Assembly: GCF_900100495.1 (NCBI RefSeq)
Contig: NZ_FNCT01000016.1
Span: forward strand, 1-64,000
Length of the DNA stretch: 64,000 nt
Direction of reading: 5' to 3'
Origin: Pseudomonas benzenivorans
GTDB taxonomy: Bacteria; Pseudomonadota; Gammaproteobacteria; Pseudomonadales; Pseudomonadaceae
Part shown: piece after piece, positions 1 to 64,000 of the stretch
How positions within the stretch are numbered: position 1 is the first letter of the stretch
Layout: each line of letters opens with the position of its first letter
Notes under the pieces: generated by a model
Database searches by the model: none
The model's input: only the letters and a program-made list of their open reading frames with translations
What the model was told of the DNA's origin: nothing
Made by a program: the position numbers and the translations under genes

Positions 1-887
1 TCGTAGTTCATCATGGTGAACATCGCCGCCAGGCCCTTGTTCGGCGCATCGACGATCCAGCCGGTGGCGCCGTCGAAGTTCATCACGCAGGTGGCCGAGG
101 CCTTGATGCCCATCTTGTGCTCGATCGAGCCGCAGGACAGGGCGTTGCGCTCGCCGAGGCTACCGTCGGCGTTGACCAGGAACTTCGGCACCAGGAACAG
201 CGAGATGCCTTTCGGGCCCGCCGGGGCGTCCGGCAGCTTGGCCAGCACCAGGTGGATGATGTTCTCGGTGAGGTCGTGCTCGCCGCCGGTGATGAAGATC
301 TTGGTGCCGCTGACCTTGTAGCTGCCGTCGGCCTGGGGTTCGGCCTTGGTGCGGATGATCCCCAGGTCGGTGCCGGCGTGCGGCTCGGTCAGGCACATGG
401 AACCGGCCCAGGTGCCTTCGTACATGTTCGGCAGATATTTCTCTTTCAGCTCCTCGCTGGCGTGGGCGTTGAGCGACAGGCAGGCGCCGGCGGTGAGCAT
501 CGGGTAGAGGCCGAACGACAGGTTGGCCGCGTTGACCATTTCCTCGACCTGGGCCGAGATCACCTTGGGCATGCCCATGCCGCCGAAGCGCGGGTCGCCG
601 CCGACGCCACCCCAGCCGCCTTCGGCGAAAGTCTTGTAGGCCTCGGGAAAGCCGGCCGGGGTCTTCACCGCGCCGTTGTCCCAGGAGCAGCCTTCCTCGT
701 CGCCGCTGCGGTTGAGCGGGGCTATCACCTCGGCGGCGACCTTGCCGGCTTCCTCGAGGATGGCGTTGGCGGTGTCCTGGTCCACCACTTCGGCCAGGGC
801 TGGCAGTTCGGCCCACAGCTTGGAGACCTCGAACACTTCGTTGAGCACGAAACGCATATCGCGCAGGGGAGCTTGGTAATCAGACAT
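1..887 (-). CDS. Acyl-CoA dehydrogenase, C-terminal part beyond window edge
   Basis: The leftward frame runs from ATG at 887 off the window edge, so only about 295 N-terminal residues are visible. It starts MSDYQAPLRDMRFVLNEVFE, typical of the roughly 600-residue FadE-like flavoproteins with an extra N-terminal segment and a long C-terminal domain. The acyl-CoA dehydrogenase signatures MCLTEPHAGTD and FITGGEHD are clear; these line the FAD and substrate site. The family introduces the alpha,beta double bond into acyl-CoA and passes electrons to ETF. It is the last gene of a leftward set of thiolase, 3-hydroxyacyl-CoA dehydrogenase, TetR regulator and this gene, so a short- or medium-chain beta-oxidation role is likely. 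Chain length cannot be read from the sequence, and the catalytic base lies outside the window. Confidence 0.9.
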   Translation of the reverse strand, partial: MSDYQAPLRDMRFVLNEVFEVSKLWAELPALAEVVDQDTANAILEEAGKVAAEVIAPLNRSGDEEGCSWDNGAVKTPAGFPEAYKTFAEGGWGGVGGDPRFGGMGMPKVISAQVEEMVNAANLSFGLYPMLTAGACLSLNAHASEELKEKYLPNMYEGTWAGSMCLTEPHAGTDLGIIRTKAEPQADGSYKVSGTKIFITGGEHDLTENIIHLVLAKLPDAPAGPKGISLFLVPKFLVNADGSLGERNALSCGSIEHKMGIKASATCVMNFDGATGWIVDAPNKGLAAMFTMMNY

Positions 888-943
888 GCTTGAGTCACTC
901 AGGTAATGCGAGGGCATGGAGCATGCCCCGGTTGATAGAAGGG

Positions 944-1612
944 TCAGCCGCGCAGGCTGGCCCCTGGAACGCGCAACGGAACTACGGTTGCGCCATCTGC
1001 AGCCGCGCTCGGCTGCTTGAGAACGCCGGCCAGGGAACCGAGGACGATCCCGCCAATCACCTCCTGCCGCTGCGCCCGGCTCAAACCGGATTGATCCAGC
1101 CAGGCCGGCAGGTTGTTCAGCCAGGCGACGACCGCCTGCACGGTCGCCTTGAGCACCAGCAGCGGGCCGCTAGCGCCGGCCTCCAGCAAGCGCGCCAGGA
1201 GCTTTTCCTCATAGCGCCCGCGCATCTGCTGGATCTGACCCTGGTGCTGCGGCGAGAGACAGCGATATTCCCGCTCGGCCATCAGGAAATGCAGACCTCG
1301 GTGCTCGTGCAGGGCGATATGGGCCCGCAACAAGGCCTGCAGGCGGCCGTGCACGGCGCCCTTGTCGCTGAGCAGGGCCGCGTCGAGCAGGTCTTCATAG
1401 AGCTCCTCGATCAGCTCGAACAGCAGTTGCTCCTTGCTCTCGAAATGGTGGTACACCGAACCGGCGCCCATCCCCAGGTGCAGGGCCAGCTCACGCATGC
1501 CCACCTCGGCAAAGCCGCGCTCGGCGAACAGCTCCAGCGCCTTGCCGCGGATCTGCTCGAGTCGCGAGAGCGCTGCCCCTGACTCGTCAGGGCACGATCG
1601 CTTGGTATTCAT
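944..1612 (-). CDS. TetR/AcrR family transcriptional regulator
   Basis: A 222-residue protein with an N-terminal TetR helix-turn-helix at about residues 19-65, seen in IRGKALELFAERGFAEVGMR and GMGAGSVYHHFESKEQLLFE. The helical C-terminal half is the ligand-binding and dimer part. It lies between the 3-hydroxyacyl-CoA dehydrogenase and acyl-CoA dehydrogenase genes on the same strand, 54 bp after the former, so it probably controls this beta-oxidation operon in response to an acyl-CoA or similar ligand (inference from position). The ATG at 1612 is the first start in the frame. Other TetR functions cannot be excluded, because the ligand domain is not diagnostic. Confidence 0.88.
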   Translation of the reverse strand: MNTKRSCPDESGAALSRLEQIRGKALELFAERGFAEVGMRELALHLGMGAGSVYHHFESKEQLLFELIEELYEDLLDAALLSDKGAVHGRLQALLRAHIALHEHRGLHFLMAEREYRCLSPQHQGQIQQMRGRYEEKLLARLLEAGASGPLLVLKATVQAVVAWLNNLPAWLDQSGLSRAQRQEVIGGIVLGSLAGVLKQPSAAADGATVVPLRVPGASLRG

Positions 1613-1666
1613 GCCGACATGCCTCCCGGAAAACGCCAGCGCTGGCCCATCCCTGGCTCCGGCTGG

Positions 1667-2518
1667 TCAGCCATAGCGATAGAAGCCATGGCCGCTCTTG
1701 CGCCCGAGGCGACCGGCTGCCACCAGCTCCTTGAGCAGGGGCGCCGGGCGGTATTTGGGATCGCCGAAGCCCTGCTGGAAGGACTCGAGAATCGCCAGCA
1801 GGGTATCCAGACCGATCAGGTCGGCCAGCGCCAGCGGCCCCATGGGCTGGCCACAGCCCAGCTGCATGCCGGTGTCGATGTCCTCGGCACTGGCCAGGCC
1901 CTCCTGCAGGGTGAAGATGGCCTCGTTGAGCATCGGCACCAGAATGCGGTTGACCACGAAACCCGGACGGTTGCCGGCGCTGATCGCGGTCTTGCCGATG
2001 CGCTCGGCGAACGCCAGGGTGCGGGCATGACACGCTTCGGCGGTTGCCAGCCCGCGAACCACTTCCACCAGGGTCATGAGCGGTACCGGGTTGAAGAAAT
2101 GCAGGCCGATGAAGCGCTCGGGATGACTGACAACGGCCGCCAGCTGACTGATCGACAGCGACGAGGTATTGCTGGCGATGATCGTCTCGGCAGCGACCTG
2201 CTCACCGATCTGCCTGAGGATGCGCAGCTTCAGCTCCAGGTTCTCGGTGGCCGCTTCGGTCACCAGGCTGGCATCGCTCAGGCTGGCGTAGTCGGTGCTG
2301 GTGCCGATGCGCCCCAGCGCGGCAGCGCGCTGCTGTTCCGTCAGCGTGCCCTTGTCCACCTGCCGTCCAAGGCTGCGATCAATGGTCGCCACTGCCTTGA
2401 GCAGGGCGGCCTCGGATATGTCGACCAGGGCGACGGACAGACCTGCAAGGGCACACACCTGGGCAATGCCACTGCCCATGATGCCGCCGCCGATGACGCC
2501 GATACGTTCGTCGCTCAT
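1667..2518 (-). CDS. 3-hydroxyacyl-CoA (3-hydroxybutyryl-CoA) dehydrogenase
   Basis: A 283-residue NAD(P)-dependent dehydrogenase of the Hbd/PaaH type, oxidising (S)-3-hydroxyacyl-CoA to 3-ketoacyl-CoA. The Rossmann motif [11 protein letters not shown] is near the N-terminus, the catalytic-histidine motif [11 protein letters not shown] is mid-protein, and the C-terminal domain contains [11 protein letters not shown]. The length is that of the single-function enzyme, not the FadB fusion. I chose ATG 2518 ([12 protein letters not shown]) over the longer open frame because the Rossmann fold then starts a few residues in, as in the family. It follows the thiolase gene by 20 bp in the same direction, so the two are almost certainly co-transcribed and catalyse successive steps. 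Confidence 0.93.
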
Positions 2519-2538
2519 GCTCTTACTCTCCTGCCTGC

Positions 2539-3723
2539 TCAAACGCGCTCGAAGATCGCGGCGATACCCTGGCCACCGCCGATGCACATGGTCGCCAGGG
2601 CATAGCGGCCCTGGGTGCGCTGCAACTCGTGGATGGCCTTGGTGACGATGATCGCCCCGGTGGCGCCGACCGGGTGGCCGAGGGAGATGCCCGAGCCATT
2701 CGGGTTGACCTTGGCCGGGTCGAAGTCCAGCGCGCGGGCCACGGCGCAGGCCTGGGCAGCGAAGGCTTCGTTGGACTCGATCACATCCAGGTCGGAGACC
2801 TTCAGGCCGGCCCGCTGCAGGGCCAGGCGGGTTGCCGGGATCGGCCCCAGGCCCATCAGCTCGGGCTCGACGCCGGCATGCGCGTAGCTGACCAGGCGGG
2901 CCAGCGGGCGCAGGTTGTCGGCCTGCACCGCCGCGCCTGTGGCCAGGACCACCGCCGCCGCGCCGTCGTTGAGTCCCGAGGCGTTGCCGGCGGTTACCGT
3001 GCCGCCCTGCTTGAACGCGGTGCGCATGCCCGCCAGTTGCTCGAGCGAGGTATCACCGCGCACATGCTCGTCGACCTCGAACAGCTGGGTGCCTTTGCGG
3101 CTCTTGATTTCAACCGGCACGATCTGGCCGGCGAAGCGTCCTTCGGCAATGGCGCGCGCCGCCCGCTGCTGGCTTACCAGTGCCAGGGCATCCTGGTCTG
3201 CGCGACTGATGCCATGCAGTTCGGCGATGTTCTCGGCGGTGATGCCCATGTGCATGCGCTGGAACGGATCGTGGAGGATGCCGAGCATGTAGTCGACGGC
3301 CTGCATGTCGCCCATGCGGCCACCCCAGCGCGCGCCCGGCAGCAGGTACGGGCCGCGGCTCATGGACTCGGCGCCAGCGCCGATGGCGATCTCGCAGTCG
3401 CCCAGCAGCAGGCTCTGCGCCGCCGAGACGATGGCCTGCAGGCCGGAACCGCAGAGGCGATTGACGTTGAACGCGGGGACTTCCTTGGGGATACCGGCAT
3501 TCATCGCGGCCACGCGGGAAATGTAGGCATCGCGCGTCTCGGTAGGAATGACATTGCCCATCACCACATGGCCGACCCGCTCGGCGGCGCAACCGCTACG
3601 CTGCAGCGCGGCGCTGACCGCGGTCGTGGCCAGTTCGCAGGGCGGGGTATCCTTGAGCGTACCGCCGAAGGAGCCGATTGCGGTTCTGACGGCGCTGACG
3701 ATATAGACTTCGGGGTTAGGCAT
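2539..3723 (-). CDS. Acetyl-CoA acetyltransferase / 3-ketoacyl-CoA thiolase
   Basis: A 394-residue thiolase. The nucleophilic cysteine is in [11 protein letters not shown] (Cys91), the active-site histidine in [11 protein letters not shown], and the second catalytic cysteine in MCIGGGQG near the C-terminus. Length and motifs match the AtoB/BktB biosynthetic-type family, which interconverts acetyl-CoA and acetoacetyl-CoA or cleaves short 3-ketoacyl-CoAs. Start ATG 3723 has GGAG seven bases upstream; the 24 extra upstream codons in the open frame lack family similarity. It is the first gene of the leftward beta-oxidation set and diverges from an AraC-type regulator. It could accept the acetoacetyl-CoA produced by the BKACE enzymes at 32-37 kb (inference). 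Confidence 0.94.
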
Positions 3724-3903
3724 AGGAGACTCCGGTGGCAGTGAGATGCGGCTGTTTGCCGAGCGGCGCGACCATGATGACAGCGCACCGCTCAAGCCCG
3801 GGTTAGTCTAGAAGAGGCGATTGGCCCCGGCCTATGCCGAAAATGACCGATTTGACTGATGCTTTTTGCCACTCCTGGCAACTGACCGCAGCGAGCGAGC
3901 GTT

Positions 3904-4917
3904 ATGCGAGAGAAGGACTCGGTGGCCGTGTATTTCGTCCGGGCCGCCCTCTACGGACTGCGCAACAATCCGCAGCGCCGGGCGCAACTGCTGGACCAGG
4001 CAGGCATTGCCGAAGAGCTGCTGGACGACCCCAGGGCCCGGGTCGCGGCCTCGCAGCTGGCCAAACTGTGGCTGGCCGTCGCCGAGGAACTGGACGACGA
4101 GTTCCTCGGCTATGACTCGCACGGCATGCCGCTGGGCAGCTTTGCCCTGATCTGCCGCGGCCTGATCCAGGCGGACAACCTTGGCCAGGCGCTGCGCCAG
4201 TGCCTGAGCGGCCTGGGCCTGTTCTTGCGGGATATCCGCGGCAGCCTGTCGGTACGTGGCGACCGTGCGGTGATCAGCCTGCACAATCGCCAGCCAGACC
4301 CGCTGGCGCGCGGCGTCACCGAGGAAATCTACCTGACCGTGGTGCTTGGCCTGCTGTGCTGGCTGGCGGGGCGGCGCATTCCAATCGACCGCTCGCAGTT
4401 CGCCCACCCGCGACCGTCGCATGGCGACGACCATCTGTTCTGGGGGCCGAACCTGACCTTCGAGGCCGCCCAGAGCGAAATCGAATTCGCCGCCAGCTAT
4501 CTCGACCTGCCGGTGGTGCAGGATCTGGCTGCGCTGAAAAGCTTCCTGCGCACCTCACCGCAGTGGCTGATCGTACGCTTCAGCAACCGCCAGGGGCTCA
4601 GCGCCCAGGTATACAAGGAGTTGCGCAACTGCAGTTACGAACACTGGCCGACCCTGGCCGACATGGCCGAACAACGCGCACTGAGCATCGCCAGCTTCCG
4701 CCGCCAACTGCAGCGCGAGGGATTCTCCTTCCAGGAACTCAAGGACGAGGTGCGCCGCGCCATCGCCTTCGAGTGCCTGCGCAACACCGACCTGAGCATC
4801 ACGGCGATTGCCGAGAAGGCCGGCTTCCGCGAGGCCAGCGCGTTTCACCGGGCGTTCCGGCAATGGACCGGCGAAAGCCCCGGGCAATACCGGATGAAGT
4901 GGCACGGCAACACCTAA
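3904..4917 (+). CDS. AraC family regulator (arabinose-binding-like N-terminus)
   Basis: A 337-residue regulator. The C-terminal third is a two-HTH AraC domain; the second signature is NTDLSITAIAEKAGFREAS followed by FHRAFRQWTGESPGQYR. The N-terminal two thirds match the Arabinose_bd-type sensor common in Pseudomonas AraC proteins (PNLTFEAAQSEIEF is typical). It is divergent from the thiolase operon with a gap of about 180 bp, so control of that operon is likely. The start is uncertain: ATG 3904 has a weak ribosome site, whereas GTG 3922 has AGAAGGA five bases upstream and would give 331 residues. A short palindrome, TTGCCA-N4-TGGCAA, lies at 3866-3881. The ligand is unknown. Confidence 0.88.
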   Translation: MREKDSVAVYFVRAALYGLRNNPQRRAQLLDQAGIAEELLDDPRARVAASQLAKLWLAVAEELDDEFLGYDSHGMPLGSFALICRGLIQADNLGQALRQCLSGLGLFLRDIRGSLSVRGDRAVISLHNRQPDPLARGVTEEIYLTVVLGLLCWLAGRRIPIDRSQFAHPRPSHGDDHLFWGPNLTFEAAQSEIEFAASYLDLPVVQDLAALKSFLRTSPQWLIVRFSNRQGLSAQVYKELRNCSYEHWPTLADMAEQRALSIASFRRQLQREGFSFQELKDEVRRAIAFECLRNTDLSITAIAEKAGFREASAFHRAFRQWTGESPGQYRMKWHGNT

Positions 4918-4918
4918 C

Positions 4919-5070
4919 AGGCCGTTGAAAAACTACTACGCTCGGCTATGCGTCGTTGAAATCAGCCCGGGACGCGGCGTCTCGGAATGCTCATGTACAG
5001 CTCGTACACTCCGCATCCTCGACTGATTTCGCCTTGCCTAGCCCTCGATCGCTACATTTTTCAACGGCCT
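4919..5070. repeat. Palindromic intergenic element, copy 1 (about 152 bp)
   Basis: An imperfect palindrome with 14-bp terminal inverted repeats AGGCCGTTGAAAAA and a short central stem TGTAC-AGCTC-GTACA. It begins one base after the AraC stop codon. A second copy lies at 25115-25270, also directly against a stop codon. The shared internal segments GAAATCAG and CTGATTTCGCCTTGCC are inverted relative to each other. No coding frame is present. It is probably a non-autonomous mobile or REP-like element that also serves as an mRNA 3' hairpin. Confidence 0.85.
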
Positions 5071-5261
5071 GCTAACCAGCAGCCCAGGCAACCACTCTCG
5101 CTGGCCGACAGATTGTCGACAGCACGCCAGTCCCCCACTTTCTCCGCACTCGCCCGCATAACCGCCCCTCCCGCCGTCAGCCCGAGCGACGCGCGGCGCG
5201 CCTGAGCGCGAACAGCCCGGCGCGGTCACATGCCTGCCCCCTTCGCACATACCAATCATCC
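5071..5261. other. Intergenic stretch with no gene seen
   Basis: I see no convincing coding frame or RNA here. A second GTCGAC-centred site, ATTGTCGACAGC, lies at 5112-5123 and is only half symmetric beyond its core. Confidence 0.5.
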
Positions 5262-5263
5262 AT

Positions 5264-5275
5264 ATTGTCGACAAT
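5264..5275. promoter_or_regulatory. Perfect palindrome ATTGTCGACAAT, probable GntR-type operator
   Basis: A 12-bp perfect palindrome 14 bases before the -35 box of the prpB promoter. TTGTCGACAA-like sites are typical of FadR/VanR-subfamily GntR regulators, and prp genes in pseudomonads are often GntR-controlled (family knowledge). The 11-mer TATTGTCGACA recurs inverted at 18416-18426, over the -10 of the hydrolase promoter. No GntR gene is in the window. Confidence 0.6.
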
Positions 5276-5289
5276 TTTTAATATTTCAA

Positions 5290-5318
5290 TTGACCGACCG
5301 GCTTTAACTGAGTAATTT
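5290..5318 (+). promoter_or_regulatory. Sigma70-like promoter of prpB
   Basis: TTGACC at 5290-5295, a 17-bp spacer and TAATTT at 5313-5318. The surrounding 5262-5330 segment is AT-rich against a GC-rich background. It implies a 5' leader of about 190 nt before prpB. Confidence 0.6.
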
Positions 5319-5517
5319 TCGACCAAATTACAGGATGTGTTGACACTGTGTGCCACGCGCACGGTCTTCACTACCCAGGGGACATGCGCCTTCGTCCACC
5401 GGAGAAGCCTGAGCCCGAGCCGAGGCCGCACGACATTTGCGCCGCACCGCGGACCCCATAAGCAAACGCCTGCATCCGGGCGTGCAGCACCAGACAACCA
5501 ACCCCAGAGGCTGAGTC

Positions 5518-6414
5518 ATGAACCACGTTTCCAAGCCAAGCACGCCCGGCCAGCGCTTCCGCGATGCGGTCGCCGAAGAACATCCCCTGCAGGTGGTCGG
5601 CGCGATCAACGCCAACCATGCGCTGCTGGCCCAGCGCGCCGGCTTCAAGGCCATCTACCTGTCCGGCGGCGGCGTCGCCGCCGGCTCCCTGGGCTTGCCG
5701 GACCTGGGCATCACCGGCCTGGACGACGTGCTCACCGACGTGCGGCGGATCACCGACGTGTGCGATCTGCCGCTGCTGGTGGATGTCGACACCGGCTTCG
5801 GCAGCTCGGCGTTCAACGTCGCCCGTACGGTCAAGTCGATGATTAAGTTCGGCGCCGCGGCGATTCATATCGAGGACCAGGTCGGCGCCAAGCGCTGCGG
5901 CCACCGGCCGAACAAGGAGATCGTCACCCAGCAGGAGATGGTCGACCGGATCAAGGCCGCGGTGGATGCGCGCACCGACCCCAGCTTCGTGATCATGGCG
6001 CGCACCGATGCCCTGGCCGTCGAAGGCCTCAACTCCGCGCTGGACCGCGCCGAAGCCTGCATCGAGGCCGGCGCCGACATGATTTTCCCCGAGGCGATCA
6101 CCGAGCTGGCGATGTACAAGACCTTCGCCGAGCGCATCAAGGCGCCGATCCTGGCCAACATCACCGAGTTCGGCGCCACCCCGCTGTACACCACAGAGGA
6201 ACTGGCCAGCGTCGACGTGTCCCTGGTGCTCTACCCGCTGTCGGCCTTCCGCGCCATGAACAAGGCAGCCGAGAACGTCTACACCGCGCTGCGTCGCGAC
6301 GGCACCCAGAAGAACGTGATCGACACCATGCAGACCCGCATGGAGCTCTACGATCGCATCAACTACCACGCCTTCGAGCAACACCTCGACGCGCTGTTCG
6401 CCGCCAAGAAGTAA
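5518..6414 (+). CDS. prpB: 2-methylisocitrate lyase PrpB
   Basis: A 298-residue lyase splitting 2-methylisocitrate into pyruvate and succinate, the last step of the 2-methylcitrate cycle for propionyl-CoA. The isocitrate-lyase-superfamily motif KRCGH, holding the catalytic cysteine, is in [18 protein letters not shown]. The phosphate/substrate region [16 protein letters not shown] and the metal-binding VDVDTGFG are intact. The length is standard. The gene lies behind a good promoter and a GTCGAC palindrome, and acnB follows 187 bp later. The usual partners prpC, acnD/acnM and prpF are absent here. AcnB can act as 2-methylisocitrate dehydratase, so the two genes would cover consecutive steps. 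Confidence 0.95.
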
Positions 6415-6417
6415 CAG

Positions 6418-6510
6418 CCCGCCGCTCTCCCTTCCGAGAGCGGGTTAGGGTGGATAACTGTCTCGGAAAGGCGGCCCCTCCCCAGCCCTCTCTCTGAAGG
6501 GAGAAGCGCT
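6418..6510. repeat. Degenerate CTCTCCC-type intergenic repeat
   Basis: Between prpB and acnB lie imperfect inverted copies of the motif CTCTCCC...GGGAGA, followed by GGGTTAGGGTGG. The same family recurs at about 23645-23770 and 46548-46590. It is a common non-coding palindromic repeat of pseudomonads. Confidence 0.6.
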
Positions 6511-6601
6511 TCACCCGAGTGCCGGCACACCGCCATGCCAGCACTCCGACTCATCGACCCAGGCCCGCCACCACGGGCCTTCCGACCCGAGGAACCACAC
6601 C

Positions 6602-9202
6602 GTGCTTGAAGCCTATCGCAACCACGTAGCAGCGCGCGCCGAGCAGGGCCTGCCGCCCCTGGCGCTGAACGCCGAACAAACCGCAGGCCTGGTCGAGCTG
6701 CTGAAGAACCCGCCGGCTGGCGAAGAAGAAGTTCTCCTCGACCTGATCACCAACCGCGTACCGCCAGGCGTGGACGAAGCCGCCTATGTCAAGGCCGGTT
6801 TCCTCTCTGCCGTGGCCAAGGGCGCAGCCGGCTCGCCACTGCTGAGCAAGACCCGCGCCGTCGAACTGCTCGGCACCATGCAGGGCGGCTACAACATCGC
6901 CACCCTGGTCGAGCTGCTGGACGATGCCGAGCTGGGCAGCGTGGCCGCCGAACAGCTCAAGCACACCCTGCTGATGTTCGACGCCTTCCACGACGTCGCC
7001 GAGAAGGCCAAGGCCGGCAATGCCCACGCCAAGGCCGTGCTGCAGTCCTGGGCCGACGGCGAGTGGTTCACCAAGCGTCCGGCCATCGCCGAGAAGTACA
7101 GCCTCAGCGTGTTCAAGGTCACCGGCGAAACCAACACCGACGACCTGTCCCCGGCCCCCGACGCCTGGTCGCGCCCGGACATCCCGCTGCACGCCCTGGC
7201 CATGCTGAAGATGGCCCGCGACGGCATCGAGCCGGAGCAGCAAGGCGCCATCGGCCCGCTCAAGCAGATCGCAGCGATCAAGGCCAAAGGCTTCCCGGTG
7301 GCCTACGTCGGCGACGTGGTCGGCACCGGTTCCTCGCGCAAGTCCGCCACCAACTCGGTGCTGTGGTTCTTCGGCGACGACATCCCCTATGTGCCGAACA
7401 AGCGCGCCGGCGGCTTCTGCTTCGGCAACAAGATCGCGCCGATCTTCTACAACACCATGGAAGACGCCGGCGCCCTGCCGATCGAATTCGATGTCGCCAA
7501 TCTCGAGATGGGCGACGTGATCGACGTCTATCCGTACGCCGGCAAGGTCTGCAAGCACGGCAGCGACCAGGTCATCACCCGCTTCGAGCTGAAGACCGAG
7601 GTGTTGCTCGACGAAGTTCGCGCCGGCGGCCGTATCCCGCTGATCGTCGGCCGCGGCCTGACCGAGAAGGCCCGCGCCGAGCTGGGCCTGGGGGTTTCCG
7701 AGCTGTTCAACAAGCCGGTCGCCCCGGCCGACAGCGGCAAGGGCTTCACCCTGGCGCAGAAGATGGTCGGCAAGGCCTGCGGCGTCACCGGCGTGCGTCC
7801 GGGCACCTACTGCGAACCGAAGATGACCACCGTCGGTTCCCAGGACACCACCGGCCCGATGACCCGCGACGAGCTGAAGGACCTGGCCTGCCTGGGCTTC
7901 TCCGCCGACCTGGTGATGCAGTCGTTCTGCCACACCGCGGCCTACCCCAAGCCCGTGGATGTGAATACCCACCACACCCTGCCGGACTTCATGCGCAGCC
8001 GCGGTGGCGTCTCGCTGAAGCCCGGCGACGGCATCATCCACAGCTGGCTGAACCGCATGCTGCTGCCGGACACCGTCGGCACCGGCGGCGACTCGCACAC
8101 CCGCTTCCCGATGGGCATCTCCTTCCCGGCCGGCTCCGGCCTGGTCGCCTTCGCCGCCGCCACCGGCGTGATGCCGCTGGACATGCCGGAATCCGTGCTG
8201 GTGCGCTTCAAGGGCAAGCTGCAGCCGGGCATCACCCTGCGTGACCTGGTCCATGCCATCCCCTACTACGCCATCCAGAAGGGCCTCTTGACCGTCGAGA
8301 AGAAGGGCAAGATCAACGCCTTCTCTGGGCGCATCCTGGAGATCGAAGGTCTCGACGAGCTGACCGTCGAGCAGGCCTTCGAGCTGTCCGACGCCTCGGC
8401 CGAACGCTCTGCTGCCGGTTGCACCATCAAGCTGCCGGAAAAGGCCATCGCCGAGTACCTGCAGTCGAACATCACCCTGCTGCGCTGGATGATCGGCGAA
8501 GGCTATGGCGATGCCCGCACCCTCGAGCGCCGTGCCCAGGCGATGGAAGCCTGGCTGGCCAACCCGCAGCTGATGAGCGCCGATGCCGACGCCGAGTACG
8601 CCGAAGTCGTCGAGATCGACCTGGCCGAGATCAACCAGCCGATCCTCTGCGCGCCGAACGATCCGGACGACGCCCGCCTGCTGTCCAGCGTGCAGGGCGA
8701 GAAGATCGACGAGGTGTTCATCGGTTCATGCATGACCAACATCGGTCACTTCCGCGCCGCCGGCAAGCTGCTGGACAAGGTCAAGGGCGGTATCCCGACC
8801 CGTCTGTGGCTGTCGCCGCCGACCAAGATGGACGCCCACCAGCTGACCGAGGAAGGCTACTACGGCATCTACGGCAAGGCCGGCGCACGCATGGAAATGC
8901 CCGGCTGCTCGCTGTGCATGGGTAACCAGGCCCGCGTCGCCGCCAACGCCACCGTGGTCTCGACCTCGACCCGCAACTTCCCCAACCGCCTGGGCGATGG
9001 CGCCAACGTCTACCTGGCCTCGGCCGAACTGGCAGCGGTCGCCGCGATAACCGGCAAGCTGCCGACTGTCGAGGAGTACATGGCCTACGCCAAGGACATC
9101 GACAGCATGGCGGCCGACGTCTACCGCTACCTGAGCTTCGACCAGATCGCCGAGTTCCGCGAAGCCGCGGCCAACGCCCAGATCCCGGTCGTGCAAGCCT
9201 AA
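6602..9202 (+). CDS. acnB: Aconitate hydratase B / 2-methylisocitrate dehydratase
   Basis: An 866-residue protein, the standard AcnB length. It interconverts citrate and isocitrate and, in this family, can hydrate 2-methyl-cis-aconitate. The N-terminal HEAT-like helical domain is followed by the swivel domain ([16 protein letters not shown]), as in AcnB and unlike AcnA. The [4Fe-4S] ligands are visible in [12 protein letters not shown] and [12 protein letters not shown]. It starts with GTG at 6602, preceded by GAGGAA; the family N-terminus [11 protein letters not shown] fixes this start. It lies 187 bp after prpB in the same direction, and a Rho-independent terminator follows at 9371. Confidence 0.96.
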
Positions 9203-9227
9203 GCGTCATCCCGCGTTGACGGGCATG

Positions 9228-9335
9228 CCCGCCTCCCTCATCCGGCGCTTCGCGCCACCTTGCCCCACAGGGATGTGGCGAATGCGGCAATCCCGCCGGG
9301 AGCGGGAGCCGCCTCCCGGAGGGAGAAGGACATAA
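9228..9335. repeat. Degenerate CCCTCATCCGG-type repeat
   Basis: The stretch CCTCATCCGGCGCTTCGCGCC followed by GGAGGGAGAAGG is a decayed member of the pseudomonad repeat family related to the CTCTCCC repeats. No gene is present. Confidence 0.5.
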
Positions 9336-9370
9336 GGAGGTCGTCGCTACGCGACTTTCACGCTAAGAAG

Positions 9371-9395
9371 AGCCCCGCCCCGTGCGGGGCTTTTT
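9371..9395 (+). terminator. Rho-independent terminator after acnB
   Basis: The stem AGCCCCGC / GCGGGGCT with a short loop is followed by TTTTTC. It lies about 170 bp after the acnB stop. Confidence 0.85.
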
Positions 9396-9440
9396 CGTTT
9401 ATGCCGGTGTATCCGCTAGGCATTGCCCGTGTGGACAGCC

Positions 9441-9513
9441 CGTAGCCCGGATGCAATCTGGGAGCGGTTGTTCAGGCGTCTGATTTCCCCGGATTTCATC
9501 CAGGCTACAAAAG
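9441..9513. repeat. GTAGCCCGGATGCAATC-type palindromic repeat
   Basis: GTAGCCCGGATGCAATCTGG at 9441 and the inverted arm CCCCGGATTTCATCCAGGCT at about 9488-9508 form a known type of pseudomonad intergenic palindrome. A half copy lies at 40095-40116. The rest of 9513-9651 shows nothing recognisable. Confidence 0.7.
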
Positions 9514-9651
9514 TGGAAACGGCGCAGCCGCGGAGTTCTCTGGCAGGCAGGATCGGCAAGGACGAGCCGCTTGCCTACAACGGTGCGGCCACTTAATGCG
9601 CTCGACAGGCATGCAACAGGGCCGAAGGTGAACACTCCCGCGCCGGCTGCA

Positions 9652-10479
9652 TCACTCCTCGCCCACCGCCTGCGGGGGCAAGCCGGCTTGGCGCAACGGC
9701 CTGAGCGAGGGCCCTGCCGCACGGCGCAGCGCGCCAATCTCGTTCCAGATGGCCTCGACCTGGCGGCTGTGGCGCTGGTACAGCTGCCTCCTCAGCGCCA
9801 GAAAGATCGGCGCCTCGCCCAATGGCACCGGCAACACCTCGAAGCGCCCGCGGAACTCCGGCTTGGCGAGCAGCAGTTCGACCTGGTAGTCATGGTCGAT
9901 CGCCAGGCTGCCACGCCCCCTGAGCAGCATGTGCGCCAGCTGCGTGGACGTCCTTGCCGTATCGACCGCGGGAACGCCCAAGCGCGCGAGCAGCACCTTG
10001 AGGGTGCTGCGCCCCGACAGATAGAGCACCGGCCTATCCACCCCGCTGAAACCCTGGCCATCCCACGCGGCCGCACCGCCCGCAGGGCGGTAGACCACCA
10101 GCCGGGTGATGCCCAGGGCGCGCCGTGGATCCGCCTGCCCGGAACGCCGCGGGAAAGCCATGAAGTCCAGGTATTCAGGGGTAGCCGCAACGCCGGCGAT
10201 GGCACCGAACAAGCCCTGCGCCACGCCCGCCAGGCAGCGGCGCCAGGGCAAGGCGACGAACTCCAGCTGCCAGCCCTGGCGTTCGACGGCCGAGCGGATC
10301 AGCCGCTGGCTATCCCCTTCGCGGTTTGGAAAAGTGAAGGGAGGAAAGGCCTCATCGCTGACGCAGACCACCAGCGTTGCCGCCTGAACAGGGGCGAGCA
10401 GGCAGGCCAGCAGGCACACCAGGCCGGCAAGGCGCCCGCCGGGGCGACATCTCAGGCCGAAGCCACTACTGACACCCAC
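9652..10479 (-). CDS. Periplasmic solute-binding protein, family 3 type
   Basis: A 275-residue predicted periplasmic protein. After a hydrophobic signal peptide (about residues 15-34, ending APVQA) comes LVVCVSDEAFPPFTFPN, the typical start of SBP_bac_3/transporter-substrate-binding-like domains. Residues such as GVAATPEYLDFMAF and the distal Asp region in LAIDHDYQVELLL fit the two-lobe fold. There are no adjacent ABC permease or ATPase genes, so it may be an orphan sensor or binding protein, as is common for this group in Pseudomonas. The start is GTG at 10479; no ATG precedes the signal peptide. It is on the same strand as the MMPL operon but about 120 bp behind it, after a strong hairpin. 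The ligand is unknown. Confidence 0.75.
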   Translation of the reverse strand: MGVSSGFGLRCRPGGRLAGLVCLLACLLAPVQAATLVVCVSDEAFPPFTFPNREGDSQRLIRSAVERQGWQLEFVALPWRRCLAGVAQGLFGAIAGVAATPEYLDFMAFPRRSGQADPRRALGITRLVVYRPAGGAAAWDGQGFSGVDRPVLYLSGRSTLKVLLARLGVPAVDTARTSTQLAHMLLRGRGSLAIDHDYQVELLLAKPEFRGRFEVLPVPLGEAPIFLALRRQLYQRHSRQVEAIWNEIGALRRAAGPSLRPLRQAGLPPQAVGEE

Positions 10480-10561
10480 CTCGAGTACCTAATTGCGCGG
10501 AGGGAAGGAACGGGATTCGGTGGGCAACACCGCGGCGCCACCAAACCGATTAGCCACGCCC

Positions 10562-10591
10562 CAGCCCCGCCCTTGCGGGGGGGCGGGGCTG
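10562..10591. terminator. Strong GC hairpin after the MMPL gene
   Basis: CAGCCCCGCCC pairs with GGGCGGGGCTG around a short loop just after the MMPL stop codon. The T-run is weak, so it may be a processing or stabilising hairpin rather than a classic terminator. Confidence 0.55.
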
Positions 10592-10598
10592 GGCCGGC

Positions 10599-13037
10599 TC
10601 AGACCCGCTGCTTGGGCAGCAGGAAGTACGACAGCGCCGGGATCAGGATCAGCGCGCCGAGCATGTTCCAGAGGAACATGAAGGTCAGCAGGATGCCCAT
10701 GTCGGCCTGGAACTTGATCGGCGACCAGGCCCAGCAGACCACGCCGGCCGCCAGGGTGATGCCGACCAGCCCGACCACCCGCCCGGTGAAGGAGACGGCG
10801 TTGCGGTAGGCATCGGACAGGGCCATGCCCTGGCGCTGGAAGTGCAGCTGCACGCTGAGCAGGTAGAGCGCGTAGTCCACCCCGATGCCGACGCCGAGGG
10901 CGATCACCGGCAGGGTCGCCACCTTGACGCCGATGCCCATGTACACCATCAGCGCCTCGCAGAGGATCGAGGTCAGCACCAGCGGCAGCACCGCCACCAG
11001 CGCCGCCCGCCAGCTGCGGAAGGCGATCAGGCAGAACAGGGTCACCGCCAGGTAGACGTAGAACAGCATGGTGCGGTTGGCCTCGCGCACCACGATGTTG
11101 GTCGCCGCCTCGATTCCGGCTGAGCCTGCGGCCAGCAGGAACTGGCGCTCCTCGCTGCTGTTGTCGCGGGCGAAACGGTCGGCGATGGCCACCACCTCAT
11201 CGAGGGTCTCGGCCTTGTGGTCCTTGAGGTAGGCGATCACCGGCATCAGCGAGCAGTCGGTGTTGAACAGTTCCGGGGCATTGACCGAGGCCTGCTGCGC
11301 CGCGTAATTGAGCATGTCCTGGTTGCGCTGGATGCTGCTGAGCTTGGGGTTGCCCTCGAAGGAGCCGGCGGTGATCTGGCGCACCGCGTTGACCAGCGAC
11401 ACCGTGGTCTGCACCCCCGGGTGCTGCTGCAGTTCCCAGGCCAGGCGGTCGGCCAGGACCAGGGTGCGGTAGTTCAGGCAGCCTTCGGCCGGGGTCTTGA
11501 TCATCACCGCGAACAGGTCGCTGGACAGCGCGTAGTGGCCGGTGATGTAGGCGTTGTCGCGGTTGTAGCGCGAGTCCTCGTGCAGTTCCGGGGCGCCGCT
11601 GTCGAGGTCGCCGATCTTCAGGTTGAGGCTGACCATGAAACCGCCGATGCCCAGCAGCAGCGCCACCAGCACCGCGCCGGTCGCCCACCTGCGGGTGGTG
11701 AAGCGGTCGAGCAGGTCCCACAGCTTGCCGAAGCCGCGATGCTGGGCGGCATTGCTGTCGATGGTCAGGGCGCGCTTGGCGGCCTTGGCGCTGACGCCGA
11801 CATAGGACAGCGCCACCGGCATCATCAGCAGGGTGGTGAAGATCAGCACGGCCACGCCGATGCTGGCGGTGATCGCCAGGTCCTGGATCACCGGGATGTC
11901 GATCAGCATCAGCACGGCGAAGCCCACCGCGTCGGACAGCAGCGCGGTGACCCCGGCGATGAACAGGCGGCGGAAGGTGTAGCGCGCCGCCACCAGCTGG
12001 TGGGTGCCCTGGGCGATGTCCTGCATGATGCCGTTCATCTTCTGCGAGGCGTGCGACACGCCGATGGCGAAGATCAGGAAGGGCACCAGCACCGAGTAGG
12101 GGTCGATCGCGTAGCCGAGCCAGGCGACGATGCCCAGCTGCCAGATCACCGCCATCAGCGAGCAGCCGATCACCAGCAGGGTACTGCGCAGGCAGCGGGT
12201 GTACAGCAGGATGATGACGAAGGCGGTCGCCACGGCGATGGCGAAGAACATCATCACCAGGATCAGGCCGTCGATCAGGTCGCCGACCAGCTTGGCGAAG
12301 CCGATCACGCGGATCTTGATCTTGCCCTGGCCTTCCTCGTCGGCCTGCAGCGTGGCGCGGGCGCCGGCGAACTCGTAACGGTCGCGCAGCTTCTCCTCGA
12401 GCACCTGGGAGAACTGGTGGTAGTCGATGCCGCGGCCGGTGGCCGAGTCCTTGTCGAGCAGCGGCACGATCAGCATGCTCGACTTGAAGTCGCTGGCCAC
12501 CAGGCTGCCGACGATGCCGGCACGGGTGATGTTCTGCCGCAGCAGCTCGATGTCCGCCGGCTGGCCGCTGTAGGTGTCGGGCATCACCGGGCCGCCCTGG
12601 AAGCCCTCTTCGGTGACCTCGGTCCAGCGCACCGCCGGGCTCCACAGCGACTTCATCCAGGCGCGGTCGACGCCGGCGGTGAGGAACAGCTCGTCGTTGA
12701 CCTGCTTGAGCACCTCCAGGTACTCGGGGTCGAAGATGTCGCCCTCGGTGTTCTCCACCACCACCCGCACCGAGTTGCCCAGCCCGCGCAGCGAGGCGCG
12801 GTTCTCCAGGAAGTTCTGGATGTACGGTTGACTCTGCGGAATCATCTTCTCGAAGCTGGGGCGCATCTCCAGGCGGGTCACGGCCATGTAGCCGAGCAGC
12901 AGGGTGATCAACGCCATGCCCAGGACGAACAGCGGACGGTGGTTGAACACCAGGCGCTCCAGCAGGTTGCCGGTGCGCGTGTCGAAGTCACGCAGGTCGG
13001 CGATCACCGGCATGGTGTCTTGCTTCATATTGCCCAT
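10599..13037 (-). CDS. RND superfamily (MMPL/patched-like) transporter
   Basis: An 812-residue inner-membrane protein with the duplicated RND plan: one membrane helix at about residues 35-55, a large periplasmic loop (with EMRPSFEKMIPQSQPYIQNF), then five or six helices including LIDGLILVMMFFAIAVATAF, and the same pattern repeated in the second half (MLFYVYLAVTLFCLIAF, GIGVDYALYLLSV). The length is typical of MMPL-like exporters rather than 1040-residue HAE1 pumps. Such proteins move lipids or hydrophobic compounds. It is the last gene of the leftward DUF1302-DUF1329-YCF48-MMPL set, a recurring gene neighbourhood in pseudomonads and relatives. The start is taken at ATG 13037; ATG 13028 is also possible. 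Confidence 0.88.
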   Translation of the reverse strand: MGNMKQDTMPVIADLRDFDTRTGNLLERLVFNHRPLFVLGMALITLLLGYMAVTRLEMRPSFEKMIPQSQPYIQNFLENRASLRGLGNSVRVVVENTEGDIFDPEYLEVLKQVNDELFLTAGVDRAWMKSLWSPAVRWTEVTEEGFQGGPVMPDTYSGQPADIELLRQNITRAGIVGSLVASDFKSSMLIVPLLDKDSATGRGIDYHQFSQVLEEKLRDRYEFAGARATLQADEEGQGKIKIRVIGFAKLVGDLIDGLILVMMFFAIAVATAFVIILLYTRCLRSTLLVIGCSLMAVIWQLGIVAWLGYAIDPYSVLVPFLIFAIGVSHASQKMNGIMQDIAQGTHQLVAARYTFRRLFIAGVTALLSDAVGFAVLMLIDIPVIQDLAITASIGVAVLIFTTLLMMPVALSYVGVSAKAAKRALTIDSNAAQHRGFGKLWDLLDRFTTRRWATGAVLVALLLGIGGFMVSLNLKIGDLDSGAPELHEDSRYNRDNAYITGHYALSSDLFAVMIKTPAEGCLNYRTLVLADRLAWELQQHPGVQTTVSLVNAVRQITAGSFEGNPKLSSIQRNQDMLNYAAQQASVNAPELFNTDCSLMPVIAYLKDHKAETLDEVVAIADRFARDNSSEERQFLLAAGSAGIEAATNIVVREANRTMLFYVYLAVTLFCLIAFRSWRAALVAVLPLVLTSILCEALMVYMGIGVKVATLPVIALGVGIGVDYALYLLSVQLHFQRQGMALSDAYRNAVSFTGRVVGLVGITLAAGVVCWAWSPIKFQADMGILLTFMFLWNMLGALILIPALSYFLLPKQRV

Positions 13038-13064
13038 GTCAGGGTACTCGCTCTGATTGTTCTG

Positions 13065-14135
13065 TTATTCGGCGGACAGCGTGCGCGCGCCGCGGGCGCC
13101 GACCAGCACCAGCCCACCATCGCCGGCCAGTACGGCGCCGGCCACCGGCGACTGCTGGGTCTGCGGCAGCAGCTGCAGGGCGGCGTCGGCGCCGGCCCGG
13201 AGCATGTGCCCGGCCTGGGTGAACAGCCGGTAGTCGCCCCGGGCATCCTGCGCGGCGGCGGTGATGCTGACCTGCAGGCCGCTGTCCAGTTGGCTCCAGC
13301 TGGAACCGCCGTCGCGGCTGCGGAACACATGGCCGCGCAGGCCGTAGACGAGCAGCTCGCCAGGGCTACCGATCAGGCCGAAGTAGCTGCCCTGGTAGGG
13401 GCTGGCGACGGCGACGAAGCGTTCCTGCCCGGCATCCCACTTGCGCAGCAGGCCCTGTTCGCCGGCGAGGTACAGCGCATCGCCGGTGAAGGCGATGGCA
13501 TTCAGGTGCAAACCCTGGGGGTTGTCGGTGCGGTCCTGCAGCGGCGTCCAGCTCTGCCCGCCATCGGCAGTGGCGAGGATCAGGTTGAACACGCCGACCG
13601 CGTAGCCGCGCTTGGCGTCGGCGAACCAGACGTCGAGGAACGGCTTGTCGGCGCCCTCGGCAGTCAGGCGCTCGCCTTCGGCCACCAGCAGCGGCCATTG
13701 CTCGTTGCCCGGCTCGGCGCTGGCCAGCGCAGCGTAATGCTCGACCAGCAGGGCACCGATCGCGCGGCCATCGAGCTGCTTGCTCCAGGTCTGGCCGGCG
13801 TCATTGCTGTGCAGCACCACGCCATCGTTGCCCACCGCCCAGCCTTGCTCGGCAGTGGGGAAATGCACGGCATTCAGATCGGCGCTGACCGGCACGGCGG
13901 CCTGCTGCCAGGACTGGCCGGCATCATCGGAATAGAGAATGTGGCCGCGCTGGCCAACGGCGACCAGACGCTCGCCCGCGCGGGCGACGTCCAGCAAGGG
14001 GCTACGCTGCGCCAGGGCACTCGGCTTGGCCGGCAGCTCCAGCACATCGACATAGCCGGCTGCCTGGGCGACAGCCTGCAGCAGTACCAGCGTGGCGCAC
14101 AGCGCTAGCCGCACATACTGTCTGACAGAACACAT
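13065..14135 (-). CDS. YCF48/BNR-repeat periplasmic beta-propeller protein
   Basis: A 356-residue exported protein. The signal peptide is MCSVRQYVRLALCATLVLLQ, ending near AQAAG. The remainder shows repeated photosystem-assembly YCF48/BNR-type blades, each with a motif such as SDDAGQSW, SNDAGQTW, TADGGQSW or SRDGGSSW. Start ATG 14135 has AAGAGGA upstream and places the signal peptide correctly; 12 extra upstream codons are open but unlikely. Its gene lies 27 bp before the MMPL transporter, so a joint role as a periplasmic partner of the transporter is likely (inference). The molecular function is not known. Confidence 0.85.
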   Translation of the reverse strand: MCSVRQYVRLALCATLVLLQAVAQAAGYVDVLELPAKPSALAQRSPLLDVARAGERLVAVGQRGHILYSDDAGQSWQQAAVPVSADLNAVHFPTAEQGWAVGNDGVVLHSNDAGQTWSKQLDGRAIGALLVEHYAALASAEPGNEQWPLLVAEGERLTAEGADKPFLDVWFADAKRGYAVGVFNLILATADGGQSWTPLQDRTDNPQGLHLNAIAFTGDALYLAGEQGLLRKWDAGQERFVAVASPYQGSYFGLIGSPGELLVYGLRGHVFRSRDGGSSWSQLDSGLQVSITAAAQDARGDYRLFTQAGHMLRAGADAALQLLPQTQQSPVAGAVLAGDGGLVLVGARGARTLSAE

Positions 14136-14292
14136 ACCGCGTCCTCTTGGAAAAAGGGCGCCGGAGTGCACCCGTGGTACGGCCCCGGCGTCAGAATCAG
14201 CAGCCCCGGATGACCGACCGGCACGCCGGTCAGCTGCCGGTCACGCTGCCAGGGGTGGCAGCGGACCGGCGAGGGCTCGTGTCATCTTGCGT

Positions 14293-15651
14293 TTAGCGGA
14301 TGCCGGCACCGGCCAGGGCTTCCGGCGACCACTGCACCTTCGACAGGGGTTCGATGTACTTGATGCCGCCGTAAGGGCCGACCACGCCGTTGATGTTGTA
14401 GCTGCCACCGACCAGATCATAGATGACGTGTGGCGCGGTATTGGGCGTATCCACGTCGTAGCTCTGGGTGAAGAAGCTGTAGGAGCCACGATACAGCTGG
14501 CCGCGGGCATCGTACTGGTCGGAGGCCAGGGCGTTCCAGGTGTCCTCGTCCAGGTAGAAGCGGCGCTTGTGGTAGATATGACGGGCGCTATCCTTGAGGG
14601 TACCTTCGACCACCCACACGCGATGCTTCTCCCAGCGCACGAACTCAGGCGCCAGGTGGTTCGGCGTGGTCATCGGCTTGGGATCCTTGATGTAGGTCAG
14701 GGCGTAGGTGTTGTACGGCACGATCATTTCCTGCTTGCCGACCAGTTTCCAGTCGTAGCGATCCAGCGCACCGTTGAACACATAGATGTCGTCATAGGTG
14801 CCGGAGCCGGCGGTGCCCGGGTTCGGCGTTTCGTAGGCCAGGTTCGGCGCCAGCTTCACCCGACGCACACCGGGCAGGTACTGCCAGGCACGCCGCGGCT
14901 GTGCCAGGGGGTTGGCCGAGTCCTTGAGCATCAGCGACTCGCCGGCGCGGCGGGCCGGACCGCTGTAGTACAGCTTGGTCTGGAAGTAGGTGTCCTTGGC
15001 ATCGACGACCTTGTTCAGGTCCTCGTAGATCGGGAAGCTGTTGAAGGCCATACCGGTGGTGGCCAGGGTCGGCACACCGGCGGAGTCGACGTTCCAGGAG
15101 TCGTACTTGGTGGAGTACGCGACGCCCTGGTAGCGCAGCAGGTGGTTCCACATGGCTTCCGCGCCGTTCTGCGGAATCGGGAAGGGCACGCCCGGCAGGA
15201 CGTTCTCGATGGCGTTGCCACCTTCCAGCGACTTGGCGCTGGTGGCGTTCTTCCGGGTATTGTCGAGCAGGGCCTGGGGCAGCGCCGCCGTGCGATGACT
15301 CGGGTAGACATCGATACGGAAGCTGGGGTAACGCTTGGCCAGCTCGGCGGTGACCGCCGTCAGCTGGTCCTTGTGCTGCTCGAGGTTCTTGCCGTCGATC
15401 ACCAGCAGCGGCTTCTCACCGGCGAAGGGATCGGGGCGGAAGGTGTCGCCGGCCTTGAACCCGGCCGGTGCGGTCTTCAGGCCGCCGGCGAAGGCCGGAA
15501 CGGAGCCGTCGGCGTTGCCGGCTTGCTCGGCGCCGACCGCAGTCAGGCTGGTGCCCAGCTTGGCCGCTTCCTCGGCCGATACCGCCGCCAGGGCGGCACT
15601 TGATATCACGGAGGCCAGAGAGGCGGCCAGCAGCGTAGTCACGAATTTCAT
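14293..15651 (-). CDS. DUF1329 outer-membrane-associated protein (LolB-like family)
   Basis: A 452-residue exported protein with signal peptide MKFVTTLLAASLASVISSAA. It has the DUF1329 features: the N-terminal AVSAEEAAKLGTSLTAVGAE and the later MWNHLLRYQG, RWEKHRVWVVEGTLK and YHKRRFYLDEDTW segments. DUF1329 has been compared with the LolB lipoprotein-carrier fold and almost always sits next to DUF1302, as here (40 bp apart). A role in moving lipid-like or hydrophobic compounds across the periplasm is plausible but not shown by the sequence. There is a 157-bp gap before the YCF48 gene. Confidence 0.9.
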   Translation of the reverse strand: MKFVTTLLAASLASVISSAALAAVSAEEAAKLGTSLTAVGAEQAGNADGSVPAFAGGLKTAPAGFKAGDTFRPDPFAGEKPLLVIDGKNLEQHKDQLTAVTAELAKRYPSFRIDVYPSHRTAALPQALLDNTRKNATSAKSLEGGNAIENVLPGVPFPIPQNGAEAMWNHLLRYQGVAYSTKYDSWNVDSAGVPTLATTGMAFNSFPIYEDLNKVVDAKDTYFQTKLYYSGPARRAGESLMLKDSANPLAQPRRAWQYLPGVRRVKLAPNLAYETPNPGTAGSGTYDDIYVFNGALDRYDWKLVGKQEMIVPYNTYALTYIKDPKPMTTPNHLAPEFVRWEKHRVWVVEGTLKDSARHIYHKRRFYLDEDTWNALASDQYDARGQLYRGSYSFFTQSYDVDTPNTAPHVIYDLVGGSYNINGVVGPYGGIKYIEPLSKVQWSPEALAGAGIR

Positions 15652-15690
15652 CTTGTTGTACTCCTGCCTGGTGGCTAGGTTATTCGCGGA

Positions 15691-17670
15691 TCAGAAGGTG
15701 GTTTTCATGGTCAGGTACACGGCGCCACGGTCTTCGCCAGTGGCACCGCCGCCGGAGAACGACGAGTAGCCGCCGCCGTAGCAGGTGTAGCGCTCGGCAC
15801 CATCCAGGGCGTTCGGCGTGGAGCCGTCGGTGGCGCCGTCGTTGCACTTCTCCGTCTCGCCGAACGAGTCGACGTACTTGAGGTCGACGAAGTACTTGCT
15901 GTAGATCGCCGCGCTGACGCCTACCGCATAGTTGCCGGTGTCCTCGGCACCACCTGCGACGACCGGGGAGACGCCATCGAGGCCGACGTTGATCGACAGC
16001 GGCGCGCTCAGGTCGACACCCGGGAACACCTGGTACCAGGTCGGGGTGAAGTTGACCGCCAGGCCCCAGTTGTCGCGGGTCGGCTTGTCGATGCCACGAT
16101 AGGTGCTCTTGCCCTTGTACAGCGCCTCGTTCTCGCTATCGAGGCTGATCAGGTTGCTGTAGTACAGCTCGCCGAGCAGGGTGGCCGAATCGAACAGCGG
16201 GGTTTCGGCGATGGCGACCAGACCGTTGAGGGTCCAGTGCAGGGTATCGCCGGTGGCTGCCATGCTGTCGCCTTCGCCCGGCACCTCGGTAACCACGCCG
16301 GTGCCCGGGGTGCGCGCCGGCAGTACGCCGAGGCCTGCCGCCAGACCGCCTGGGCCGGTGGCGCTGAGCAGGGCCGGAATGCTGGCCAGCGGCATGTTCT
16401 GGCGGAAGTTGAGGTCACTGCCGACACTGACGTCGCCGAAGCTCTTGGACAGGCTCAGGCCGTAGATATCGATGTCGTCGCCGTAGCTGAGGTTGTAGCT
16501 GGTACCGGCCAGGGAATCGACCAGACGGCAGACGCCGGTGGCGGGAACGCTCACCACGCCGCCCGGCGCCACCACACAGGAGCCCTGGGCCAACGACAGC
16601 GAGCGGGCATCCAGCACGGCCTGCGGCAGGATGTCCGAGGTGTTGCGGTAGTAGGCGCCGAGGGTGCCGTCCAGCCACTCCGGCGACCACTTGACCATCA
16701 GGCCCCAGTCGCCGCGGTCATCGGGGGTGTTGTCATCGCCGCGACGCACATTGGTCAGCGCGTCCTGGCCGAGGAAGCCGGGCGGCGTGGCGGTGTGGCC
16801 GAGCAGGAAGGACTGCGCGCCCTCGCCCAGCACATCGGAAGTTCCGTAGTAGGTGCCGGCCTCGGGCAGGCGCGCCTCATCCCACTTGAGGAAGTACTGG
16901 GCGCCGAAGGTCAGCTCGGGATTGAGGGTAAAGGTGGTGGAAATCTGGTTGCGCGGAACGAACAGTTCCTTGGCCTCGGTGCCTGGCGAAGCGGCCAACT
17001 TGGCCAGGTCCAGGCCGGACTGGCCGTAGCTGACCGAATGCACCGGGTTAAGGATGGTCTCGCCCCAGAACACGTTGTGCTGGCCGGCCTTGATGCTGAA
17101 CAGCGACTCCTCGCCGACCTCGGTGCTGTAGAACAGGAAGGCGTCGAGGATCTCGCCGGACGGCCCGCTGTAGTAGCGCTGGGCATAGTTGCTCAGGTGT
17201 GGGCTACCGTTGCCCACGCCGTCGAGACCGGTGAAGCCGCCGACCAGGGGGTGCTCGCCGACCATGCCGCTCACCGCGCCATTGCCGTTGACGAACGGAT
17301 TGGAGTTCGAACCGGTGTTGTCGTAGGCCTTGTCGTACCAGCTCGCGGCGCTGACCCGGAAGCCCATGGCATTCTGGTAGACCACGTCGAACTCGGTCAG
17401 CAGGTCGACGCGATTGGTGATATTGGTCCCGGACTTGCGGAAGTTGTAGTCGCCGTCGTTGTTGTTCGGCGTACCTAGCATGCGCTTGTCGGCACTTTCG
17501 GTGCGCACGCCGTAGTTGTACTTGAGGGTGTTGTCGAAGCGCACCGCCCAGTCTTCGCTGCCGGTATCGAATTCAAAGGCCTGGGCGGCCGGCATGGAAG
17601 CGGCCAGGATGGCCGTGGCCAGCAGGCTGCGACGCAAGTGTCCGAGGCTGTGACTCTTGTTATTGTGCAT
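15691..17670 (-). CDS. DUF1302 family outer membrane protein
   Basis: A 659-residue protein with a signal peptide (residues 1-32, ending AAQAFEFDTG) and a beta-rich remainder ending in KTTF, consistent with an outer membrane barrel ending in aromatic phenylalanine. Typical DUF1302 segments include WAVRFDNTLKYNYGVR, FRVSAASWYDKAYDN and IKAGQHNVFWGETIL. It heads the DUF1302-DUF1329-YCF48-MMPL order; members are often adjacent to catabolic genes for hydrophobic compounds. An inverted repeat overlapping a possible promoter lies just upstream at 17711-17739. Transport of the inducing substrate is the likely job (inference). Confidence 0.9.
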   Translation of the reverse strand: MHNNKSHSLGHLRRSLLATAILAASMPAAQAFEFDTGSEDWAVRFDNTLKYNYGVRTESADKRMLGTPNNNDGDYNFRKSGTNITNRVDLLTEFDVVYQNAMGFRVSAASWYDKAYDNTGSNSNPFVNGNGAVSGMVGEHPLVGGFTGLDGVGNGSPHLSNYAQRYYSGPSGEILDAFLFYSTEVGEESLFSIKAGQHNVFWGETILNPVHSVSYGQSGLDLAKLAASPGTEAKELFVPRNQISTTFTLNPELTFGAQYFLKWDEARLPEAGTYYGTSDVLGEGAQSFLLGHTATPPGFLGQDALTNVRRGDDNTPDDRGDWGLMVKWSPEWLDGTLGAYYRNTSDILPQAVLDARSLSLAQGSCVVAPGGVVSVPATGVCRLVDSLAGTSYNLSYGDDIDIYGLSLSKSFGDVSVGSDLNFRQNMPLASIPALLSATGPGGLAAGLGVLPARTPGTGVVTEVPGEGDSMAATGDTLHWTLNGLVAIAETPLFDSATLLGELYYSNLISLDSENEALYKGKSTYRGIDKPTRDNWGLAVNFTPTWYQVFPGVDLSAPLSINVGLDGVSPVVAGGAEDTGNYAVGVSAAIYSKYFVDLKYVDSFGETEKCNDGATDGSTPNALDGAERYTCYGGGYSSFSGGGATGEDRGAVYLTMKTTF

Positions 17671-17710
17671 TGCGTTGTCTCCGCTTTTTGTGATTGTGGC
17701 TCTAACAACG

Positions 17711-17739
17711 GCTCACATCTGGGTATAGCAGCGATGTGA
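17711..17739 (-). promoter_or_regulatory. Inverted repeat at the DUF1302 promoter
   Basis: CTCACATC-N13-GATGTGAG, two perfect 8-bp arms, lies 41 bp upstream of the DUF1302 start. Read leftward, the loop contains TATACC, a candidate -10, with TTTGTA 16 bp before it. This could be an operator or an RNA hairpin. Confidence 0.5.
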
Positions 17740-17790
17740 GTTCTACAAATTCGGCCCATCCCGAGGCGCGGGAGGCGCCGGCATTCCCGA

Positions 17791-18357
17791 CTAGCGATCC
17801 AGTTCGTCGATGAACTCCTCGGCCAGCGGCCACTCGCCGTAGCCGGAAGCCGGGTTGAGGTGGCCGACCGCGCCGAGGTTGACCAGTTCGCTGCCCCAGT
17901 CCTGGGCCATGCGGGTAACCGCCTCCAGGCTGGCCAGGTAATCGTTGGAGCTGCCGGCGAGGATGCTGCGAAACGGCAAGGCGCCCTTGGGCAGCGGGTC
18001 CCAACCGTTGGCGCGCAGGCTGTCCGGCGTCGGGTAGTTTTCCGGCCAGCTGGCCTCGAGGTCCGGCGGAGCAACCAGCAGGGCACCCTTGATCTGGCGG
18101 TCGTAGCGCGCCGCCCAGTGCACCAGCATCAGCACGCCGGCGCTGTGCGCGACCAGGATCACCGGCCCGTCGATCTGCTCCAGCTCGCGCTGGATGGCCT
18201 CGACCCGGGCGGCGCAGCTGAGCTTGTCGGTTTCCAGCGGCGGCACGCTGCGCACCTTGGCCAACCTGGCCTCGAGCAAGGTCTGCCAATGCTCGGCGAC
18301 ATGCTCACGCAGGCCCGGCACGATCAGCACGGTTGCGGCAGTTTGTTTCTTGTCCAC
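17791..18357 (-). CDS. RBBP9/YdeN-type alpha/beta serine hydrolase
   Basis: A hydrolase of about 188 residues. The nucleophile motif is VAHSAG, the later acidic region is SSNDYLASLEA and the catalytic histidine is in AVGHLNPASGYGEW, the order expected of the small RBBP9/YdeN family. I chose GTG 18357 (VDKKQTAATVLIVPG), because it gives the family length and the fold starts there. The open frame extends 26 codons further up, but that stretch contains the promoter. It precedes the DUF1302 operon by 120 bp and lies behind one of the four shared AraC-type operators. The substrate is unknown; an ester or lactone is possible. Confidence 0.82.
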   Translation of the reverse strand: MDKKQTAATVLIVPGLREHVAEHWQTLLEARLAKVRSVPPLETDKLSCAARVEAIQRELEQIDGPVILVAHSAGVLMLVHWAARYDRQIKGALLVAPPDLEASWPENYPTPDSLRANGWDPLPKGALPFRSILAGSSNDYLASLEAVTRMAQDWGSELVNLGAVGHLNPASGYGEWPLAEEFIDELDR

Positions 18358-18420
18358 CTCGGCACCCTCGTCTTCTCGATGATTCGGGCAGCCGACCCGC
18401 CAGAATCTTTCATAGTGTCG

Positions 18421-18484
18421 ACAATAGAGAGCCACCCTCCCGTGCGCTTCTCATTTGACGTCAGTCACTTTTCTATTGATGACA
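18421..18484 (-). promoter_or_regulatory. AraC-type operator and promoter P1 (hydrolase)
   Basis: Forward-strand half-sites TCATTTGACGTCA (18451-18463) and TCTATTGATGACA (18472-18484) lie exactly 21 bp apart. Read leftward, the -10 candidate TATTGT occupies 18426-18421, 25 bp from the first half-site start. The same geometry occurs at three other promoters in the window. The -10 overlaps TGTCGACAATA, so a second regulator may act here. Confidence 0.75.
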
Positions 18485-18550
18485 AGGCGACCGCACAGCG
18501 ACGACAGGGATGGGTGGACACTCGCGGCTGCGCCGCATCGAGGGGAGCCG

Positions 18551-18568
18551 CCTGTCGGTGTCGACAGG
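18551..18568 (-). terminator. Hairpin after aer
   Basis: CCTGTCG-N4-CGACAGG is a perfect 7-bp stem about 25 bp after the aer stop. No T-run follows, so Rho-independent termination is uncertain. Confidence 0.4.
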
Positions 18569-18592
18569 TCGGGTCCTATCCGCCGATCACCG

Positions 18593-20158
18593 CTAGACGT
18601 TGAAACGCTCGACCAGCGCATGCAGCGAATGCGCGGTGGTTTCCAGGTCGCGCCCGAGCAGCGCGGTGCGCCCGGTGACCTCGGCGTTGCGTTCCGCCGC
18701 CTGGGAGATGGTGGTGATCTGCCGGGAAATGTCCTCGGCGACATGGGTCTGCTGTTCGGCCGCGGCGGCCATCTGCTCGGCCATCTGGTGGATTCCGCCG
18801 ACCGCGCTGGTGATGCCGTGCAGCGCACGCTCGGTGTCGATCACCCGCTCCACCCCGGCGCGCGCCTCGTCGCTGCCCTGGCGGGCGATTGCAACCGCCT
18901 GCCGGGCGACATCCTGCAAGGTGCCGATGATCTGCTGGATCGCCTCGGTGGAGTCGCGGGTCTTGGAGGCCAGCGCACGTACCTCGTCGGCCACCACGGC
19001 GAAACCGCGGCCCTGCTCGCCGGCCCGCGCCGCCTCGATGGCGGCGTTCAAGGCCAGCAGGTTGGTCTGCTCGGCGATCGCCTGGATCAGGTTGGCGGCC
19101 TGCTGGATCGACTGGGTCTGCGCGGCCAGGTTGTCCACCGAGCCACCGATGTCGTCCACGGTGTCGGCCAGCTTCTCGATCACCCGACGACTCTGCTGCG
19201 CCTGCTGGGTACCGCTGGCCGACAGCTGATTGACCTCGCGCGCGACATTGGCGGTCTGCTGGATATGCACCGACACCTGGGCGATCGACGCCGCCATCTC
19301 GTGCATGGCGGTGGCGGCCATGTCCGCCTCGACACGCTGCGCCTGCAGCGCGGTTTCCGCCTGCCCGACCAGTTGACCGTTCTGGGTGGCCAGCACCGCC
19401 GCCTGGTCGGCGTAATCGCCCAGGCGCGTGAGTGCCGTGCGGATTCGCGATCCCTCGCTGATCAGCGCCATCTGCAGGCGGGCAACCGCCCCCGACTCGC
19501 TGCTGTAGGTGCGCGCCACCAGTTCGCTGTCGAAGGCCAGCGGCGCCGCTTCGTGGACCTTTGTCAGCGCCCGCCGCACGTACCAGAGCGACAGCCAGGT
19601 TTGCCCGAACGACAAGCCCAGCAGGCAGCCGACCGCCCATCCCGGCTGGCCCTGGCTCAATAGCAGCGGCCCCGACAGGGCGCCGAGCAGCGGCAGCAGG
19701 AGGAAGCGGCTGAGCGTGCGCAACCGCTCCCCGGCGCTGGCCGCCGGCTGCCCCTTGCGCAGGCGCGCATAGAGCGCGGCGGCGCGCTTGACCTGCTCGG
19801 TGCTGGGCCGGACCCGCACCGACTCGTAGCCCACCACTCGACCGTTCTGCCGGATGGGCGTGACGTAGGCGCTGACCCAGTAGAAGTCACCGTTCTGGCA
19901 GCGGTTCTTGACCATGCCCATCCAGTTCTTGCCGGCCTTGAGGTGGCTCCACATGTGCGCGAACAGCTCCGGCGGCATGTCGGGATGGCGCACGATATTG
20001 TGCGGACTGCCGATCAGCTGCTCGCGGCTGAAGCCGCTGACCGCAACGAACTCGTCGTTGCAGTAGGTCAGGTTGCCCTGCTCGTCCGTCGCGGAGATCA
20101 GCCGCTGCTCGGCTGGAAAACTGCACTCCCGGTCGGTGATCGGCGTATTGACTCGCAT
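18593..20158 (-). CDS. aer: Aer-type PAS chemoreceptor (energy taxis)
   Basis: A 521-residue methyl-accepting-type protein. The N-terminal PAS domain (about residues 10-120) carries the Aer signature, with [19 protein letters not shown] and [17 protein letters not shown], which in the family binds FAD and senses redox state. Two close hydrophobic segments at about 150-195 form a membrane hairpin with no periplasmic domain. The C-terminal signalling region contains the highly conserved tip [17 protein letters not shown]. It signals to CheA/CheW. Notably, it lies behind promoter P2, a member of the four-site AraC operator set, and is divergent from an AraC regulator, so this receptor copy is probably induced with the catabolic genes (inference). 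Confidence 0.93.
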
Positions 20159-20286
20159 AGGTATTCCCTCAGGTCGCTCGGCTTGCCCGCTCTCTCACGC
20201 CCTAGGCTAGCCACGCACCAAAGGGCCGCGGGCATGGTCATGGTCGGCATCGGCGGAAGGTTGGTGAAACGGAACTAAAGGCCTGG

Positions 20287-20350
20287 AAAGTACTAGAGCA
20301 AGCCCCCGTACATGGCACATTGGGCGTCAAAAACTTTTCATTTCATGACT
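20287..20350 (-). promoter_or_regulatory. AraC-type operator and promoter P2 (aer)
   Basis: Half-sites ACATTGGGCGTCA (20317-20329) and TCATTTCATGACT (20338-20350) lie 21 bp apart. Leftward -10 candidate TACTTT is at 20292-20287, at the same 25-bp offset as in P1, P3 and P4. The site lies between aer and the divergent AraC gene and may also autoregulate the latter. Confidence 0.75.
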
Positions 20351-20434
20351 TGCAGACCAGCCTTGATCCGTGTCAATTTTTCTCCTGTCGGGGCCGCTGC
20401 CCAGCGCAAAGCCCCCACCCAGGAATACCCGCAC

Positions 20435-21553
20435 ATGACAAAGCTGGTTCGCGCCGCCGTCCTCACCAACTACCTGGAAACAGCCCAGCACCTCGGCCTG
20501 AATCCGTACAACCTGCTGGCCGGAGTCGGCCTGAACAAGGCCATGCTGCAGGATCCCGAGTACCGCATCCCGGTCGATGCCGCGGTGCGCCTGCTCGAGG
20601 ACTCGGCCGCCGCCAGCGGCTGCCAGAACTTCGGCCTGAGCATGGCCGAGTCGCGCCAGCTCTCCGACTTCGGCGCGGTCAGTCTGCTGCTCACCCACCA
20701 GCGCACCCTGCGCGAGGCGCTGCAGGTGGTGGTCCAGTACCGCCATCTGCTCAACGATTCGCTGGCCATCTACGTCGAAGAGGCCGGCAAGATGGTGATC
20801 ATTCGCGAGGAGGTGGTGACCGAGTCACACCTGGTCTGCCGCCAGTCCAACGAGCTGGCCATCGGCGTGATGTTCCGCCTCTGCGCCGCCCTGCTCGGGG
20901 CGCACTGGCACCCCTACAGCGTCAACTTCACCCACCAGGCACCGAGCAACCTGCAACTGCATCGGCGCCTGTTCGGCTGCAAACTGGAGTTCGGCAGCGA
21001 GTTCAACGGCATCGTCTGCCCCGACGCCGACCTGGACGCGACCAATCCCCATGCCGACCCGGCCATGGCGCGCTACGCCCAGCGCTACCTCGACTCCCTG
21101 CAGAGCAGCAACGGCGAGTCGATGCTGTTCGAGGTGCGCAAGGCCATCTACCTGCTGCTGCCGATGGGCCGGGCCACCATCGAGCAGATCGCCCAGACCA
21201 TGGGCATGAACGTGCGCACCCTGCAGCGCCGCCTGAAGGAAGGCGGCAGCACCTTCAACGAGCTGATCAACGACGTGCGCCGTGACCTGGTGATGCGCTA
21301 CCTGGAGAACCCGGACTACTCGCTGGGGCGGATCGCCGACATGCTCGGCTACTCCATGCCGAGCTCCTTCACCCGCTGGTTCATCGCCCAGTTCGGCATG
21401 CCGCCGGCCGCCTGGCGCAGTCCGCGCCGGCAGGCACCGGGCGCGAGCGGCGCAATCAGCGAGCCGGGCGCCGCGGCAACGCCATCCGCTGCGCCAGCAG
21501 CCGATCGAGCAATCGGGTCGGCAGCAGCGCGGCCAGGTACCACATCGGGTTGA
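20435..21553 (+). CDS. AraC family regulator, candidate master of the P1-P4 regulon
   Basis: A 372-residue AraC protein with the Arabinose_bd-type N-terminal sensor (LNPYNLLAGVGLNKAMLQDP onward) and a C-terminal two-HTH domain: TIEQIAQTMGMNVRTLQRRL and YSLGRIADMLGYSMPSSFTR, then the classic RWFIAQFGMPPAAWR. Start ATG 20435 has AGGAA upstream; the longer open frame covers promoter DNA. After the HTH a low-complexity Ala/Pro-rich tail of about 35 residues overlaps the 3' end of the convergent SDR gene by 98 bp. Its position beside P2 makes it the best candidate to bind the four shared operators. The inducer is unknown. Confidence 0.88.
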   Translation: MTKLVRAAVLTNYLETAQHLGLNPYNLLAGVGLNKAMLQDPEYRIPVDAAVRLLEDSAAASGCQNFGLSMAESRQLSDFGAVSLLLTHQRTLREALQVVVQYRHLLNDSLAIYVEEAGKMVIIREEVVTESHLVCRQSNELAIGVMFRLCAALLGAHWHPYSVNFTHQAPSNLQLHRRLFGCKLEFGSEFNGIVCPDADLDATNPHADPAMARYAQRYLDSLQSSNGESMLFEVRKAIYLLLPMGRATIEQIAQTMGMNVRTLQRRLKEGGSTFNELINDVRRDLVMRYLENPDYSLGRIADMLGYSMPSSFTRWFIAQFGMPPAAWRSPRRQAPGASGAISEPGAAATPSAAPAADRAIGSAAARPGTTSG

Positions 21554-22301
21554 GCGGGTAGCGTGGCTTTGGCCTGGGCGCCTCGATGGCCTTGAGCAGG
21601 GTCCGGCTGACGCTCGCCACTGGCGCCCCGCGCGCGCCGTTGCGCTCCACCAGGCCGAGCAGCGCCTGCATGGCGCCGGCGTAGTCGGTCCCCAGGTAAC
21701 GCGAATCGGGCGGTGCCTTGCTCCAGATCGGCGTGCGAATCGGCCCCGGCTCGATGATCACCACCTCGATGCCGTAGATGCCCAGCTCGACCCGCAGCGC
21801 GTCGCTGACCGCCTCCAGCGCATGCTTGGTGGCGGCGTAGCAGCCGCTCAGCGGCGTCGCCAGCCGGCCGGATACCGAACCGATATTGATCACCCGGCCC
21901 GGCCGCGCGCTGCCCGGGCGCGTGCCGAGCAGCGGCAGGAAGGCCTGGGTGACGGCGAGCAGGCCGAACAGGTTGACTTCGAACATGCCGCGGATCTCAT
22001 CCAGCGGCTGCAACAGCAACGGCCCCCCGGGCGAGGCGATGCCGGCGTTGTTGACCAGCGCCGCCAGGCCGTCCGCGCCGACCCACTGTTCGACCTGGCG
22101 CAAGGCCGCCGGCAACCCGGCGCTGTCGCGCACATCCAGGCGCAGCGGCAGGAAGGCCTCGCCCAGCATGCCGCGGGCACGCTCCCCGTCCTCGTCACGG
22201 CGCACCGTGCCGATGACCCGGTAGCCCTGTTCGATCAGCAGGCGGGCGCTGTCCAGGCCAATGCCCGAAGAAACGCCGGTGATCAGTACGAAACGACTCA
22301 T
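21456..22301 (-). CDS. Short-chain dehydrogenase/reductase
   Basis: A 281-residue SDR with the NAD(P)-binding motif TGVSSGIG near the N-terminus, NNAGIA in the middle, and catalytic Ser...Tyr-x3-Lys in NIGSVSGRLATPLSGCYAATKH. The C-terminal extension YPLNPMWYLAALLPTRLLDRL suggests membrane association, as in several retinol- or sterol-like SDRs. Its ATG overlaps the stop of the upstream MFS gene by four bases (ATGA), so the two are translationally coupled. Its 3' end overlaps the convergent AraC gene by 98 bp. The substrate is unknown. Confidence 0.88.
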   Translation of the reverse strand: MSRFVLITGVSSGIGLDSARLLIEQGYRVIGTVRRDEDGERARGMLGEAFLPLRLDVRDSAGLPAALRQVEQWVGADGLAALVNNAGIASPGGPLLLQPLDEIRGMFEVNLFGLLAVTQAFLPLLGTRPGSARPGRVINIGSVSGRLATPLSGCYAATKHALEAVSDALRVELGIYGIEVVIIEPGPIRTPIWSKAPPDSRYLGTDYAGAMQALLGLVERNGARGAPVASVSRTLLKAIEAPRPKPRYPLNPMWYLAALLPTRLLDRLLAQRMALPRRPAR

Positions 22302-23512
22302 GTGTGCTGCTCCTTGTGCGAGGGGACGTGACAGGCGGCCGGACCGCGCTGCGAAAGCCAGAACGCCAGCAGGCCGAGGTACTGCAGCGCCGCCAGGCCC
22401 AGCGCCAGGCTGAGCGTGCTGCCGAGCAGCAGCGGCACCAGCAGCGCAGAGGACAGCGCATTGCTCGCCTGCTGGATGGTGATGTAGCCGCTGGAAGCCA
22501 GGCCGCGGCGGTCGGGGAAGCGATCCAGGGCCAGCAGCTGCAGCCCCGGCTGGGTCAGCATCAGGCCCAGGCTGAACAGCGGCAGGGCCAGCAGCGACCA
22601 GGGCACGCCCACCGGCAACCACAGGCTGATGCCGATATTGAGCAGGGTGGCGACCAGCATCACGCCGTGGCCGAGCCGCACGCCGGTGGCCGCCGGCAGG
22701 CGCCCGGCCACCCGGTGGGCGGCGAAGGAGCCGAGGATCAGGCCGCCGACGATCGGCAGGAACAGCCAGGCGAAGGATTGCGGGCCCAGGCCCAGGTGCT
22801 GGGAGACGAAGGTCGGCGCGCTCAGCACATAGAGGTAGATGGCCGAGTTGACCGCCGCGTTGGCCAGGCAGAGCAGCAGGAAGCGGCCGTCGCCCAGCAA
22901 CTCGGCGAAGGCCCGCGACAATGCCAGCGGGTGCAGCGGATGGCGCTGCTGCGGCGCCAGGGTTTCCGGCAGGTGGCGCCAGCAGCCGTACAGCAGCAAG
23001 CCGGTGAGCAGCGCGAGAAAGCCGAAGATGCCGCGCCAGCCGGCCAACGGCAGCAGCCAGCCGCCGCAGACCGGCGCCACGGCCGGGGCCAGGGAGAACA
23101 GGATGGCCACCAGCGCCATCTGCTGCTGCGCCCGCACGCCATCGAAGCGGTCACGCAGCATGGCCCGGCCGACCACGATGCCGATGCCGGCGGCCAGGCC
23201 CTGCAGCACCCGACCGGCGAACAGCCACTCGATGCTCGGCGCCAGCGCGCAGAGCAGCGAGGCGATGAGAAACAGCGACAGGCCGAACAGAATGAAGCCG
23301 CGCCGGCCGATGGCGTCGGCGATGGCGCCGTGCCAGAACAGGGCCAGGGCAAAGGGCACCAGGTAGGCGGTGAGGGTCTGCTGCACCTGGGCGGGCGTCG
23401 CCGCCAGTTCCGCGGCGATGGCCGCGAACGCCGGCATGTAGGTGGCGATGGCGAACTGGCCCATGGACGCCAGGCTGGCGACCAGCACGACAAACAGCTG
23501 GGGATTTGGCAT
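22298..23512 (-). CDS. Bcr/CflA-type MFS drug-resistance transporter
   Basis: A 404-residue protein with about 12 hydrophobic helices. The MFS motif region GAIADAIGRRGFILFG follows helix 2, and GRVLQGLAAGIGIVVGRAMLRD matches the Bcr/CflA subfamily signature. Start ATG 23512 has AGGA seven bases upstream; upstream codons in the open frame are not family-like. It is coupled to the SDR by a four-base overlap. Such proteins export drugs or metabolites by proton antiport. Upstream lies an 11-A tract and a nested repeat structure. The substrate cannot be predicted. Confidence 0.87.
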   Translation of the reverse strand: MPNPQLFVVLVASLASMGQFAIATYMPAFAAIAAELAATPAQVQQTLTAYLVPFALALFWHGAIADAIGRRGFILFGLSLFLIASLLCALAPSIEWLFAGRVLQGLAAGIGIVVGRAMLRDRFDGVRAQQQMALVAILFSLAPAVAPVCGGWLLPLAGWRGIFGFLALLTGLLLYGCWRHLPETLAPQQRHPLHPLALSRAFAELLGDGRFLLLCLANAAVNSAIYLYVLSAPTFVSQHLGLGPQSFAWLFLPIVGGLILGSFAAHRVAGRLPAATGVRLGHGVMLVATLLNIGISLWLPVGVPWSLLALPLFSLGLMLTQPGLQLLALDRFPDRRGLASSGYITIQQASNALSSALLVPLLLGSTLSLALGLAALQYLGLLAFWLSQRGPAACHVPSHKEQHT

Positions 23513-23595
23513 TCGGGGTCCTGGCTGCTCTGCGGGGACGGTCCCGGTCGCCCCACTTGGAGCATCGCCGCGACCGCAAACCAAAAAAAAAAACA

Positions 23596-23813
23596 GCTAT
23601 GCCCCAACGATGTGTTGCGCGATTGCACGGTTTACGCCGATTAGTCCCCTCGCCCCTCTGGGGAGAGGGTTAGGGAGAGGGGTGGGTTCATCGGGCTAGC
23701 GACAATGCCGGCCTTGATTACCCTCACCCGACCGCGGCCCGCCCCAGCCCCTCTCCCGGAGGGAGAGGGGAGCAAATCGCGTCTGGCAATACAACACGTG
23801 ATCAGGACATAGC
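23596..23813. repeat. Nested inverted-repeat element A
   Basis: A 22-bp motif (GCTATGCCCC...TGTGTTG, 23596-23617) recurs inverted at 23792-23813. Between the arms lie two inverted CTCTCCC-type repeats (about 23645-23690 and 23735-23772). The same 22-bp arms, with the same internal spacing, enclose a different REP at 35494-35641. There is no coding frame inside. Confidence 0.7.
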
Positions 23814-23817
23814 CAAA

Positions 23818-23880
23818 AAGCGGCCGACTGCACAAACAGCCGCCGCAAAACCGGGACTCACCACCCCGGATAACTGCCCC
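23818..23880. repeat. Hairpin repeat D, copy 1
   Basis: AAGCGGCCGACTGC...CAGCCGCCGC followed by CCGGG...CCCCGGATAACTGCCC. A direct repeat of the same two-hairpin layout lies at 25014-25079, on the other side of the gene at 24137-24877. Confidence 0.6.
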
Positions 23881-24017
23881 CTCCCTGGGGCCTTTCACGC
23901 TCATGGCATGGCCGCCCGGCGCCCGCTGCAAATCGCAGCCGATCGCCCGGGGCTCTCAGAGGTTGTGAAACAATCGAGCGCCGTCGCGAGAGCGTCTCCG
24001 GGTGTTCGCGGCAAGGC

Positions 24018-24077
24018 GCGCTACGCAAAAAATGGGGGGGGTTTAGTGAGCTAAATGACCCCGTTCTTGCGTAGCGC
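24018..24077 (-). terminator. Long palindromic hairpin / terminator after the 24137 gene
   Basis: Outer arms GCGCTACGCAA and TTGCGTAGCGC are perfect 11-bp inverted repeats. Inside, read leftward, GGGG-TCA-TTTAG-CTCA-CTAAA-CCCC is followed by ATTTTTTG, a good Rho-independent terminator for the leftward gene. The remainder of 23881-24017 shows nothing recognisable. Confidence 0.65.
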
Positions 24078-24136
24078 AACGCCAGCAGCGGACGCCTGGA
24101 GGCGGTCGCAGTAGGTGCGAGTTTTTTCACAGCCTC

Positions 24137-24877
24137 TCAGCCTTGCGCCTCGACCAGCGTCATCGCCAGCTCGTCGAGATCGAGCACCGCGCGGCTGAGG
24201 TAGAACTCGGCGCCGCTCTGGGCGCGGCCTTTGCCCTGCTGCAGTTCGGCGTGGACGAAGCGATAGCTGCTCCTGATCTTGGCCAGCAGCTCGGCATGCG
24301 CCGCATACGTGGCCAGCAGACCGGCGAACCCCTGCTCGATGGCGCCATCGAGGGCCTGCAGCTGGGCCGGCGCCAGGGCGAAATCGGTTTTCTCGGACAT
24401 CGGATAGAGGCGCAACTGGTAGTCCAGCAGCAGGCGGGACAGGGCCTGGCTCTGGGCGTTGAGCGGCTGCGCCGCGCTGGCCGCGCCGGCGCGCGCGTAG
24501 TACTCGGCGGCGGCCTGTTGCAGGAGCCGGTGCTGCTCCAGCAGTTGCCGAACCAGCAGCGGGTAGCGCTCGCGCTGGGCGCGCGGCAGGCGGTCCAGCT
24601 CGCTGAACAGGCGCTTCATGGCACGCAGCGGCTGCGCCAGCGGGTCCGGCTGGCCAAGCTGCAGGACGTGGGTTTCCAGGGTATTGAGGTGATAAAACGC
24701 CGCGCTCAGGCTGCGCGGGTCGGGGGCACGCTCCTGCGGGTTGAAATAGACCATGGCGCTGGCGCACAGCAGCCGGCTACGGCTGCCGACTTCACTGAGT
24801 TGCTGGGCGCTGCGCCCGTCGCCCCAGACCAGTGGACTCATCAGGTACAGCAGGCACAACAGCACTGTCGTTCGCAT
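24137..24877 (-). CDS. Conserved-type hypothetical exported protein
   Basis: A 246-residue protein with a short signal peptide (MRTTVLLCLLYLMSPLVWG) and a largely helical, Leu/Ala/Gln/Arg-rich mature part without membrane segments; it looks periplasmic. I do not recognise a family or catalytic motif. Segments such as LLCASAMVYFNPQERAPDPR and YRFVHAELQQGKGRAQSG may be conserved landmarks, and the single pair of cysteines is at the signal peptide and near residue 38. It is flanked by direct repeats of the D hairpin element about 1.2 kb apart and has its own terminator, so it looks like an independent single-gene unit. No function is proposed. Confidence 0.7.
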   Translation of the reverse strand: MRTTVLLCLLYLMSPLVWGDGRSAQQLSEVGSRSRLLCASAMVYFNPQERAPDPRSLSAAFYHLNTLETHVLQLGQPDPLAQPLRAMKRLFSELDRLPRAQRERYPLLVRQLLEQHRLLQQAAAEYYARAGAASAAQPLNAQSQALSRLLLDYQLRLYPMSEKTDFALAPAQLQALDGAIEQGFAGLLATYAAHAELLAKIRSSYRFVHAELQQGKGRAQSGAEFYLSRAVLDLDELAMTLVEAQG

Positions 24878-25013
24878 CTTCCCTACCCTCGGTTCTTGTT
24901 GTTATGTCGAATCCTGTGGTGAATCTGCCGCGACCAGGCGGTGCTGGCGAACTGGCCCTTGGGAGGGTCCGAGGCTTGCTACGCAAGGTCTCCATGGCGA
25001 GTATCGGTTAAAC

Positions 25014-25079
25014 AAGCGGTCGACTGCCGAAACAGTCGCCGCCAAGGATCCGGGGACCGCTCCCCGGATAAACTGCCCT
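25014..25079. repeat. Hairpin repeat D, copy 2
   Basis: GCGGTCGACTG...CAGTCGCCGC forms a nearly perfect stem, followed by ATCCGGGGA-CCGC-TCCCCGGAT, a perfect 9-bp stem. It is homologous to 23818-23880 in the same orientation. Confidence 0.65.
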
Positions 25080-25114
25080 ACCCCGGCATGGAGAAACGGG
25101 GTAAGGCGCTTCAA

Positions 25115-25270
25115 AGGCCATTGAAAAACTACTGCGCTCGGCCATGCTGCGTTGAAATCAGCCTCGGGTGCGAGCCCAGTCAGAATGCTCATTTACAGCT
25201 CGTAAACTGCGCTTCTTCGGCTGATTTCGCCTTGCCTGGCCTTCGCTCGCTACGTTTTTTCAACGGCCCT
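25115..25270. repeat. Palindromic intergenic element, copy 2 (about 156 bp)
   Basis: It has the same layout as 4919-5070: terminal AGGCC(A/G)TTGAAAAA arms, inner GAAATCAGCC and CTGATTTCGCCTTGCC, and central stem TTTAC-AGCTC-GTAAA. Its right end touches the stop codon of the CoA-transferase gene. Relative to copy 1 the central stem changes a G-C pair to a T-A pair. Confidence 0.85.
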
Positions 25271-25900
25271 TTAACGCAAAATCGCGCAGCCGGTGGCCGC
25301 CTGCAGCTCGTCGAAGTCGACGCCTGGCGCCATCTCCACCAGGCGCAGGCCGTCGGCGCCGATGTCCAGCACGGCCAGGTCGCTGATGATCCGGTCGACC
25401 ACGCCGACCCCGGTCAGTGGCAGGTCGCAGCGCTCGAGGATCTTGTGCGCGCCGCCCTTGGCGCAGTGCTCCATCAGCACCACCACGCGCTTGACCCCGG
25501 CGACCAGGTCCATGGCGCCGCCCATGCCCTTGACCAGCTTGCCGGGGATCATCCAGTTGGCCAGGTCGCCCTGCTCCGATACCTGCATGGCGCCGAGCAG
25601 GGCCAGATTGATGTGGCCGCCGCGGATCATCCCGAAGCTCTCGGCGCTGTCGAAGAAGCTGCTGCCCGGCTGGGTGGTGATGGTCTGCTTGCCGGCGTTG
25701 ATCAGGTCGGCGTCGATCTCCTCCTCGCCGGGGAAGGGACCGATGCCGAGCAGGCCGTTCTCGCTCTGCAGCCAGACCTCCATGCCCGCGGGAATGTAGT
25801 TGGCCACCAGGGTCGGCAGGCCGATGCCGAGGTTGACGTAGAAGCCGTCCTGCAGCTCCTGGGCGGCGCGCTGCGCCATTTCTTCGCGAGTCCAAGCCAT
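25271..25900 (-). CDS. atoA: Acetoacetate-type CoA-transferase, subunit B
   Basis: A 209-residue beta subunit of a family I CoA-transferase. The catalytic glutamate is in [13 protein letters not shown], and [18 protein letters not shown] is the usual N-terminal block. With subunit A at 26283-26984 it would move CoA between succinyl- or acetyl-CoA and acetoacetate or another 3-keto acid. Start ATG 25900 is preferred over TTG 25906, with GAGGG upstream. It follows an extra 127-residue ORF by two bases. The stop codon abuts palindromic element copy 2. The exact acyl specificity (atoDA versus scoAB) cannot be read from the sequence. Confidence 0.92.
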
Positions 25901-25902
25901 TC

Positions 25903-26286
25903 TCAATTGCCCTCAGGGTTGCGCCGCGCAGGGCTGGCGTCGATTACCAGGCTCTGGGTGTAGATGCCTGGCAGATGGAGGTTGTCGGCGTCGTCGGCCT
26001 CGGTGTCGCAGTGGTTCAGCGGGCGGATGCCGTCGGTCAGCGGATTGCACAGGGCCAGGCCGAGGGTGCCGGTGAACACCCGGGCGTCCGCCAGGGCGAG
26101 CGCGACCAGGCGCCGGGCGCCGCTGTGCGGCTGGCTCGGCGCGTGCGGCTGGCTGCGCTGGTACCAGGCGTCCATGCCGTCGGGGACGAAGCCGGCGCGC
26201 AGCGCGGACAGGCCGATGCCGAGGTGCCCATGGGTGTCGCCGCGGCTTTCGTCGGTGGCGCGTTGCGCCAGGCTTGGCAGGGTCAT
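25903..26286 (-). CDS. Chimeric CoA-transferase-like small ORF between the two subunits
   Basis: A 127-residue intact frame, coupled by ATGA overlap to subunit A and ending two bases before subunit B. Its N-terminal part ([20 protein letters not shown]) resembles the start of subunit B, with LGIG and the following proline-glycine-methionine block. Its C-terminal part ([20 protein letters not shown]) resembles the end of subunit A (IHLPGIYVQRLVLNASPEKR). The middle is not similar to either, and the catalytic SENG block is missing. It therefore looks like a recombined duplicate of both subunits that has lost catalysis but kept its frame. Whether it is expressed as a protein is unknown. Confidence 0.6.
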
Positions 26287-26984
26287 GATCCGTTCCTCAG
26301 CGTGCGCACTTCGATACGTTTTTCCGGGCTGGCGTTGAGCACCAGGCGCTGCACGTAGATGCCCGGCAGGTGGATCTCGTCCGGCGACAATTCGCCGACT
26401 TCGACGATCTCCTCGACCTCGGCGACGCACACCCGCCCGGCCTTGGCGCACAGCGGGTTGAAGTTGCGTGCGGTCTTGTTGAACATCAGGTTGCCGGCCT
26501 TGTCCGCCACCGCGCCCTTGATCAGCGCCACGTCGGCGGTCAGCGAGCGCTCCATGACGTACCACTCGCCGTCGAACTGGCGGGTCTCCTTGCCCTCGGC
26601 GATCAGCGTGCCGTAGCCGGTGCGGGTGAAGAACGCCGGGATGCCGGCGCCGCCGGCACGCAGCTTCTCGGCCAGGGTGCCCTGAGGGGTGAACTCCAGC
26701 TCCAGCTCGCCGGCCAGGTACTGGCGCTCGAACTCCTTGTTGCCGCCGACGTAGGAGGAAATCATCTTGCCGATCTGCCGGCTGTAGAGCAGCGGGCCGA
26801 GGCCGAAGTCGTCCACCCCGCAGTTGTTGCTGATGATGGTGAAGCCGCGCTTGCCGGTCTCGCGCAGGGCCTCGATCAGCGCCTCGGGGATGCCGCACAG
26901 GCCGAAGCCGCCGGAGGCGATGGTGATGCCGTCGTGGACGATGCCGGCCAGGGCGGCGTGGGCGTCGGGGTAGATCTTGTTCAT
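26283..26984 (-). CDS. atoD: Acetoacetate-type CoA-transferase, subunit A
   Basis: A 233-residue alpha subunit. GITIASGGFGLCGIPEALI and FTIISNNCGVDDFGLG are the family I CoA-transferase N-terminal signatures; the C-terminus has PGIYVQRLVLNASPEKRIE. It acts with subunit B, two genes downstream. The ATG at 26984 follows the PHA synthase stop by 33 bp on the same strand, so it is in the long leftward operon. The product pair would activate or release acetoacetate formed by the BKACE reaction (inference). Confidence 0.92.
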   Translation of the reverse strand: MNKIYPDAHAALAGIVHDGITIASGGFGLCGIPEALIEALRETGKRGFTIISNNCGVDDFGLGPLLYSRQIGKMISSYVGGNKEFERQYLAGELELEFTPQGTLAEKLRAGGAGIPAFFTRTGYGTLIAEGKETRQFDGEWYVMERSLTADVALIKGAVADKAGNLMFNKTARNFNPLCAKAGRVCVAEVEEIVEVGELSPDEIHLPGIYVQRLVLNASPEKRIEVRTLRNGS

Positions 26985-27017
26985 GGAATACCTCTGGGTT
27001 GATCGGGTCCGGCTGTT

Positions 27018-28811
27018 TCAGCGCTCCAGCACGTAGCTGCCGGGGGCGGCGCACAGCGGCGGGTACTTGCGCGAGCCGAGCTTCTTCGGCGCCGGCCGGC
27101 TGTCGCCCGAGCGCGCCTGGATCCACGCTCGCCAGTGCGGCCACCAGCTGCCGTCGTGGCGCTCGCCGGCGCCCTGCAGCCAGGCTTGCGGGTCGCTGGC
27201 AGCAGCTGCGGCCGCGTAGAAATGCGACTTGGGATTGCCCGGCGGATTGACCAGGCTCTGCAGGTGGCCGGCGTTGGACAGGACGAAGGTGCTGTCTTCG
27301 CCGAACAGCCGGGCGGTGCCGTAGCAGCCCTGCCAGGGCGTGATGTGGTCGGTGGTGCCGCCGATCACGTAGGCGCCGACCTTGACCTGGCGCATGTCGA
27401 TCGACTCGCCGGCGATCTGCAGCGCCCCCGGGTTGCTGTAGGGGTTCTGCTGGATCAGGTCGAGGTAGTCGGCATGCAATTGCGCCGGCAGCCGCGTGGT
27501 GTCGCTGTTCCAGGCCAGGATGTCGAACGCCGGTGGCTTGTTGCCGAGCAGGTAGTTGTTGACCCAGTAGTTCCAGATCAGGTCGTTGGGCCGCATCCAG
27601 GCGAACATCCGCGCCATGTCCTGGCCGCTGAGCACGCCCTTGCGCCGCGAGCTGGCCTTGGCCGCCCGCAGCGCCGCCGGGGTGGCGAACAGGCCGAGGG
27701 TGGTGTCGTCGAACACCGCCGGCATGTCCAGCACGCACACCGCCCAGCTGGTGCTGGCCACCTTGTGGCCCTCGCCGCGCGCCGCCAGCCAGCCCAGGTA
27801 GGCGGCCAGGGTGATGCCGCCGGAGCAGGAGCCCCACATGTTGACGTCCGGGCTGCCGGTGATCTGCCGCGCCACCTCCACCGCCTGGTCGAGGCACAGC
27901 GCATAGTCGGACAGGCCCCAGTCGCGTTGCTTGGCGGTCGGGTTGCGCCAGCTGATGACGAACAGCTGCACGCCACTGTCCTGGATCCACTGGACCAGGC
28001 TCTTGTCCGGCGACAGGTCGATGGCGTAGTACTTGTTGATCTGCGGCGGCGACATCACCAGCGGCCGGGCATGCACGTCGGGCGTGGTCGGGGCGAACTG
28101 CAGCAGCTCGAACATCTCGTGGCGAAACACCACCTCGCCCTTGGACGCGGCGATGTTCTCGCCCAGCTTGAACGGCGCGCTGTCGACCTGCGACGGCAGC
28201 CCGCGGTTGTGCAGCAGGTCGCTGGAGAACTGCTGCACGCCGCGCACCAGGTTCATGCCGCCGGTGTCGACCAGCTTGCGCAGGGCCGTCGGGTTGGTCA
28301 GCAGCAGGTTGCTCGGCGCCAGCGCATCGACCAGCAGCGAGGCGACGAACTGGGCGCGGCCCTTGTCCAGCGGATCGACATCGGCCGCCTCGATAAAGGC
28401 GTTCAGTTCGCGCCCTCCTGCCAGGTAGCTCTGCATCAGCGCGCGCAGGAACACATTGGAATGCCAGGCCGGGTCGGCGAAGCGCCTGTCCTTCGGGTGC
28501 GGCGCGACGCTGGAGTCGCCGGCGACTATGTCGCGCAGTTGCTTGAGGTAGCCACCGACATGCAGGCCAGCCTGCAGCGGCGTCTTGCCCACGGCCTTGA
28601 ACAGGGAGCCGGCAGCGCCGAGCAGATCGGCCGGGCGCACGCCGAGCAACGGCGTGCCGGCCAGGGTGTGGTGCGCCGCCTTGGCCGCCAGATCCTGCTC
28701 TTGCAGATTCTCCGCCAGCTGCAAGTCCGCGCTTTTGCGACCCTTGCGGCGGGCGGCCGGACGACGCTTGGCGCGGTTCGCCGGTGGGGTGGGCTCAGAT
28801 GCTTTGCTCAT
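27018..28811 (-). CDS. phaC: Poly(3-hydroxyalkanoate) synthase, class II-like
   Basis: A 597-residue PHA synthase. The lipase-like box with catalytic cysteine, WGSCSGG, is at about residue 325; the catalytic aspartate is in IGGTTDHITPW and the histidine in SNAGHLQSLVNPPG. It has the class II length and box rather than the two-subunit class III type. The N-terminus is unusually basic (KRRPAARRKGRK), perhaps binding granules or nucleic acid. No phaZ, phaD or phasin genes are adjacent, unlike the usual pha locus; instead it sits in a catabolic operon between a YeiH-type exporter and a CoA-transferase. It may store excess 3-hydroxyacyl-CoA from the pathway (inference). Confidence 0.9.
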   Translation of the reverse strand: MSKASEPTPPANRAKRRPAARRKGRKSADLQLAENLQEQDLAAKAAHHTLAGTPLLGVRPADLLGAAGSLFKAVGKTPLQAGLHVGGYLKQLRDIVAGDSSVAPHPKDRRFADPAWHSNVFLRALMQSYLAGGRELNAFIEAADVDPLDKGRAQFVASLLVDALAPSNLLLTNPTALRKLVDTGGMNLVRGVQQFSSDLLHNRGLPSQVDSAPFKLGENIAASKGEVVFRHEMFELLQFAPTTPDVHARPLVMSPPQINKYYAIDLSPDKSLVQWIQDSGVQLFVISWRNPTAKQRDWGLSDYALCLDQAVEVARQITGSPDVNMWGSCSGGITLAAYLGWLAARGEGHKVASTSWAVCVLDMPAVFDDTTLGLFATPAALRAAKASSRRKGVLSGQDMARMFAWMRPNDLIWNYWVNNYLLGNKPPAFDILAWNSDTTRLPAQLHADYLDLIQQNPYSNPGALQIAGESIDMRQVKVGAYVIGGTTDHITPWQGCYGTARLFGEDSTFVLSNAGHLQSLVNPPGNPKSHFYAAAAAASDPQAWLQGAGERHDGSWWPHWRAWIQARSGDSRPAPKKLGSRKYPPLCAAPGSYVLER

Positions 28812-28863
28812 GACAACTCTCGGGGTTGCAGCGGTAGTTCGGGACGGGCTCGGGCGACTGTCG

Positions 28864-29874
28864 TCACCAGGCCCAATGCAGAAGGAGCAGCACCAGGGCG
28901 ACCAGGAAGACCGTCTCGCCGACCATCAGCAGGATCGGCCTGATGCCCACCGCCGCCAGCTCCTTGAGCTGGGTCTTCATGCCCAGGGCGCTGATGGCCA
29001 CCACCAGGCACCAGCGCGACAACTCGTTGACCCCGCCCTGGACCACCTGCGGCACCCAGCCGGTGCTGTTGACGCAGGCCAGGACCACGAAGCCGACGGC
29101 GAACAGCGGCAGCAGCGGCGGGCGCTTGCCCGTCGGGTCGGCGCCCTGCAGGCGGGTGATCATGGCTGCGGCGACTATCACCGGCACCAGCATGGCCACG
29201 CGCATCAGCTTGACCACGGTGGCGGTGTCGCCGGTCTCCGGCGACATGCTGTAGCCGGCGCCGACCACCTGGGCCACGTCGTGGATGGTGGCGCCGAGGA
29301 ACACCCCGGCCTCCTGCGGCGACAGGCCCGCCCAGTTGGCGATCATCGGGTAGAGGATCATCGCCAGGGTCGACAGCGCCGAGACGCCGATCACGGTGAA
29401 CAGGGTGGCGCGTTCCTTCTGCGGATGGCTGGGCAGCGCGGCGGCCAGTGCCAGGGCCGCCGAGGCGCCGCAGATGGCGGTGGCGCCGCCGGTGAGCATG
29501 CCGAACAGGCGCTGGAAGCCCAGCGCCTTGGCCGCCACCACCGAGACCAGGATGGTCACCACCACCAGGGTCACCACCAGCGCCAGCGGCTTCCAGCCGA
29601 GGCCGGCGATCTGCTCCAGGGTGATGCGCATGCCCAGCAGGGCCACGCCGATGCGCAGCACGCTGCGTGCGGTGAACTCGATGCCGGCCTTGCACTTGCC
29701 GTCGGCGGCGAGGAAGTTCAGCGACATGCCCAGCAGCAAGGCGAACAGCATCACCGGCGCGCCGTAGTGCTCGGAGAGGAAGGTCGCCGCCGCCGCGACT
29801 ATCAGGCTGACGACGAAGCCCGGCGCCAGTTCGCGTACGCGGCTGTGGATGCTGGCGACAGCGATGCTGCTCAT
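28864..29874 (-). CDS. YeiH family (UPF0324) putative sulfate/sulfite exporter
   Basis: A 336-residue membrane protein with about 10 hydrophobic helices, including APVMLFALLLGMSLNFLA, GMLTGGATAICGASAALA and HDVAQVVGAGY, which are signatures of the YeiH/UPF0324 family. Members near sulfonate-degradation genes have been proposed as exporters of sulfate or sulfite (family knowledge; direct proof is limited). Start ATG 29874 overlaps the stop of the Rieske gene by four bases. In this operon with TauD-type dioxygenases, which in the prototype release sulfite, the exporter is a clue to substrate chemistry (inference). Confidence 0.88.
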   Translation of the reverse strand: MSSIAVASIHSRVRELAPGFVVSLIVAAAATFLSEHYGAPVMLFALLLGMSLNFLAADGKCKAGIEFTARSVLRIGVALLGMRITLEQIAGLGWKPLALVVTLVVVTILVSVVAAKALGFQRLFGMLTGGATAICGASAALALAAALPSHPQKERATLFTVIGVSALSTLAMILYPMIANWAGLSPQEAGVFLGATIHDVAQVVGAGYSMSPETGDTATVVKLMRVAMLVPVIVAAAMITRLQGADPTGKRPPLLPLFAVGFVVLACVNSTGWVPQVVQGGVNELSRWCLVVAISALGMKTQLKELAAVGIRPILLMVGETVFLVALVLLLLHWAW

Positions 29875-30197
29875 GGTGCGGATTCCTCGGGGGCGATGAC
29901 GATGAACACCTGGCCGTCGATCAGCTCGACCGGGTAGTTGGCGACCTTGAGCGCGGTCGAGTTGAGCAGATAGCCGCTGGCCAGGTCGAAGCGCAGGCCG
30001 TGGGCGCAACACTGGATCACCCGGCCATCCAGGCGGCCGCCACAGAGCGACGAGCCCTGGTGCGGACAGCTGTCGTCGATGGCGTAGAGCTGGCCGGCGA
30101 CATTGAACAGCGCCAGGCTCTTGCCCGCCTGCTCGACCAGCGCGCGACCGCCGGGGGCCGGCACCTGCTCGGCGGCAACCGCGATGCGCCGGCTCAC
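29871..30197 (-). CDS. Rieske [2Fe-2S] ferredoxin-like protein
   Basis: A 108-residue soluble protein. The two Rieske cluster boxes are CPHQGSS (CxH) and CCAHGLRF (CxxH), correctly spaced. It resembles the ferredoxin components of ring-hydroxylating dioxygenases and the small subunit of nitrite reductase. It starts with GTG at 30197, overlapping the upstream stop by GTGA, and its stop overlaps the YeiH start. No Rieske oxygenase large subunit or reductase is near, so its redox partner is unclear; electron supply to another enzyme in the operon is a guess. Confidence 0.85.
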   Translation of the reverse strand: MSRRIAVAAEQVPAPGGRALVEQAGKSLALFNVAGQLYAIDDSCPHQGSSLCGGRLDGRVIQCCAHGLRFDLASGYLLNSTALKVANYPVELIDGQVFIVIAPEESAP

Positions 30198-30856
30198 GCG
30201 GGCTGCCCCGCGGAACGCGCCAGTGCCTCGGCCATGGCGCCGAGCAGCACCTCGGCCGGCTGCGCGCCGGCTACCGCCAGGCGCCGATCGAAGACGAAAT
30301 AGGGCACGCCATGGGCGCCCATGCCGGCATCGGCGCCGACGAAGGGGCTGGCATCGCCACGCAGGCTGGTGGCCAGCTGCACCGGCTCGAAGCCACAGGA
30401 GGCGGCGATGGCCAGCAAGGTGGCGCCATCGCCCAGGTCCTCGCCGCGCTGGAAATAGGCGGCGAACAGCCGCTCCAGCAGGGCGTCGCGCTGTGCCGCA
30501 GTGCCCAGGTTGGCGGCGCAGGCCAGCAGGCGATGGGCGTCGGCGGTGTTGGGCATGCGCGCGATGGCGGCCAGGGCGATGTCCACCCCGGCGGCGGCCG
30601 CGGCCTGCTGCACCTGGGCCTGACGCAGGCGCACGGCCTGCTCGCTGCCCAGGCGCTGGCGATAGAACTCGGCGAAGGGCACGCCCTGCACCGGCAGCTC
30701 GGGCAGCAACTGCACGCCGTGCCAGACCAGCTCGACCTCGAGCTCCGGCTGGCTGGCGCGCAGCTGGGGCAGGGCGCGCTCCAGCTGGCGCTTGCCGATC
30801 AGGCACCAGGGGCAGATGAAGTCGAAGAACAGGTCGATGCGCAGCGCAGGGTTCAT
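30194..30856 (-). CDS. DsbA-family FrnE-like oxidoreductase
   Basis: A 220-residue cytoplasmic thioredoxin-fold protein with the active site FDFICPWCLIGKRQLE near the N-terminus, the FrnE/2-hydroxychromene-isomerase-like type. The cis-proline loop is in GAHGVPYFVFDRRLAVAGAQ. No signal peptide is present. FrnE-type proteins act on thiols or polyketide/aromatic substrates, and several are annotated as isomerases. Its start overlaps the MFS stop by four bases and its stop overlaps the Rieske start, so these genes are tightly coupled. The substrate is unknown. Confidence 0.85.
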   Translation of the reverse strand: MNPALRIDLFFDFICPWCLIGKRQLERALPQLRASQPELEVELVWHGVQLLPELPVQGVPFAEFYRQRLGSEQAVRLRQAQVQQAAAAAGVDIALAAIARMPNTADAHRLLACAANLGTAAQRDALLERLFAAYFQRGEDLGDGATLLAIAASCGFEPVQLATSLRGDASPFVGADAGMGAHGVPYFVFDRRLAVAGAQPAEVLLGAMAEALARSAGQPA

Positions 30857-32181
30857 GCCTGGGCCTCCGCGGCAGCCTCGACGGCCTTCTCCTCGACGCC
30901 CGCGCCGTTCAGGCGGGCCATGTCATCGTGGTAGTGGCGCTTGGCGAAGAAGAACACCGCGGCGGCCGCGATGCTGATCAGCGGCACCAGCTGGAAGGCG
31001 TTGTCCAGACCGATGATGTCGGACACCCGGCCGGTGATGAACGGCCCCGGTGCCAGGCCCAGCAGGTTGTTGGCCAGGGTCAGGGTGGCGAAGGCGGTAG
31101 CGTGCACCGAATGGTGGGTGAGGTTGGCGACCATGGCCCCGGCCGGCCCCGAGGTGCCGGCGGCGATCAGCATGCCCAGGCAGATCAGCACCAGCTGGGG
31201 CATGCCCACCGGCAGGGCGAAGGCCAGCGACAGCAGCAGGCAGCTGCCCAGGCAGAAGGCGATGGCCAGGCTGATCTTGCGGTCCGGACGGTTGCGGCAC
31301 ATGCGGTCGCTAAGCATGCCGCAGAGGATCATCCCGGCGCCGCTGCACAGCACGATGATCGCCGCCACCGCGCCGGCCTTGTCGGTGCCCATTTCGTAGT
31401 AGCGATTCAGGTAGCTGGGCATCCAGACGATCACGGTGCCGCCGACGAACAGCTGCAGGCCGCTGCCGACATAGGCGCCGATCACCGAGCGGCTGGAATA
31501 CAGGGTGCGCAGCGGCCGGGTGACCGTGGCGGTGACCTTGTTGGCGGCGGCGGCCGCCCGCTGCGGGACGATGCGCGCTTCGCGGACGATGATCGGGTAG
31601 AGCGTGGCCAGCAGCAGGCCGAACAGTGCCATGCCGGCGAACGCCCAGCGCCAGCCGAGGTGCTCGGCCAGCACGCCGCCGGCAGCCATGCCCAGCACCG
31701 AGCCGAACATGCCGCCGGAGATGAAGGCGCCGGACAGGGTGGCGCGCATCTCGCGCGGGAACACCGCCACCACCACGGCGATGCCGACGCTGCCATAGGC
31801 GGCCTCGCCGACCCCGACCAGGAAGCGCGCGACGAACATCTGCTCATAGTTCTCCGCCAGCGCGCAGCCGAGGGTCGCCAGGCTCCACAAGGTGGCCATC
31901 AGCGCCAGGCTCTTGACCCGGCCGAAGCGGTCGGCCAGCAGCGACAGCGGGAAGGTCAGCAGGCCGACCATCAGCGCGACTATGCCGCTGAGCAGGCCGA
32001 GCTGGCTGTCGCTGAGCGCCCATTCGCCCTTGAGCAGCGGGAAGACGGCGTTGAGCACCTGGCGCGACATGTAGTCGGAAATCAACAGGCCGAAGGTCAG
32101 GGCGAAGACGATCCAGGCATAGTTGCGCGGAATACCGATCGAGGTGTCTTCACCGTCGTCGCTGATGTGGTGTGCGGCCAT
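30853..32181 (-). CDS. MFS transporter, anion:cation symporter-like
   Basis: A 442-residue transporter with 12 predicted helices. Motif A-like LADRFGRVKSLALMATLWS follows helix 2, and GVGEAAYGSVGIAVVVAVFP is typical of the spinster/ACS-type MFS group that takes up organic acids. Start ATG 32181 has GAGGAGG upstream; the longer open frame is not family-like. It heads the coupled MFS-FrnE-Rieske-YeiH set, 192 bp after BKACE1 and separated from it by hairpins. It is the probable importer of the operon substrate (inference). Confidence 0.87.
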   Translation of the reverse strand: MAAHHISDDGEDTSIGIPRNYAWIVFALTFGLLISDYMSRQVLNAVFPLLKGEWALSDSQLGLLSGIVALMVGLLTFPLSLLADRFGRVKSLALMATLWSLATLGCALAENYEQMFVARFLVGVGEAAYGSVGIAVVVAVFPREMRATLSGAFISGGMFGSVLGMAAGGVLAEHLGWRWAFAGMALFGLLLATLYPIIVREARIVPQRAAAAANKVTATVTRPLRTLYSSRSVIGAYVGSGLQLFVGGTVIVWMPSYLNRYYEMGTDKAGAVAAIIVLCSGAGMILCGMLSDRMCRNRPDRKISLAIAFCLGSCLLLSLAFALPVGMPQLVLICLGMLIAAGTSGPAGAMVANLTHHSVHATAFATLTLANNLLGLAPGPFITGRVSDIIGLDNAFQLVPLISIAAAAVFFFAKRHYHDDMARLNGAGVEEKAVEAAAEAQA

Positions 32182-32236
32182 GCTGCCTCCTCGTTCTACT
32201 GCCGATTGTTCTTGTTGTGAGCGGTACTGGACCCGC

Positions 32237-32320
32237 TTGTGAAAAAGCTTCAGGAGCCTCTCTTGCAGAGACTGCTCCGACACTGCAAACCCCGGCCTGC
32301 TGGCTGAAGCCTTTTCGCAA
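32237..32320. repeat. Imperfect inverted repeat between BKACE1 and the MFS gene
   Basis: TGTGAAAAAGCTTCAG and its near-inverse CTGAAGCCTTTTCGCA enclose about 50 bp. It is a palindromic non-coding element that may modulate expression of the downstream half of the operon. Confidence 0.5.
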
Positions 32321-32335
32321 ACGGCTCGGCTGGGC

Positions 32336-32365
32336 TGCCCTGCCCCGCCGGCGGCGGGACAGGGC
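32336..32365 (-). terminator. GC hairpin after BKACE1
   Basis: GCCCTGCCCCGCC pairs with GGCGGGACAGGGC, a strong stem eight bases after the BKACE1 stop. There is no T-run, so it could attenuate or stabilise rather than end transcription before the MFS gene. Confidence 0.5.
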
Positions 32366-32373
32366 AAGGCCGG

Positions 32374-33426
32374 TCAGCCGCGCTGCGGCACGCCCTTCTG
32401 GCCCGCCTTGCGGTTCGGCGCCATGCCGTTGGCCAGCAGGGTTTCCTCGACGCTGTTGTACTGCACGCCGATCTTGTAGATCTCGCGCGCTTCCTTGCCA
32501 TTGGCGATTTCACGACCCAGCTCGTGCGCCACGCGCACGGTCTGCTGGATCTGCTGCACCGAGCTGAAACGCTTGCCGTGCTGGTCGATGATGGTGTCTT
32601 CGATGCCGACGCGCGGGTGCAGGCCCATGGCCAGCGCCATGGCGTTGAACGGCAGAACGTTCTTCAGCAGCGATTCGGCGGTAATGGTGCAACCGTCCGG
32701 TGCGCGGTGGATGAAGTTGAAGAAGTTGAACGGGTTGGGGCCGTCGAAACCGCCGCCGATGCCGATCCAGGTCAGGTTCAGCGGGCCCATGTAGACGCCC
32801 TTGCGCACCAGGCGCTCGAGGGTTTCCAGGGCATGCATGCCGGTCAGCTGGAAGTGCGGCTGGATGCCGTTGGCGCACAGGCGCTTCAAGTGCTCGGCGA
32901 CCCAGCCCGGGCCGGCCGGCACGGTCATCTCGCTGTAGGCGGCCTGGTAGGCCGGGTTGGCCAGGGAGGTGCCTTCCAGGTATTCCGGATAGAGCAGCTC
33001 CATGATGTTCATCTGGGTGGTGTTGATGGCGATGGTGACCTGATCCGGCCGCGGCGTCAGCTCGGCCAGCAAGTGGCGGGTGTCGTCGCTCAGCCAGAGG
33101 GCGCCTTCGCCTTCGCTTTCCGGGGCGAAGGAAATCGAGCCGCCGACCTGGATGATCATGTCCGGCACCGCCGCGCGCACGCCGGCGATCAGTTCGTTGA
33201 ACTTGGACAGGCGCTTGGAACCCTTGCCGTCCAGCTCGCGCACGTGCAGGTGCAGCACGGTGGCGCCTGCCTCGTAGCAATCCACGGCCTTCTGCACCTG
33301 CTCTTCCATGGTCAGCGGAATGTCTTCCGGGAAGTCTTCCGGCATCCACTCGGGGCCGTAGGGGGCGACGGTGATCACCACCTTTTCCATATTTTCCGGG
33401 TGCAGGGAATCGTCGAAGAATTGCAT
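32374..33426 (-). CDS. Beta-keto acid cleavage enzyme (BKACE, DUF849), paralogue 1
   Basis: A 350-residue TIM-barrel enzyme of the BKACE/DUF849 family. The metal-binding His-x-His motif is in VLHLHVREL (His59, His61), preceded by ITVAPYGPEW. The family condenses a beta-keto acid with acetyl-CoA, giving acetoacetyl-CoA and the CoA ester or amine product; known members act on 3-keto-5-aminohexanoate and dehydrocarnitine. The substrate pocket cannot be assigned here. It follows TauD1 by 76 bp. Paralogue 2 at 35761-36819 has the same motif positions and the same TauD-BKACE order. Confidence 0.9.
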   Translation of the reverse strand: MQFFDDSLHPENMEKVVITVAPYGPEWMPEDFPEDIPLTMEEQVQKAVDCYEAGATVLHLHVRELDGKGSKRLSKFNELIAGVRAAVPDMIIQVGGSISFAPESEGEGALWLSDDTRHLLAELTPRPDQVTIAINTTQMNIMELLYPEYLEGTSLANPAYQAAYSEMTVPAGPGWVAEHLKRLCANGIQPHFQLTGMHALETLERLVRKGVYMGPLNLTWIGIGGGFDGPNPFNFFNFIHRAPDGCTITAESLLKNVLPFNAMALAMGLHPRVGIEDTIIDQHGKRFSSVQQIQQTVRVAHELGREIANGKEAREIYKIGVQYNSVEETLLANGMAPNRKAGQKGVPQRG

Positions 33427-33502
33427 GGTCAGGGTCCTCAGTAGGTTCTTGTAAAAGCTGCCCGACCCGGAACGGTAGGACCGGATCAGGCAAAACGGGG
33501 GG

Positions 33503-34351
33503 TCAGAACGTCTTGTCGCCGATGATCCCGGCGCGTTCCATCTTGCGATGGCAGGGCGGGTAGTCCATCACCGCGTAGTGCTGGGTGCTGCGGTTGTCCC
33601 AGATCGCCACGCTGTTGGGCTTCCAGCGCCAGCGCACCTGGTACTCGGGGATGTACGCCTGGCTGATCAGGTAGCGCAGCAGGTCGGCAGCTCCGGGGTT
33701 GGCGTCCTGGCCGAAGCGCACCCGCTGCGGGGTGTGGTAGTTGCTGAAATGGGTGGTGAAGGCGTTGACGAACAGCACCTTCTCGCCGGTTTCCGGATGG
33801 GTGCGCACCACCGGGTGCTCGGCGTCCGGGTACTGGGCCTTGAGCGCCAGGCGCTTGTCGATCGGCATGGCCGCGCCGAAGCTCGCCTCGATACTGTGGC
33901 GCGCGCGCAGGTCGGCGATCTTCGCCTTGACGTCGGCCGGCAGGTTCTCGTAGGCCACCACCATGTTCGCCCACATGGTGTCGCCGCCGACCGGCGGGCA
34001 CTCGATGCAGCGCAGCACGCAGCCCAGCGGCGGCGCCTCGCGCCAGGTGGCATCGGTGTGCCAGGCGTTCTCGTAGCGGTCCATCGGCTGGTCCGGGCGC
34101 TTGTAGATCTGCACCAGGCCCGGGTGCTCCGGGTCGCTGCCGGCCACCGGGTGGTCTTCCAGCTCGCCGAAGCGGCGGGCGAAGGCCACATGCTCGGCGC
34201 GGCTGAAGTCCTGGTCACGCAGGAACAGCACGCGGTGCTGGAGCAACTGGGCGCGGATCGCCGCGAACAGGCCGTCGTCATGGATGGCGTCGGCGAGGTT
34301 GACGCCGATCAGCTCGGCGCCGATGTTGTAGGTCAGTTGTTCGACTTGCAT
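33503..34351 (-). CDS. TauD/TfdA-family 2-oxoglutarate-dependent dioxygenase, paralogue 1
   Basis: A 282-residue Fe(II)/2-oxoglutarate dioxygenase. The iron facial triad is His98 and Asp100 in AWHTDATW and the distal histidine in STQHYAVMDY (about His258); the 2-oxoglutarate-binding arginine is in CHRKMERAG. The family includes taurine dioxygenase, alkylsulfatase AtsK and phenoxyacid dioxygenases, which hydroxylate the carbon next to a leaving group. Substrate cannot be read from sequence. It aligns end to end without obvious gaps with the second copy at 36866 (28 of the first 40 residues identical). It is co-directional with qor upstream (15 bp) and BKACE1 downstream. Confidence 0.92.
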   Translation of the reverse strand: MQVEQLTYNIGAELIGVNLADAIHDDGLFAAIRAQLLQHRVLFLRDQDFSRAEHVAFARRFGELEDHPVAGSDPEHPGLVQIYKRPDQPMDRYENAWHTDATWREAPPLGCVLRCIECPPVGGDTMWANMVVAYENLPADVKAKIADLRARHSIEASFGAAMPIDKRLALKAQYPDAEHPVVRTHPETGEKVLFVNAFTTHFSNYHTPQRVRFGQDANPGAADLLRYLISQAYIPEYQVRWRWKPNSVAIWDNRSTQHYAVMDYPPCHRKMERAGIIGDKTF

Positions 34352-34365
34352 GGCGATTGCCCTTC

Positions 34366-35346
34366 TCAGATGACGAAGATCGACGAGCCGGTGGTCTTGC
34401 GCGACTCCAGGTCGCGGTGCGCCTGCACGGCGTCCTGCAGGGCGTAGTGCTGGTTGATCTCGATCTTGATCTGGCCGCTGCCGACCAGGTCGAACAGCTC
34501 GCCGGCCAGCGCGGCCTTCTCGGCCGGATCGGCGATGTAGTCGGCCAGGGCCGGACGGGTCATGTACAGCGAGCCTTTCATGGCCAGCAGCTGCGGGTTG
34601 AACGCTTCGATCGGGCCGGAAGCGGTGCCGACGCAGACCAGCAGGCCGCGGCGCTTGAGCGAATCCAGCGAACCCATGAAGGTGTTCTTGCCGACGCTGT
34701 CGAACACCACATTGACGCCGACGCCGTTGGTCAGCTCACGCACCCGCTTGGCGACGTCTTCGTGGCTGTAGTTGATGGTGTAGTCGCAGCCGTGGGCCCG
34801 CGCCACTTCGGCCTTGGCCTCGCTGGACACGGTGCCGATCACGGTCAGGCCGAGCAGCTTGGCCCACTGCGAGACGATCAGGCCGACGCCACCGGCGGCG
34901 GCGTGCAGGAGGATGCTGTCGCCCGGCTTGAAGTCATAGATGCGGCGCATCAGATAGGACGAGGTCAGGCCGCGCATGGTCATGGCTGCGGCGGTCTCGA
35001 AGGCGATGGTTTCCGGCAGCTTGATCAGCGGCGCGGCCGGGATCAGGCGTTCGGTGCTGTAGGCGCCGAGGGTATTGAGAAAGCCGGTATAGGTGACGCG
35101 GTCGCCGACCACCACGTTGCTCACGCCCTCGCCGACCGCCTGGACCACGCCGGAAGCTTCCACGCCCATGCCATTGGGCAGCGGGATCGGGTAGGTGCCG
35201 TTGCGGAAATAGGTGTCGGCGTAGTTCAGGCCGACGGCGACATGACGCAGCCGAACCTCGCCCGGGCCGGGTTCGCCGACCTCGACGTCTTCGTAGCGCA
35301 GGACCTCGGGACCACCGGTTTCATAGAAGCGTACGGCTTTGGCCAT
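34366..35346 (-). CDS. Zinc-free quinone oxidoreductase (QOR-like)
   Basis: A 326-residue medium-chain dehydrogenase of the NADPH:quinone reductase class. It starts MAKAVRFYETGGPEVLRYED and has the nucleotide-binding motif LHAAAGGVGLIVSQWAKLLG; the structural-zinc cysteine cluster of alcohol dehydrogenases is absent. Start ATG 35346 gives the family length; TTG 35361 is less likely. It is the first gene behind promoter P3. It may reduce a quinone or an enone/acrylyl intermediate in the TauD-BKACE route (inference). Confidence 0.9.
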   Translation of the reverse strand: MAKAVRFYETGGPEVLRYEDVEVGEPGPGEVRLRHVAVGLNYADTYFRNGTYPIPLPNGMGVEASGVVQAVGEGVSNVVVGDRVTYTGFLNTLGAYSTERLIPAAPLIKLPETIAFETAAAMTMRGLTSSYLMRRIYDFKPGDSILLHAAAGGVGLIVSQWAKLLGLTVIGTVSSEAKAEVARAHGCDYTINYSHEDVAKRVRELTNGVGVNVVFDSVGKNTFMGSLDSLKRRGLLVCVGTASGPIEAFNPQLLAMKGSLYMTRPALADYIADPAEKAALAGELFDLVGSGQIKIEINQHYALQDAVQAHRDLESRKTTGSSIFVI

Positions 35347-35401
35347 GTCTCTTTTCTCCAATCTGCGATCTGGGCGAATTGCATCGATTTGCGTTGATTG
35401 G

Positions 35402-35465
35402 ACTGTAGGCCGCCGGCTGCCCCGACGCTTCTCATCAAACGACAGCGACTTTTCATTTCATGACA
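35402..35465 (-). promoter_or_regulatory. AraC-type operator and promoter P3 (qor-TauD1-BKACE1 operon)
   Basis: Half-sites TCATCAAACGACA (35432-35444) and TCATTTCATGACA (35453-35465) lie 21 bp apart. Leftward -10 candidate TACAGT is at 35407-35402, at the standard 25-bp offset, 56 bp before the qor start. Confidence 0.8.
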
Positions 35466-35493
35466 TGGACTCGCTGCGGCGGCCAAGGAAAAT

Positions 35494-35641
35494 GCTATGT
35501 CCCAGTTATGTGTTGCATGAGAGGTTGCGCGTTTGTGGGAGCGGATTCATCCGCGAAAATCTTCGAAACGCCGACAACATTTCGCGGCTGAAGCCGCTCC
35601 CACGAGGCTGCGGTGGGCTCAACATTTAACGGGTACATAGC
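35494..35641. repeat. Nested inverted-repeat element B with internal REP pair
   Basis: The 22-bp arms (35494-35515 and inverted 35620-35641) match those of element A in sequence type and spacing. Inside is a full REP palindrome, GTGGGAGCGGATTCATCCGC (35535) with the inverse GCGGCTGAAGCCGCTCCCAC (35584-35603). Confidence 0.75.
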
Positions 35642-35645
35642 CAAA

Positions 35646-35710
35646 CAAAAAGCCGCCGCCGCGGCCCATCCCGTGGATCACCCACAGAACCGGTCGCGCG
35701 CGGCGGCGGC
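35646..35710 (-). terminator. Terminator after BKACE2
   Basis: Read leftward, GCCGCCGCCGCG pairs with CGCGGCGGCGGC and is followed by TTTTTG. The perfect 12-bp stem has a long loop. It separates the TauD2-BKACE2 operon from P3. The stretch 35711-35760 shows nothing else. Confidence 0.65.
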
Positions 35711-35760
35711 AGCAGCAACGGGCGGCTCTACCTGCATGCTGCAAGCGAGGCGCCCGGGCA

Positions 35761-36819
35761 TCAGCCGTGCAGCAGGAAGCCCTTCTGGCCCGGCTTGCGG
35801 TTGGGCGCGAAGCCGTTCTTCGCCAGGGTCTCGTCGGCGTCCTGGTAGAAGGTGCCGATCTTGTAGATCTCGCGCGCCTCCTGGCCGTTGGCCACCTCGC
35901 GACCGAACTCGCGGGAAATGCGTACCAGCTGCTCGATCTGCTCGACGGTGGAGATCTTGCGCGAACGGTCCTGGGTCCAAATGTTGTCCTCGATGCCGCA
36001 ACGCACGTGCAGGCCCAGGGCCATGGCCAGCATGTTCAGCGGCAGGGTGTTGAGCATGGAGGTTTCCAGGGTCAGCACCGAGCCGTCCGGGCAGGCACGC
36101 ACGAAGTTGGCCAGGTTGTAGATGTTCGGCGCCTCGAAGCCGCCGCCGATGGCCACCCAGGTGAGGATCAGCGGCACGTTGCACACGCCGCGGCGCATCA
36201 TGCGCTCGACCGTCTCCAGCTGGGCGATGTTGGCCAGCTGGAAGTGGGTCTGGATCCGGTTGTCGCTCAGGCGCTTGATGTGCTCCTCGACCCAGGCCGG
36301 ACCGGCCGGGATGGTCATCTCGCGGTAGGCCTCGTAGCCGGCGCTACCCACGTCCAGCGAGGTGCCGCGGACGTCGGCGGGGCACATCTGCTCGACCACG
36401 TTCATCTGGTTGGTGTTGATGGCGATGGTCACCTGGTCCGGGGTCGGCTGGATCTCGGCCAGCATGTGGCGGGTGTCGTCGCTCAGCCACTTGGCGACGT
36501 CGCCGTCGTTTTCCGGGGCGAAGGAGATCGAGCCGCCGATCTGCAGGATCATCTCCGGGCAGGCCTCGCGGATGCCGGCCACCAGCTGGTTGGTGAAGGA
36601 CAGGCGCTTGGAGCCCTTGCCGTCGGCTTCACGGCCATGCACGTGGAGCACGCTGGCGCCGGCGTTGTAGCAGTCGACGGCCTTCTGGATCTGCGCATCC
36701 AGGGAGACCGGGATGTCCTCGGGGAAGTCGGACGGCTGCCACTCCGGACCGTAGGGGGCGGCGGTGATGACCAGTTTCTGTATGTTTTCGACAAACAGCG
36801 AACCATCGATGAAGTTCAT
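35761..36819 (-). CDS. Beta-keto acid cleavage enzyme (BKACE, DUF849), paralogue 2
   Basis: A 352-residue BKACE homologue, collinear with paralogue 1. The metal motif is VLHVHGRE with His59 and His61 at the same positions. The N-terminal half aligns closely (ITAAPYGPEW, DFPEDIPV), whereas the segment after the metal site and the C-terminal substrate-side loops differ more, suggesting related but not identical substrates. It follows TauD2 by 46 bp and is probably the last gene of the P4 operon, before a terminator. It should form acetoacetyl-CoA from a beta-keto acid and acetyl-CoA (family reaction). Confidence 0.9.
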   Translation of the reverse strand: MNFIDGSLFVENIQKLVITAAPYGPEWQPSDFPEDIPVSLDAQIQKAVDCYNAGASVLHVHGREADGKGSKRLSFTNQLVAGIREACPEMILQIGGSISFAPENDGDVAKWLSDDTRHMLAEIQPTPDQVTIAINTNQMNVVEQMCPADVRGTSLDVGSAGYEAYREMTIPAGPAWVEEHIKRLSDNRIQTHFQLANIAQLETVERMMRRGVCNVPLILTWVAIGGGFEAPNIYNLANFVRACPDGSVLTLETSMLNTLPLNMLAMALGLHVRCGIEDNIWTQDRSRKISTVEQIEQLVRISREFGREVANGQEAREIYKIGTFYQDADETLAKNGFAPNRKPGQKGFLLHG

Positions 36820-36865
36820 GGCACTTTCCTCGAATTAAGAAGGGGGTGGTGGTGCTCGACGGGGG

Positions 36866-37714
36866 TCAGAACGGCTTGTCGCCGATGATCGCGGCGCGCT
36901 CCATCTTGCGATGGCAGGCCGGGTAATCCATGACCGCGTAGTGCTGGGTGCTGCGGTTGTCCCAGATGGCGATGCTGTTGGGCTGCCAGCGCCAGCGCAC
37001 CTGGTACTCGGGAACGAAGGCCTGGCTCACCAGGTAGCGCAGCAGGTCGTTGGCGCCGGGGTTGGCGTCCTGGCCGAAGCGCACGCGATCCTTGGTGTGG
37101 TAGTTGGTGAAGTGGGTGGTGAAAGCGTTGACGAACAGCACCTTCTCGCCGGTTTCCGGATGGGTGCGCACCACCGGGTGCTCGGAGTCCGGGTACTCGG
37201 CCTTCATCGCCAGGCGCTTGTCGATCGGCATGGCGGCGGCGAAGGACGACTCGAAGCTGTGGTTGGCGCGCAGGTCCTCGATCTGCTGCTTGATCGCCTG
37301 CGGCAGGCGCTCGTAGGCCAGCACCATGTTGGCCCACATGGTGTCGCCGCCCACGGTTGGGCACTCCACGCAGCGCAGCACGCAGCCCATGGCCGGGGTC
37401 GGGCGCCAGGTACCGTCGGCATGCCAGGCGTTCTCGTAGCGGTCGATCGGCTGGTCGGGACGCTTGTAGATCTGCACCAGGCCCGGCGCTTCCGGATGGC
37501 TCGGCGCCATCGGGTGGTCTTCCAGCTGACCGAAACGCCGGGCGAAGGCCACGTGATCCGGACGCGAGATGTCCTGGTCACGCAGGAACAGTACCTTGTG
37601 CTGCAGCAGCAGGCCCTTGATCTCGTTGAACAGGCCGTCGTCGCGGACGGCATCGGCGAGGTTCACGCCGACCAGTTCGGCGCCGATACTGCTAGTAAGT
37701 TGTTCTACGCGCAT
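36866..37714 (-). CDS. TauD/TfdA-family 2-oxoglutarate-dependent dioxygenase, paralogue 2
   Basis: A 282-residue protein, the same length as paralogue 1. The iron ligands His98 and Asp100 (AWHADGTW) and the distal histidine (STQHYAVMDY) are intact, as is the arginine in CHRKMERAA. Start ATG 37714 (MRVEQLTSSIGAEL) has GAGGAG about nine bases upstream and equals the start of the paralogue; 45 extra upstream codons contain the promoter. It is the first gene behind P4. Differences next to the metal site (THTD-type versus HADG) may reflect a different substrate. Confidence 0.92.
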   Translation of the reverse strand: MRVEQLTSSIGAELVGVNLADAVRDDGLFNEIKGLLLQHKVLFLRDQDISRPDHVAFARRFGQLEDHPMAPSHPEAPGLVQIYKRPDQPIDRYENAWHADGTWRPTPAMGCVLRCVECPTVGGDTMWANMVLAYERLPQAIKQQIEDLRANHSFESSFAAAMPIDKRLAMKAEYPDSEHPVVRTHPETGEKVLFVNAFTTHFTNYHTKDRVRFGQDANPGANDLLRYLVSQAFVPEYQVRWRWQPNSIAIWDNRSTQHYAVMDYPACHRKMERAAIIGDKPF

Positions 37715-37794
37715 ATTGTTGTTCTCCTCGGGGGTACGTAGTTCGAGTGCGGCAGCAGGGCGGAGCGGGTTCCGCGTGGCAGGCCGTGGGGAGG

Positions 37795-37858
37795 AATTTA
37801 GGAGCGAGGGGCCGCGCCGACCTTTCATTCGGCGACAGCGTTTTCTCATTTCATGACA
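37795..37858 (-). promoter_or_regulatory. AraC-type operator and promoter P4 (TauD2-BKACE2 operon)
   Basis: Half-sites TCATTCGGCGACA (37825-37837) and TCATTTCATGACA (37846-37858) lie 21 bp apart. Leftward -10 candidate TAAATT is at 37800-37795, at the same 25-bp offset as P1-P3. Confidence 0.8.
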
Positions 37859-37861
37859 GGC

Positions 37862-37880
37862 GCCCCCGGTTTTCCGGGGG
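37862..37880. terminator. Small hairpin next to P4
   Basis: CCCCCGGTTTTCCGGGGG is a perfect short stem just upstream of P4. Its role is unclear. The stretch 37881-38130 shows nothing recognisable. Confidence 0.35.
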
Positions 37881-38123
37881 ATTGCACCACTCGTTGACCC
37901 AGGTCAGTTTTTGCGCCGGGCCGTGGCGCCAGGCGCCGGCGACGCGAGGCCTGGCAGCGCTGTCGGCCGAGCCGGGTAGCGAGCGGGGTCGACAGCGGCG
38001 GGTCTGAAGCCTGCAAGGCGCCAAAGCTGGCGGCTTGGGGCGCTGGCCGGCGGATATGGCAATGACCGGGTGGTGGTTGGCTCATGGCAGCATTGCGCTG
38101 CCAGCCCTGGCGCGGCTGGCGCC

Positions 38124-38272
38124 CACACCTAGGAGGCTGTCCGAGAATGGCAATTGACTCCACATCGTAGGTTGGCGCTGAGCAACGAAGCCCAACAACA
38201 TCACCCTGTTGGGCTTCGCGGAGCTCAGCCCAACCTACAAGAATCCGTATTCTCGGGCAGGCTCCTGGTGTC
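38124..38272. repeat. Nested inverted-repeat element C
   Basis: Outer arms AGGAGGCTGTCCGAGAAT (38131) and inverted ATTCTCGGGCAGGCTCCT (to 38266) continue outward into ACACC/GGTGT. They enclose a different palindrome, GTAGGTTGGCGCTGAGC...CCCAACAAC with CTGTTGGGCTTCGCGGAGCT and its CAGCCCAACCTAC end (38167-38238), a known type of pseudomonad repeat. The stretch 38273-38404 shows nothing. Confidence 0.7.
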
Positions 38273-38404
38273 GCGTTGTCGGTTCAACGCCAGGCATGCG
38301 ACTTATTATTCGTGCCGCGACACTAGTGTGCTGTCTCGCAATAGACATTGCTCAAGCGGCTGCGGCTGGCCTGTATCGGGTGCGGCTGGCGCCGGCCGTG
38401 AGGC

Positions 38405-38656
38405 CTAGCGCGCGGCCACCAGCCGCCTGACTTCCCGTTGCACCATGCTGGCGTATTCGGCCGGGGTCAGCTCGGCCAGCTGGGCGCGTAGCCATTCCGC
38501 CCACTTGCCCTTGCGTTTGCCCTTCTCGCCGAACAGGCGCGCGGCGTCGGCCTTGGCGCGGTGCAGGTTGTGCTGCCACAGCTCGAACAGGCGGGCCTTT
38601 TCCGTCTCTTCTTCGCTGCGCTGCGCCGCTGGTTTATTTGCCAAGTTAAAGCTCAT
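38405..38656 (-). CDS. Small conserved-type hypothetical protein
   Basis: An 83-residue basic protein with no signal peptide or membrane segment. The first half is helical and charged (EEETEKARLFELWQHNLHRA), and it ends with KWAEWLRAQLAELTPAEYAS and a basic tail. The codon use is like the neighbouring genes, and a ribosome site precedes the ATG. I recognise no domain and propose no function. It lies 71 bp after the ECF sigma factor on the same strand. Confidence 0.65.
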   Translation of the reverse strand: MSFNLANKPAAQRSEEETEKARLFELWQHNLHRAKADAARLFGEKGKRKGKWAEWLRAQLAELTPAEYASMVQREVRRLVAAR

Positions 38657-38726
38657 CGAGCACTCCTGCCGGTGGAAAAAGGGCGCGCATTCTACGCATT
38701 TTTTCCGGGTCGGCCAGGCCCAGCGC

Positions 38727-39956
38727 TCACTCGCCGGCCAGTTCGCCCAGGCGCCGTTCCAGGAGCTGGCGGTCCGGGCCTTGCCGGCTCAGCTGCAGGG
38801 CGCGCTCGTAGGCGGCGCGCGCCTCGGCGCTGCGCCCCAGACGCCGGTAGAGGTCGGCACGGGCGGCGTGGGCCAGGTGATAGTCGGCCAGCTCGCCACG
38901 TTGCAGCAGCGCCTCGATCAGCGCCAGCCCGGCTTGCGGGCCGTCGCGCATGGCCAGGGCCACCGCGCGGTTGAGTTCGATCACCGGCGACGGGCTCAGG
39001 CCCAGCAGCGCATCGTAGAGGCCGACGATCTGCGCCCAATCGGTAGCGGCGAAGCTCGGCGCCTCGGCGTGCACCGCGGCGATCGCCGCCTGCAGGCTGT
39101 AGGGGCCGAAGCGCTGCGAACGCAGCGCCTGCAGCACCAGCGCCTCGCCCTCGGCGATCAGCGCCCGGTTCCACAGCGCACGGTCCTGCTCCTCCAGCAG
39201 CACCACCTCGCCGCTCGCCGAGGTGCGTGCCGGGCGCCGCGCTTCGTTCAGCAGCATCAGCGCCAGCAGGCCCACGACTTCCGGCTCGGGCAGCAGTTCG
39301 AGCAGCAGGCGGCCGAGGCGGATGGCCTCGGCGCACAGGTGACTGCGGGTCAGCGAGTCGCCGAAGCTGGCGAAGTAACCCTCGTTGAACACCAGGTAGA
39401 TCACCCGCAGCACCACCTCCAGGCGCTCGGCCAGCTCGCCGCGCCCCGGCACCTCGTAGGGGATGCGCGCGTCGCGGATCTTCGCCTTGGCGCGGACGAT
39501 GCGCTGGGCCACGGTGCTCGGCGCGCTCAGGTAGGCGCGGGCGATCTCCTCGGTGGTCAGGTCGCAGACCTCGCGCAGGCACAGGGCCACCTGGGCATCG
39601 GCCGCCAGGGCCGGATGGCAGCAGGTGAAGATCAGCCGCAGGCGGTCGTCCTCGACGCTCTCGCCCTCCTCCACCGTCGCCGCGGCGATCGCCTCGTGCT
39701 GCTCGTCGAGGGCCTGGAAACGCCGCTGCCGGCGCAGGTTGTCGATCGCCTTGAAGCGCCCGGCGGAAACCAGCCAGGCGCGCGGGTTGCTCGGCACGCC
39801 GCCCTGCGGCCACTGCTCCAGCGCCGCGCGGAAGGCCTCGTGCAGCGCCTCCTCGGCCAGGTCGAAGTCGCCCAGCAGGCGGATCAGGGTCGCCAGCACG
39901 CGGCGCGATTCGTCGCGGTAGATGCCGTCGAGCAAGGCGCGTTGAGCGTCGTCCAT
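38727..39956 (-). CDS. ECF42-like RNA polymerase sigma factor with C-terminal extension
   Basis: A 409-residue protein. Sigma region 2 is seen in RVLATLIRLLGDFDLAEEAL and PRAWLVSAGRFKAIDNLRR, and region 4 in ALCLREVCDLTTEEIARAYL and VAQRIVRAKAKIRDARI. A long helical, TPR-like C-terminal half follows (FNEGYFASF, LNRAVALAMRDGPQAGLALI), as in the ECF42 group. ATG 39956 has GGAGAAGG upstream. ECF42 sigmas usually sit beside DGPF/YCII-domain genes, but none is present here. The activating signal is unknown. Confidence 0.85.
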   Translation of the reverse strand: MDDAQRALLDGIYRDESRRVLATLIRLLGDFDLAEEALHEAFRAALEQWPQGGVPSNPRAWLVSAGRFKAIDNLRRQRRFQALDEQHEAIAAATVEEGESVEDDRLRLIFTCCHPALAADAQVALCLREVCDLTTEEIARAYLSAPSTVAQRIVRAKAKIRDARIPYEVPGRGELAERLEVVLRVIYLVFNEGYFASFGDSLTRSHLCAEAIRLGRLLLELLPEPEVVGLLALMLLNEARRPARTSASGEVVLLEEQDRALWNRALIAEGEALVLQALRSQRFGPYSLQAAIAAVHAEAPSFAATDWAQIVGLYDALLGLSPSPVIELNRAVALAMRDGPQAGLALIEALLQRGELADYHLAHAARADLYRRLGRSAEARAAYERALQLSRQGPDRQLLERRLGELAGE

Positions 39957-40009
39957 TGCCTTCTCCGCAGCGCTTCTGTGAATTGTCGTGGCCCTGAACC
40001 CGTAGTCGG

Positions 40010-40080
40010 GGGGACGCCTAGTTGCCATGCCCGCGATGCTTTTGCTGCGCCGGGTTTCGCGGGCATGGCCCGCTCCTACA
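40010..40080. repeat. REP-type palindrome, variant arm
   Basis: GGACGCCTAGTTGCCATGCC and the inverse arm TCGCGGGCATGGCCCGCTCC. The GGGGGGACGCCTAG variant also appears, inverted, in the REP at 48727-48806. Confidence 0.7.
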
Positions 40081-40094
40081 ACTTGCCCGGCCCC

Positions 40095-40116
40095 GTAGTC
40101 CGGATGTAATCCGGAG
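40095..40116. repeat. Half copy of GTAGCCCGGATG repeat
   Basis: GTAGTCCGGATGTAATCCGG is a single arm of the palindrome described at 9441-9513. Confidence 0.55.
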
Positions 40117-40174
40117 AGGCTTGCAGTGGGCCTGCTGTTCTAGGCCGTTCCCACCCTAGACCATCCACCGCCTC

Positions 40175-40932
40175 TCAGCTCTTCAGCCGATAGCCGGTCT
40201 TGAAGATCCAGCCGACGGCGAGGATGCACAGCAGCAGGAAGCCGAGGATCATCCCCAGGCTCAGCGTCACGTCGACGTCGGAGACGCCGTAGAAGCTCCA
40301 GCGAAAGGCGCTGATCAGGTACACCACCGGGTTGAACAGGGTCACCGTCTGCCACCCCGGCGGCAGCATGCTGATCGAGTAGAAGCTGCCGCCGAGGAAG
40401 GTCAGCGGCGTGACGATCAGCGCCGGGACTATCTGCAGCTTCTCCCAGCCATCGGCCCACACGCCGATGATGAAGCCGAACAGGCTGAAGGTCACCGCGG
40501 TGAGCACCAGGAAGGCCAGCATCCACACCGGGTGGAGAATCTGGTAGTCAACGAACAGCCGCGCGGTGACCAGGATCACCAGCCCGAGCACGATCGACTT
40601 GGTCGCCGCCGCGCCGACGTAGCCGACCAGGATCTCCAGGTAGGACACCGGCGCCGACAGCAGCTCGTAGATGCTCCCGGAGTACTTGGGCATGTAGATG
40701 CCGAACGAGGCGTTGGAAATGCTCTCGGTGAGCAGCGCCAGCATGATCAGCCCGGGCACGATGAAGGCGCCGTAGCTGACCCCGTGCACCTGGGTCATGC
40801 TCGCGCCGATCGCCGAGCCGAACACCACGAAGTACAGCGAGGTGCTGATCACCGGGGTGGCGATGCTCTGCAGCAGGGTGCGCCAGGTGCGCGCCAGCTC
40901 GAACAGGTAGATGGCGCGGATCGCATAGATAT

Positions 40933-40936
<4 letters not shown>
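40175..40936 (-). CDS. yadH: ABC-2 type transporter permease (YadH-like)
   Basis: A 253-residue permease with about six hydrophobic helices, the length of YadH. It includes the ABC-2 signature region around [20 protein letters not shown] and [23 protein letters not shown] 40936 overlaps the ATPase stop by four bases (ATGA), confirming a coupled pair. The family exports lipids, drugs or polysaccharide-like compounds, but the YadGH substrate is unknown. Confidence 0.88.
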
Positions 40937-41862
<926 letters not shown>

Positions 41863-42069
41863 GGGAGGGCCTTGCCTGGAAACGAGAAAGGCAGAGTGTA
41901 CGAACACTCGGGTGGGGTGAGGCAAGCGCGGCGTGCAGCGAATGGCTCCCCGGGCCAGGCCCGCGCGGCAAACCGCCGGGGTGCAGGCCCCGGCCCGGCG
42001 TCCAGGTTGCGCGGACCCGCGCCCGGCGCCGACGGCCTGCTCGGCGCCGCTAGCGGTGGCCGCGCGGCC

Positions 42070-42702
42070 TCACCGAGGGCGGCGCACGACTCGCACCTTG
42101 CCGCTGTTGCCGCCGCCGCAGAAGAACCGCTCGCCGCCGTCGGCCTCGAGCCCGGAGACACCGACGCCAGCCGGCAGCTCGAGACGCTCGAGAACCTCTC
42201 CCGTGCGCGGGTCGACGCGCCGCAACTCGCTCTGATCTTCTTCCCAAGTGCCGTGCCAGAGCTCTCCGTCGACCCAGGTGACGCCGGTGACGAAGCGGTT
42301 GGACTCGAGGGTGCGCAGAATCGCCCCGCTCTGGGGGTCGATCTGATGGATCTTGCGCTCTCGGTACTGCCCCACCCAGAGCGTCCCTTCGGCCCAGGCC
42401 AGCCCCGAGTCCGCGCCGCCGCCGGGCGCCGGGATGGTGGCAAGCACCCGGCCGGTCTGCGGATCGATCTTGTGGATGTGCGCCTCGGCGATCTGAAACA
42501 GGTGCTGGCCGTCGAAGGCCGTTCCCGCATGGGCGGCGACATCGATCGTGCGCAGCGTCTTGCCGCTCGCCGGGTCCAGGGCGTTCAACCTGTCGCCACT
42601 GGCGAACCAGACCTGCTGGCCGTCATAGGTGACCCCATGCACGCCGTCGACATCGGCAAAGGGGCCGTACTCGCGGACGACTTCGGCTGCTGATCGTTTC
42701 AT
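42070..42702 (-). CDS. Beta-propeller protein (Vgb/glutamine-cyclotransferase-like)
   Basis: A 210-residue protein of repeated beta blades: [35 protein letters not shown] and [20 protein letters not shown] repeat the same W/G-x-x-x-D pattern as virginiamycin B lyase and glutaminyl cyclotransferase-like propellers. No signal peptide is seen, and the ATG at 42702 has GAGGAGG upstream. It follows the HTH regulator by 35 bp in the same direction, so the two are likely linked. Catalytic residues of Vgb were not identified, so the activity is open. Confidence 0.75.
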
Positions 42703-42737
42703 GCTTGCATCCTCCTCGCTGGGTTGTGCCATGCATC

Positions 42738-43958
42738 CTAGCCGCCCAGCAGCGGCACCGGGAGTAACAAGGTCGTCGCGAAACCCGGCAGCGCCGGGGC
42801 CATCCAGCGACGCGCGCGCCCGCGACCGCAGCACTGCACCTTGCCGGCCGCCGCCAGCGTCTCGAGCGCCCGCTGCACGCGGCGTTGGCTGGCGCCCAGC
42901 GCCAGCGCCAGGGCCGAGCTCGACCAGGCCTCACCGTCGGCGAGCAAGGCCAGCACCGGCGCATGCTGCTCTTCGACGGGCCGCGCCAGCACCACGACCT
43001 CGTCCGCGCCGCGCGGCCGCAACGCAAACCCGCGCTTGGTCGCGCTCACCTCGGCCAAGGTGCGCAACTCCGCGCGCAGCCGGCCGATCTCGACGCGCAA
43101 GCGCGCGCGATGCGACTCATCGGCGTGCCTGGTGCGGAATGCCCGGGCGATGAGCGCGTCCCGCGGTACATCTCCCGGCCAGGCTTCGCCCAGGGCGCGG
43201 GCCAGCGCGAACAAGACCGGCCGGGTTGCAAGCGAGACCCGCGTGGCGGCGTCACCCACGACATGGCGGCAGGCATCCACCACCAGCGCCTTCGACGCCA
43301 GCAACGCTTCGACCTCCTCCAACCGCAGCAACCGCTCCCCACCCCGGACGATCAGGCGCGCCGCAGGCGTGTCGAGGGCCAGGGCAGCGCTGGCGACCTC
43401 CGCCGTCAGCGCCGGGATGCCGGTCCGGCGCGCGGCGTGCTCAGCCCGAGCAAGCGCGGCGCGCGCCCTCTGCGTCTGCAGACGGCGCAGCGCGATCCCG
43501 GCGACGACCAGCTCGTGGACGGCCCTCACCACCGGCGGCCAGGGCTCCGGGTCGGCAACCACGAGCAGGCGCTCGGCCTGATCGAGGCGCCCGAGCAGCA
43601 GCAGGCGGCGGACCTCGAGGTAGCGCGCATGGATGGCGTTGGCCCGGTCGCCGTGCGCTTCGAGGGTCGCCCGCGCGGCATCGAGCGCCTTCGTCGGCCA
43701 GCCCAGGTCGCGCGAGGCCAGGGCGATCTCGGCCTCGGCGACGACACAGCGCGCGCGGGCCAACGGCTGTCGCGCACCGAAGGCCCGCGCCGCGCGGCGC
43801 ACCAGCGCCCTGGCACGAACGAGATCGCCGAGCTGCGCCATCGCGATGCCACGCAGCGCGAGCGCCGGCGCATCGTCGCGCAAGGCGACCCGGTTCAGTG
43901 CGCCGAGCGGATCACCCGCCGCCAGCGCCCGCGCCGCCGCCGTGATCAGCGAATCCAT
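42738..43958 (-). CDS. Putative winged-helix regulator with TPR-like N-terminal domain
   Basis: A 406-residue, Ala/Arg-rich protein. The N-terminal two thirds look like degenerate helical repeats (LGDLVRARALVRRAARAF, LDQAERLLVVADPEPWPP). The C-terminal third has two DNA-binding-like segments: LRVEIGRLRAELRTLAEV and SSSALALALGASQRRVQRAL, then LETLAAAGKVQCCG, which fits a winged helix. The composition and codon use are more arginine/alanine-biased than the neighbours, suggesting possible transfer. It lies directly upstream of the beta-propeller gene and may control it. The function is inferred only from these features. Confidence 0.65.
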   Translation of the reverse strand: MDSLITAAARALAAGDPLGALNRVALRDDAPALALRGIAMAQLGDLVRARALVRRAARAFGARQPLARARCVVAEAEIALASRDLGWPTKALDAARATLEAHGDRANAIHARYLEVRRLLLLGRLDQAERLLVVADPEPWPPVVRAVHELVVAGIALRRLQTQRARAALARAEHAARRTGIPALTAEVASAALALDTPAARLIVRGGERLLRLEEVEALLASKALVVDACRHVVGDAATRVSLATRPVLFALARALGEAWPGDVPRDALIARAFRTRHADESHRARLRVEIGRLRAELRTLAEVSATKRGFALRPRGADEVVVLARPVEEQHAPVLALLADGEAWSSSALALALGASQRRVQRALETLAAAGKVQCCGRGRARRWMAPALPGFATTLLLPVPLLGG

Positions 43959-44227
43959 GGGAATCCCGCCACAGTTGTCACCCCCGCCCTAGGCTGCCCG
44001 CCGCCCAGTCTATCCCACCACCGGCCAGCCATCCGGCGCAGCGCGAACCGCGCGGGAGGCGGCACCGCGGATTGGCCGTTGGTCGGCGCGCGCCTGTCTC
44101 TGCCGACGGGCTGTCGATCCGCGGCCTGGCGGATCGACTCACCTGCAGATCGGCCTGCCGGCGATGCCGCGCCGATCGCGCGTGGTTGACTGCGCGCTGC
44201 CCCCACAACTCAAGCAGGAGATCGATC

Positions 44228-44581
44228 ATGAGCTATGTCGATGGCTTCGTTGCCGCCGTACCCACTGCCAACCGCGAGCTGTACCGGCAGCATGCGCAGG
44301 CTGCTGCGGCAGTCTTCAAGGAGCACGGCGCGCTGGGCGTCGTCGAGTGCTGGGGCGATGACGTGCCCGAGGGCAAGCTGACCTCGTTCCCGATGGCGGT
44401 GAAGCGCCAGGACGACGAGACGGTGGTGTTTTCCTGGGTCACCTGGCCGTCGCGCCAGGTCCGCGACGCGGGGATGCAGAAGGTCATGGCCGACCCGCGC
44501 CTGCAGCCGGACCGCAACCCCATGCCCTTCGATGGGCAACGGCTGATCTACGGCGGCTTCGAGGTGCTGGTGGAGGCCTGA
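44228..44581 (+). CDS. DUF1428 family protein
   Basis: A 117-residue protein with the DUF1428 pattern: MSYVDGFVAAVPTANRELY, GVVECWGDDVPEGKLTSF, VVFSWVTWPSR and the end MPFDGQRLIYGGFEVLV. The fold is a ferredoxin-like dimeric alpha/beta barrel. ATG 44228 has AGGAG seven bases upstream; the longer open frame starts in non-coding DNA. It is divergent from the HTH/propeller pair and convergent with the LysR gene. The biochemical function of the family is not established. Confidence 0.9.
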   Translation: MSYVDGFVAAVPTANRELYRQHAQAAAAVFKEHGALGVVECWGDDVPEGKLTSFPMAVKRQDDETVVFSWVTWPSRQVRDAGMQKVMADPRLQPDRNPMPFDGQRLIYGGFEVLVEA

Positions 44582-44594
44582 GGCGCCGGGCGAA

Positions 44595-45533
44595 TCAGCG
44601 CCGCCCTGCCCCTGCGGCAGTGAAGCGCGCCGCCAGTTGCTGCCGCTCGAACTGCGCGGTGATGAAGTCGACGAAGGCGCGAGTCTTGGCCGGCAGCAGC
44701 CTGTTGCTGGCGAAGTACAGCGAGATCGGCCCGGCATCCACGTACCAGTCCGGCAGCAGGCGCCGCAGCGCACCGCTGTGCAGGTGCGCCAGCACGTCCG
44801 GCATGGCCAGCAGGGCCACGCCCATGCCCAGCAGTGCGGCGCGGCAGAGGGCCTCGGGGTCGTTGACCAGCATGCGCGGGCGCAATTCCAGCGGCGCCTG
44901 CTCGCCGCCGGCGGTGCGCAGCATCCACTGGCGCACCTTGCCGCTCTGCAGCGAGCGCATGGCCAGGCTGTCCAGTTGCCCCAGTTGGTCGGGATGCTGC
45001 GGCAGCGCCCGGCCCTGCAGGTAAGCGGGCGCCGCCACCAGCAGCAGATGCGCCGGCGCCAGCTGGCGCGCCACCACCCCGGGGGCCAGCTCGATGCCGC
45101 CGCCGATGGCGGCGTCGAAGCCCTCGCCGATCAGCTCCACCTGGCGATTGTCCAGATGCCAGTCCGGCAGCACCGCCGGGTAGCGGGCGAGGAATTCCGG
45201 CATCAGCGGCAGCAGGTGGTCGCGGGCGAACGCCGGCGCGGCGCTGAGCCTGAGGATGCCGGCCGGCTGCCCGGCATTGCTGCTGAGATCGGCGATCGCC
45301 GCCTGGATACTCTCCAGGCCGCCGCCGACGTTGTGCAGGAAACGCTCGCCGGCCTCGGTCAGGCTCAGCTTGCGGGTGCTGCGCAGGAACAGCCGCACGC
45401 CAAGGTGAGCCTCCAGCTGGGCGACGTTGCGACTCACCGCCGCCGGGGTCAGGGCCAGACGCCGGGCGGCGGCGGAGAAGCTGCCGAGCTCGGCGCTGCG
45501 CACGAAGGATTCGAGATTGGCCAGGGTTTCCAT
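44595..45533 (-). CDS. LysR family transcriptional regulator
   Basis: A 312-residue LysR protein. The winged HTH is at residues 1-60 (ETLANLESFVRSAELGSFSA, LTPAAVSRNVAQLEAHLGVR), followed by the periplasmic-binding-like effector domain. ATG 45533 is the family start; 35 upstream codons are intergenic. It is divergent from an SDR and an NAD(P)-binding protein, and a TTCAA-N7-TTGAA box lies between them at 45666-45682, so it probably activates that pair. The effector is unknown. Confidence 0.9.
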   Translation of the reverse strand: METLANLESFVRSAELGSFSAAARRLALTPAAVSRNVAQLEAHLGVRLFLRSTRKLSLTEAGERFLHNVGGGLESIQAAIADLSSNAGQPAGILRLSAAPAFARDHLLPLMPEFLARYPAVLPDWHLDNRQVELIGEGFDAAIGGGIELAPGVVARQLAPAHLLLVAAPAYLQGRALPQHPDQLGQLDSLAMRSLQSGKVRQWMLRTAGGEQAPLELRPRMLVNDPEALCRAALLGMGVALLAMPDVLAHLHSGALRRLLPDWYVDAGPISLYFASNRLLPAKTRAFVDFITAQFERQQLAARFTAAGAGRR

Positions 45534-45566
45534 GGGTTCCGCCCCATTTGGCTGGTGTGCCGTTTG

Positions 45567-45628
45567 TCGGAGCCAGCGTGCTGGCGATGCTTTTGTGCGG
45601 CGCGCGTTGCGGATCGCCGGAATGCCGG
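45567..45628. repeat. Degenerate REP hairpin
   Basis: GGAGCCAGCGTGCTGGCGATGC with a decayed inverse arm GATCGCCGGAATGCCGG is a common REP type, here incomplete. Confidence 0.5.
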
Positions 45629-45665
45629 TGCACAGCAAGCTGACTCTTACAGTGCCATGCGCATA

Positions 45666-45682
45666 TTCAAGTATTAGTTGAA
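45666..45682. promoter_or_regulatory. LysR-type box upstream of the SDR gene
   Basis: TTCAA-N7-TTGAA is a dyad with T-N11-A spacing, between the divergent LysR and SDR genes. Confidence 0.55.
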
Positions 45683-45767
45683 AGTGATTCTAGCAATTAC
45701 CCGCTACTGCGTCGAAATGCAAAGGCGTTTCATAGCCTCACCCACCACAAACACTGAGGCTCACAGC

Positions 45768-46520
45768 ATGAACAGCACCACCCTCCCCCTCGCCGACCGG
45801 GTCGCCCTCGTCACCGGCGGTTCGCGCAGCATCGGCGCCGCCATCGCCAAGCGCCTGGCCGCCGACGGCGCCAGCGTCGCCATCACCTACCACGCCTCGC
45901 CGGATCAGGCCGCGGCGGTGGTCGCCGCCATCGAGTTCGCCGGCGGCCGCGCCGTCGCCATCCAGGCCGACGCCGGCGACCCCGAGGCGGTGCGCGCCGC
46001 GGTCGGCCAGGTCGCCGCGACCTTCGGCAGGCTCGACATCCTGGTCAACAACGCCGGCATCAGCGTGCTCGGCGCTCCCGAGGAGATCGCCTTCGCCGAC
46101 TTCCAGCGGATCCTCGCGGTGAACGTCACCGGCGTGTTCGTCGCCACCCAGGAGGCGCTGCGGCACATGGGCCAGGGCGGGCGGATCATCCAAATCGGCA
46201 GCTCGATGGTGCACTACGCGGCCTTCGCCACCGCCTCGGCCTACACCCTGAGCAAGGGCGCGGTGGCTGGCTTCAGCCGCGGCCTGGTACGCGACCTCGG
46301 CCCGCGCGGGATCACCGTGAATACCGTGCACCCCGGCCCGACCGACAGCGACATGAATCCGGCCGACGGCCCGGTCGCCGACTTCGTGCGACCCAGCATC
46401 GCGCTCGGCCGCTACGGCAGCGGCAGCGACATCGCCGACGCCGTGGCCTACCTGGCCAGCCCGCAGGCGGCCTTCGTCAGCGGCGCCGAGTTGCTGGTCG
46501 ATGGCGGCTTTACCGCCTGA
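45768..46520 (+). CDS. SDR-family oxidoreductase (FabG-like)
   Basis: A 250-residue SDR with classic TGGSRSIGAAIA, NNAGIS and Ser...Tyr-x3-Lys (IQIGSSMVHYAAFATASAYT followed by LSKGA) motifs. Length and motifs match 3-oxoacyl-ACP/acyl reductases, though many such enzymes reduce other ketones. ATG 45768 has GAGG nine bases upstream. It follows the divergent LysR gene and precedes the NAD(P)-binding protein by 90 bp. The substrate is unknown. Confidence 0.9.
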   Translation: MNSTTLPLADRVALVTGGSRSIGAAIAKRLAADGASVAITYHASPDQAAAVVAAIEFAGGRAVAIQADAGDPEAVRAAVGQVAATFGRLDILVNNAGISVLGAPEEIAFADFQRILAVNVTGVFVATQEALRHMGQGGRIIQIGSSMVHYAAFATASAYTLSKGAVAGFSRGLVRDLGPRGITVNTVHPGPTDSDMNPADGPVADFVRPSIALGRYGSGSDIADAVAYLASPQAAFVSGAELLVDGGFTA

Positions 46521-46547
46521 AGGCGCCGGCTCGACAGCGAGTCGCGC

Positions 46548-46590
46548 CCACTACCCTCACCCCAACCCTCTCCCAAAGGGAGAGGGAGCT
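46548..46590. repeat. CTCTCCC-type repeat
   Basis: CCCTCACCCCAACCCTCTCC followed by the inverse arm AGGGAGAGGG. It belongs to the same repeat family as 6418-6510 and element A's interior. Confidence 0.65.
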
Positions 46591-46610
46591 CGAGTTCAGG
46601 AGACCCAACT

Positions 46611-47210
46611 ATGAACATCGCCATCATCGGCGCCGGCGCCATCGGCTCGGCCATCGCTCAGCAACTGGCCAGGGCCGGCCTCGACTTCGGCATCGCCAAC
46701 AGCCGCGGCCCGGACAGCCTGGCCGGGCTGGTTCGCGACCTCGGCCCTCACGCCGCGGCGGTTTCCGCCGCCGAGGCGGCCCAGGCCGACATCGTCTTCC
46801 TCGCGGTGAACTGGTCGAAGATCCCTGCCGCGGTGAAGGACGTTGGTCCCTGGCAGGGACGCATCGTCATCGACGCCAACAACGCCATCGAGGCGCCGCT
46901 GTTCCAGGCCGTCGACCTGGGCGGTCGCGCCTCCAGCGCGGTGGTCGCCGAGCTATTGCCCGGCGCGCGCCTGGTCAAGGCCTTCAACCACCTGCAGGCG
47001 GCGCTGCTGGCCGGCGACCCGCGGGCCGAGGGCGGCCGCCGCGTGCTGTTCTACTCCGGCGACGATGCCCAGGCGAAAGCCAGGGTGGCGCAGTTGATCG
47101 AACGCCTCGGCTTCGCCGGCATCGACCTCGGCACGCTCGACGGCGGTGGCCGCCTGGCGCAGTTCCCTGGAGGCCCACTGCCGGTGCTCAACCTGGTCAA
47201 GTTCGCCTGA
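46611..47210 (+). CDS. NAD(P)-binding F420-reductase-like protein
   Basis: A 199-residue protein with an N-terminal Rossmann motif MNIAIIGAGAIGSAIAQQLA and the family segments DIVFLAVNWSKIPAAV, VIDANNAIEA and VKAFNHLQAALLAGDPR. These match the NADPH-dependent F420 reductase-like group, which in pseudomonads, lacking F420, presumably uses another substrate. It follows the SDR gene in the same direction, with a repeat between them, and likely shares its LysR control. The function is not known precisely. Confidence 0.85.
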   Translation: MNIAIIGAGAIGSAIAQQLARAGLDFGIANSRGPDSLAGLVRDLGPHAAAVSAAEAAQADIVFLAVNWSKIPAAVKDVGPWQGRIVIDANNAIEAPLFQAVDLGGRASSAVVAELLPGARLVKAFNHLQAALLAGDPRAEGGRRVLFYSGDDAQAKARVAQLIERLGFAGIDLGTLDGGGRLAQFPGGPLPVLNLVKFA

Positions 47211-47213
47211 ACC

Positions 47214-47256
47214 GGCCGCTTTGGGGCCGGACGCACTATCCGGCTCCAAAGCGGCC
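47214..47256 (+). terminator. Long hairpin after the NAD(P)-binding gene
   Basis: Arms GGCCGCTTTGGGGCCGGA and TCCGGCTCCAAAGCGGCC pair at 17 of 18 positions just after the stop codon. No T-run follows. Confidence 0.55.
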
Positions 47257-47391
47257 CCATCGATCCTGCACTGCGATGGCCTAGGGTGAAACTGCCCGGG
47301 CATCCGCTCTGCTCGCAGCGCAGTGGAACGGCCGCCCGCCGTCGCAGTCGGATAGACGCAGTCAACCCGCAGCCGAATGGAGGCACACCCC

Positions 47392-47703
47392 ATGCTTTGC
47401 AAACAGATTCCCAGCAGCCTGGCCCTGCTCGCCGTGCTGGCCGGTTGCAGCTCGCTCGAGACGCCCGAGGCAGCGGCGCCACAGCCCGCCGAGCCGCACG
47501 CCGGCTGCCAGGCCGAGGCGCTGCCGGGCCTGCTCGGCGAGCCGGCCACGGCCGAGCGGGTCGAGCTGGCGCGCCAGCAGAGCGGGGCAAGAAGCGTGCG
47601 GGTGCTGGCGCCGGGCGATGCAGTGACCCTGGATTACGACTCGCAGCGCCTGAACATCGACATCGACGAGGCCGAGCTGATCCAGCGCGTCAGCTGTGGT
47701 TAA
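47392..47703 (+). CDS. I78-family peptidase-inhibitor-like lipoprotein
   Basis: A 103-residue protein with signal peptide and lipobox LLAVLAGCSS. The mature part ends in AVTLDYDSQRLNIDIDEAEL followed by IQRVSCG, the I78 inhibitor core in which a short loop sits in the protease active site, and starts with CQAEALPGLLG. Start ATG 47392 has GGAGG upstream. Such proteins are thought to guard the periplasm or outer membrane against serine proteases. It is a single gene with no clear operon partners. Confidence 0.88.
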   Translation: MLCKQIPSSLALLAVLAGCSSLETPEAAAPQPAEPHAGCQAEALPGLLGEPATAERVELARQQSGARSVRVLAPGDAVTLDYDSQRLNIDIDEAELIQRVSCG

Positions 47704-47794
47704 CCCTGGGCCATCCACCTGCTACTAACGCGTGGGCGATTGTGCGGCGCTGTTGCGGCACAATCGAGCCTCGTACCGCCCGGACCCCTGCCCC

Positions 47795-48712
47795 ATGCTG
47801 ATCGACGAAGAGTTCACCCTGAAGAAGCTGGAAATCTTCCTGGCCTTTATGCGCAGCGGCAACCTGGCGCGCGCGGCGAGCGAGCTGGAGACCAGCACGG
47901 TCAGCGTGCATCGCGCCATCCACTCGCTGGAAAGCGCCCTGCGCTGCCCGCTGTTCAAGCACGAGGGGCGCAACCTGATACCGCTGGAGAGCGCCTATGT
48001 GCTGGAGGAGCGGGCGCAGAAACTGGTCCAGGAGGTGCTCGACACGGTGCGCCTGACCCGCGAGGCCGCCGGCTTCTCCGCCGAGCGTTTCAAGCTCGGC
48101 GCGCTCTATTCGCTGACGGTGAAGACCGTGCCGCAGTTGATCATGGGCCTGAAGATCAGGCGCAGCGAGCTGAACATCGACCTGATCCTCGGCTCCAACG
48201 TCGACCTGCTGTACAAGCTGAAGAACATGGAGCTGGACGCCATCCTGGTGGCGCTCAACGACAGCGTCAGCGACCCGGACTGCGCGCAGCTGCCGCTGTT
48301 CGCCGACGACATCTTCCTCGCCGTGCCGGTGGATTCGCCGTTCGCCCAGCAGGCCGAGGTGGACCTGGCCGACCTGCGCGAGGCCACCTTCATCACCCTG
48401 ACCCAGGGTTTCGCCACCCACCAGGACGGTGCGCGGGTGTTCCAGCAGGCGGGTTTCGAGCCGAAGGTGGCGATGCAGGTCAACGACATCTTCACCCTGC
48501 TCAGCATGGTCAGCTCGGGCGTGGGCTACGCCCTGCTGCCGGGGCGTATCGCCGCGGTGTACGAGAACCGGGTCAGGCTGATCCCGCTGCAGGCCAGGTA
48601 CCACCTGCAGCAGCATATCGGCGTGGTGTTCCTCAAGGCCAAGGAGCGCGACCCCAACCTGCTCGCGCTGCTCGCCGAATGCCGCATGTACAGCCTCAGG
48701 CACGAAGCCTGA
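47795..48712 (+). CDS. mdcR: Malonate-utilisation LysR regulator MdcR
   Basis: A 305-residue LysR-type protein. The HTH is at residues 1-60 (LKKLEIFLAFMRSGNLARAA, SVHRAIHSLESALRCPLFKH) and the effector domain includes FKLGALYSLTVKTVPQLIMG. It matches the MdcR pattern and lies in the standard place, convergent with madM at the end of the mdc cluster. Start ATG 47795 is chosen over the longer frame. It should respond to malonate and control the mdcA promoter, where a TGACCA-N2-TGGTCA dyad is present. Confidence 0.9.
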   Translation: MLIDEEFTLKKLEIFLAFMRSGNLARAASELETSTVSVHRAIHSLESALRCPLFKHEGRNLIPLESAYVLEERAQKLVQEVLDTVRLTREAAGFSAERFKLGALYSLTVKTVPQLIMGLKIRRSELNIDLILGSNVDLLYKLKNMELDAILVALNDSVSDPDCAQLPLFADDIFLAVPVDSPFAQQAEVDLADLREATFITLTQGFATHQDGARVFQQAGFEPKVAMQVNDIFTLLSMVSSGVGYALLPGRIAAVYENRVRLIPLQARYHLQQHIGVVFLKAKERDPNLLALLAECRMYSLRHEA

Positions 48713-48726
48713 ACGCTCGACCTGGA

Positions 48727-48806
48727 CGCGTAGGAGCGGGCCATGCCCGCGACGCGTTTCAAGCCGTTCGCGGGCATGGGACTAGGCGTCCCCCCGCTCC
48801 TACGCC
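48727..48806. repeat. REP palindrome with variant right arm
   Basis: Left arm GTAGGAGCGGGCCATGCCCG is canonical; the right arm has GGACTAGGCGTCCCCCCGCT instead of the simple inverse. The variant is shared with 40010-40080. Confidence 0.75.
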
Positions 48807-48815
48807 CGCGAATGC

Positions 48816-49580
48816 TCAGCCCATCAGCCCACGCATCATGAAGAACAGCAGCGACGGCCCGAGCAGGCAGCCCAGCGCGGTGTAGAAGGCCGCAGTCAGG
48901 CAGCCGTAGGGCACCAGCTTCGGGTCGGTCGCCGCCAGGCCGCCGGCGACGCCGCTGGAGGTGCCCATCAGGCCGCCGAAGATCACCGCGCTGCGCGGGT
49001 TGTTCAGGCCGATATAGGGCGCGACGAAGGGCGTCGCCACCATCACCAGGATCGCCTTGACCAGGCCGGCGGCGATCGACAGCGCCATCACGTCGGAACT
49101 GGCGCCGATCGCCGCACCGGTCACCGGGCCGACGATATAGGTCACCGCGCCGGCGCCGATGGTGGTCAGGCTGACCACGTCGCTGTAACCGAAGGCCATG
49201 GCCACCGCGACGCCGGCAATGAACGAGGTGCCCACCCCGACGAACAGTGCCAGCACCCCGGCGAAGCCCGCGCGTTTCAGTTCTTCGACGCTCACGCCGA
49301 AACCGGTGGCGACGATGGCGAAGTCGCGCAGCATGGCCCCGCCGAGCAGGCCGATGCCGGCGAACAGCGGGATATCCACCAGGCCCTTCTGCCCGCCGGT
49401 GTAGGCGCCTCCGATATAGGACAGCAGCAGGCCGAGCAGGATGGCGATGGCCGAGCCGTGCAGACGGCCATTGGTGAACCGGTCGGAGATCCAGTAGGAC
49501 AGCCACATGGTGATGCCGACGACGGCGAAGCCGCTGATCAGGCCGTAGCCGCTGATCACTTTCATCAAGGATTCGTACAT
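48816..49580 (-). CDS. madM: Malonate transporter subunit MadM
   Basis: A 254-residue membrane protein with several long hydrophobic helices, such as GLISGFAVVGITMWLSYWIS and AGVLALFVGVGTSFIAGVAV, forming with MadL the two-component malonate transporter. ATG 49580 gives the common MadM length; GTG 49589, overlapping the MadL stop (GTGA), is an alternative. It is the last gene of the mdc cluster. Confidence 0.92.
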   Translation of the reverse strand: MYESLMKVISGYGLISGFAVVGITMWLSYWISDRFTNGRLHGSAIAILLGLLLSYIGGAYTGGQKGLVDIPLFAGIGLLGGAMLRDFAIVATGFGVSVEELKRAGFAGVLALFVGVGTSFIAGVAVAMAFGYSDVVSLTTIGAGAVTYIVGPVTGAAIGASSDVMALSIAAGLVKAILVMVATPFVAPYIGLNNPRSAVIFGGLMGTSSGVAGGLAATDPKLVPYGCLTAAFYTALGCLLGPSLLFFMMRGLMG

Positions 49581-49585
49581 GGCGA

Positions 49586-49987
49586 TCACCGTGGCAGTTT
49601 GGTCAGGGGGGTAGTGACGGGTTGTTCAGGCTTTTTTTGTCCGACGCGACTCAGCACCGGCACCAGGGCGAACGCCACGACCACCGCCAGGGTGCCGGCG
49701 ATGATCGCCATAGGACCGCCGCTGAGGGCGCCGTAGACGTTCTGCTGGGCGGCCATGGCGACCACGATGGGAATGTAGATGGCGCTCCAGAACTCCACGC
49801 CCTTCTCGGACTTGGCGTCGAGCAGCCCGCGCTTGTGCAGGTAACTGCCGAGGAAGATCAGCAGCATCATGGCGATGCCGACACCGCCGACGTTGGCGGG
49901 GATACCGATGAGTTTGCCCAGCAGTTCACCGATGAAGATGCCTGCCAGGGTGCAGAACGCCAGGAAGGCTACACCGTAGATAATCAT
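49586..49987 (-). CDS. madL: Malonate transporter subunit MadL
   Basis: A 133-residue membrane protein with about four helices, typical MadL (MIIYGVAFLAFCTLAGIFIG). ATG 49987 has GAGG about nine bases upstream and is preferred over the first ATG at 50002. It works with MadM in malonate uptake. It lies 61 bp after mdcH on the same strand. Confidence 0.92.
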   Translation of the reverse strand: MIIYGVAFLAFCTLAGIFIGELLGKLIGIPANVGGVGIAMMLLIFLGSYLHKRGLLDAKSEKGVEFWSAIYIPIVVAMAAQQNVYGALSGGPMAIIAGTLAVVVAFALVPVLSRVGQKKPEQPVTTPLTKLPR

Positions 49988-50048
49988 TGTTCTAATCCTC
50001 ATGTTCGGGTCGAAGTTGTTGTTTTTGTCCTTCGCGAAGCGGCACTAC

Positions 50049-50984
50049 CTATCGGCTGCGACTCACCTCCTGGCGCAACAGGGCGTCCAGTGTATCCAGG
50101 CGCGCACCCTGGAAGGCGATGACCAGGCCCGGCTCGAACTGCCGTCGCGCCAAGCCGCTGAGGACGCTGCCCGGCGGCAGTTCCAGGTGCAGGCGCACGC
50201 CGCGTTCAACGGCGGTTCGCAGGGTGGCCTGCCAGTCGACGACGCGGCACATGTTGTAGGCCAGGTCGTCACGCAACTGGTGCAGATCATTAAGCAGACG
50301 CGCCGAACTGCCGCTGAGATAACGCCCGTTCGGCGGTTGCAGGCGGACCGCGGCGAAGGCCTCGGCCAGACGCGCGGCCGGCTCGGCGAGCAGTGGGCAA
50401 TGCGAGGGCACGCTGACCGCCAGCGGTTTGACGGCGCCCGCACCCAGCGCCCGCGCCCGTTCGGCCAGCGCCGCCAGGGCGGCCTGGCTGCCGGCGATCA
50501 CCAGTTGGTTGTCGGCGTTGATATTGGCCAGGTAGACCGGCATCTCTGGACTGTTTACCTGCTCGAGCAGGCGCTCGAGGCTGGTTAGATCCAGGCCGAG
50601 GATCGCGCTCATGCCGTAGCCGCTGGGGTAGGCGCTCTGCATCAACTCGCCGCGCAATGCGACCAGGCGCAACGCGTCGGCAAAATCCAGGGCCTCGGCG
50701 CTCACCGCCGCCGCATAGGCGCCGATCGACAGGCCGGCCACATAGTCCGGGCGATGGCCACGCTGGATCAGCAGGCGCGCGCAGGCCACCCCGGCGATCA
50801 GCAGGCACAGTTGCACCGCGCGGGTGCCGCGCAGGGCCTCGGCCGAATCCAGCGCCAGCACCTCCTCGCCCAGCACCGCCGCGGCTTCGTCCAGGCAGGC
50901 CTGCACCACCGGCGCATCCGGCAAGCCATGCAGCATGCCGGGCTGCTGCGCGCCCTGGCCGGGGAACGCCCAGAGCGTGCTCAT
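50049..50984 (-). CDS. mdcH: Malonyl-CoA:ACP transacylase of malonate decarboxylase
   Basis: A 311-residue acyltransferase. FPGQGAQQPGM is the family start and the nucleophile is in GLSIGAYAAAV; the active-site histidine is in VSVPSHCPLL. It primes MdcC by transferring malonyl from malonyl-CoA. ATG 50984 overlaps the mdcG stop by four bases. It is in the standard mdc order. Confidence 0.93.
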   Translation of the reverse strand: MSTLWAFPGQGAQQPGMLHGLPDAPVVQACLDEAAAVLGEEVLALDSAEALRGTRAVQLCLLIAGVACARLLIQRGHRPDYVAGLSIGAYAAAVSAEALDFADALRLVALRGELMQSAYPSGYGMSAILGLDLTSLERLLEQVNSPEMPVYLANINADNQLVIAGSQAALAALAERARALGAGAVKPLAVSVPSHCPLLAEPAARLAEAFAAVRLQPPNGRYLSGSSARLLNDLHQLRDDLAYNMCRVVDWQATLRTAVERGVRLHLELPPGSVLSGLARRQFEPGLVIAFQGARLDTLDALLRQEVSRSR

Positions 50985-51631
50985 GCCACTGCCTGCCTGG
51001 CAGCAGCCCAGGGGTCGCCGACCAGCAGCGGCCCGCCACTGGTCTTGAGCAACACCCGCGCGGCGCCCTTCGCCCACTCGCGCAGGGCCAGGGCACCGCA
51101 GGGCGTTTCCAGTTGCACATCGACCGTTCCCGGCGCGCCGTCGAACAGCGTACACAGGGTTCGCGCCATGCCCAGCGCCAGCGGCTGCGGCGCCCGCAGC
51201 AGCAGATCCAGATCGCTGGCCGGGTGCGCGGCGGCCAACCCGCTGGCCAACTCGAAGCCCAGGCTGCCGGTCACGCCCCAGGCCAGGCCGCGGGCCGTCA
51301 GCTCGGGCGCCAGCTGCGCCAAGGCGCGCAACGCCGGCCACTGCGCCTGGGCATGGGTTCGCCAGCGGCCGGTGCGGGCGATGGCCTCGGGGCTGACATG
51401 GCGGCGGATGGCGTCCAGGCGCATCCAGGTGGCGAAGCGCTGCTCACGGGCCGGCCCGCGGATGCCTACCGCAATCCAGCCTGGCTCGGCCGACGCGCGG
51501 CGCACCACCACCGGCGCGTGCCGGGCCAAGGCGGCGCGGGCCCAGACCGGGGCGTCCGCCGGCAGCTGCTCGGCAGTCATGCCCCAGAGCAGGTCGTGGG
51601 GGCGTGGCGTTGCTGGACGCTCGATTGCCAT
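50981..51631 (-). CDS. mdcG: Phosphoribosyl-dephospho-CoA transferase MdcG
   Basis: A 216-residue nucleotidyltransferase-like protein. The catalytic Asp-x-Asp is in HPASDLDLLLRAP, following the GSLGFELASGL box. It attaches the 2'-(5''-triphosphoribosyl)-3'-dephospho-CoA prosthetic group, made by MdcB, to serine of MdcC. ATG 51631 has GAGGAG upstream. A REP palindrome separates it from mdcE. Confidence 0.92.
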   Translation of the reverse strand: MAIERPATPRPHDLLWGMTAEQLPADAPVWARAALARHAPVVVRRASAEPGWIAVGIRGPAREQRFATWMRLDAIRRHVSPEAIARTGRWRTHAQAQWPALRALAQLAPELTARGLAWGVTGSLGFELASGLAAAHPASDLDLLLRAPQPLALGMARTLCTLFDGAPGTVDVQLETPCGALALREWAKGAARVLLKTSGGPLLVGDPWAAARQAVA

Positions 51632-51730
51632 GACGTTCTCCTCTGTTCTCCAACCGTTGGGACGGAACCCGCACGCGATGTGCTTTTGAAGCCATAGATC
51701 CTATGTTTGTGCGCAAGCCTCGCAGGACGT

Positions 51731-51796
51731 AGGAGCGGGCGATGGCCGCGATAGGGCATTCCTGCAAAAGCATCGCGGGCATGGCCCGCTCCTACG
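51731..51796. repeat. REP palindrome within the mdc operon
   Basis: GTAGGAGCGGGCGATGGCCG and inverse TCGCGGGCATGGCCCGCTCC sit in the 180-bp gap between mdcE and mdcG, inside an otherwise tightly packed operon. Confidence 0.8.
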
Positions 51797-51811
51797 AAGC
51801 CTCTGAGAGCC

Positions 51812-52618
51812 TCACCACTGCGCCCGCAGCATTTCGCGCACCTGCGCCGAGGCGGCGCGATTGACCGCTCCCAGGCGCGTACGCAGATCGCGCGGACCAC
51901 TGGCGATGTCCGCCAGGGCCTGGCCCAGGCAGTCCTGCACCCGGACGATATCCTCCGCACCCGGCCGGCCACTGTCGGCCAGCGCCAGGGTTTCCCAGAG
52001 CAGGCCGAGCGAGGCGTAGCTGTCCAGGTCGTAGGCCATCGGCGGCACGCTGGCGGCCAGGACTTCCAGTTCCTCGACGCTGCGCAGGGTGATACGCGCG
52101 GCGGCGGCCTGGCCCATGGCATGCACCATCACCGCCGGGTCGCGCAGGGCGATCAGCCGGTTGGCCTGGTAACCGTGGGCGAGAAAGGCGCCGGACATGG
52201 CCTTGCCGACCAGCAGCCCGACCACCGCATGCCCGGCCAGGCGGGCGCGGGCGTAGCTGTCCACCGCGCCGGCCAGGGCCTGGTGGATGCCGTAGGCTTC
52301 CTCGCGGCGACCGTAGGCCTGGCTCGGCACATCGACGATGGCGATCAAGGCGCGCTTGTGCGGGCTGTCGGCGTCGGCCTCGATGGCCTGGTCCACCGCC
52401 TGGGCCAGGCCCCAGCCTTCGAGCAGTCCGACCTCGCCGTTGCGGGCACGCGGGAAGGGATTGCCGGCATCCGCCACCACCGCCAGGTAGCGCACTGGCT
52501 GGCCGGCCAGCTCGGCATCGGCCACCAGCAGCGAGGCAGGCAGCCCGGCGAGCGGCGTCGCCGCGCCGGCCAGGGCGTGGAACCAGCTGCGACCGCGTTG
52601 TTCGATAGTGCTGCTCAT
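51812..52618 (-). CDS. mdcE: Malonate decarboxylase gamma subunit MdcE
   Basis: A 268-residue carboxyltransferase-like subunit with the crotonase-type pattern in VVGLLVGKAMSGAFLAHGYQ. With MdcD it removes CO2 from malonyl-MdcC. Its start overlaps the mdcD stop by four bases. The order and sizes match the known cluster. Confidence 0.94.
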   Translation of the reverse strand: MSSTIEQRGRSWFHALAGAATPLAGLPASLLVADAELAGQPVRYLAVVADAGNPFPRARNGEVGLLEGWGLAQAVDQAIEADADSPHKRALIAIVDVPSQAYGRREEAYGIHQALAGAVDSYARARLAGHAVVGLLVGKAMSGAFLAHGYQANRLIALRDPAVMVHAMGQAAAARITLRSVEELEVLAASVPPMAYDLDSYASLGLLWETLALADSGRPGAEDIVRVQDCLGQALADIASGPRDLRTRLGAVNRAASAQVREMLRAQW

Positions 52619-53472
52619 GGCTGTTCTCCCTGGTAGGTGCTGCGCACGGCAGCGGCATCGGCTTGCACAGAGGTGTCGACGCCCTGCAGGCGCTCGAGGA
52701 ACCAGGCATGCCGGCGGCTGCGCTCCAGCGCCGGCTTGCCCTTGGCGAACAGCGCGAGCAATTGCCCGCGGATCTGCTCGACGTCGTCGGCCACGTAGCC
52801 GTCGACCAGGCCGCTGGCGTGGCGCTGTTCGCCACCGGTCAGGCTCCAGATGAAGGGCCGGTCGCGCGAGTCGTATTCGTCGATGCCGGCTTCCTGCTCG
52901 ATCACCTGCGGACCGTTGAGGCCCAGGCGCGCCTCACGGGTGACCAGCAGGTAGCTGCACAGCCCGGCGGCGATGGACATGCCGCCGAAGCAGCCGACCG
53001 GGCCGGCGACCAGGCCGATCACCGGCTGGTACTGGCGCAGCTCGACGATGGCCGCCTGGATCTCGGCGATGGCGGCCAGGCCGAGGTTGGCCTCCTGCAG
53101 GCGCACGCCGCCAGTTTCCAGCAGCAGCACGGCGCGGGTCGGGATGCCGTGGCGGTTGTCCGCGGCGGCCAGTTCCAGCGCGCCGGCGATCTTCGCCCCG
53201 CCCACTTCGCCGAGGCTGCCGCCCTGGAAGGCGCCTTCGATGGCGATTATCACGGCGGGCTGGCCGTCCAGCAGGCCCTTGGCTACCACCACGCCGTCGT
53301 CGGCCTGGGGCACGATGCCCTGCCGGGCCAGCCAGGGCGACTCGAGCCTGGCGAAGGGGTCGAGCAGCTCGCGGAAGCTGCCGGCATCCAGCAGCGCGCG
53401 GGCGCGCTGGCGGGCGCCGAGTTCGGTGAAGCTGCGCTGCTGCAGCAGGCGCTGGATGTTGGCGTCATGCAT
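52615..53472 (-). CDS. mdcD: Malonate decarboxylase beta subunit MdcD
   Basis: A 285-residue carboxyltransferase-type subunit. Segments typical of the family are IVPQADDGVVVAKGLLDG, LETGGVRLQEANLGLAAIAE and GPVGCFGGMSIAAGLCSYLL. It forms the decarboxylase core with MdcE. It overlaps mdcC by eight bases upstream and mdcE by four bases downstream. Confidence 0.94.
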   Translation of the reverse strand: MHDANIQRLLQQRSFTELGARQRARALLDAGSFRELLDPFARLESPWLARQGIVPQADDGVVVAKGLLDGQPAVIIAIEGAFQGGSLGEVGGAKIAGALELAAADNRHGIPTRAVLLLETGGVRLQEANLGLAAIAEIQAAIVELRQYQPVIGLVAGPVGCFGGMSIAAGLCSYLLVTREARLGLNGPQVIEQEAGIDEYDSRDRPFIWSLTGGEQRHASGLVDGYVADDVEQIRGQLLALFAKGKPALERSRRHAWFLERLQGVDTSVQADAAAVRSTYQGEQP

Positions 53473-53764
53473 GGTTCAGTTCCTCCAGCCCTTGCTCCAG
53501 GCGCAGACGGACCACGCCGGGGGTCGCGCCGAAATCGTGGATCGCGATGTTCAACGCCGGCAGTTGCTGGGCACGCAACAGCCGCTCGAACAGCTGCTGC
53601 CAGCGCGCTGCGCTGCCGTTCACCGAGGTCACCACCTGGATCGCCAGGGTGCCGGCAGTGCCGGGTTCGAGCAGCACCTCCAGGTCGCCGGAGCCGACGC
53701 AACCGACCAGCGCGCGGCCTCGGGCCGGTTGCCCGGCGGGGAATTCGAAAGACAGGGTTTGCAT
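53465..53764 (-). CDS. mdcC: Malonate decarboxylase acyl carrier protein MdcC
   Basis: A 99-residue carrier protein. The serine that receives the phosphoribosyl-dephospho-CoA group is in CVGSGDLEVLLEP, the family signature. Acetyl/malonyl exchange on this arm drives decarboxylation. It lies two bases after mdcB and overlaps mdcD. Confidence 0.94.
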   Translation of the reverse strand: MQTLSFEFPAGQPARGRALVGCVGSGDLEVLLEPGTAGTLAIQVVTSVNGSAARWQQLFERLLRAQQLPALNIAIHDFGATPGVVRLRLEQGLEELNHA

Positions 53765-53766
53765 GC

Positions 53767-54645
53767 TTAGACACTCCCAATCTGCGCCGGCAGCGCGGGC
53801 TGCAGGCGGTCGAGGAATAAAGACGCGGCGAGCAAATCGGCTGCACCGCCGGGTGAGGCACGCAGCCTCAACATGTCGCGATCGAGTTCACCCAGGCGCC
53901 GGCGTCCGGCCAGGCTGGCGCAACCGCCGGCCTCGAGCACTGCCCGCGCGCCGCGCTGCATGCTGCTGAGGCCGGCCAGGCCGGCGCGATAGAGCACGCA
54001 GGTGTCGCTCAGGCTGCTCATGATCGCCAGCAAGGCGTCCAGCCGGGCGTTCTGCTCGCCGGCCGCGGCGGCGCGGCTGCGCTGCAACTGCGGCAGGGCG
54101 TGCTGGGTTACCGCCGGGAAGCCCAGTTGCGCCTGCTCGCGGGCGCCGCGCACGCCGTACAGGCGGCAGACCTGGGCGCCGTGGCTGGCGCCGCTGGTCG
54201 GCGCGCCACGATCGCTGAGCAGGGCCAGGCGCGCCGCACGCAGGGCGACGGCGGCCGGCGCAGGCGCCTGGGTATCCAGCGCGGCGGCGGCGGTGAGCAG
54301 GCCGAGGGCCCAGATGGCGCCGCGGTGGGTATTCACCCCGCCGGTGATGCGCAGCATTTCCACTTCGCCCTCGCGGCCGATGCGCCCCAGGGTCTCGCGC
54401 AGCGGCGGGTTGATCTCGCCCTCGGCGCGGGCGGCGTCGGCCATGGCCTTGAACGCCGGCCACAGCGACAAGGCCGAGGCGTGCATCAGGCCCAGGTGCA
54501 GATCGGTATGCGCGCCGCTGCCACGGCGGTCGACCAGCCCCGGCTTGGGCGACAGCTCGGCCTCGTCGATCAGCGCGTCCACCGCCAGATCCGCCAGGCA
54601 CTCGCTCAGGGACAGCTGCGGTTGTCGTGCATTGAGTGCGCTCAT
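53767..54645 (-). CDS. mdcB: Triphosphoribosyl-dephospho-CoA synthase MdcB
   Basis: A 292-residue CitG/MdcB-type enzyme making the prosthetic-group precursor from ATP and dephospho-CoA. [20 protein letters not shown] is the characteristic N-terminal block, and [15 protein letters not shown] and [13 protein letters not shown] follow. The start ATG 54645 overlaps the mdcA stop (TGATG). Confidence 0.93.
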
Positions 54646-56312
54646 CACCAGCTCCTGAATTTGCCGGGCGGGTTGTACAGGCCGCCGGACCAGTCGACCA
54701 GCTCGGCGATGCTCTTGGCCGCCAGCAGTTCGCGGCTGGCATCGGCGCGGCGGATGCCGAGGTCTTCCGGCAGGGCGATCAGCCCTTCGCGGCGCATCCG
54801 TGCGGTGTCCTTGGGGTCGTGGCGCAGGCCGATGGCGGTGACGCCGGCGACCGCGGCGATCATCGCCCGGCGCTCCTCCAGGCTGCGCGCCTTGTACAGG
54901 TAGGCGATGCCTTCCTCGGTGAGCAGGTGGGTGACGTCGTCGCCGTAGATCATGATCGGCGCCAGCGGCATGCCGCTCTTCCTGGCCACCTCGACGGCAT
55001 CGAGTTGATCGACGAAGGTCGGCTTGCCGCCTTCCTGGAAGGTCTCGACCATCTGCACCACCAGCTTCTTGCCGCGTTCGAGCATGGCCGCGGGGCTGCC
55101 GCTCTGGTCCTGGCGCATGTCCAGCCAGGCCGGGCTGGCATGCCGGCGGCCGCGCGGGTCGTGGCCCATGTTCGGCGCGCCGCCGAAACCGGCCAGGCGG
55201 CCGCGGGTGACGGTGGAGGAATGGCCGTCGCCGTCGACCTGCAGGGTGGCGCCGATGAACAGGTCGACCGCGTACTGCCCGGCCAGCTGGCACATCATGC
55301 GGTTGGAGCGCAAGGAGCCGTCGCGACCGGTGAAGAACACGTCCGGGCGCTGGGCGATGTAGGCCTCCATGCCCAGCTCGGTGCCGAAGCAGTGCACGCT
55401 CTCGACCCAGCCGGTTTCGATGGCCGGGATCAGGGTCGGGTGCGGGTTGAGCGTCCAGTTGCGGCAGATCTTGCCCTTGAGGCCGAGGGACTCGCCGTAG
55501 GTCGGCAGGATCAGCTCGATGGCCGCGGTGTTGAAACCGATGCCGTGGTTGAGCGACTGCACCTTGTGCTTCTCGTAGATGCCGCGGATCGCCATCATCG
55601 CCATCAGCACGTGCACCGGCTTGATATGCCGCGGGTCGCGGGTGAACAGCGGCTCGATATAGAACGGCTTGTCCGCCACCACCACGAAGTCCACCCAGGA
55701 GGCCGGGATATCGACCCGCGGCAGCTCGTCGACGATCTCGTTGACCTGGAAGATGACGATGCCGTCGCTGAAGGCGGTAGGCTCGACCAGCGCCGGGGTG
55801 TCCTCGGTGCTAGGCCCGGTGTAGATATTGCCGTGGCGGTCGGCCTGGAAGCCGGCGACCAGGGCGACGTTGGGGATCAGGTCGACCAGCAGCCGCGAGT
55901 ACAGTTCGATATAGGTGTGGATGGCACCGACTTCGAGCAGGCCGTCTTCCAGCAACTGGCCGATGCGCAGACTCTGCGGACCGGCGAAGGAGAAATCGAG
56001 CTTGCGCGCGATGCCGCGCTCGAACAGATCCAGATGCTCGGCGCGGCTGACGCTGGGCATGATCATGTGCAGGTCGTGCAGGCGACCGGGGTCGACCTTG
56101 GCCAGCGAGCGGGAGAGAAAATCCGCCTGCTTCTGGTTGTTGCCTTCCAGCACCACCCGATCACCCGGGGCAATCAGCGCTTCGAGCGCGGCGACCAGCT
56201 TGTCGCTGGGCAGGACCACGCCATCGGCGAGGTGGCGCACCCGGTCGAGGCGCCGCGCTTTCTCGGCGCGACGACGCGACCACTGGGGCGGTGGGGATAT
56301 TGTTGTTGTCAT
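54645..56312 (-). CDS. mdcA: Malonate decarboxylase alpha subunit MdcA (acetyl-S-ACP:malonate ACP transferase)
   Basis: A 555-residue CoA-transferase-like subunit exchanging acetyl on MdcC for malonyl. Family segments include [40 protein letters not shown] and [23 protein letters not shown] 56312 has GGAG six bases upstream; GTG 56324 is possible but lies within an inverted repeat. It is the first gene of the operon, and the hairpin at 56319-56343 could hide the ribosome site. Confidence 0.94.
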
Positions 56313-56318
56313 TGATGA

Positions 56319-56343
56319 CTCCACGAGTTCCGCTGTCGTGGAG
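56319..56343 (-). promoter_or_regulatory. Hairpin covering the mdcA ribosome-binding site
   Basis: Read as mRNA, CTCCACGA-N9-TCGTGGAG is a perfect 8-bp stem. The GGAG Shine-Dalgarno of mdcA is the 3' end of the second arm, so a folded leader would block translation. Confidence 0.5.
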
Positions 56344-56357
56344 GCACCTTAGGGGCG

Positions 56358-56371
56358 TGACCACCTGGTCA
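56358..56371. promoter_or_regulatory. Dyad TGACCA-N2-TGGTCA upstream of mdcA
   Basis: A perfect 6-bp dyad upstream of mdcA is a candidate MdcR operator. The rest of 56372-56518 shows nothing recognisable. Confidence 0.45.
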
Positions 56372-56518
56372 TCAATCAAGCAGATCGAGTGATCGTTACG
56401 GTTGGGTTAATGGTTGCCAGGTCAGTTCAACACCCCGGCCAAATGCCGTAACCGATGCCAGTGGTGTCACAGACAGCAGCGGGCTAGCGCACAGCCAAGC
56501 GATGCTCAATCGCTCCGG

Positions 56519-57916
56519 TTATTCGGCAATACCGCCGCCCAGCACCCGGTACAGGGCGATGCGGTTGCTCTGCTCGGTCAATTGCAGGCTGATCAGGGTC
56601 TGCTGCGCGGCATACAGCTCGCGCTGCGCATCCAGGGCATCCAGGTAGCTGCTGGCCCCATTGCGATACAGCGCATCGGCCAGTTGCTGGCTTCTGGCCG
56701 TGGCCTCGGTCAGCGCCCGTTGCGCTTCCATGCGCTGGCGCAGGGTGCCGCGCTCGGCCAGCACATCGGCCACCTCGCGGAAGGCGCTCTGCAGGGTCTT
56801 TTCGTAGGTGGCCAGTTGAATATCGCGCTCACGCTCGGCGGCCTGCAGATTAGCGCGGTTGGCACCTGCGTCGAAGATCGGCAGGCTGATGCTCGGGGCG
56901 AAGTTCCAGGCACCGCTGCCACCCTTGAACAGCCCGCTCAAGGCTGCGCTGCTGCTACCGGCGCTGGCGGTCAGGCTGATGCTGGGGAAGAACGCCGCGC
57001 GCGCCGCGCCGATATCGGCGTTGGCGGATTTCAGGCCGTGTTCGGCGGCCAGCACGTCGGGGCGCTGCTGCAGCAGGCTGGAGGGCAGACCGGCAGGAAC
57101 GTCCAGCAACTCGGCGCTATCCTCGCTCAGCCCGCCGGGCAGCAGCTCCTCGGCCAACTGGCTGCCGGCCAGCAGGTTGAGGGCGTTGAGATCCTGCTGT
57201 ACCTGGCTCTGGTAGGCCGCCACGTCGACCCGCGCCGACTCCACGGTGGTCTGCGCCTGGGCCAGGACCAGGCCCGAGGTATTGCCCAGGGCATGGCTGC
57301 GCTGCTGCAGTTGATAGCTGGACTGCTGGCTGCTCAGGGTGTCCTCGGCCAGCTTGAGCAGGTCGCGGTCGGCGGCCAGGGTCAGCCAGGCATTGGCCAC
57401 CTCCGCCAGCAGGCTGATCTGCGTGCTACGCCGGGTCTCCTCCAGCGCCAGGTAGTCTTCCAGGGCGGCATCACTGAGGTTGCGAATGCGCCCGAACAGG
57501 TCCAGCTCATAGCCGCTCAGGCCCAGTTCGGCGCTGTACTGGTGCGTGGTGCTGGCGCTGCCCGTGCTGCTCAGGCTGGCCGGGGTGCGGCTGTGGCTGC
57601 CACTGCCCCCGGCATTCAGGGTCGGCAGCTGCTCGGCGCGCTGCACCCGGTACAGGGCGCGGGCCTTCTCGACATTGAGGGCGGCCACGCGCAGGTCGCG
57701 GTTGTTGGCCAGGGTCTGCTCGATGACCTGCTTGAGGCGGGCATCGAGGAAGAACGCCTGCCAGCCGATCTGTGCGGAAGCGCTGCCCAGCTCGGCGCGG
57801 GTCGGCCACTGCTGGGGAATCGGTGCCTGGGGTTGCTGATAATCGGGGGCCAGGTTGACGCAGCCGGCCAGCAGCAGGGCCGGCAGCAGCAGGGTCAGGC
57901 GCGATGGACGGATCAT
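56519..57916 (-). CDS. NodT-family outer membrane efflux lipoprotein
   Basis: A 465-residue OprM/NodT-type outer membrane factor. The lipobox is [16 protein letters not shown]. Repeated features such as [20 protein letters not shown] and [20 protein letters not shown], then [17 protein letters not shown], are typical of the tunnel-forming coiled coils. Its ATG overlaps the RND pump stop by four bases. It completes the tripartite efflux system. Confidence 0.94.
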
Positions 57917-60900
57917 GCTTCTACTCCTGTGCCAGTCTCAGCCGGCGCGCGACGGCTGGCCAGGCTGCCCACCAGAACGAAGAACAGCGGGACGAAGAAA
58001 ATACCCAGCACGGTGGCGCTGAACATGCCGCCCAGCACGCCGGTGCCGATGGCCTGGCGTCCGCCGGCCCCGGCACCGCTGCTCAGCGCCAGGGGCAGCA
58101 CGCCGAACATAAAGGCCAGGGAGGTCATCAGGATCGGCCGCAGGCGCTGGCGGCAGGCTTCCATGGCGGCGCTGAGCAGGTCCTGGCCCTGCTCCTGCAA
58201 CTGCTTGGCGAACTCGACAATCAGGATGGCGTTCTTCGCCGCCAGGCCGACGGTAGTGAGCAGGCCGACCTGGAAGTACACATCGTTGTTCTGTCCGGCC
58301 AGGCCACTGCCGAGCACCGCACCGACCACCCCGAGCGGCACCACCAGCATCACCGCGAAGGGCACCGACCAGCTCTCGTACAGCGCCGCCAGGCAGAGGA
58401 ATACGAACAGGATGGACAGCGCATAGAGCAGCGGGGCCTGCGAGCCGGACAAGCGCTCCTGATAGGACTGCCCGGACCACTCGAAGCCGATGCCGGCTGG
58501 CAACTGGGCGACCAGCCGCTCGACCTCGTCCATGGCCTCGCCCGAGCTGACGCCGTCGGCCGGGTCGCCGACCAGTTCCAGCGCGGCGTTGCCGTTGTAG
58601 CGCTCCAGCAGCGGCGACGCGTAGCTCCAGGCACTGCTGGCGATGGCGCTGAACGGCACCATTTCGCCGACGTCGTTGCGCACGTACCAGCGGTCGATAT
58701 GCTCGGGCTGCATGCGGCTCTCGGCTTCGCCCTGGACATAGACCTTCTTCACCCGGCCGTTGTAGACGAAGTCGTTGACATAGCTGCCGCCCATGGCCGT
58801 ACCCAGGGTGCTGTTGATATCGCCGGGGGCCAGGCCGTATGCGCCGGCCTTGCGGTCATCGATGCTGACCCGAAACTCGGCGGTATCCTCCAGGCCATTG
58901 CTGCGCACGCCCACCAGCTTGTCGCTCCGGGCGGCCAGGGCGAGAAACTGATTGCGCGCGGCGATCAGCGCATCGTGGCCGACGCCGCCGACGTCCTTGA
59001 GTTGCAGGTTGAAGCCGGAGCTGTCGCCCAGGCCGCGAATGGCCGGCGGCTGCATCACGAAGATGCTCGCATCGCGCAAGCCGGACAGCTCGCCGGTGGC
59101 CCGTCGGGCCAGGGCGGCGGCGCTCTGCTCGACCCCTTCGCGCAGGCTCCAGTCCTTCAGCTTGATAAAGGCGCGGCCGGAGTTCTGCGCGTTGCCGCCC
59201 ATGCCCATGCCGGTGATGGTCACCAGCGAATCCACCTCGGGCTGGGCCAGCATGTATTCGACCAGCTGCTGGGTGGCGGCCTGGGTACGCGCGTCGGTGG
59301 CACCCTCCGGCAACTGGACCATGGCCATCAACATGCCCTGATCCTCATCGGGCAGGAAGGCACCGGGCAGGTTCATATAGCCCACCGCCAGCGCCGCCAG
59401 GATCAGCGCGTACAGCGCCAGCATGCGCGAGCCGCGGCGCAGCACGCTGGCAACGCCGCGCTGGTAGCGTGCCGCATTGCGTTCGAAAGTGCGGTTGAAC
59501 CAGCCGAAGAAGCCCCGCGCCTGATGCACCTCGCCCTTGCCGACGGGTTTGAGCAGGGTGGCGCACAGCGCCGGGCTGAGGCTCATGGCCACCAGCACCG
59601 AGAGCAGCATGGCGCTGACGATGGTCACCGAGAACTGCCGATAGATCGCCCCGGTGGAACCGCCGAAGAAGGCCATGGGGATGAACACCGCCGACAGCAC
59701 CAGGGCGATGCCCACCAGCGCGCCGCTGATCTCGCCCATCGACTTGCGCGTGGCCTCCAACGGCGACAACCCTTCTTCGGCCATCACCCGCTCGACGTTC
59801 TCCACCACGACTATGGCATCGTCCACCAGCAGGCCGATGGCCAGCACCATGGCGAACATGCTCAGGGTGTTGATCGAGTAGCCGAACAGCGCCAGCACAC
59901 CGAAGGTGCCGAGCAGCACCACCGGCACGGTGATGGCGGGAATCAGGGTGGCGCGCCAGTTCTGCAGGAACAGGTACATGATCAGCACCACCAGCGCGGT
60001 GGCTTCGAACAGCGCCTGCACCACCGCCTCGATCGACAGACTGACGAAGGGCGTGGTGTCGTAGGGGATGGCCGTTTCCAGCCGCATATCGGCGGGGAAA
60101 TTGGCCTCCAGCTCAGTGAGTTTGAGCTTGACCGCCTTTGCCACGTCCAGTGCATTGGCACCCGTGGCCAGCTTGATGCCCATGGCCGCCGACGGCTTGC
60201 CGTTGAGCGCGGTGACCACGTCGTAGCTTTCGTTGCCCAGCTCGACCCGGGCCACGTCGGCGAGCAGCACCAGCGAGCCGTCGCTGGCGCTCTTGAGCAC
60301 GATGTCGCGGAACTGCTGCACCGTCTGCAGCTTGCTGCGCGCACTGATGGTCGCATTGAGCTGCTGCCCGGCCGCCGCCGGCAATGCGCCGAGCTGGCCG
60401 GCGGAGACCTCGGTATTCTGCGCCTCCAGGGCGCTGCTGATATCGGATGGCATCAGCGCGTATTGCTCGAGCTTGGCCGGATCCAGCCAGATACGCATGG
60501 CATAGCCCGAGCCCAAGGTCTGCACCTCGCCGACCCCGTCGACCCGGCTGATCTGGTCGAGCAGCTGGCTGTCGATAAAGTCACCGATATCGGTGTTGGT
60601 CACCCCCGGATTGCTCGACAGGAACGCGACGATCAGCAGGAAGTCGCCGCCGCCCTTGGTCACCGTGATGCCCTGGTTCTGCACCGCCTGCGGCAAGCGC
60701 GATTCGGCCTGCTGCAGCTTGTTCTGTACCTGCATCTGCGCCACGTCGACGTCGGTGCCGGCGGCGAAGGTCAGGCTGATGCTGGCGCTGCCGGCCGAAC
60801 TGCTGGAGGCGGACATGTACACCAGGCCATCGAGGCCCTTCATCTGCTGCTCGATCACCTGGGTCACCGAGTCTTCGATGGTCTTGGCCGAGGCACCGGT

Positions 60901-61047
60901 GTAGGTGGCGGAGATATTCACGGTCGGCGGGGCGATGTCCGGGTACTGCTCCAGCGGCAGCTGGCTGATCGACAGCCCTCCGCCGAGCATGATGACGATG
61001 GCGATGACCCAGGCGAAGATCGGCCGGTCGATAAAGAAGCGTGCCAT
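57913..61047 (-). CDS. HAE1-family RND multidrug efflux pump
   Basis: A 1044-residue inner-membrane pump of MexB/AcrB size, starting [20 protein letters not shown]. The proton-relay aspartates are in [18 protein letters not shown], and the essential lysine in [36 protein letters not shown] and [20 protein letters not shown] are family signatures. Drug specificity cannot be deduced. The adaptor gene lies 10 bp upstream and the outer membrane gene overlaps downstream, so all three form one operon. Confidence 0.96.
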
Positions 61048-61057
61048 GCTGCGTTCC

Positions 61058-62215
61058 TCAGTGGCTGGCCAGGCGGGCGGATGTGGCCGGGCTATCGACG
61101 GCGACCGTGCGGATGCTGTCGCCGACGCGCACCTTCTGCCCGCCCTCGACAATCACCTGGTCGCCGGCAGCCAGCCCGGAGTCGACCCACCACTGGTTGC
61201 CGATGCTGCGACCGATGCTGATCTGGCGCTGCTCGACCCTGCCGTCCACCGCCAGCAGCACGCTGGCATCACCGCTGTGGCTGCGAGTCACCGCGCGTTG
61301 CGGCACCAGCAGCGCCTGCTCGTCCAGCGCCTCTTCCAGCACGGCGCGTACATACATGCCCGGCAGCAGCAGGCCATCCGGATTGGGCACCACGGCGCGC
61401 AGGGTGATGCTGCCGGTGCTCTGCGAGACGCTGGCAGCGCTGAACTGCAGACGCCCGGGGTGGCTGTACTCGCTGCCGTCTTCCAGGCGCAGGACGATGC
61501 GCGCCTCGTTGTCGCCGGCCTTGCTCAGACGGCCCGCGGCCAGCTCGCGCTTGAGACGCAGCACCTCGGCGCTGGACTGAGTGATATCGACATACAGCGG
61601 ATCGAGCTGCTGCACCGTGGTCAACGGCGTATCCTGGCTGGCGGTCACCAGTGCGCCAGGGGTAACGCTGGAGCTTTCCACCCGGCCAGTGATGGGGGCC
61701 TTGATACGCGTGTAGGTCAGCTCGATACGCGCGCTTTGCTCCGTAGCCTGAGCGGCCTGATAGACCGCCTTGGCACTCTGCAGACTGGCCTGGGCGTCCT
61801 CGTTGTCCTGCTGACTGATGGCGTCGATCTTCACCAGCCCGGCGTAGCGGGTCGCCTTCAGCTGTGCCGAATCGAGCGCGGCCTTGGCCTCTGCGGTACT
61901 GGCGCGGGCCTGATCGAAGGCGGCCTGATAGCTGGCCGGATCGATCACGTAGAGCACCTCGCCGGCCTTGACCTCGGCACCTTCGGTAAACAGCCGTTGC
62001 TGCACGATGCCGCCGACCTGCGGGCGGATTTCCGCGCTCAGCCAGGCCTTGGTGCGCCCGGGCAGCTCGCTGGTAACGGTCTGCGCCTGCGCGGCAAGGG
62101 TGAGCACCGCGACTTCGCTGGGGCCGCGCGCTGGCGGCTCGGCAAGCGGGGAGCAGCCGGCCAGGCCAAGCAGGACGAACAGGCTGAGCAGCGGTCTGCT
62201 GAGAGTAGGTAACAT
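61058..62215 (-). CDS. RND efflux periplasmic adaptor (membrane fusion protein)
   Basis: A 385-residue MexA/AcrA-type lipoprotein: lipobox LFVLLGLAGCSPL, then the lipoyl-like and hairpin parts (VGGIVQQRLFTEGAEVKAGE, LYVIDPASYQAAFDQARAST) and IELTYTRIKAPITGRVESSS. ATG 62215 follows GGAGAA. It is the first gene of the efflux operon and is divergent from a two-component system that probably regulates it. Confidence 0.94.
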   Translation of the reverse strand: MLPTLSRPLLSLFVLLGLAGCSPLAEPPARGPSEVAVLTLAAQAQTVTSELPGRTKAWLSAEIRPQVGGIVQQRLFTEGAEVKAGEVLYVIDPASYQAAFDQARASTAEAKAALDSAQLKATRYAGLVKIDAISQQDNEDAQASLQSAKAVYQAAQATEQSARIELTYTRIKAPITGRVESSSVTPGALVTASQDTPLTTVQQLDPLYVDITQSSAEVLRLKRELAAGRLSKAGDNEARIVLRLEDGSEYSHPGRLQFSAASVSQSTGSITLRAVVPNPDGLLLPGMYVRAVLEEALDEQALLVPQRAVTRSHSGDASVLLAVDGRVEQRQISIGRSIGNQWWVDSGLAAGDQVIVEGGQKVRVGDSIRTVAVDSPATSARLASH

Positions 62216-62371
62216 GGCGTTCTCCAACCGGAATCTGAGCGGAACGAATCGTGTTTCGACCGGGCCATGCTGGCGGGCAAATGTGCAGAGAATTTGGAGA
62301 TTGCCGTCGGGGCGTTGAATCCCGCGCTGCGGACGGCCTTAATGGAGGCTCGTCCTCGGTTCTGGTCCGTC

Positions 62372-63757
62372 ATGAAACTCAGCCTGTCGCGCAAACTCTT
62401 CCTCGCCGTGCTCAGCACCGCCCTGTTCGTCGCCCTGGCCATGTTCGTGGCCGGCGGCTGGAGCTTCGGCCGCGGCTTTATCGGCTATATCAACGAGTTG
62501 ACCGAGCAGCGCATGGCCACCGTGCTGCCGCGCTTCGGCGAGGCTTATCGCCGCCACGGCAGCTGGGATTTCCTGCGTGACAACCGCGATGAGTGGTTCA
62601 GCATGATTCACCCGCAAGGTGGCCAGTTCCGCGCCGGTGCGACCTGGGATCTGCCGGTTTCCGACCTTACCGGCGCGGTGTTCCGCATCTCCCTGCTGGA
62701 CATGCAGCAGCACAAGGTCATGGGCTTTATCGAGATGGGGGCCGATGCCGTGCGCATGCCCATCGAGGTGGACGGCAAGACCGTCGGCTGGCTGGCCATG
62801 GCACCGTTCCAGAGCGTCACCGAGGTCGGCGGCGAGCGCCTGCTGCGTAACCAGTTGCTGGCCAGCCTGGCGATCGCCGCGCTGTCCTTGCTGCTGGCCG
62901 CGCTGATCGCCGGCTGGGCGGCGCGTCGGCTGCTCGCTCCGGTGCGCCAGGTGGCGGCCGCGACTCATCGCCTGGCGGCTGGCGATTATGCCGAGCGGGT
63001 CAGCGTCAGCAGCGACGACGAAGTCGGCCAGCTGGCCCGCGACTTCAATCAACTGGCCCACACCCTGGAACGCAACGAACAGCTGCGCCGTGAATTCATG
63101 GCCGATATCTCCCATGAACTGCGCACCCCGCTGGCGGTGCTGCGCGGCGAGCTGGAGGCGCTGGAGGACGGTGTGCGCAAGCTCGACGGCGACTCGCTGC
63201 ACTCGCTGCAGCAGGAAGTCGGCCAGCTCAACCAACTGGTCAACGATCTGTACGAGCTGTCGATGGCCGATGTCGGTGCGCTGACCTACCGCAAGCAGCC
63301 GCTGGATCTGGTGGAACTGCTGCATGAAAGCCTGGCCGGTGCCCGCGAACGCTGCCAGGAACAGGGCCTGACCCTGGAGCTGCAATTACCCATGACGGCC
63401 AAGCCGGTGCTGGCCGATGCCGCGCGCCTGCGCCAACTGCTCGGCAACCTGCTGGAGAACAGCCTGCGCTACACCGAAGCGGGCGGCCGGCTGCGCATCC
63501 GCCTGCTGGAGCAGGACGACCATATCCTGCTGGACTGGCTCGACTCCGCACCCGGGGTGGCCGAGGCGGACCTGCCGCGTCTGTTCGAACGCTTCTTTCG
63601 CGGCGAAGCCTCGCGCGGCCGCGCCAGCGGCGGCTCGGGGCTGGGCCTGGCGATCTGTCGCAGCATTGCCGAAGCCCACGGCGGCAGCCTGGAGGCCCGC
63701 CCCTCGCCACTCGGCGGGCTGTGGCTGCAACTGAGCCTGCCGCGGGAAGCACGCTGA
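62372..63757 (+). CDS. Sensor histidine kinase (BaeS-like)
   Basis: A 461-residue membrane kinase: N-terminal membrane helix, periplasmic sensor loop, second helix near residue 165-185 (LLASLAIAALSLLLAALIAG), HAMP domain, then the H-box ISHELRTPLAVLRGE, N-box LLGNLLENSLRYTEAGG and G-boxes GLGLAICRSIAEAHGG. The D-box variant DSAPGV departs from the usual DxGPG but retains the Asp. ATG 62372 is preferred; ATG 62342 is also possible. It is divergent from the efflux operon and coupled by TGATG to the response regulator. Confidence 0.92.
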   Translation: MKLSLSRKLFLAVLSTALFVALAMFVAGGWSFGRGFIGYINELTEQRMATVLPRFGEAYRRHGSWDFLRDNRDEWFSMIHPQGGQFRAGATWDLPVSDLTGAVFRISLLDMQQHKVMGFIEMGADAVRMPIEVDGKTVGWLAMAPFQSVTEVGGERLLRNQLLASLAIAALSLLLAALIAGWAARRLLAPVRQVAAATHRLAAGDYAERVSVSSDDEVGQLARDFNQLAHTLERNEQLRREFMADISHELRTPLAVLRGELEALEDGVRKLDGDSLHSLQQEVGQLNQLVNDLYELSMADVGALTYRKQPLDLVELLHESLAGARERCQEQGLTLELQLPMTAKPVLADAARLRQLLGNLLENSLRYTEAGGRLRIRLLEQDDHILLDWLDSAPGVAEADLPRLFERFFRGEASRGRASGGSGLGLAICRSIAEAHGGSLEARPSPLGGLWLQLSLPREAR

Positions 63758-64000
63758 TGCTGAACAACGACGAGCTGAGCAGCGCCGACATACTGGTGGT
63801 GGAAGACGAGCCCAAACTGGCCGCCCTGCTGCGCGACTACCTGCAGGCCGCCGGGTGACCTGCCTGGACGACGGCCTGGCCGTAGTGCCAGCGGTGCGGA
63901 AGGCCGAGCCGCAACTGATCCTGCTCGACATCATGCTGCCCGGCCGCGACGGCCTGGATATCTGCCGTGAGCTGCGCACCTTCAGCGAGGTGCCGATCAT
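63757..64000 (+). pseudogene. Frameshifted OmpR/BaeR-like response regulator, 3' end beyond window
   Basis: The receiver domain starts normally with ILVVEDEPKLAALLRDYLQA followed by AG, then meets TGA at 63856-63858. In another frame the homologous sequence resumes at once as VTCLDDGLAV, RKAEPQLILLDIMLPGRDGL and DICRELRTFSEVPI. A loss of about seven bases (or another net shift) at the GG-GTGACC junction explains this. As read, only a 33-residue fragment is made, unless the break is a sequencing error or programmed shift. The phosphorylation Asp is in LLDIMLPGRD, after the break. The gene continues past the window, so the output domain is not seen. Confidence 0.82.

Follow-up and report, generated by a model that had tools for sequence, protein, structure and literature searches.

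A predicted AraC-controlled gene cluster with two TauD-BKACE pairs in Pseudomonas benzenivorans that may serve the catabolism of a hydrophobic sulfonate

Results

Gene content of the locus

The window, by which we mean the whole 64,000-nucleotide stretch analyzed here (Pseudomonas benzenivorans, contig NZ_FNCT01000016.1), carries two pairs of TauD-type dioxygenase and BKACE-type genes at 32374-37714, both on the minus strand, as the preliminary description had stated and as the open reading frames and Pfam matches confirm.

32374..33426, minus strand: BKACE1, DUF849-type zinc enzyme of 350 aa, with Gln193 at the catalytic Glu position and Thr195 at the Tyr position
33503..34351, minus strand: TauD1, Fe(II)/2-oxoglutarate dioxygenase of 282 aa; closest solved chain, 5vn6_A
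34366..35346, minus strand: QOR, zinc-less MDR quinone oxidoreductase (NF008024, 370.1 bits; cut-off, 348), leading operon 1; start set at an ATG in the sequence (35361 in the list of open reading frames)
35761..36819, minus strand: BKACE2, 352 aa, with Gln and Ala at the catalytic Glu and Tyr positions; of a different clade from BKACE1
36866..37714, minus strand: TauD2, 282 aa counted from an inner ATG (listed start, 37849)

The window also contains the following genes.

30853..32181, minus strand: MFS transporter; start set at an ATG in the sequence (listed frame extends to 32367)
30194..30856, minus strand: DsbA-like protein
29871..30203, minus strand: small Rieske-type ferredoxin
28864..29877, minus strand: YeiH/PF03601-type putative sulfate (sulfite) exporter
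27018..28811, minus strand: PhaC-like polyester synthase
25271..26984, minus strand: 3-oxoacid CoA-transferase, both subunits
26283-26984, minus strand: CoA-transferase subunit A, tested by profile
25271-25906, minus strand: putative CoA-transferase subunit B, named by position and by eye
20435..21553, plus strand: AraC-type regulator, probable operator-binding protein
18593..20158, minus strand: chemoreceptor-like gene
17791..18435, minus strand: serine hydrolase (PF06821)
15691..17670, minus strand: DUF1302 protein
14293..15651, minus strand: DUF1329 protein
13065..14171, minus strand: YCF48-like protein, named for its likeness to an annotated gene of Azoarcus
10599..13037, minus strand: RND/MMPL-type transporter, below NCBIfam cut-offs

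In the list of open reading frames, the QOR gene separates the two pairs, and the unit is the three genes QOR-TauD-BKACE rather than a pair. The TauD copies are 80.1% identical and the BKACE copies 60.5%, so the earlier notion of a duplicated module does not hold in its simple form. A recent tandem duplication was likewise unsupported by quick trees, in which BKACE1 and BKACE2 fall in different clades: BKACE2 lies within a 22-row branch (SH-aLRT, 100) and BKACE1 outside it, while the grouping of BKACE2 with an Azoarcus plasmid copy and the copies of genomes G049 and G129 has a support of merely 84. In genome G082, the quick trees place the BKACE adjoining TauD1 in a third clade. BKACE clades thus appear to have been swapped around TauD and QOR genes that stay nearly constant.

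A shared operator

A pattern derived from the window's own two sites (TGTCATGAAATGARAANNCGCTGTCGNNNRATGARA, at most 3 mismatches) has just two matches in the window, 35430-35465 and 37823-37858, both on the minus strand, and none in 100 shuffles. Together with related sites, these are as follows.

35430..35465, minus strand: direct-repeat operator ahead of QOR, pattern match
37823..37858, minus strand: operator ahead of TauD2-BKACE2, pattern match
20335..20349, minus strand: perfect half-site of the operator, ahead of the AraC gene
18449..18484, minus strand: weaker operator (1 mismatch against a relaxed pattern) ahead of the serine hydrolase operon

Both operons therefore stand behind the same operator type, as had been proposed for the two pairs, except that the first operator precedes QOR and not TauD1. 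The operator also lies ahead of the hydrolase/DUF1302/DUF1329 operon in the window and at an acyl-CoA ligase gene elsewhere in the P. benzenivorans genome, and, in relatives, ahead of PhaC and of the sulfite dehydrogenase gene sorA. Four PhaC orthologues in other genomes are solitary genes behind the same operator type, and chemoreceptor-like homologues (48-50% identity) in genomes G021, G002, and G167 bear it too. Operator-like sites near sulfatase genes in G131 and G002 were set aside, their orientation being unsuited to those genes.

Among loci L005-L084, the operator score ahead of QOR was at least 22 of 31 in 79 of 79 testable loci, against a baseline in which 581 of 600 random stretches from the compared loci scored 20 or less. 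Beyond this set, the operator was absent from 7 of 13 loci (L085, L086, L088-L091, and L102); the six with it include two that are the window's own and L087, whose score of 22 is borderline. The relaxed pattern was found in all 31 BKACE-bearing genomes of the genus sample and the reversed-pattern control in none. A common direct-repeat operator ahead of several operons, with an AraC gene inside the cluster, has the makings of a regulon, and the AraC protein is the probable operator binder, since its gene is nearby and is itself preceded by a half-site.

Conservation of the module

In the genus sample, BKACE was present in 31 of 199 genomes and TauD in 31 of 198, the identical 31, so the co-occurrence of the two genes holds and supports the functional pairing claimed for them. 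The phylum sample (n = 398) had 13 genomes with both, 3 with BKACE alone, and 1 with TauD alone; the co-occurrence P values treat related genomes as independent. The order QOR-TauD-BKACE was kept in 79 of the 80 loci compared, the remaining one being interrupted by a contig end. The pairing is not local chance, nor are the genes adjacent in every genome: in G045, QOR-TauD lies about 1.1 Mb from BKACE, with an acyl-CoA dehydrogenase gene 3' of TauD. Pseudomonas, Acinetobacter, and Aeromonas all have the core module, and plasmids carry it in other proteobacteria and in actinobacteria; in Streptomyces, an acetoacetate-CoA ligase gene adjoins it. The MFS gene (in-frame reference) occurs in 80 of 80 loci. 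An acyl-CoA ligase orthologue is present in 27 of 31 BKACE-bearing genomes versus 0 of 22 genomes lacking BKACE.

Some of these neighbors could suggest an operon that detoxifies or degrades quinones or aromatic compounds, with TauD and BKACE acting on ring-cleavage products: the family name of QOR, the ferredoxin-like and DsbA-like genes, weak MFS matches that include aromatic-acid models, and, at other loci, a VOC-family gene some 6 kb from the module (L087) and nearby genes of the carboxymuconolactone decarboxylase family (L088, L089, and L091). However, a ring-hydroxylating oxygenase is named in none of the annotated loci, and the extended cluster is closed by acyl-CoA ligase and acyl-CoA dehydrogenase, which makes this the least credible of the readings considered.

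TauD proteins resemble taurine dioxygenase with a changed pocket

Both TauD proteins belong to the Pfam TauD family (223.7 and 217.7 bits; cut-off, 27). As described earlier, both are 282 residues long and share the Fe ligands H98, D100, and H258 in the alignment. H98 is invariant, and D100, H258, R269, and T125 occur in 22 of 22 aligned TauD sequences; Arg266 and Thr126 bind 2-oxoglutarate. Likewise, equivalents of the sulfonate anchors H70 and R270 are found in 22 of 22, although in other TauD-family enzymes such residues may bind a carboxylate. The likeness to Escherichia coli taurine dioxygenase (PDB 1gqw and others) thus covers the family, the Fe and 2-oxoglutarate ligands, and the two anchors, whose role is described for TauD (PMC9304159). 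Unlike in the E. coli enzyme, Tyr73 is exchanged for Ala, Val, or Leu in 22 of 22 sequences, the Asn95 column is mostly Arg, the scores for the taurine dioxygenase equivalog NF007104 (246.6 and 253.7 bits) stay below its cut-off of 313, and the genes stand amid acyl-CoA genes. The PDB entry 5vn6, presumably from Burkholderia ambifaria, matches full-length TauD1 with 565.1 bits and is hence a near orthologue with a solved structure; its name, 'taurine dioxygenase', is a family-based label.

The catalytic glutamate of BKACE is replaced

Both BKACE proteins match Pfam PF05853 (205.8 and 199.1 bits; cut-off, 24.8). H59 and H61, noted before in both copies, are confirmed by alignment, and the zinc ligands H59, H61, and E276 occur in 27 of 27 aligned sequences. 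They share these ligands and a conserved Arg and Asp with canonical BKACE but differ from it in length (350-352 aa versus 275-334 in solved chains) and in two active-site positions. The catalytic base (E171 of PdKce) is missing, with Gln in 23, Met in 3, and Ala in 1 of the 27, and the active-site Tyr (Y173 of PdKce) is Thr in BKACE1 and Ala in BKACE2, being kept in 10 of 27. The Tyr is a weak feature, because the carnitine-type BKACE of the same genome has Phe there; the genome's two other BKACEs (contigs C10 and C39) retain the Glu. BKACE1 and BKACE2 are also below NCBIfam equivalog cut-offs. An AlphaFold2 model of BKACE1 (16 sequences) had a mean pLDDT of 59.3, too low for a fold search.

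The preliminary description had envisaged an oxidative step followed by canonical, acetyl-CoA-dependent cleavage of a beta-keto acid, which would suit a betaine or carnitine-like compound in two specificities. Family membership, the zinc ligands, the CoA-transferase in the window, and the acetoacetate-CoA ligase gene adjoining the module in L090 are all compatible with it. Canonical cleavage is nonetheless doubtful, since Gln replaces the catalytic Glu in both copies and none of the 27 sequences has Glu there; a Glu-to-Leu exchange is reported to abolish the activity of a canonical enzyme (PMC11961710). With an active site that departs from the canonical one, it is also unsure that BKACE1 and BKACE2 form acetoacetate. 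As for the substrate, the amine-side Asn95 column of the TauDs holds Asn in 1 of 22 sequences only, beside an alignment gap. Carnitine degradation in its known form, or a gamma-butyrobetaine route, is unlikely because the genome has a separate carnitine locus on contig C10, where another BKACE gene has as neighbors a thioesterase-like gene and one for L-carnitine dehydrogenase (635.7 bits; cut-off, 414). Carnitine dehydrogenase and thioesterase were absent among the genes scanned at the present locus, and the TauDs are of the taurine dioxygenase type. Taken as a whole, the canonical route is improbable.

Within DUF849, group G7 of Bastard et al., in which 139 proteins are reported inactive on all tested substrates (PMC4922564), could accommodate an altered-active-site clade such as BKACE1/2. 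BsfD of flavophos biosynthesis (9zsc) is described as departing from BKACE chemistry (PMC12871164); it lacks the Tyr, as BKACE1/2 do, but retains the Glu in the alignment and yields a phosphonate.

Sulfite as the likely released group

A gene of genome G129 encodes SorA (659.7 bits; cut-off, 600). Of 198 genomes, 11 have a close sorA orthologue (85-100%), and 9 of the 11 carry BKACE; the operator score ahead of sorA is 22-29 in 8 of these 9 and 16 in the ninth. These operators are weaker than those ahead of QOR, G015 has none ahead of sorA, and in G070 the sorA reading frame is broken. The YeiH gene scores above the Pfam cut-off and below that of NCBIfam (167.1 versus 232.6 bits), and we take its substrate from family knowledge; in L092 and L093, it stands beside BKACE without an adjacent TauD gene. 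SorA in the regulon of relatives and YeiH in the operon point to sulfite as a product and hence to desulfonation by TauD. Together with the retained sulfonate anchors, they support the earlier suggestion that the first step is the oxidative removal of a group.

Alternatively, the TauDs might act by hydroxylation or desaturation on a hydrophobic carboxylic acid that has no sulfonate group, QOR and BKACE processing the product and SorA having joined for another reason, e.g., sulfite stress. Many acids are substrates of TauD-family enzymes, a plain fatty-acid-like substrate would suit the acyl-CoA ligase, the acyl-CoA dehydrogenase, and PhaC, and close SorA is missing from 22 of the 31 BKACE-bearing genomes, P. 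benzenivorans included. On the other hand, the sorA operator is confined to BKACE-bearing genomes (8 of 9, versus 0 of 3 genomes with a sorA homologue and no BKACE, which score 15-17, one homologue being distant), YeiH is present in 77 of 80 loci, and both anchors are invariant. We regard this reading as unlikely, if worth keeping in mind.

A route like that of AtsK, in which the TauDs would split alkyl sulfates to give sulfate and an aldehyde, may be proposed as well: the solved chains that matched include the alkylsulfatase AtsK and Rv3406, a sulfate ester dioxygenase, and the operon has a sulfate exporter-like gene. Yet AtsK (135.8 bits) and Rv3406 (147.5 bits) score below taurine dioxygenases (185.8 bits), and SorA in the regulon indicates sulfite, not sulfate, so that such a route seems highly improbable.

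Discussion

On balance, we favor, with modest confidence, a reading in which both pairs belong to a catabolic regulon, controlled by AraC, for growth on a hydrophobic aliphatic sulfonate as carbon source. The RND/DUF1302/DUF1329 system and the MFS carrier would handle the compound, and the serine hydrolase may release it from an ester. TauD1 or TauD2 would then use 2-oxoglutarate and O2 to hydroxylate the sulfonate-bearing carbon, upon which sulfite would depart and leave an aldehyde or ketone, consistent with regulon content and pocket residues; were this carbon beta to a carboxylate, the product would be a beta-oxo acid. QOR, as a zinc-less MDR protein, might reduce a conjugated C=C of the product, and the BKACE-like zinc enzyme might cleave or rearrange the oxo acid, possibly by non-canonical chemistry. 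Acetoacetate, if made, could pass to the CoA-transferase and a thiolase, the chain to acyl-CoA ligase, acyl-CoA dehydrogenase, and beta-oxidation, and any surplus to PhaC. Sulfite would leave via YeiH or, in some relatives, be oxidized by SorA and a cytochrome c instead. Conceivably, the two pairs serve two chain types or isomers. Of the two-step route first envisaged, oxidative group removal at the outset stands, but the route would need more than two steps, with QOR, acyl-CoA ligase, acyl-CoA dehydrogenase, and CoA-transferase apparently taking part.

In the degradation of taurine and other small sulfonates, desulfonation goes together with the oxidation and export of sulfite, and the same set, with sulfite dehydrogenase and exporter, would recur in the proposed regulon. 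In contrast to those pathways, acyl-CoA ligase, acyl-CoA dehydrogenase, PhaC, and RND/DUF1302/DUF1329 genes are present, which suggests a larger hydrophobic substrate. More speculatively, and in our view somewhat unlikely, the cluster might represent a widespread, dedicated pathway for lipophilic sulfonates, such as natural sulfonolipids or fatty-acid-like compounds with a sulfonate group. An enlarged-pocket TauD branch would then yield beta-oxo acids by desulfonation, and a Gln-for-Glu DUF849 clade would carry out a cleavage so far undescribed for that family. The open-access literature searched, beyond which subscription papers could be missed, gave no account of the pairing, in line with the preliminary description, no description of the route itself, and no link between the module and surfactant-type substrates or sulfonolipids.

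In summary, the cluster is most likely a jointly regulated gene set that desulfonates an oily organic compound, with release of sulfite, and then oxidizes the remaining carbon chain, and one enzyme of this route, the BKACE-like protein, by alignment lacks the catalytic residue typical of the family. The pathways known best are those for small, hydrophilic sulfonates. Soil organic sulfur is reported to consist mainly of sulfate esters and sulfonates (PMC4267179). If our reading is true, the hydrophobic-sulfonate regulon would be a source of enzymes for surfactant-like and lipid-like sulfonates, and the altered-site DUF849 clade would offer a test case for new chemistry among proteins annotated as '3-keto-5-aminohexanoate cleavage protein'.

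RESULTS

Architecture and distribution of the module

The preliminary description placed two co-directional TauD-BKACE pairs next to each other, and both were found at the stated positions, on the minus strand, with Pfam scores far over the cut-offs:

32374-37714, minus strand: operon 1 (QOR, TauD1, BKACE1) and the second pair (TauD2, BKACE2)

It had missed the first gene of operon 1, QOR, which encodes a zinc-less MDR protein assigned to the NADPH:quinone reductase subfamily at 370.1 bits (cut-off, 348), the absence of zinc ligands being read off its sequence. Since QOR opens the operon, the unit is QOR-TauD-BKACE, a module of which no description was found in the searched open-access literature.

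A search with BKACE1 confirmed 489 relatives, and the locus counts rest on the best 80 of these; the nearest named locus among the matches listed is that of P. linyingensis (BKACE1 97% identical). The order QOR-TauD-BKACE occurred in 79 of the 80 loci, the remaining one being cut by a contig end. DsbA-like, Rieske, and MFS genes were present in all 80, YeiH in 77, and an AraC gene in 71 (many loci end early), while the TauD2-BKACE2 pair was found in 4 and in the genome G082. In the genus sample, BKACE (31/199 genomes) and TauD (31/198) occupied an identical set of 31, a pairing beyond what chance would give; in the phylum sample (398 genomes), 16 had BKACE, 14 TauD, and 13 both. The module is also carried on plasmids of Azoarcus, Caballeronia, Novosphingobium, Rhodococcus, Tsukamurella, and Streptomyces, with a different gene order in Caballeronia and Streptomyces. 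In Diaphorobacter, QOR-TauD is followed ~7.6 kb on by a 311-residue BKACE that has kept the canonical Glu and Tyr, and in G045 ~1.1 Mb separates QOR-TauD from BKACE.

TauD1 and TauD2 are 80.1% identical and BKACE1 and BKACE2 60.5%. A quick tree built from 49 BKACEs placed BKACE2 in a 22-row branch excluding BKACE1 (SH-aLRT, 100), and the BKACE1 branch comprised 20 rows (SH-aLRT, 92). An Azoarcus cassette has a gene 81.5% identical to BKACE2 after QOR-TauD, and a third BKACE type (branch support, 99) takes this place in G027, G082, G194, and G578; TauD1 of G082 is 96% identical to that of the window. Because the BKACE clades differ while TauD1 is nearly constant, we conclude from these sequences that BKACEs have been swapped around QOR and TauD genes that hardly vary. 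Of the claimed duplication, the presence of two pairs stands, but the pairs resemble an assembly more than a recent copy, BKACE1 and BKACE2 falling in separate branches.

The operator and its regulon

In the predicted AraC-type operator, TGTC-N5-ATGA half-sites form a direct repeat with a spacing of 21 bp. The window holds just two full sites at ≤3 mismatches, in agreement with the reported sharing of one operator type by the operons of both pairs. Its AraC gene is preceded by a perfect half-site and its serine hydrolase gene by a weaker pair (18449-18484; 1 mismatch to the relaxed search pattern), and a whole-genome search revealed a third site (3 mismatches) on contig C29, 142 bp upstream of the acyl-CoA ligase start codon.

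Of a maximal score of 31, at least 22 was reached before QOR in all 79 testable loci among the best 80 (L005-L084). Outside this set, 6 of 13 loci did so: two belong to the window itself, three to genus genomes, and one, borderline at 22, is the Novosphingobium locus L087; L085, L086, L088-L091, and L102 scored under 22. In L087, a half-site like TGTCATGAAATG precedes the QOR gene, upstream of 12001; the operator may be older than the gammaproteobacteria.

Among 149 genus genomes, the strict pattern occurred in 27, namely, all 25 with BKACE plus G108 and G135 without it, and the reversed strict pattern, used as a control, in none; the relaxed pattern was present in all 31 BKACE-containing genomes (control, 0). 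G135 (L165) and G108 (L166) carry the operator and have no BKACE or TauD matches; in G135 it is followed by a QOR gene, an arrangement resembling a decayed cassette.

Other sites lie upstream of the serine hydrolase operon, DUF1329 paralogues, an MCP gene, and PhaC-like genes, and some have no sensible gene behind them (e.g., L189, L193, L201, and L202); at L189 (G196), near 3373, the relaxed pattern matches without mismatch and no gene of the regulon set was found in the fetched stretch. The DUF1329 paralogues (66 to 70% identity) follow the operator in seven genus genomes (L194, L196, L197, L199, L200, L204, and L205), in whose fetched stretches no DUF1302 match was found. A chemoreceptor-like gene (18593-20158) adjoins the window's AraC gene, and as homologues elsewhere carry the operator, the regulon may include taxis toward the substrate. 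Sulfatase genes occur near operator-like sites at L162:1624-5340 and L163:7636-9315 (G131, G002), and a 312-residue BKACE retaining the canonical Glu and Tyr (G167, L203:5158-6096) lies near a PhaC-like gene behind an operator.

Evidence for a proposed release of sulfite

In G129, an operator lies upstream of a molybdopterin oxidoreductase gene, the product of which is the sulfite dehydrogenase SorA (NCBIfam equivalog, 659.7 bits; cut-off, 600), and of a cytochrome c gene. At 1e-80, SorA matches were found in 12 of 198 genomes, 11 of them close (85 to 100% identity) and one at 44%; close SorA was not found in the window's genome in this search. Nine of the 11 genomes with close SorA have BKACE, and eight of these nine have the higher operator scores listed below, taken as the best within 350 bp upstream of sorA (265 bp in one).

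Operator scores (of 31) upstream of sorA
With BKACE: G129, 29; G137, 27; G114, 26; G172, 26; G089, 26; G151, 25; G021, 24; G070, 22 (sorA reading frame broken); G015, just 16
Without BKACE: G079, 17; G038, 15; G136 (distant SorA homologue), 16

Shuffles of these upstream stretches score up to 18 to 21, and 581 of 600 random stretches from 49 fetched loci scored ≤20; 19 scored higher, and the loci had mostly been selected because they contain the module or its sites. YeiH in the window operon, by family a putative sulfate exporter, exceeds the Pfam cut-off (246.7 bits versus 24.5) and lies below that of NCBIfam (167.1 versus 232.6). We take the sorA operators, which are predicted sites, as the strongest single line for sulfite as product. 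Together with YeiH, they strengthen the earlier suggestion of an oxidative removal of a group and make it specific, with sulfite as the group.

In the TauD pocket, compared with E. coli TauD across 22 relatives, all 22 retain His70 and Arg270, which contact taurine, as well as Phe159 and Phe206, and 16 retain Ser158. None has Tyr73, its place being taken by Ala, Val, or Leu; the column of Asn95 adjoins an alignment gap and contains Arg in 15 relatives and Asn in one (for the roles of His70, Arg270, Asp94, Asn95, and Ser158, see PMC9304159). These residues fit, without proving, a sulfonate lacking the amine of taurine. A near-orthologue of TauD1 has been solved (5vn6; 565.1 bits).

DISCUSSION

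The proposed second step, canonical cleavage of a beta-keto acid with acetyl-CoA, is weakened by the BKACE active site, for which the alignment relied on profile matches with 2y7d and 8rio. The Zn ligands His59, His61, and Glu276 are invariant in 27 of 27 BKACEs, as is Arg272, and Asp277 is kept in 26; the catalytic Glu (E171 of PdKce), however, is replaced in all 27, by Gln (23), Met (3), or Ala (1). According to PMC11961710, E171L abolished PdKce activity. Tyr is found at the Tyr position in 10 of 27; BKACE1 has Thr there and BKACE2 has Ala. Two further BKACEs in the window's genome retain Glu, one with Tyr and the carnitine-type one with Phe, so that Tyr loss by itself says little. The DUF849 group G7, as described in PMC4922564, comprises 139 proteins inactive on every substrate assayed in an earlier survey. 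BKACE1 and BKACE2 are thus likely, judging from the conserved residues, to act near zinc on an oxo acid.

A separate BKACE gene on contig C10 of the window's genome (L126:5048-7828) is followed by L-carnitine dehydrogenase and thioesterase-like genes, with a GbdR-like regulator near; on this gene content, we assign it as the carnitine locus. At 944-4917, the window encodes a BktB-type thiolase, 3-hydroxybutyryl-CoA dehydrogenase, TetR, and a second AraC protein. In G082, acyl-CoA dehydrogenase and acyl-CoA ligase genes come after thiolase, 3-hydroxybutyryl-CoA dehydrogenase, TetR, and AraC genes; in the window's genome, the ligase gene instead follows an operator on C29.

The cluster of G057 and G128 extends through serine hydrolase-DUF1302-DUF1329-YCF48-RND-acyl-CoA dehydrogenase-acyl-CoA ligase. 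The ligase orthologue (72 to 78% identity, plus the query itself) is present in 27 of 31 BKACE-containing genomes, two of which (G021 and G045) have a TGA inside the gene, and was not found in G027, G042, G049, and G194; none of 22 control genomes without BKACE has it, 21 having only a paralogue at about 61 to 64% and one none. PhaC orthologues (1e-280) occur in 8 of 198 genomes, all with BKACE: inside the operon in the window's genome, G027, and G082, preceded by a separate operator in G077, G088, G089, and G172 (scores, 26 to 31), and with a weak score (21) in G114. CoA-transferase genes are nearby in 7 of the best 80 of 489 loci, and a Streptomyces locus has an acetoacetate-CoA ligase gene near the module. 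Together, the ligase, dehydrogenase, PhaC, and CoA-transferase would point to carbon catabolism of an acyl-chain compound.
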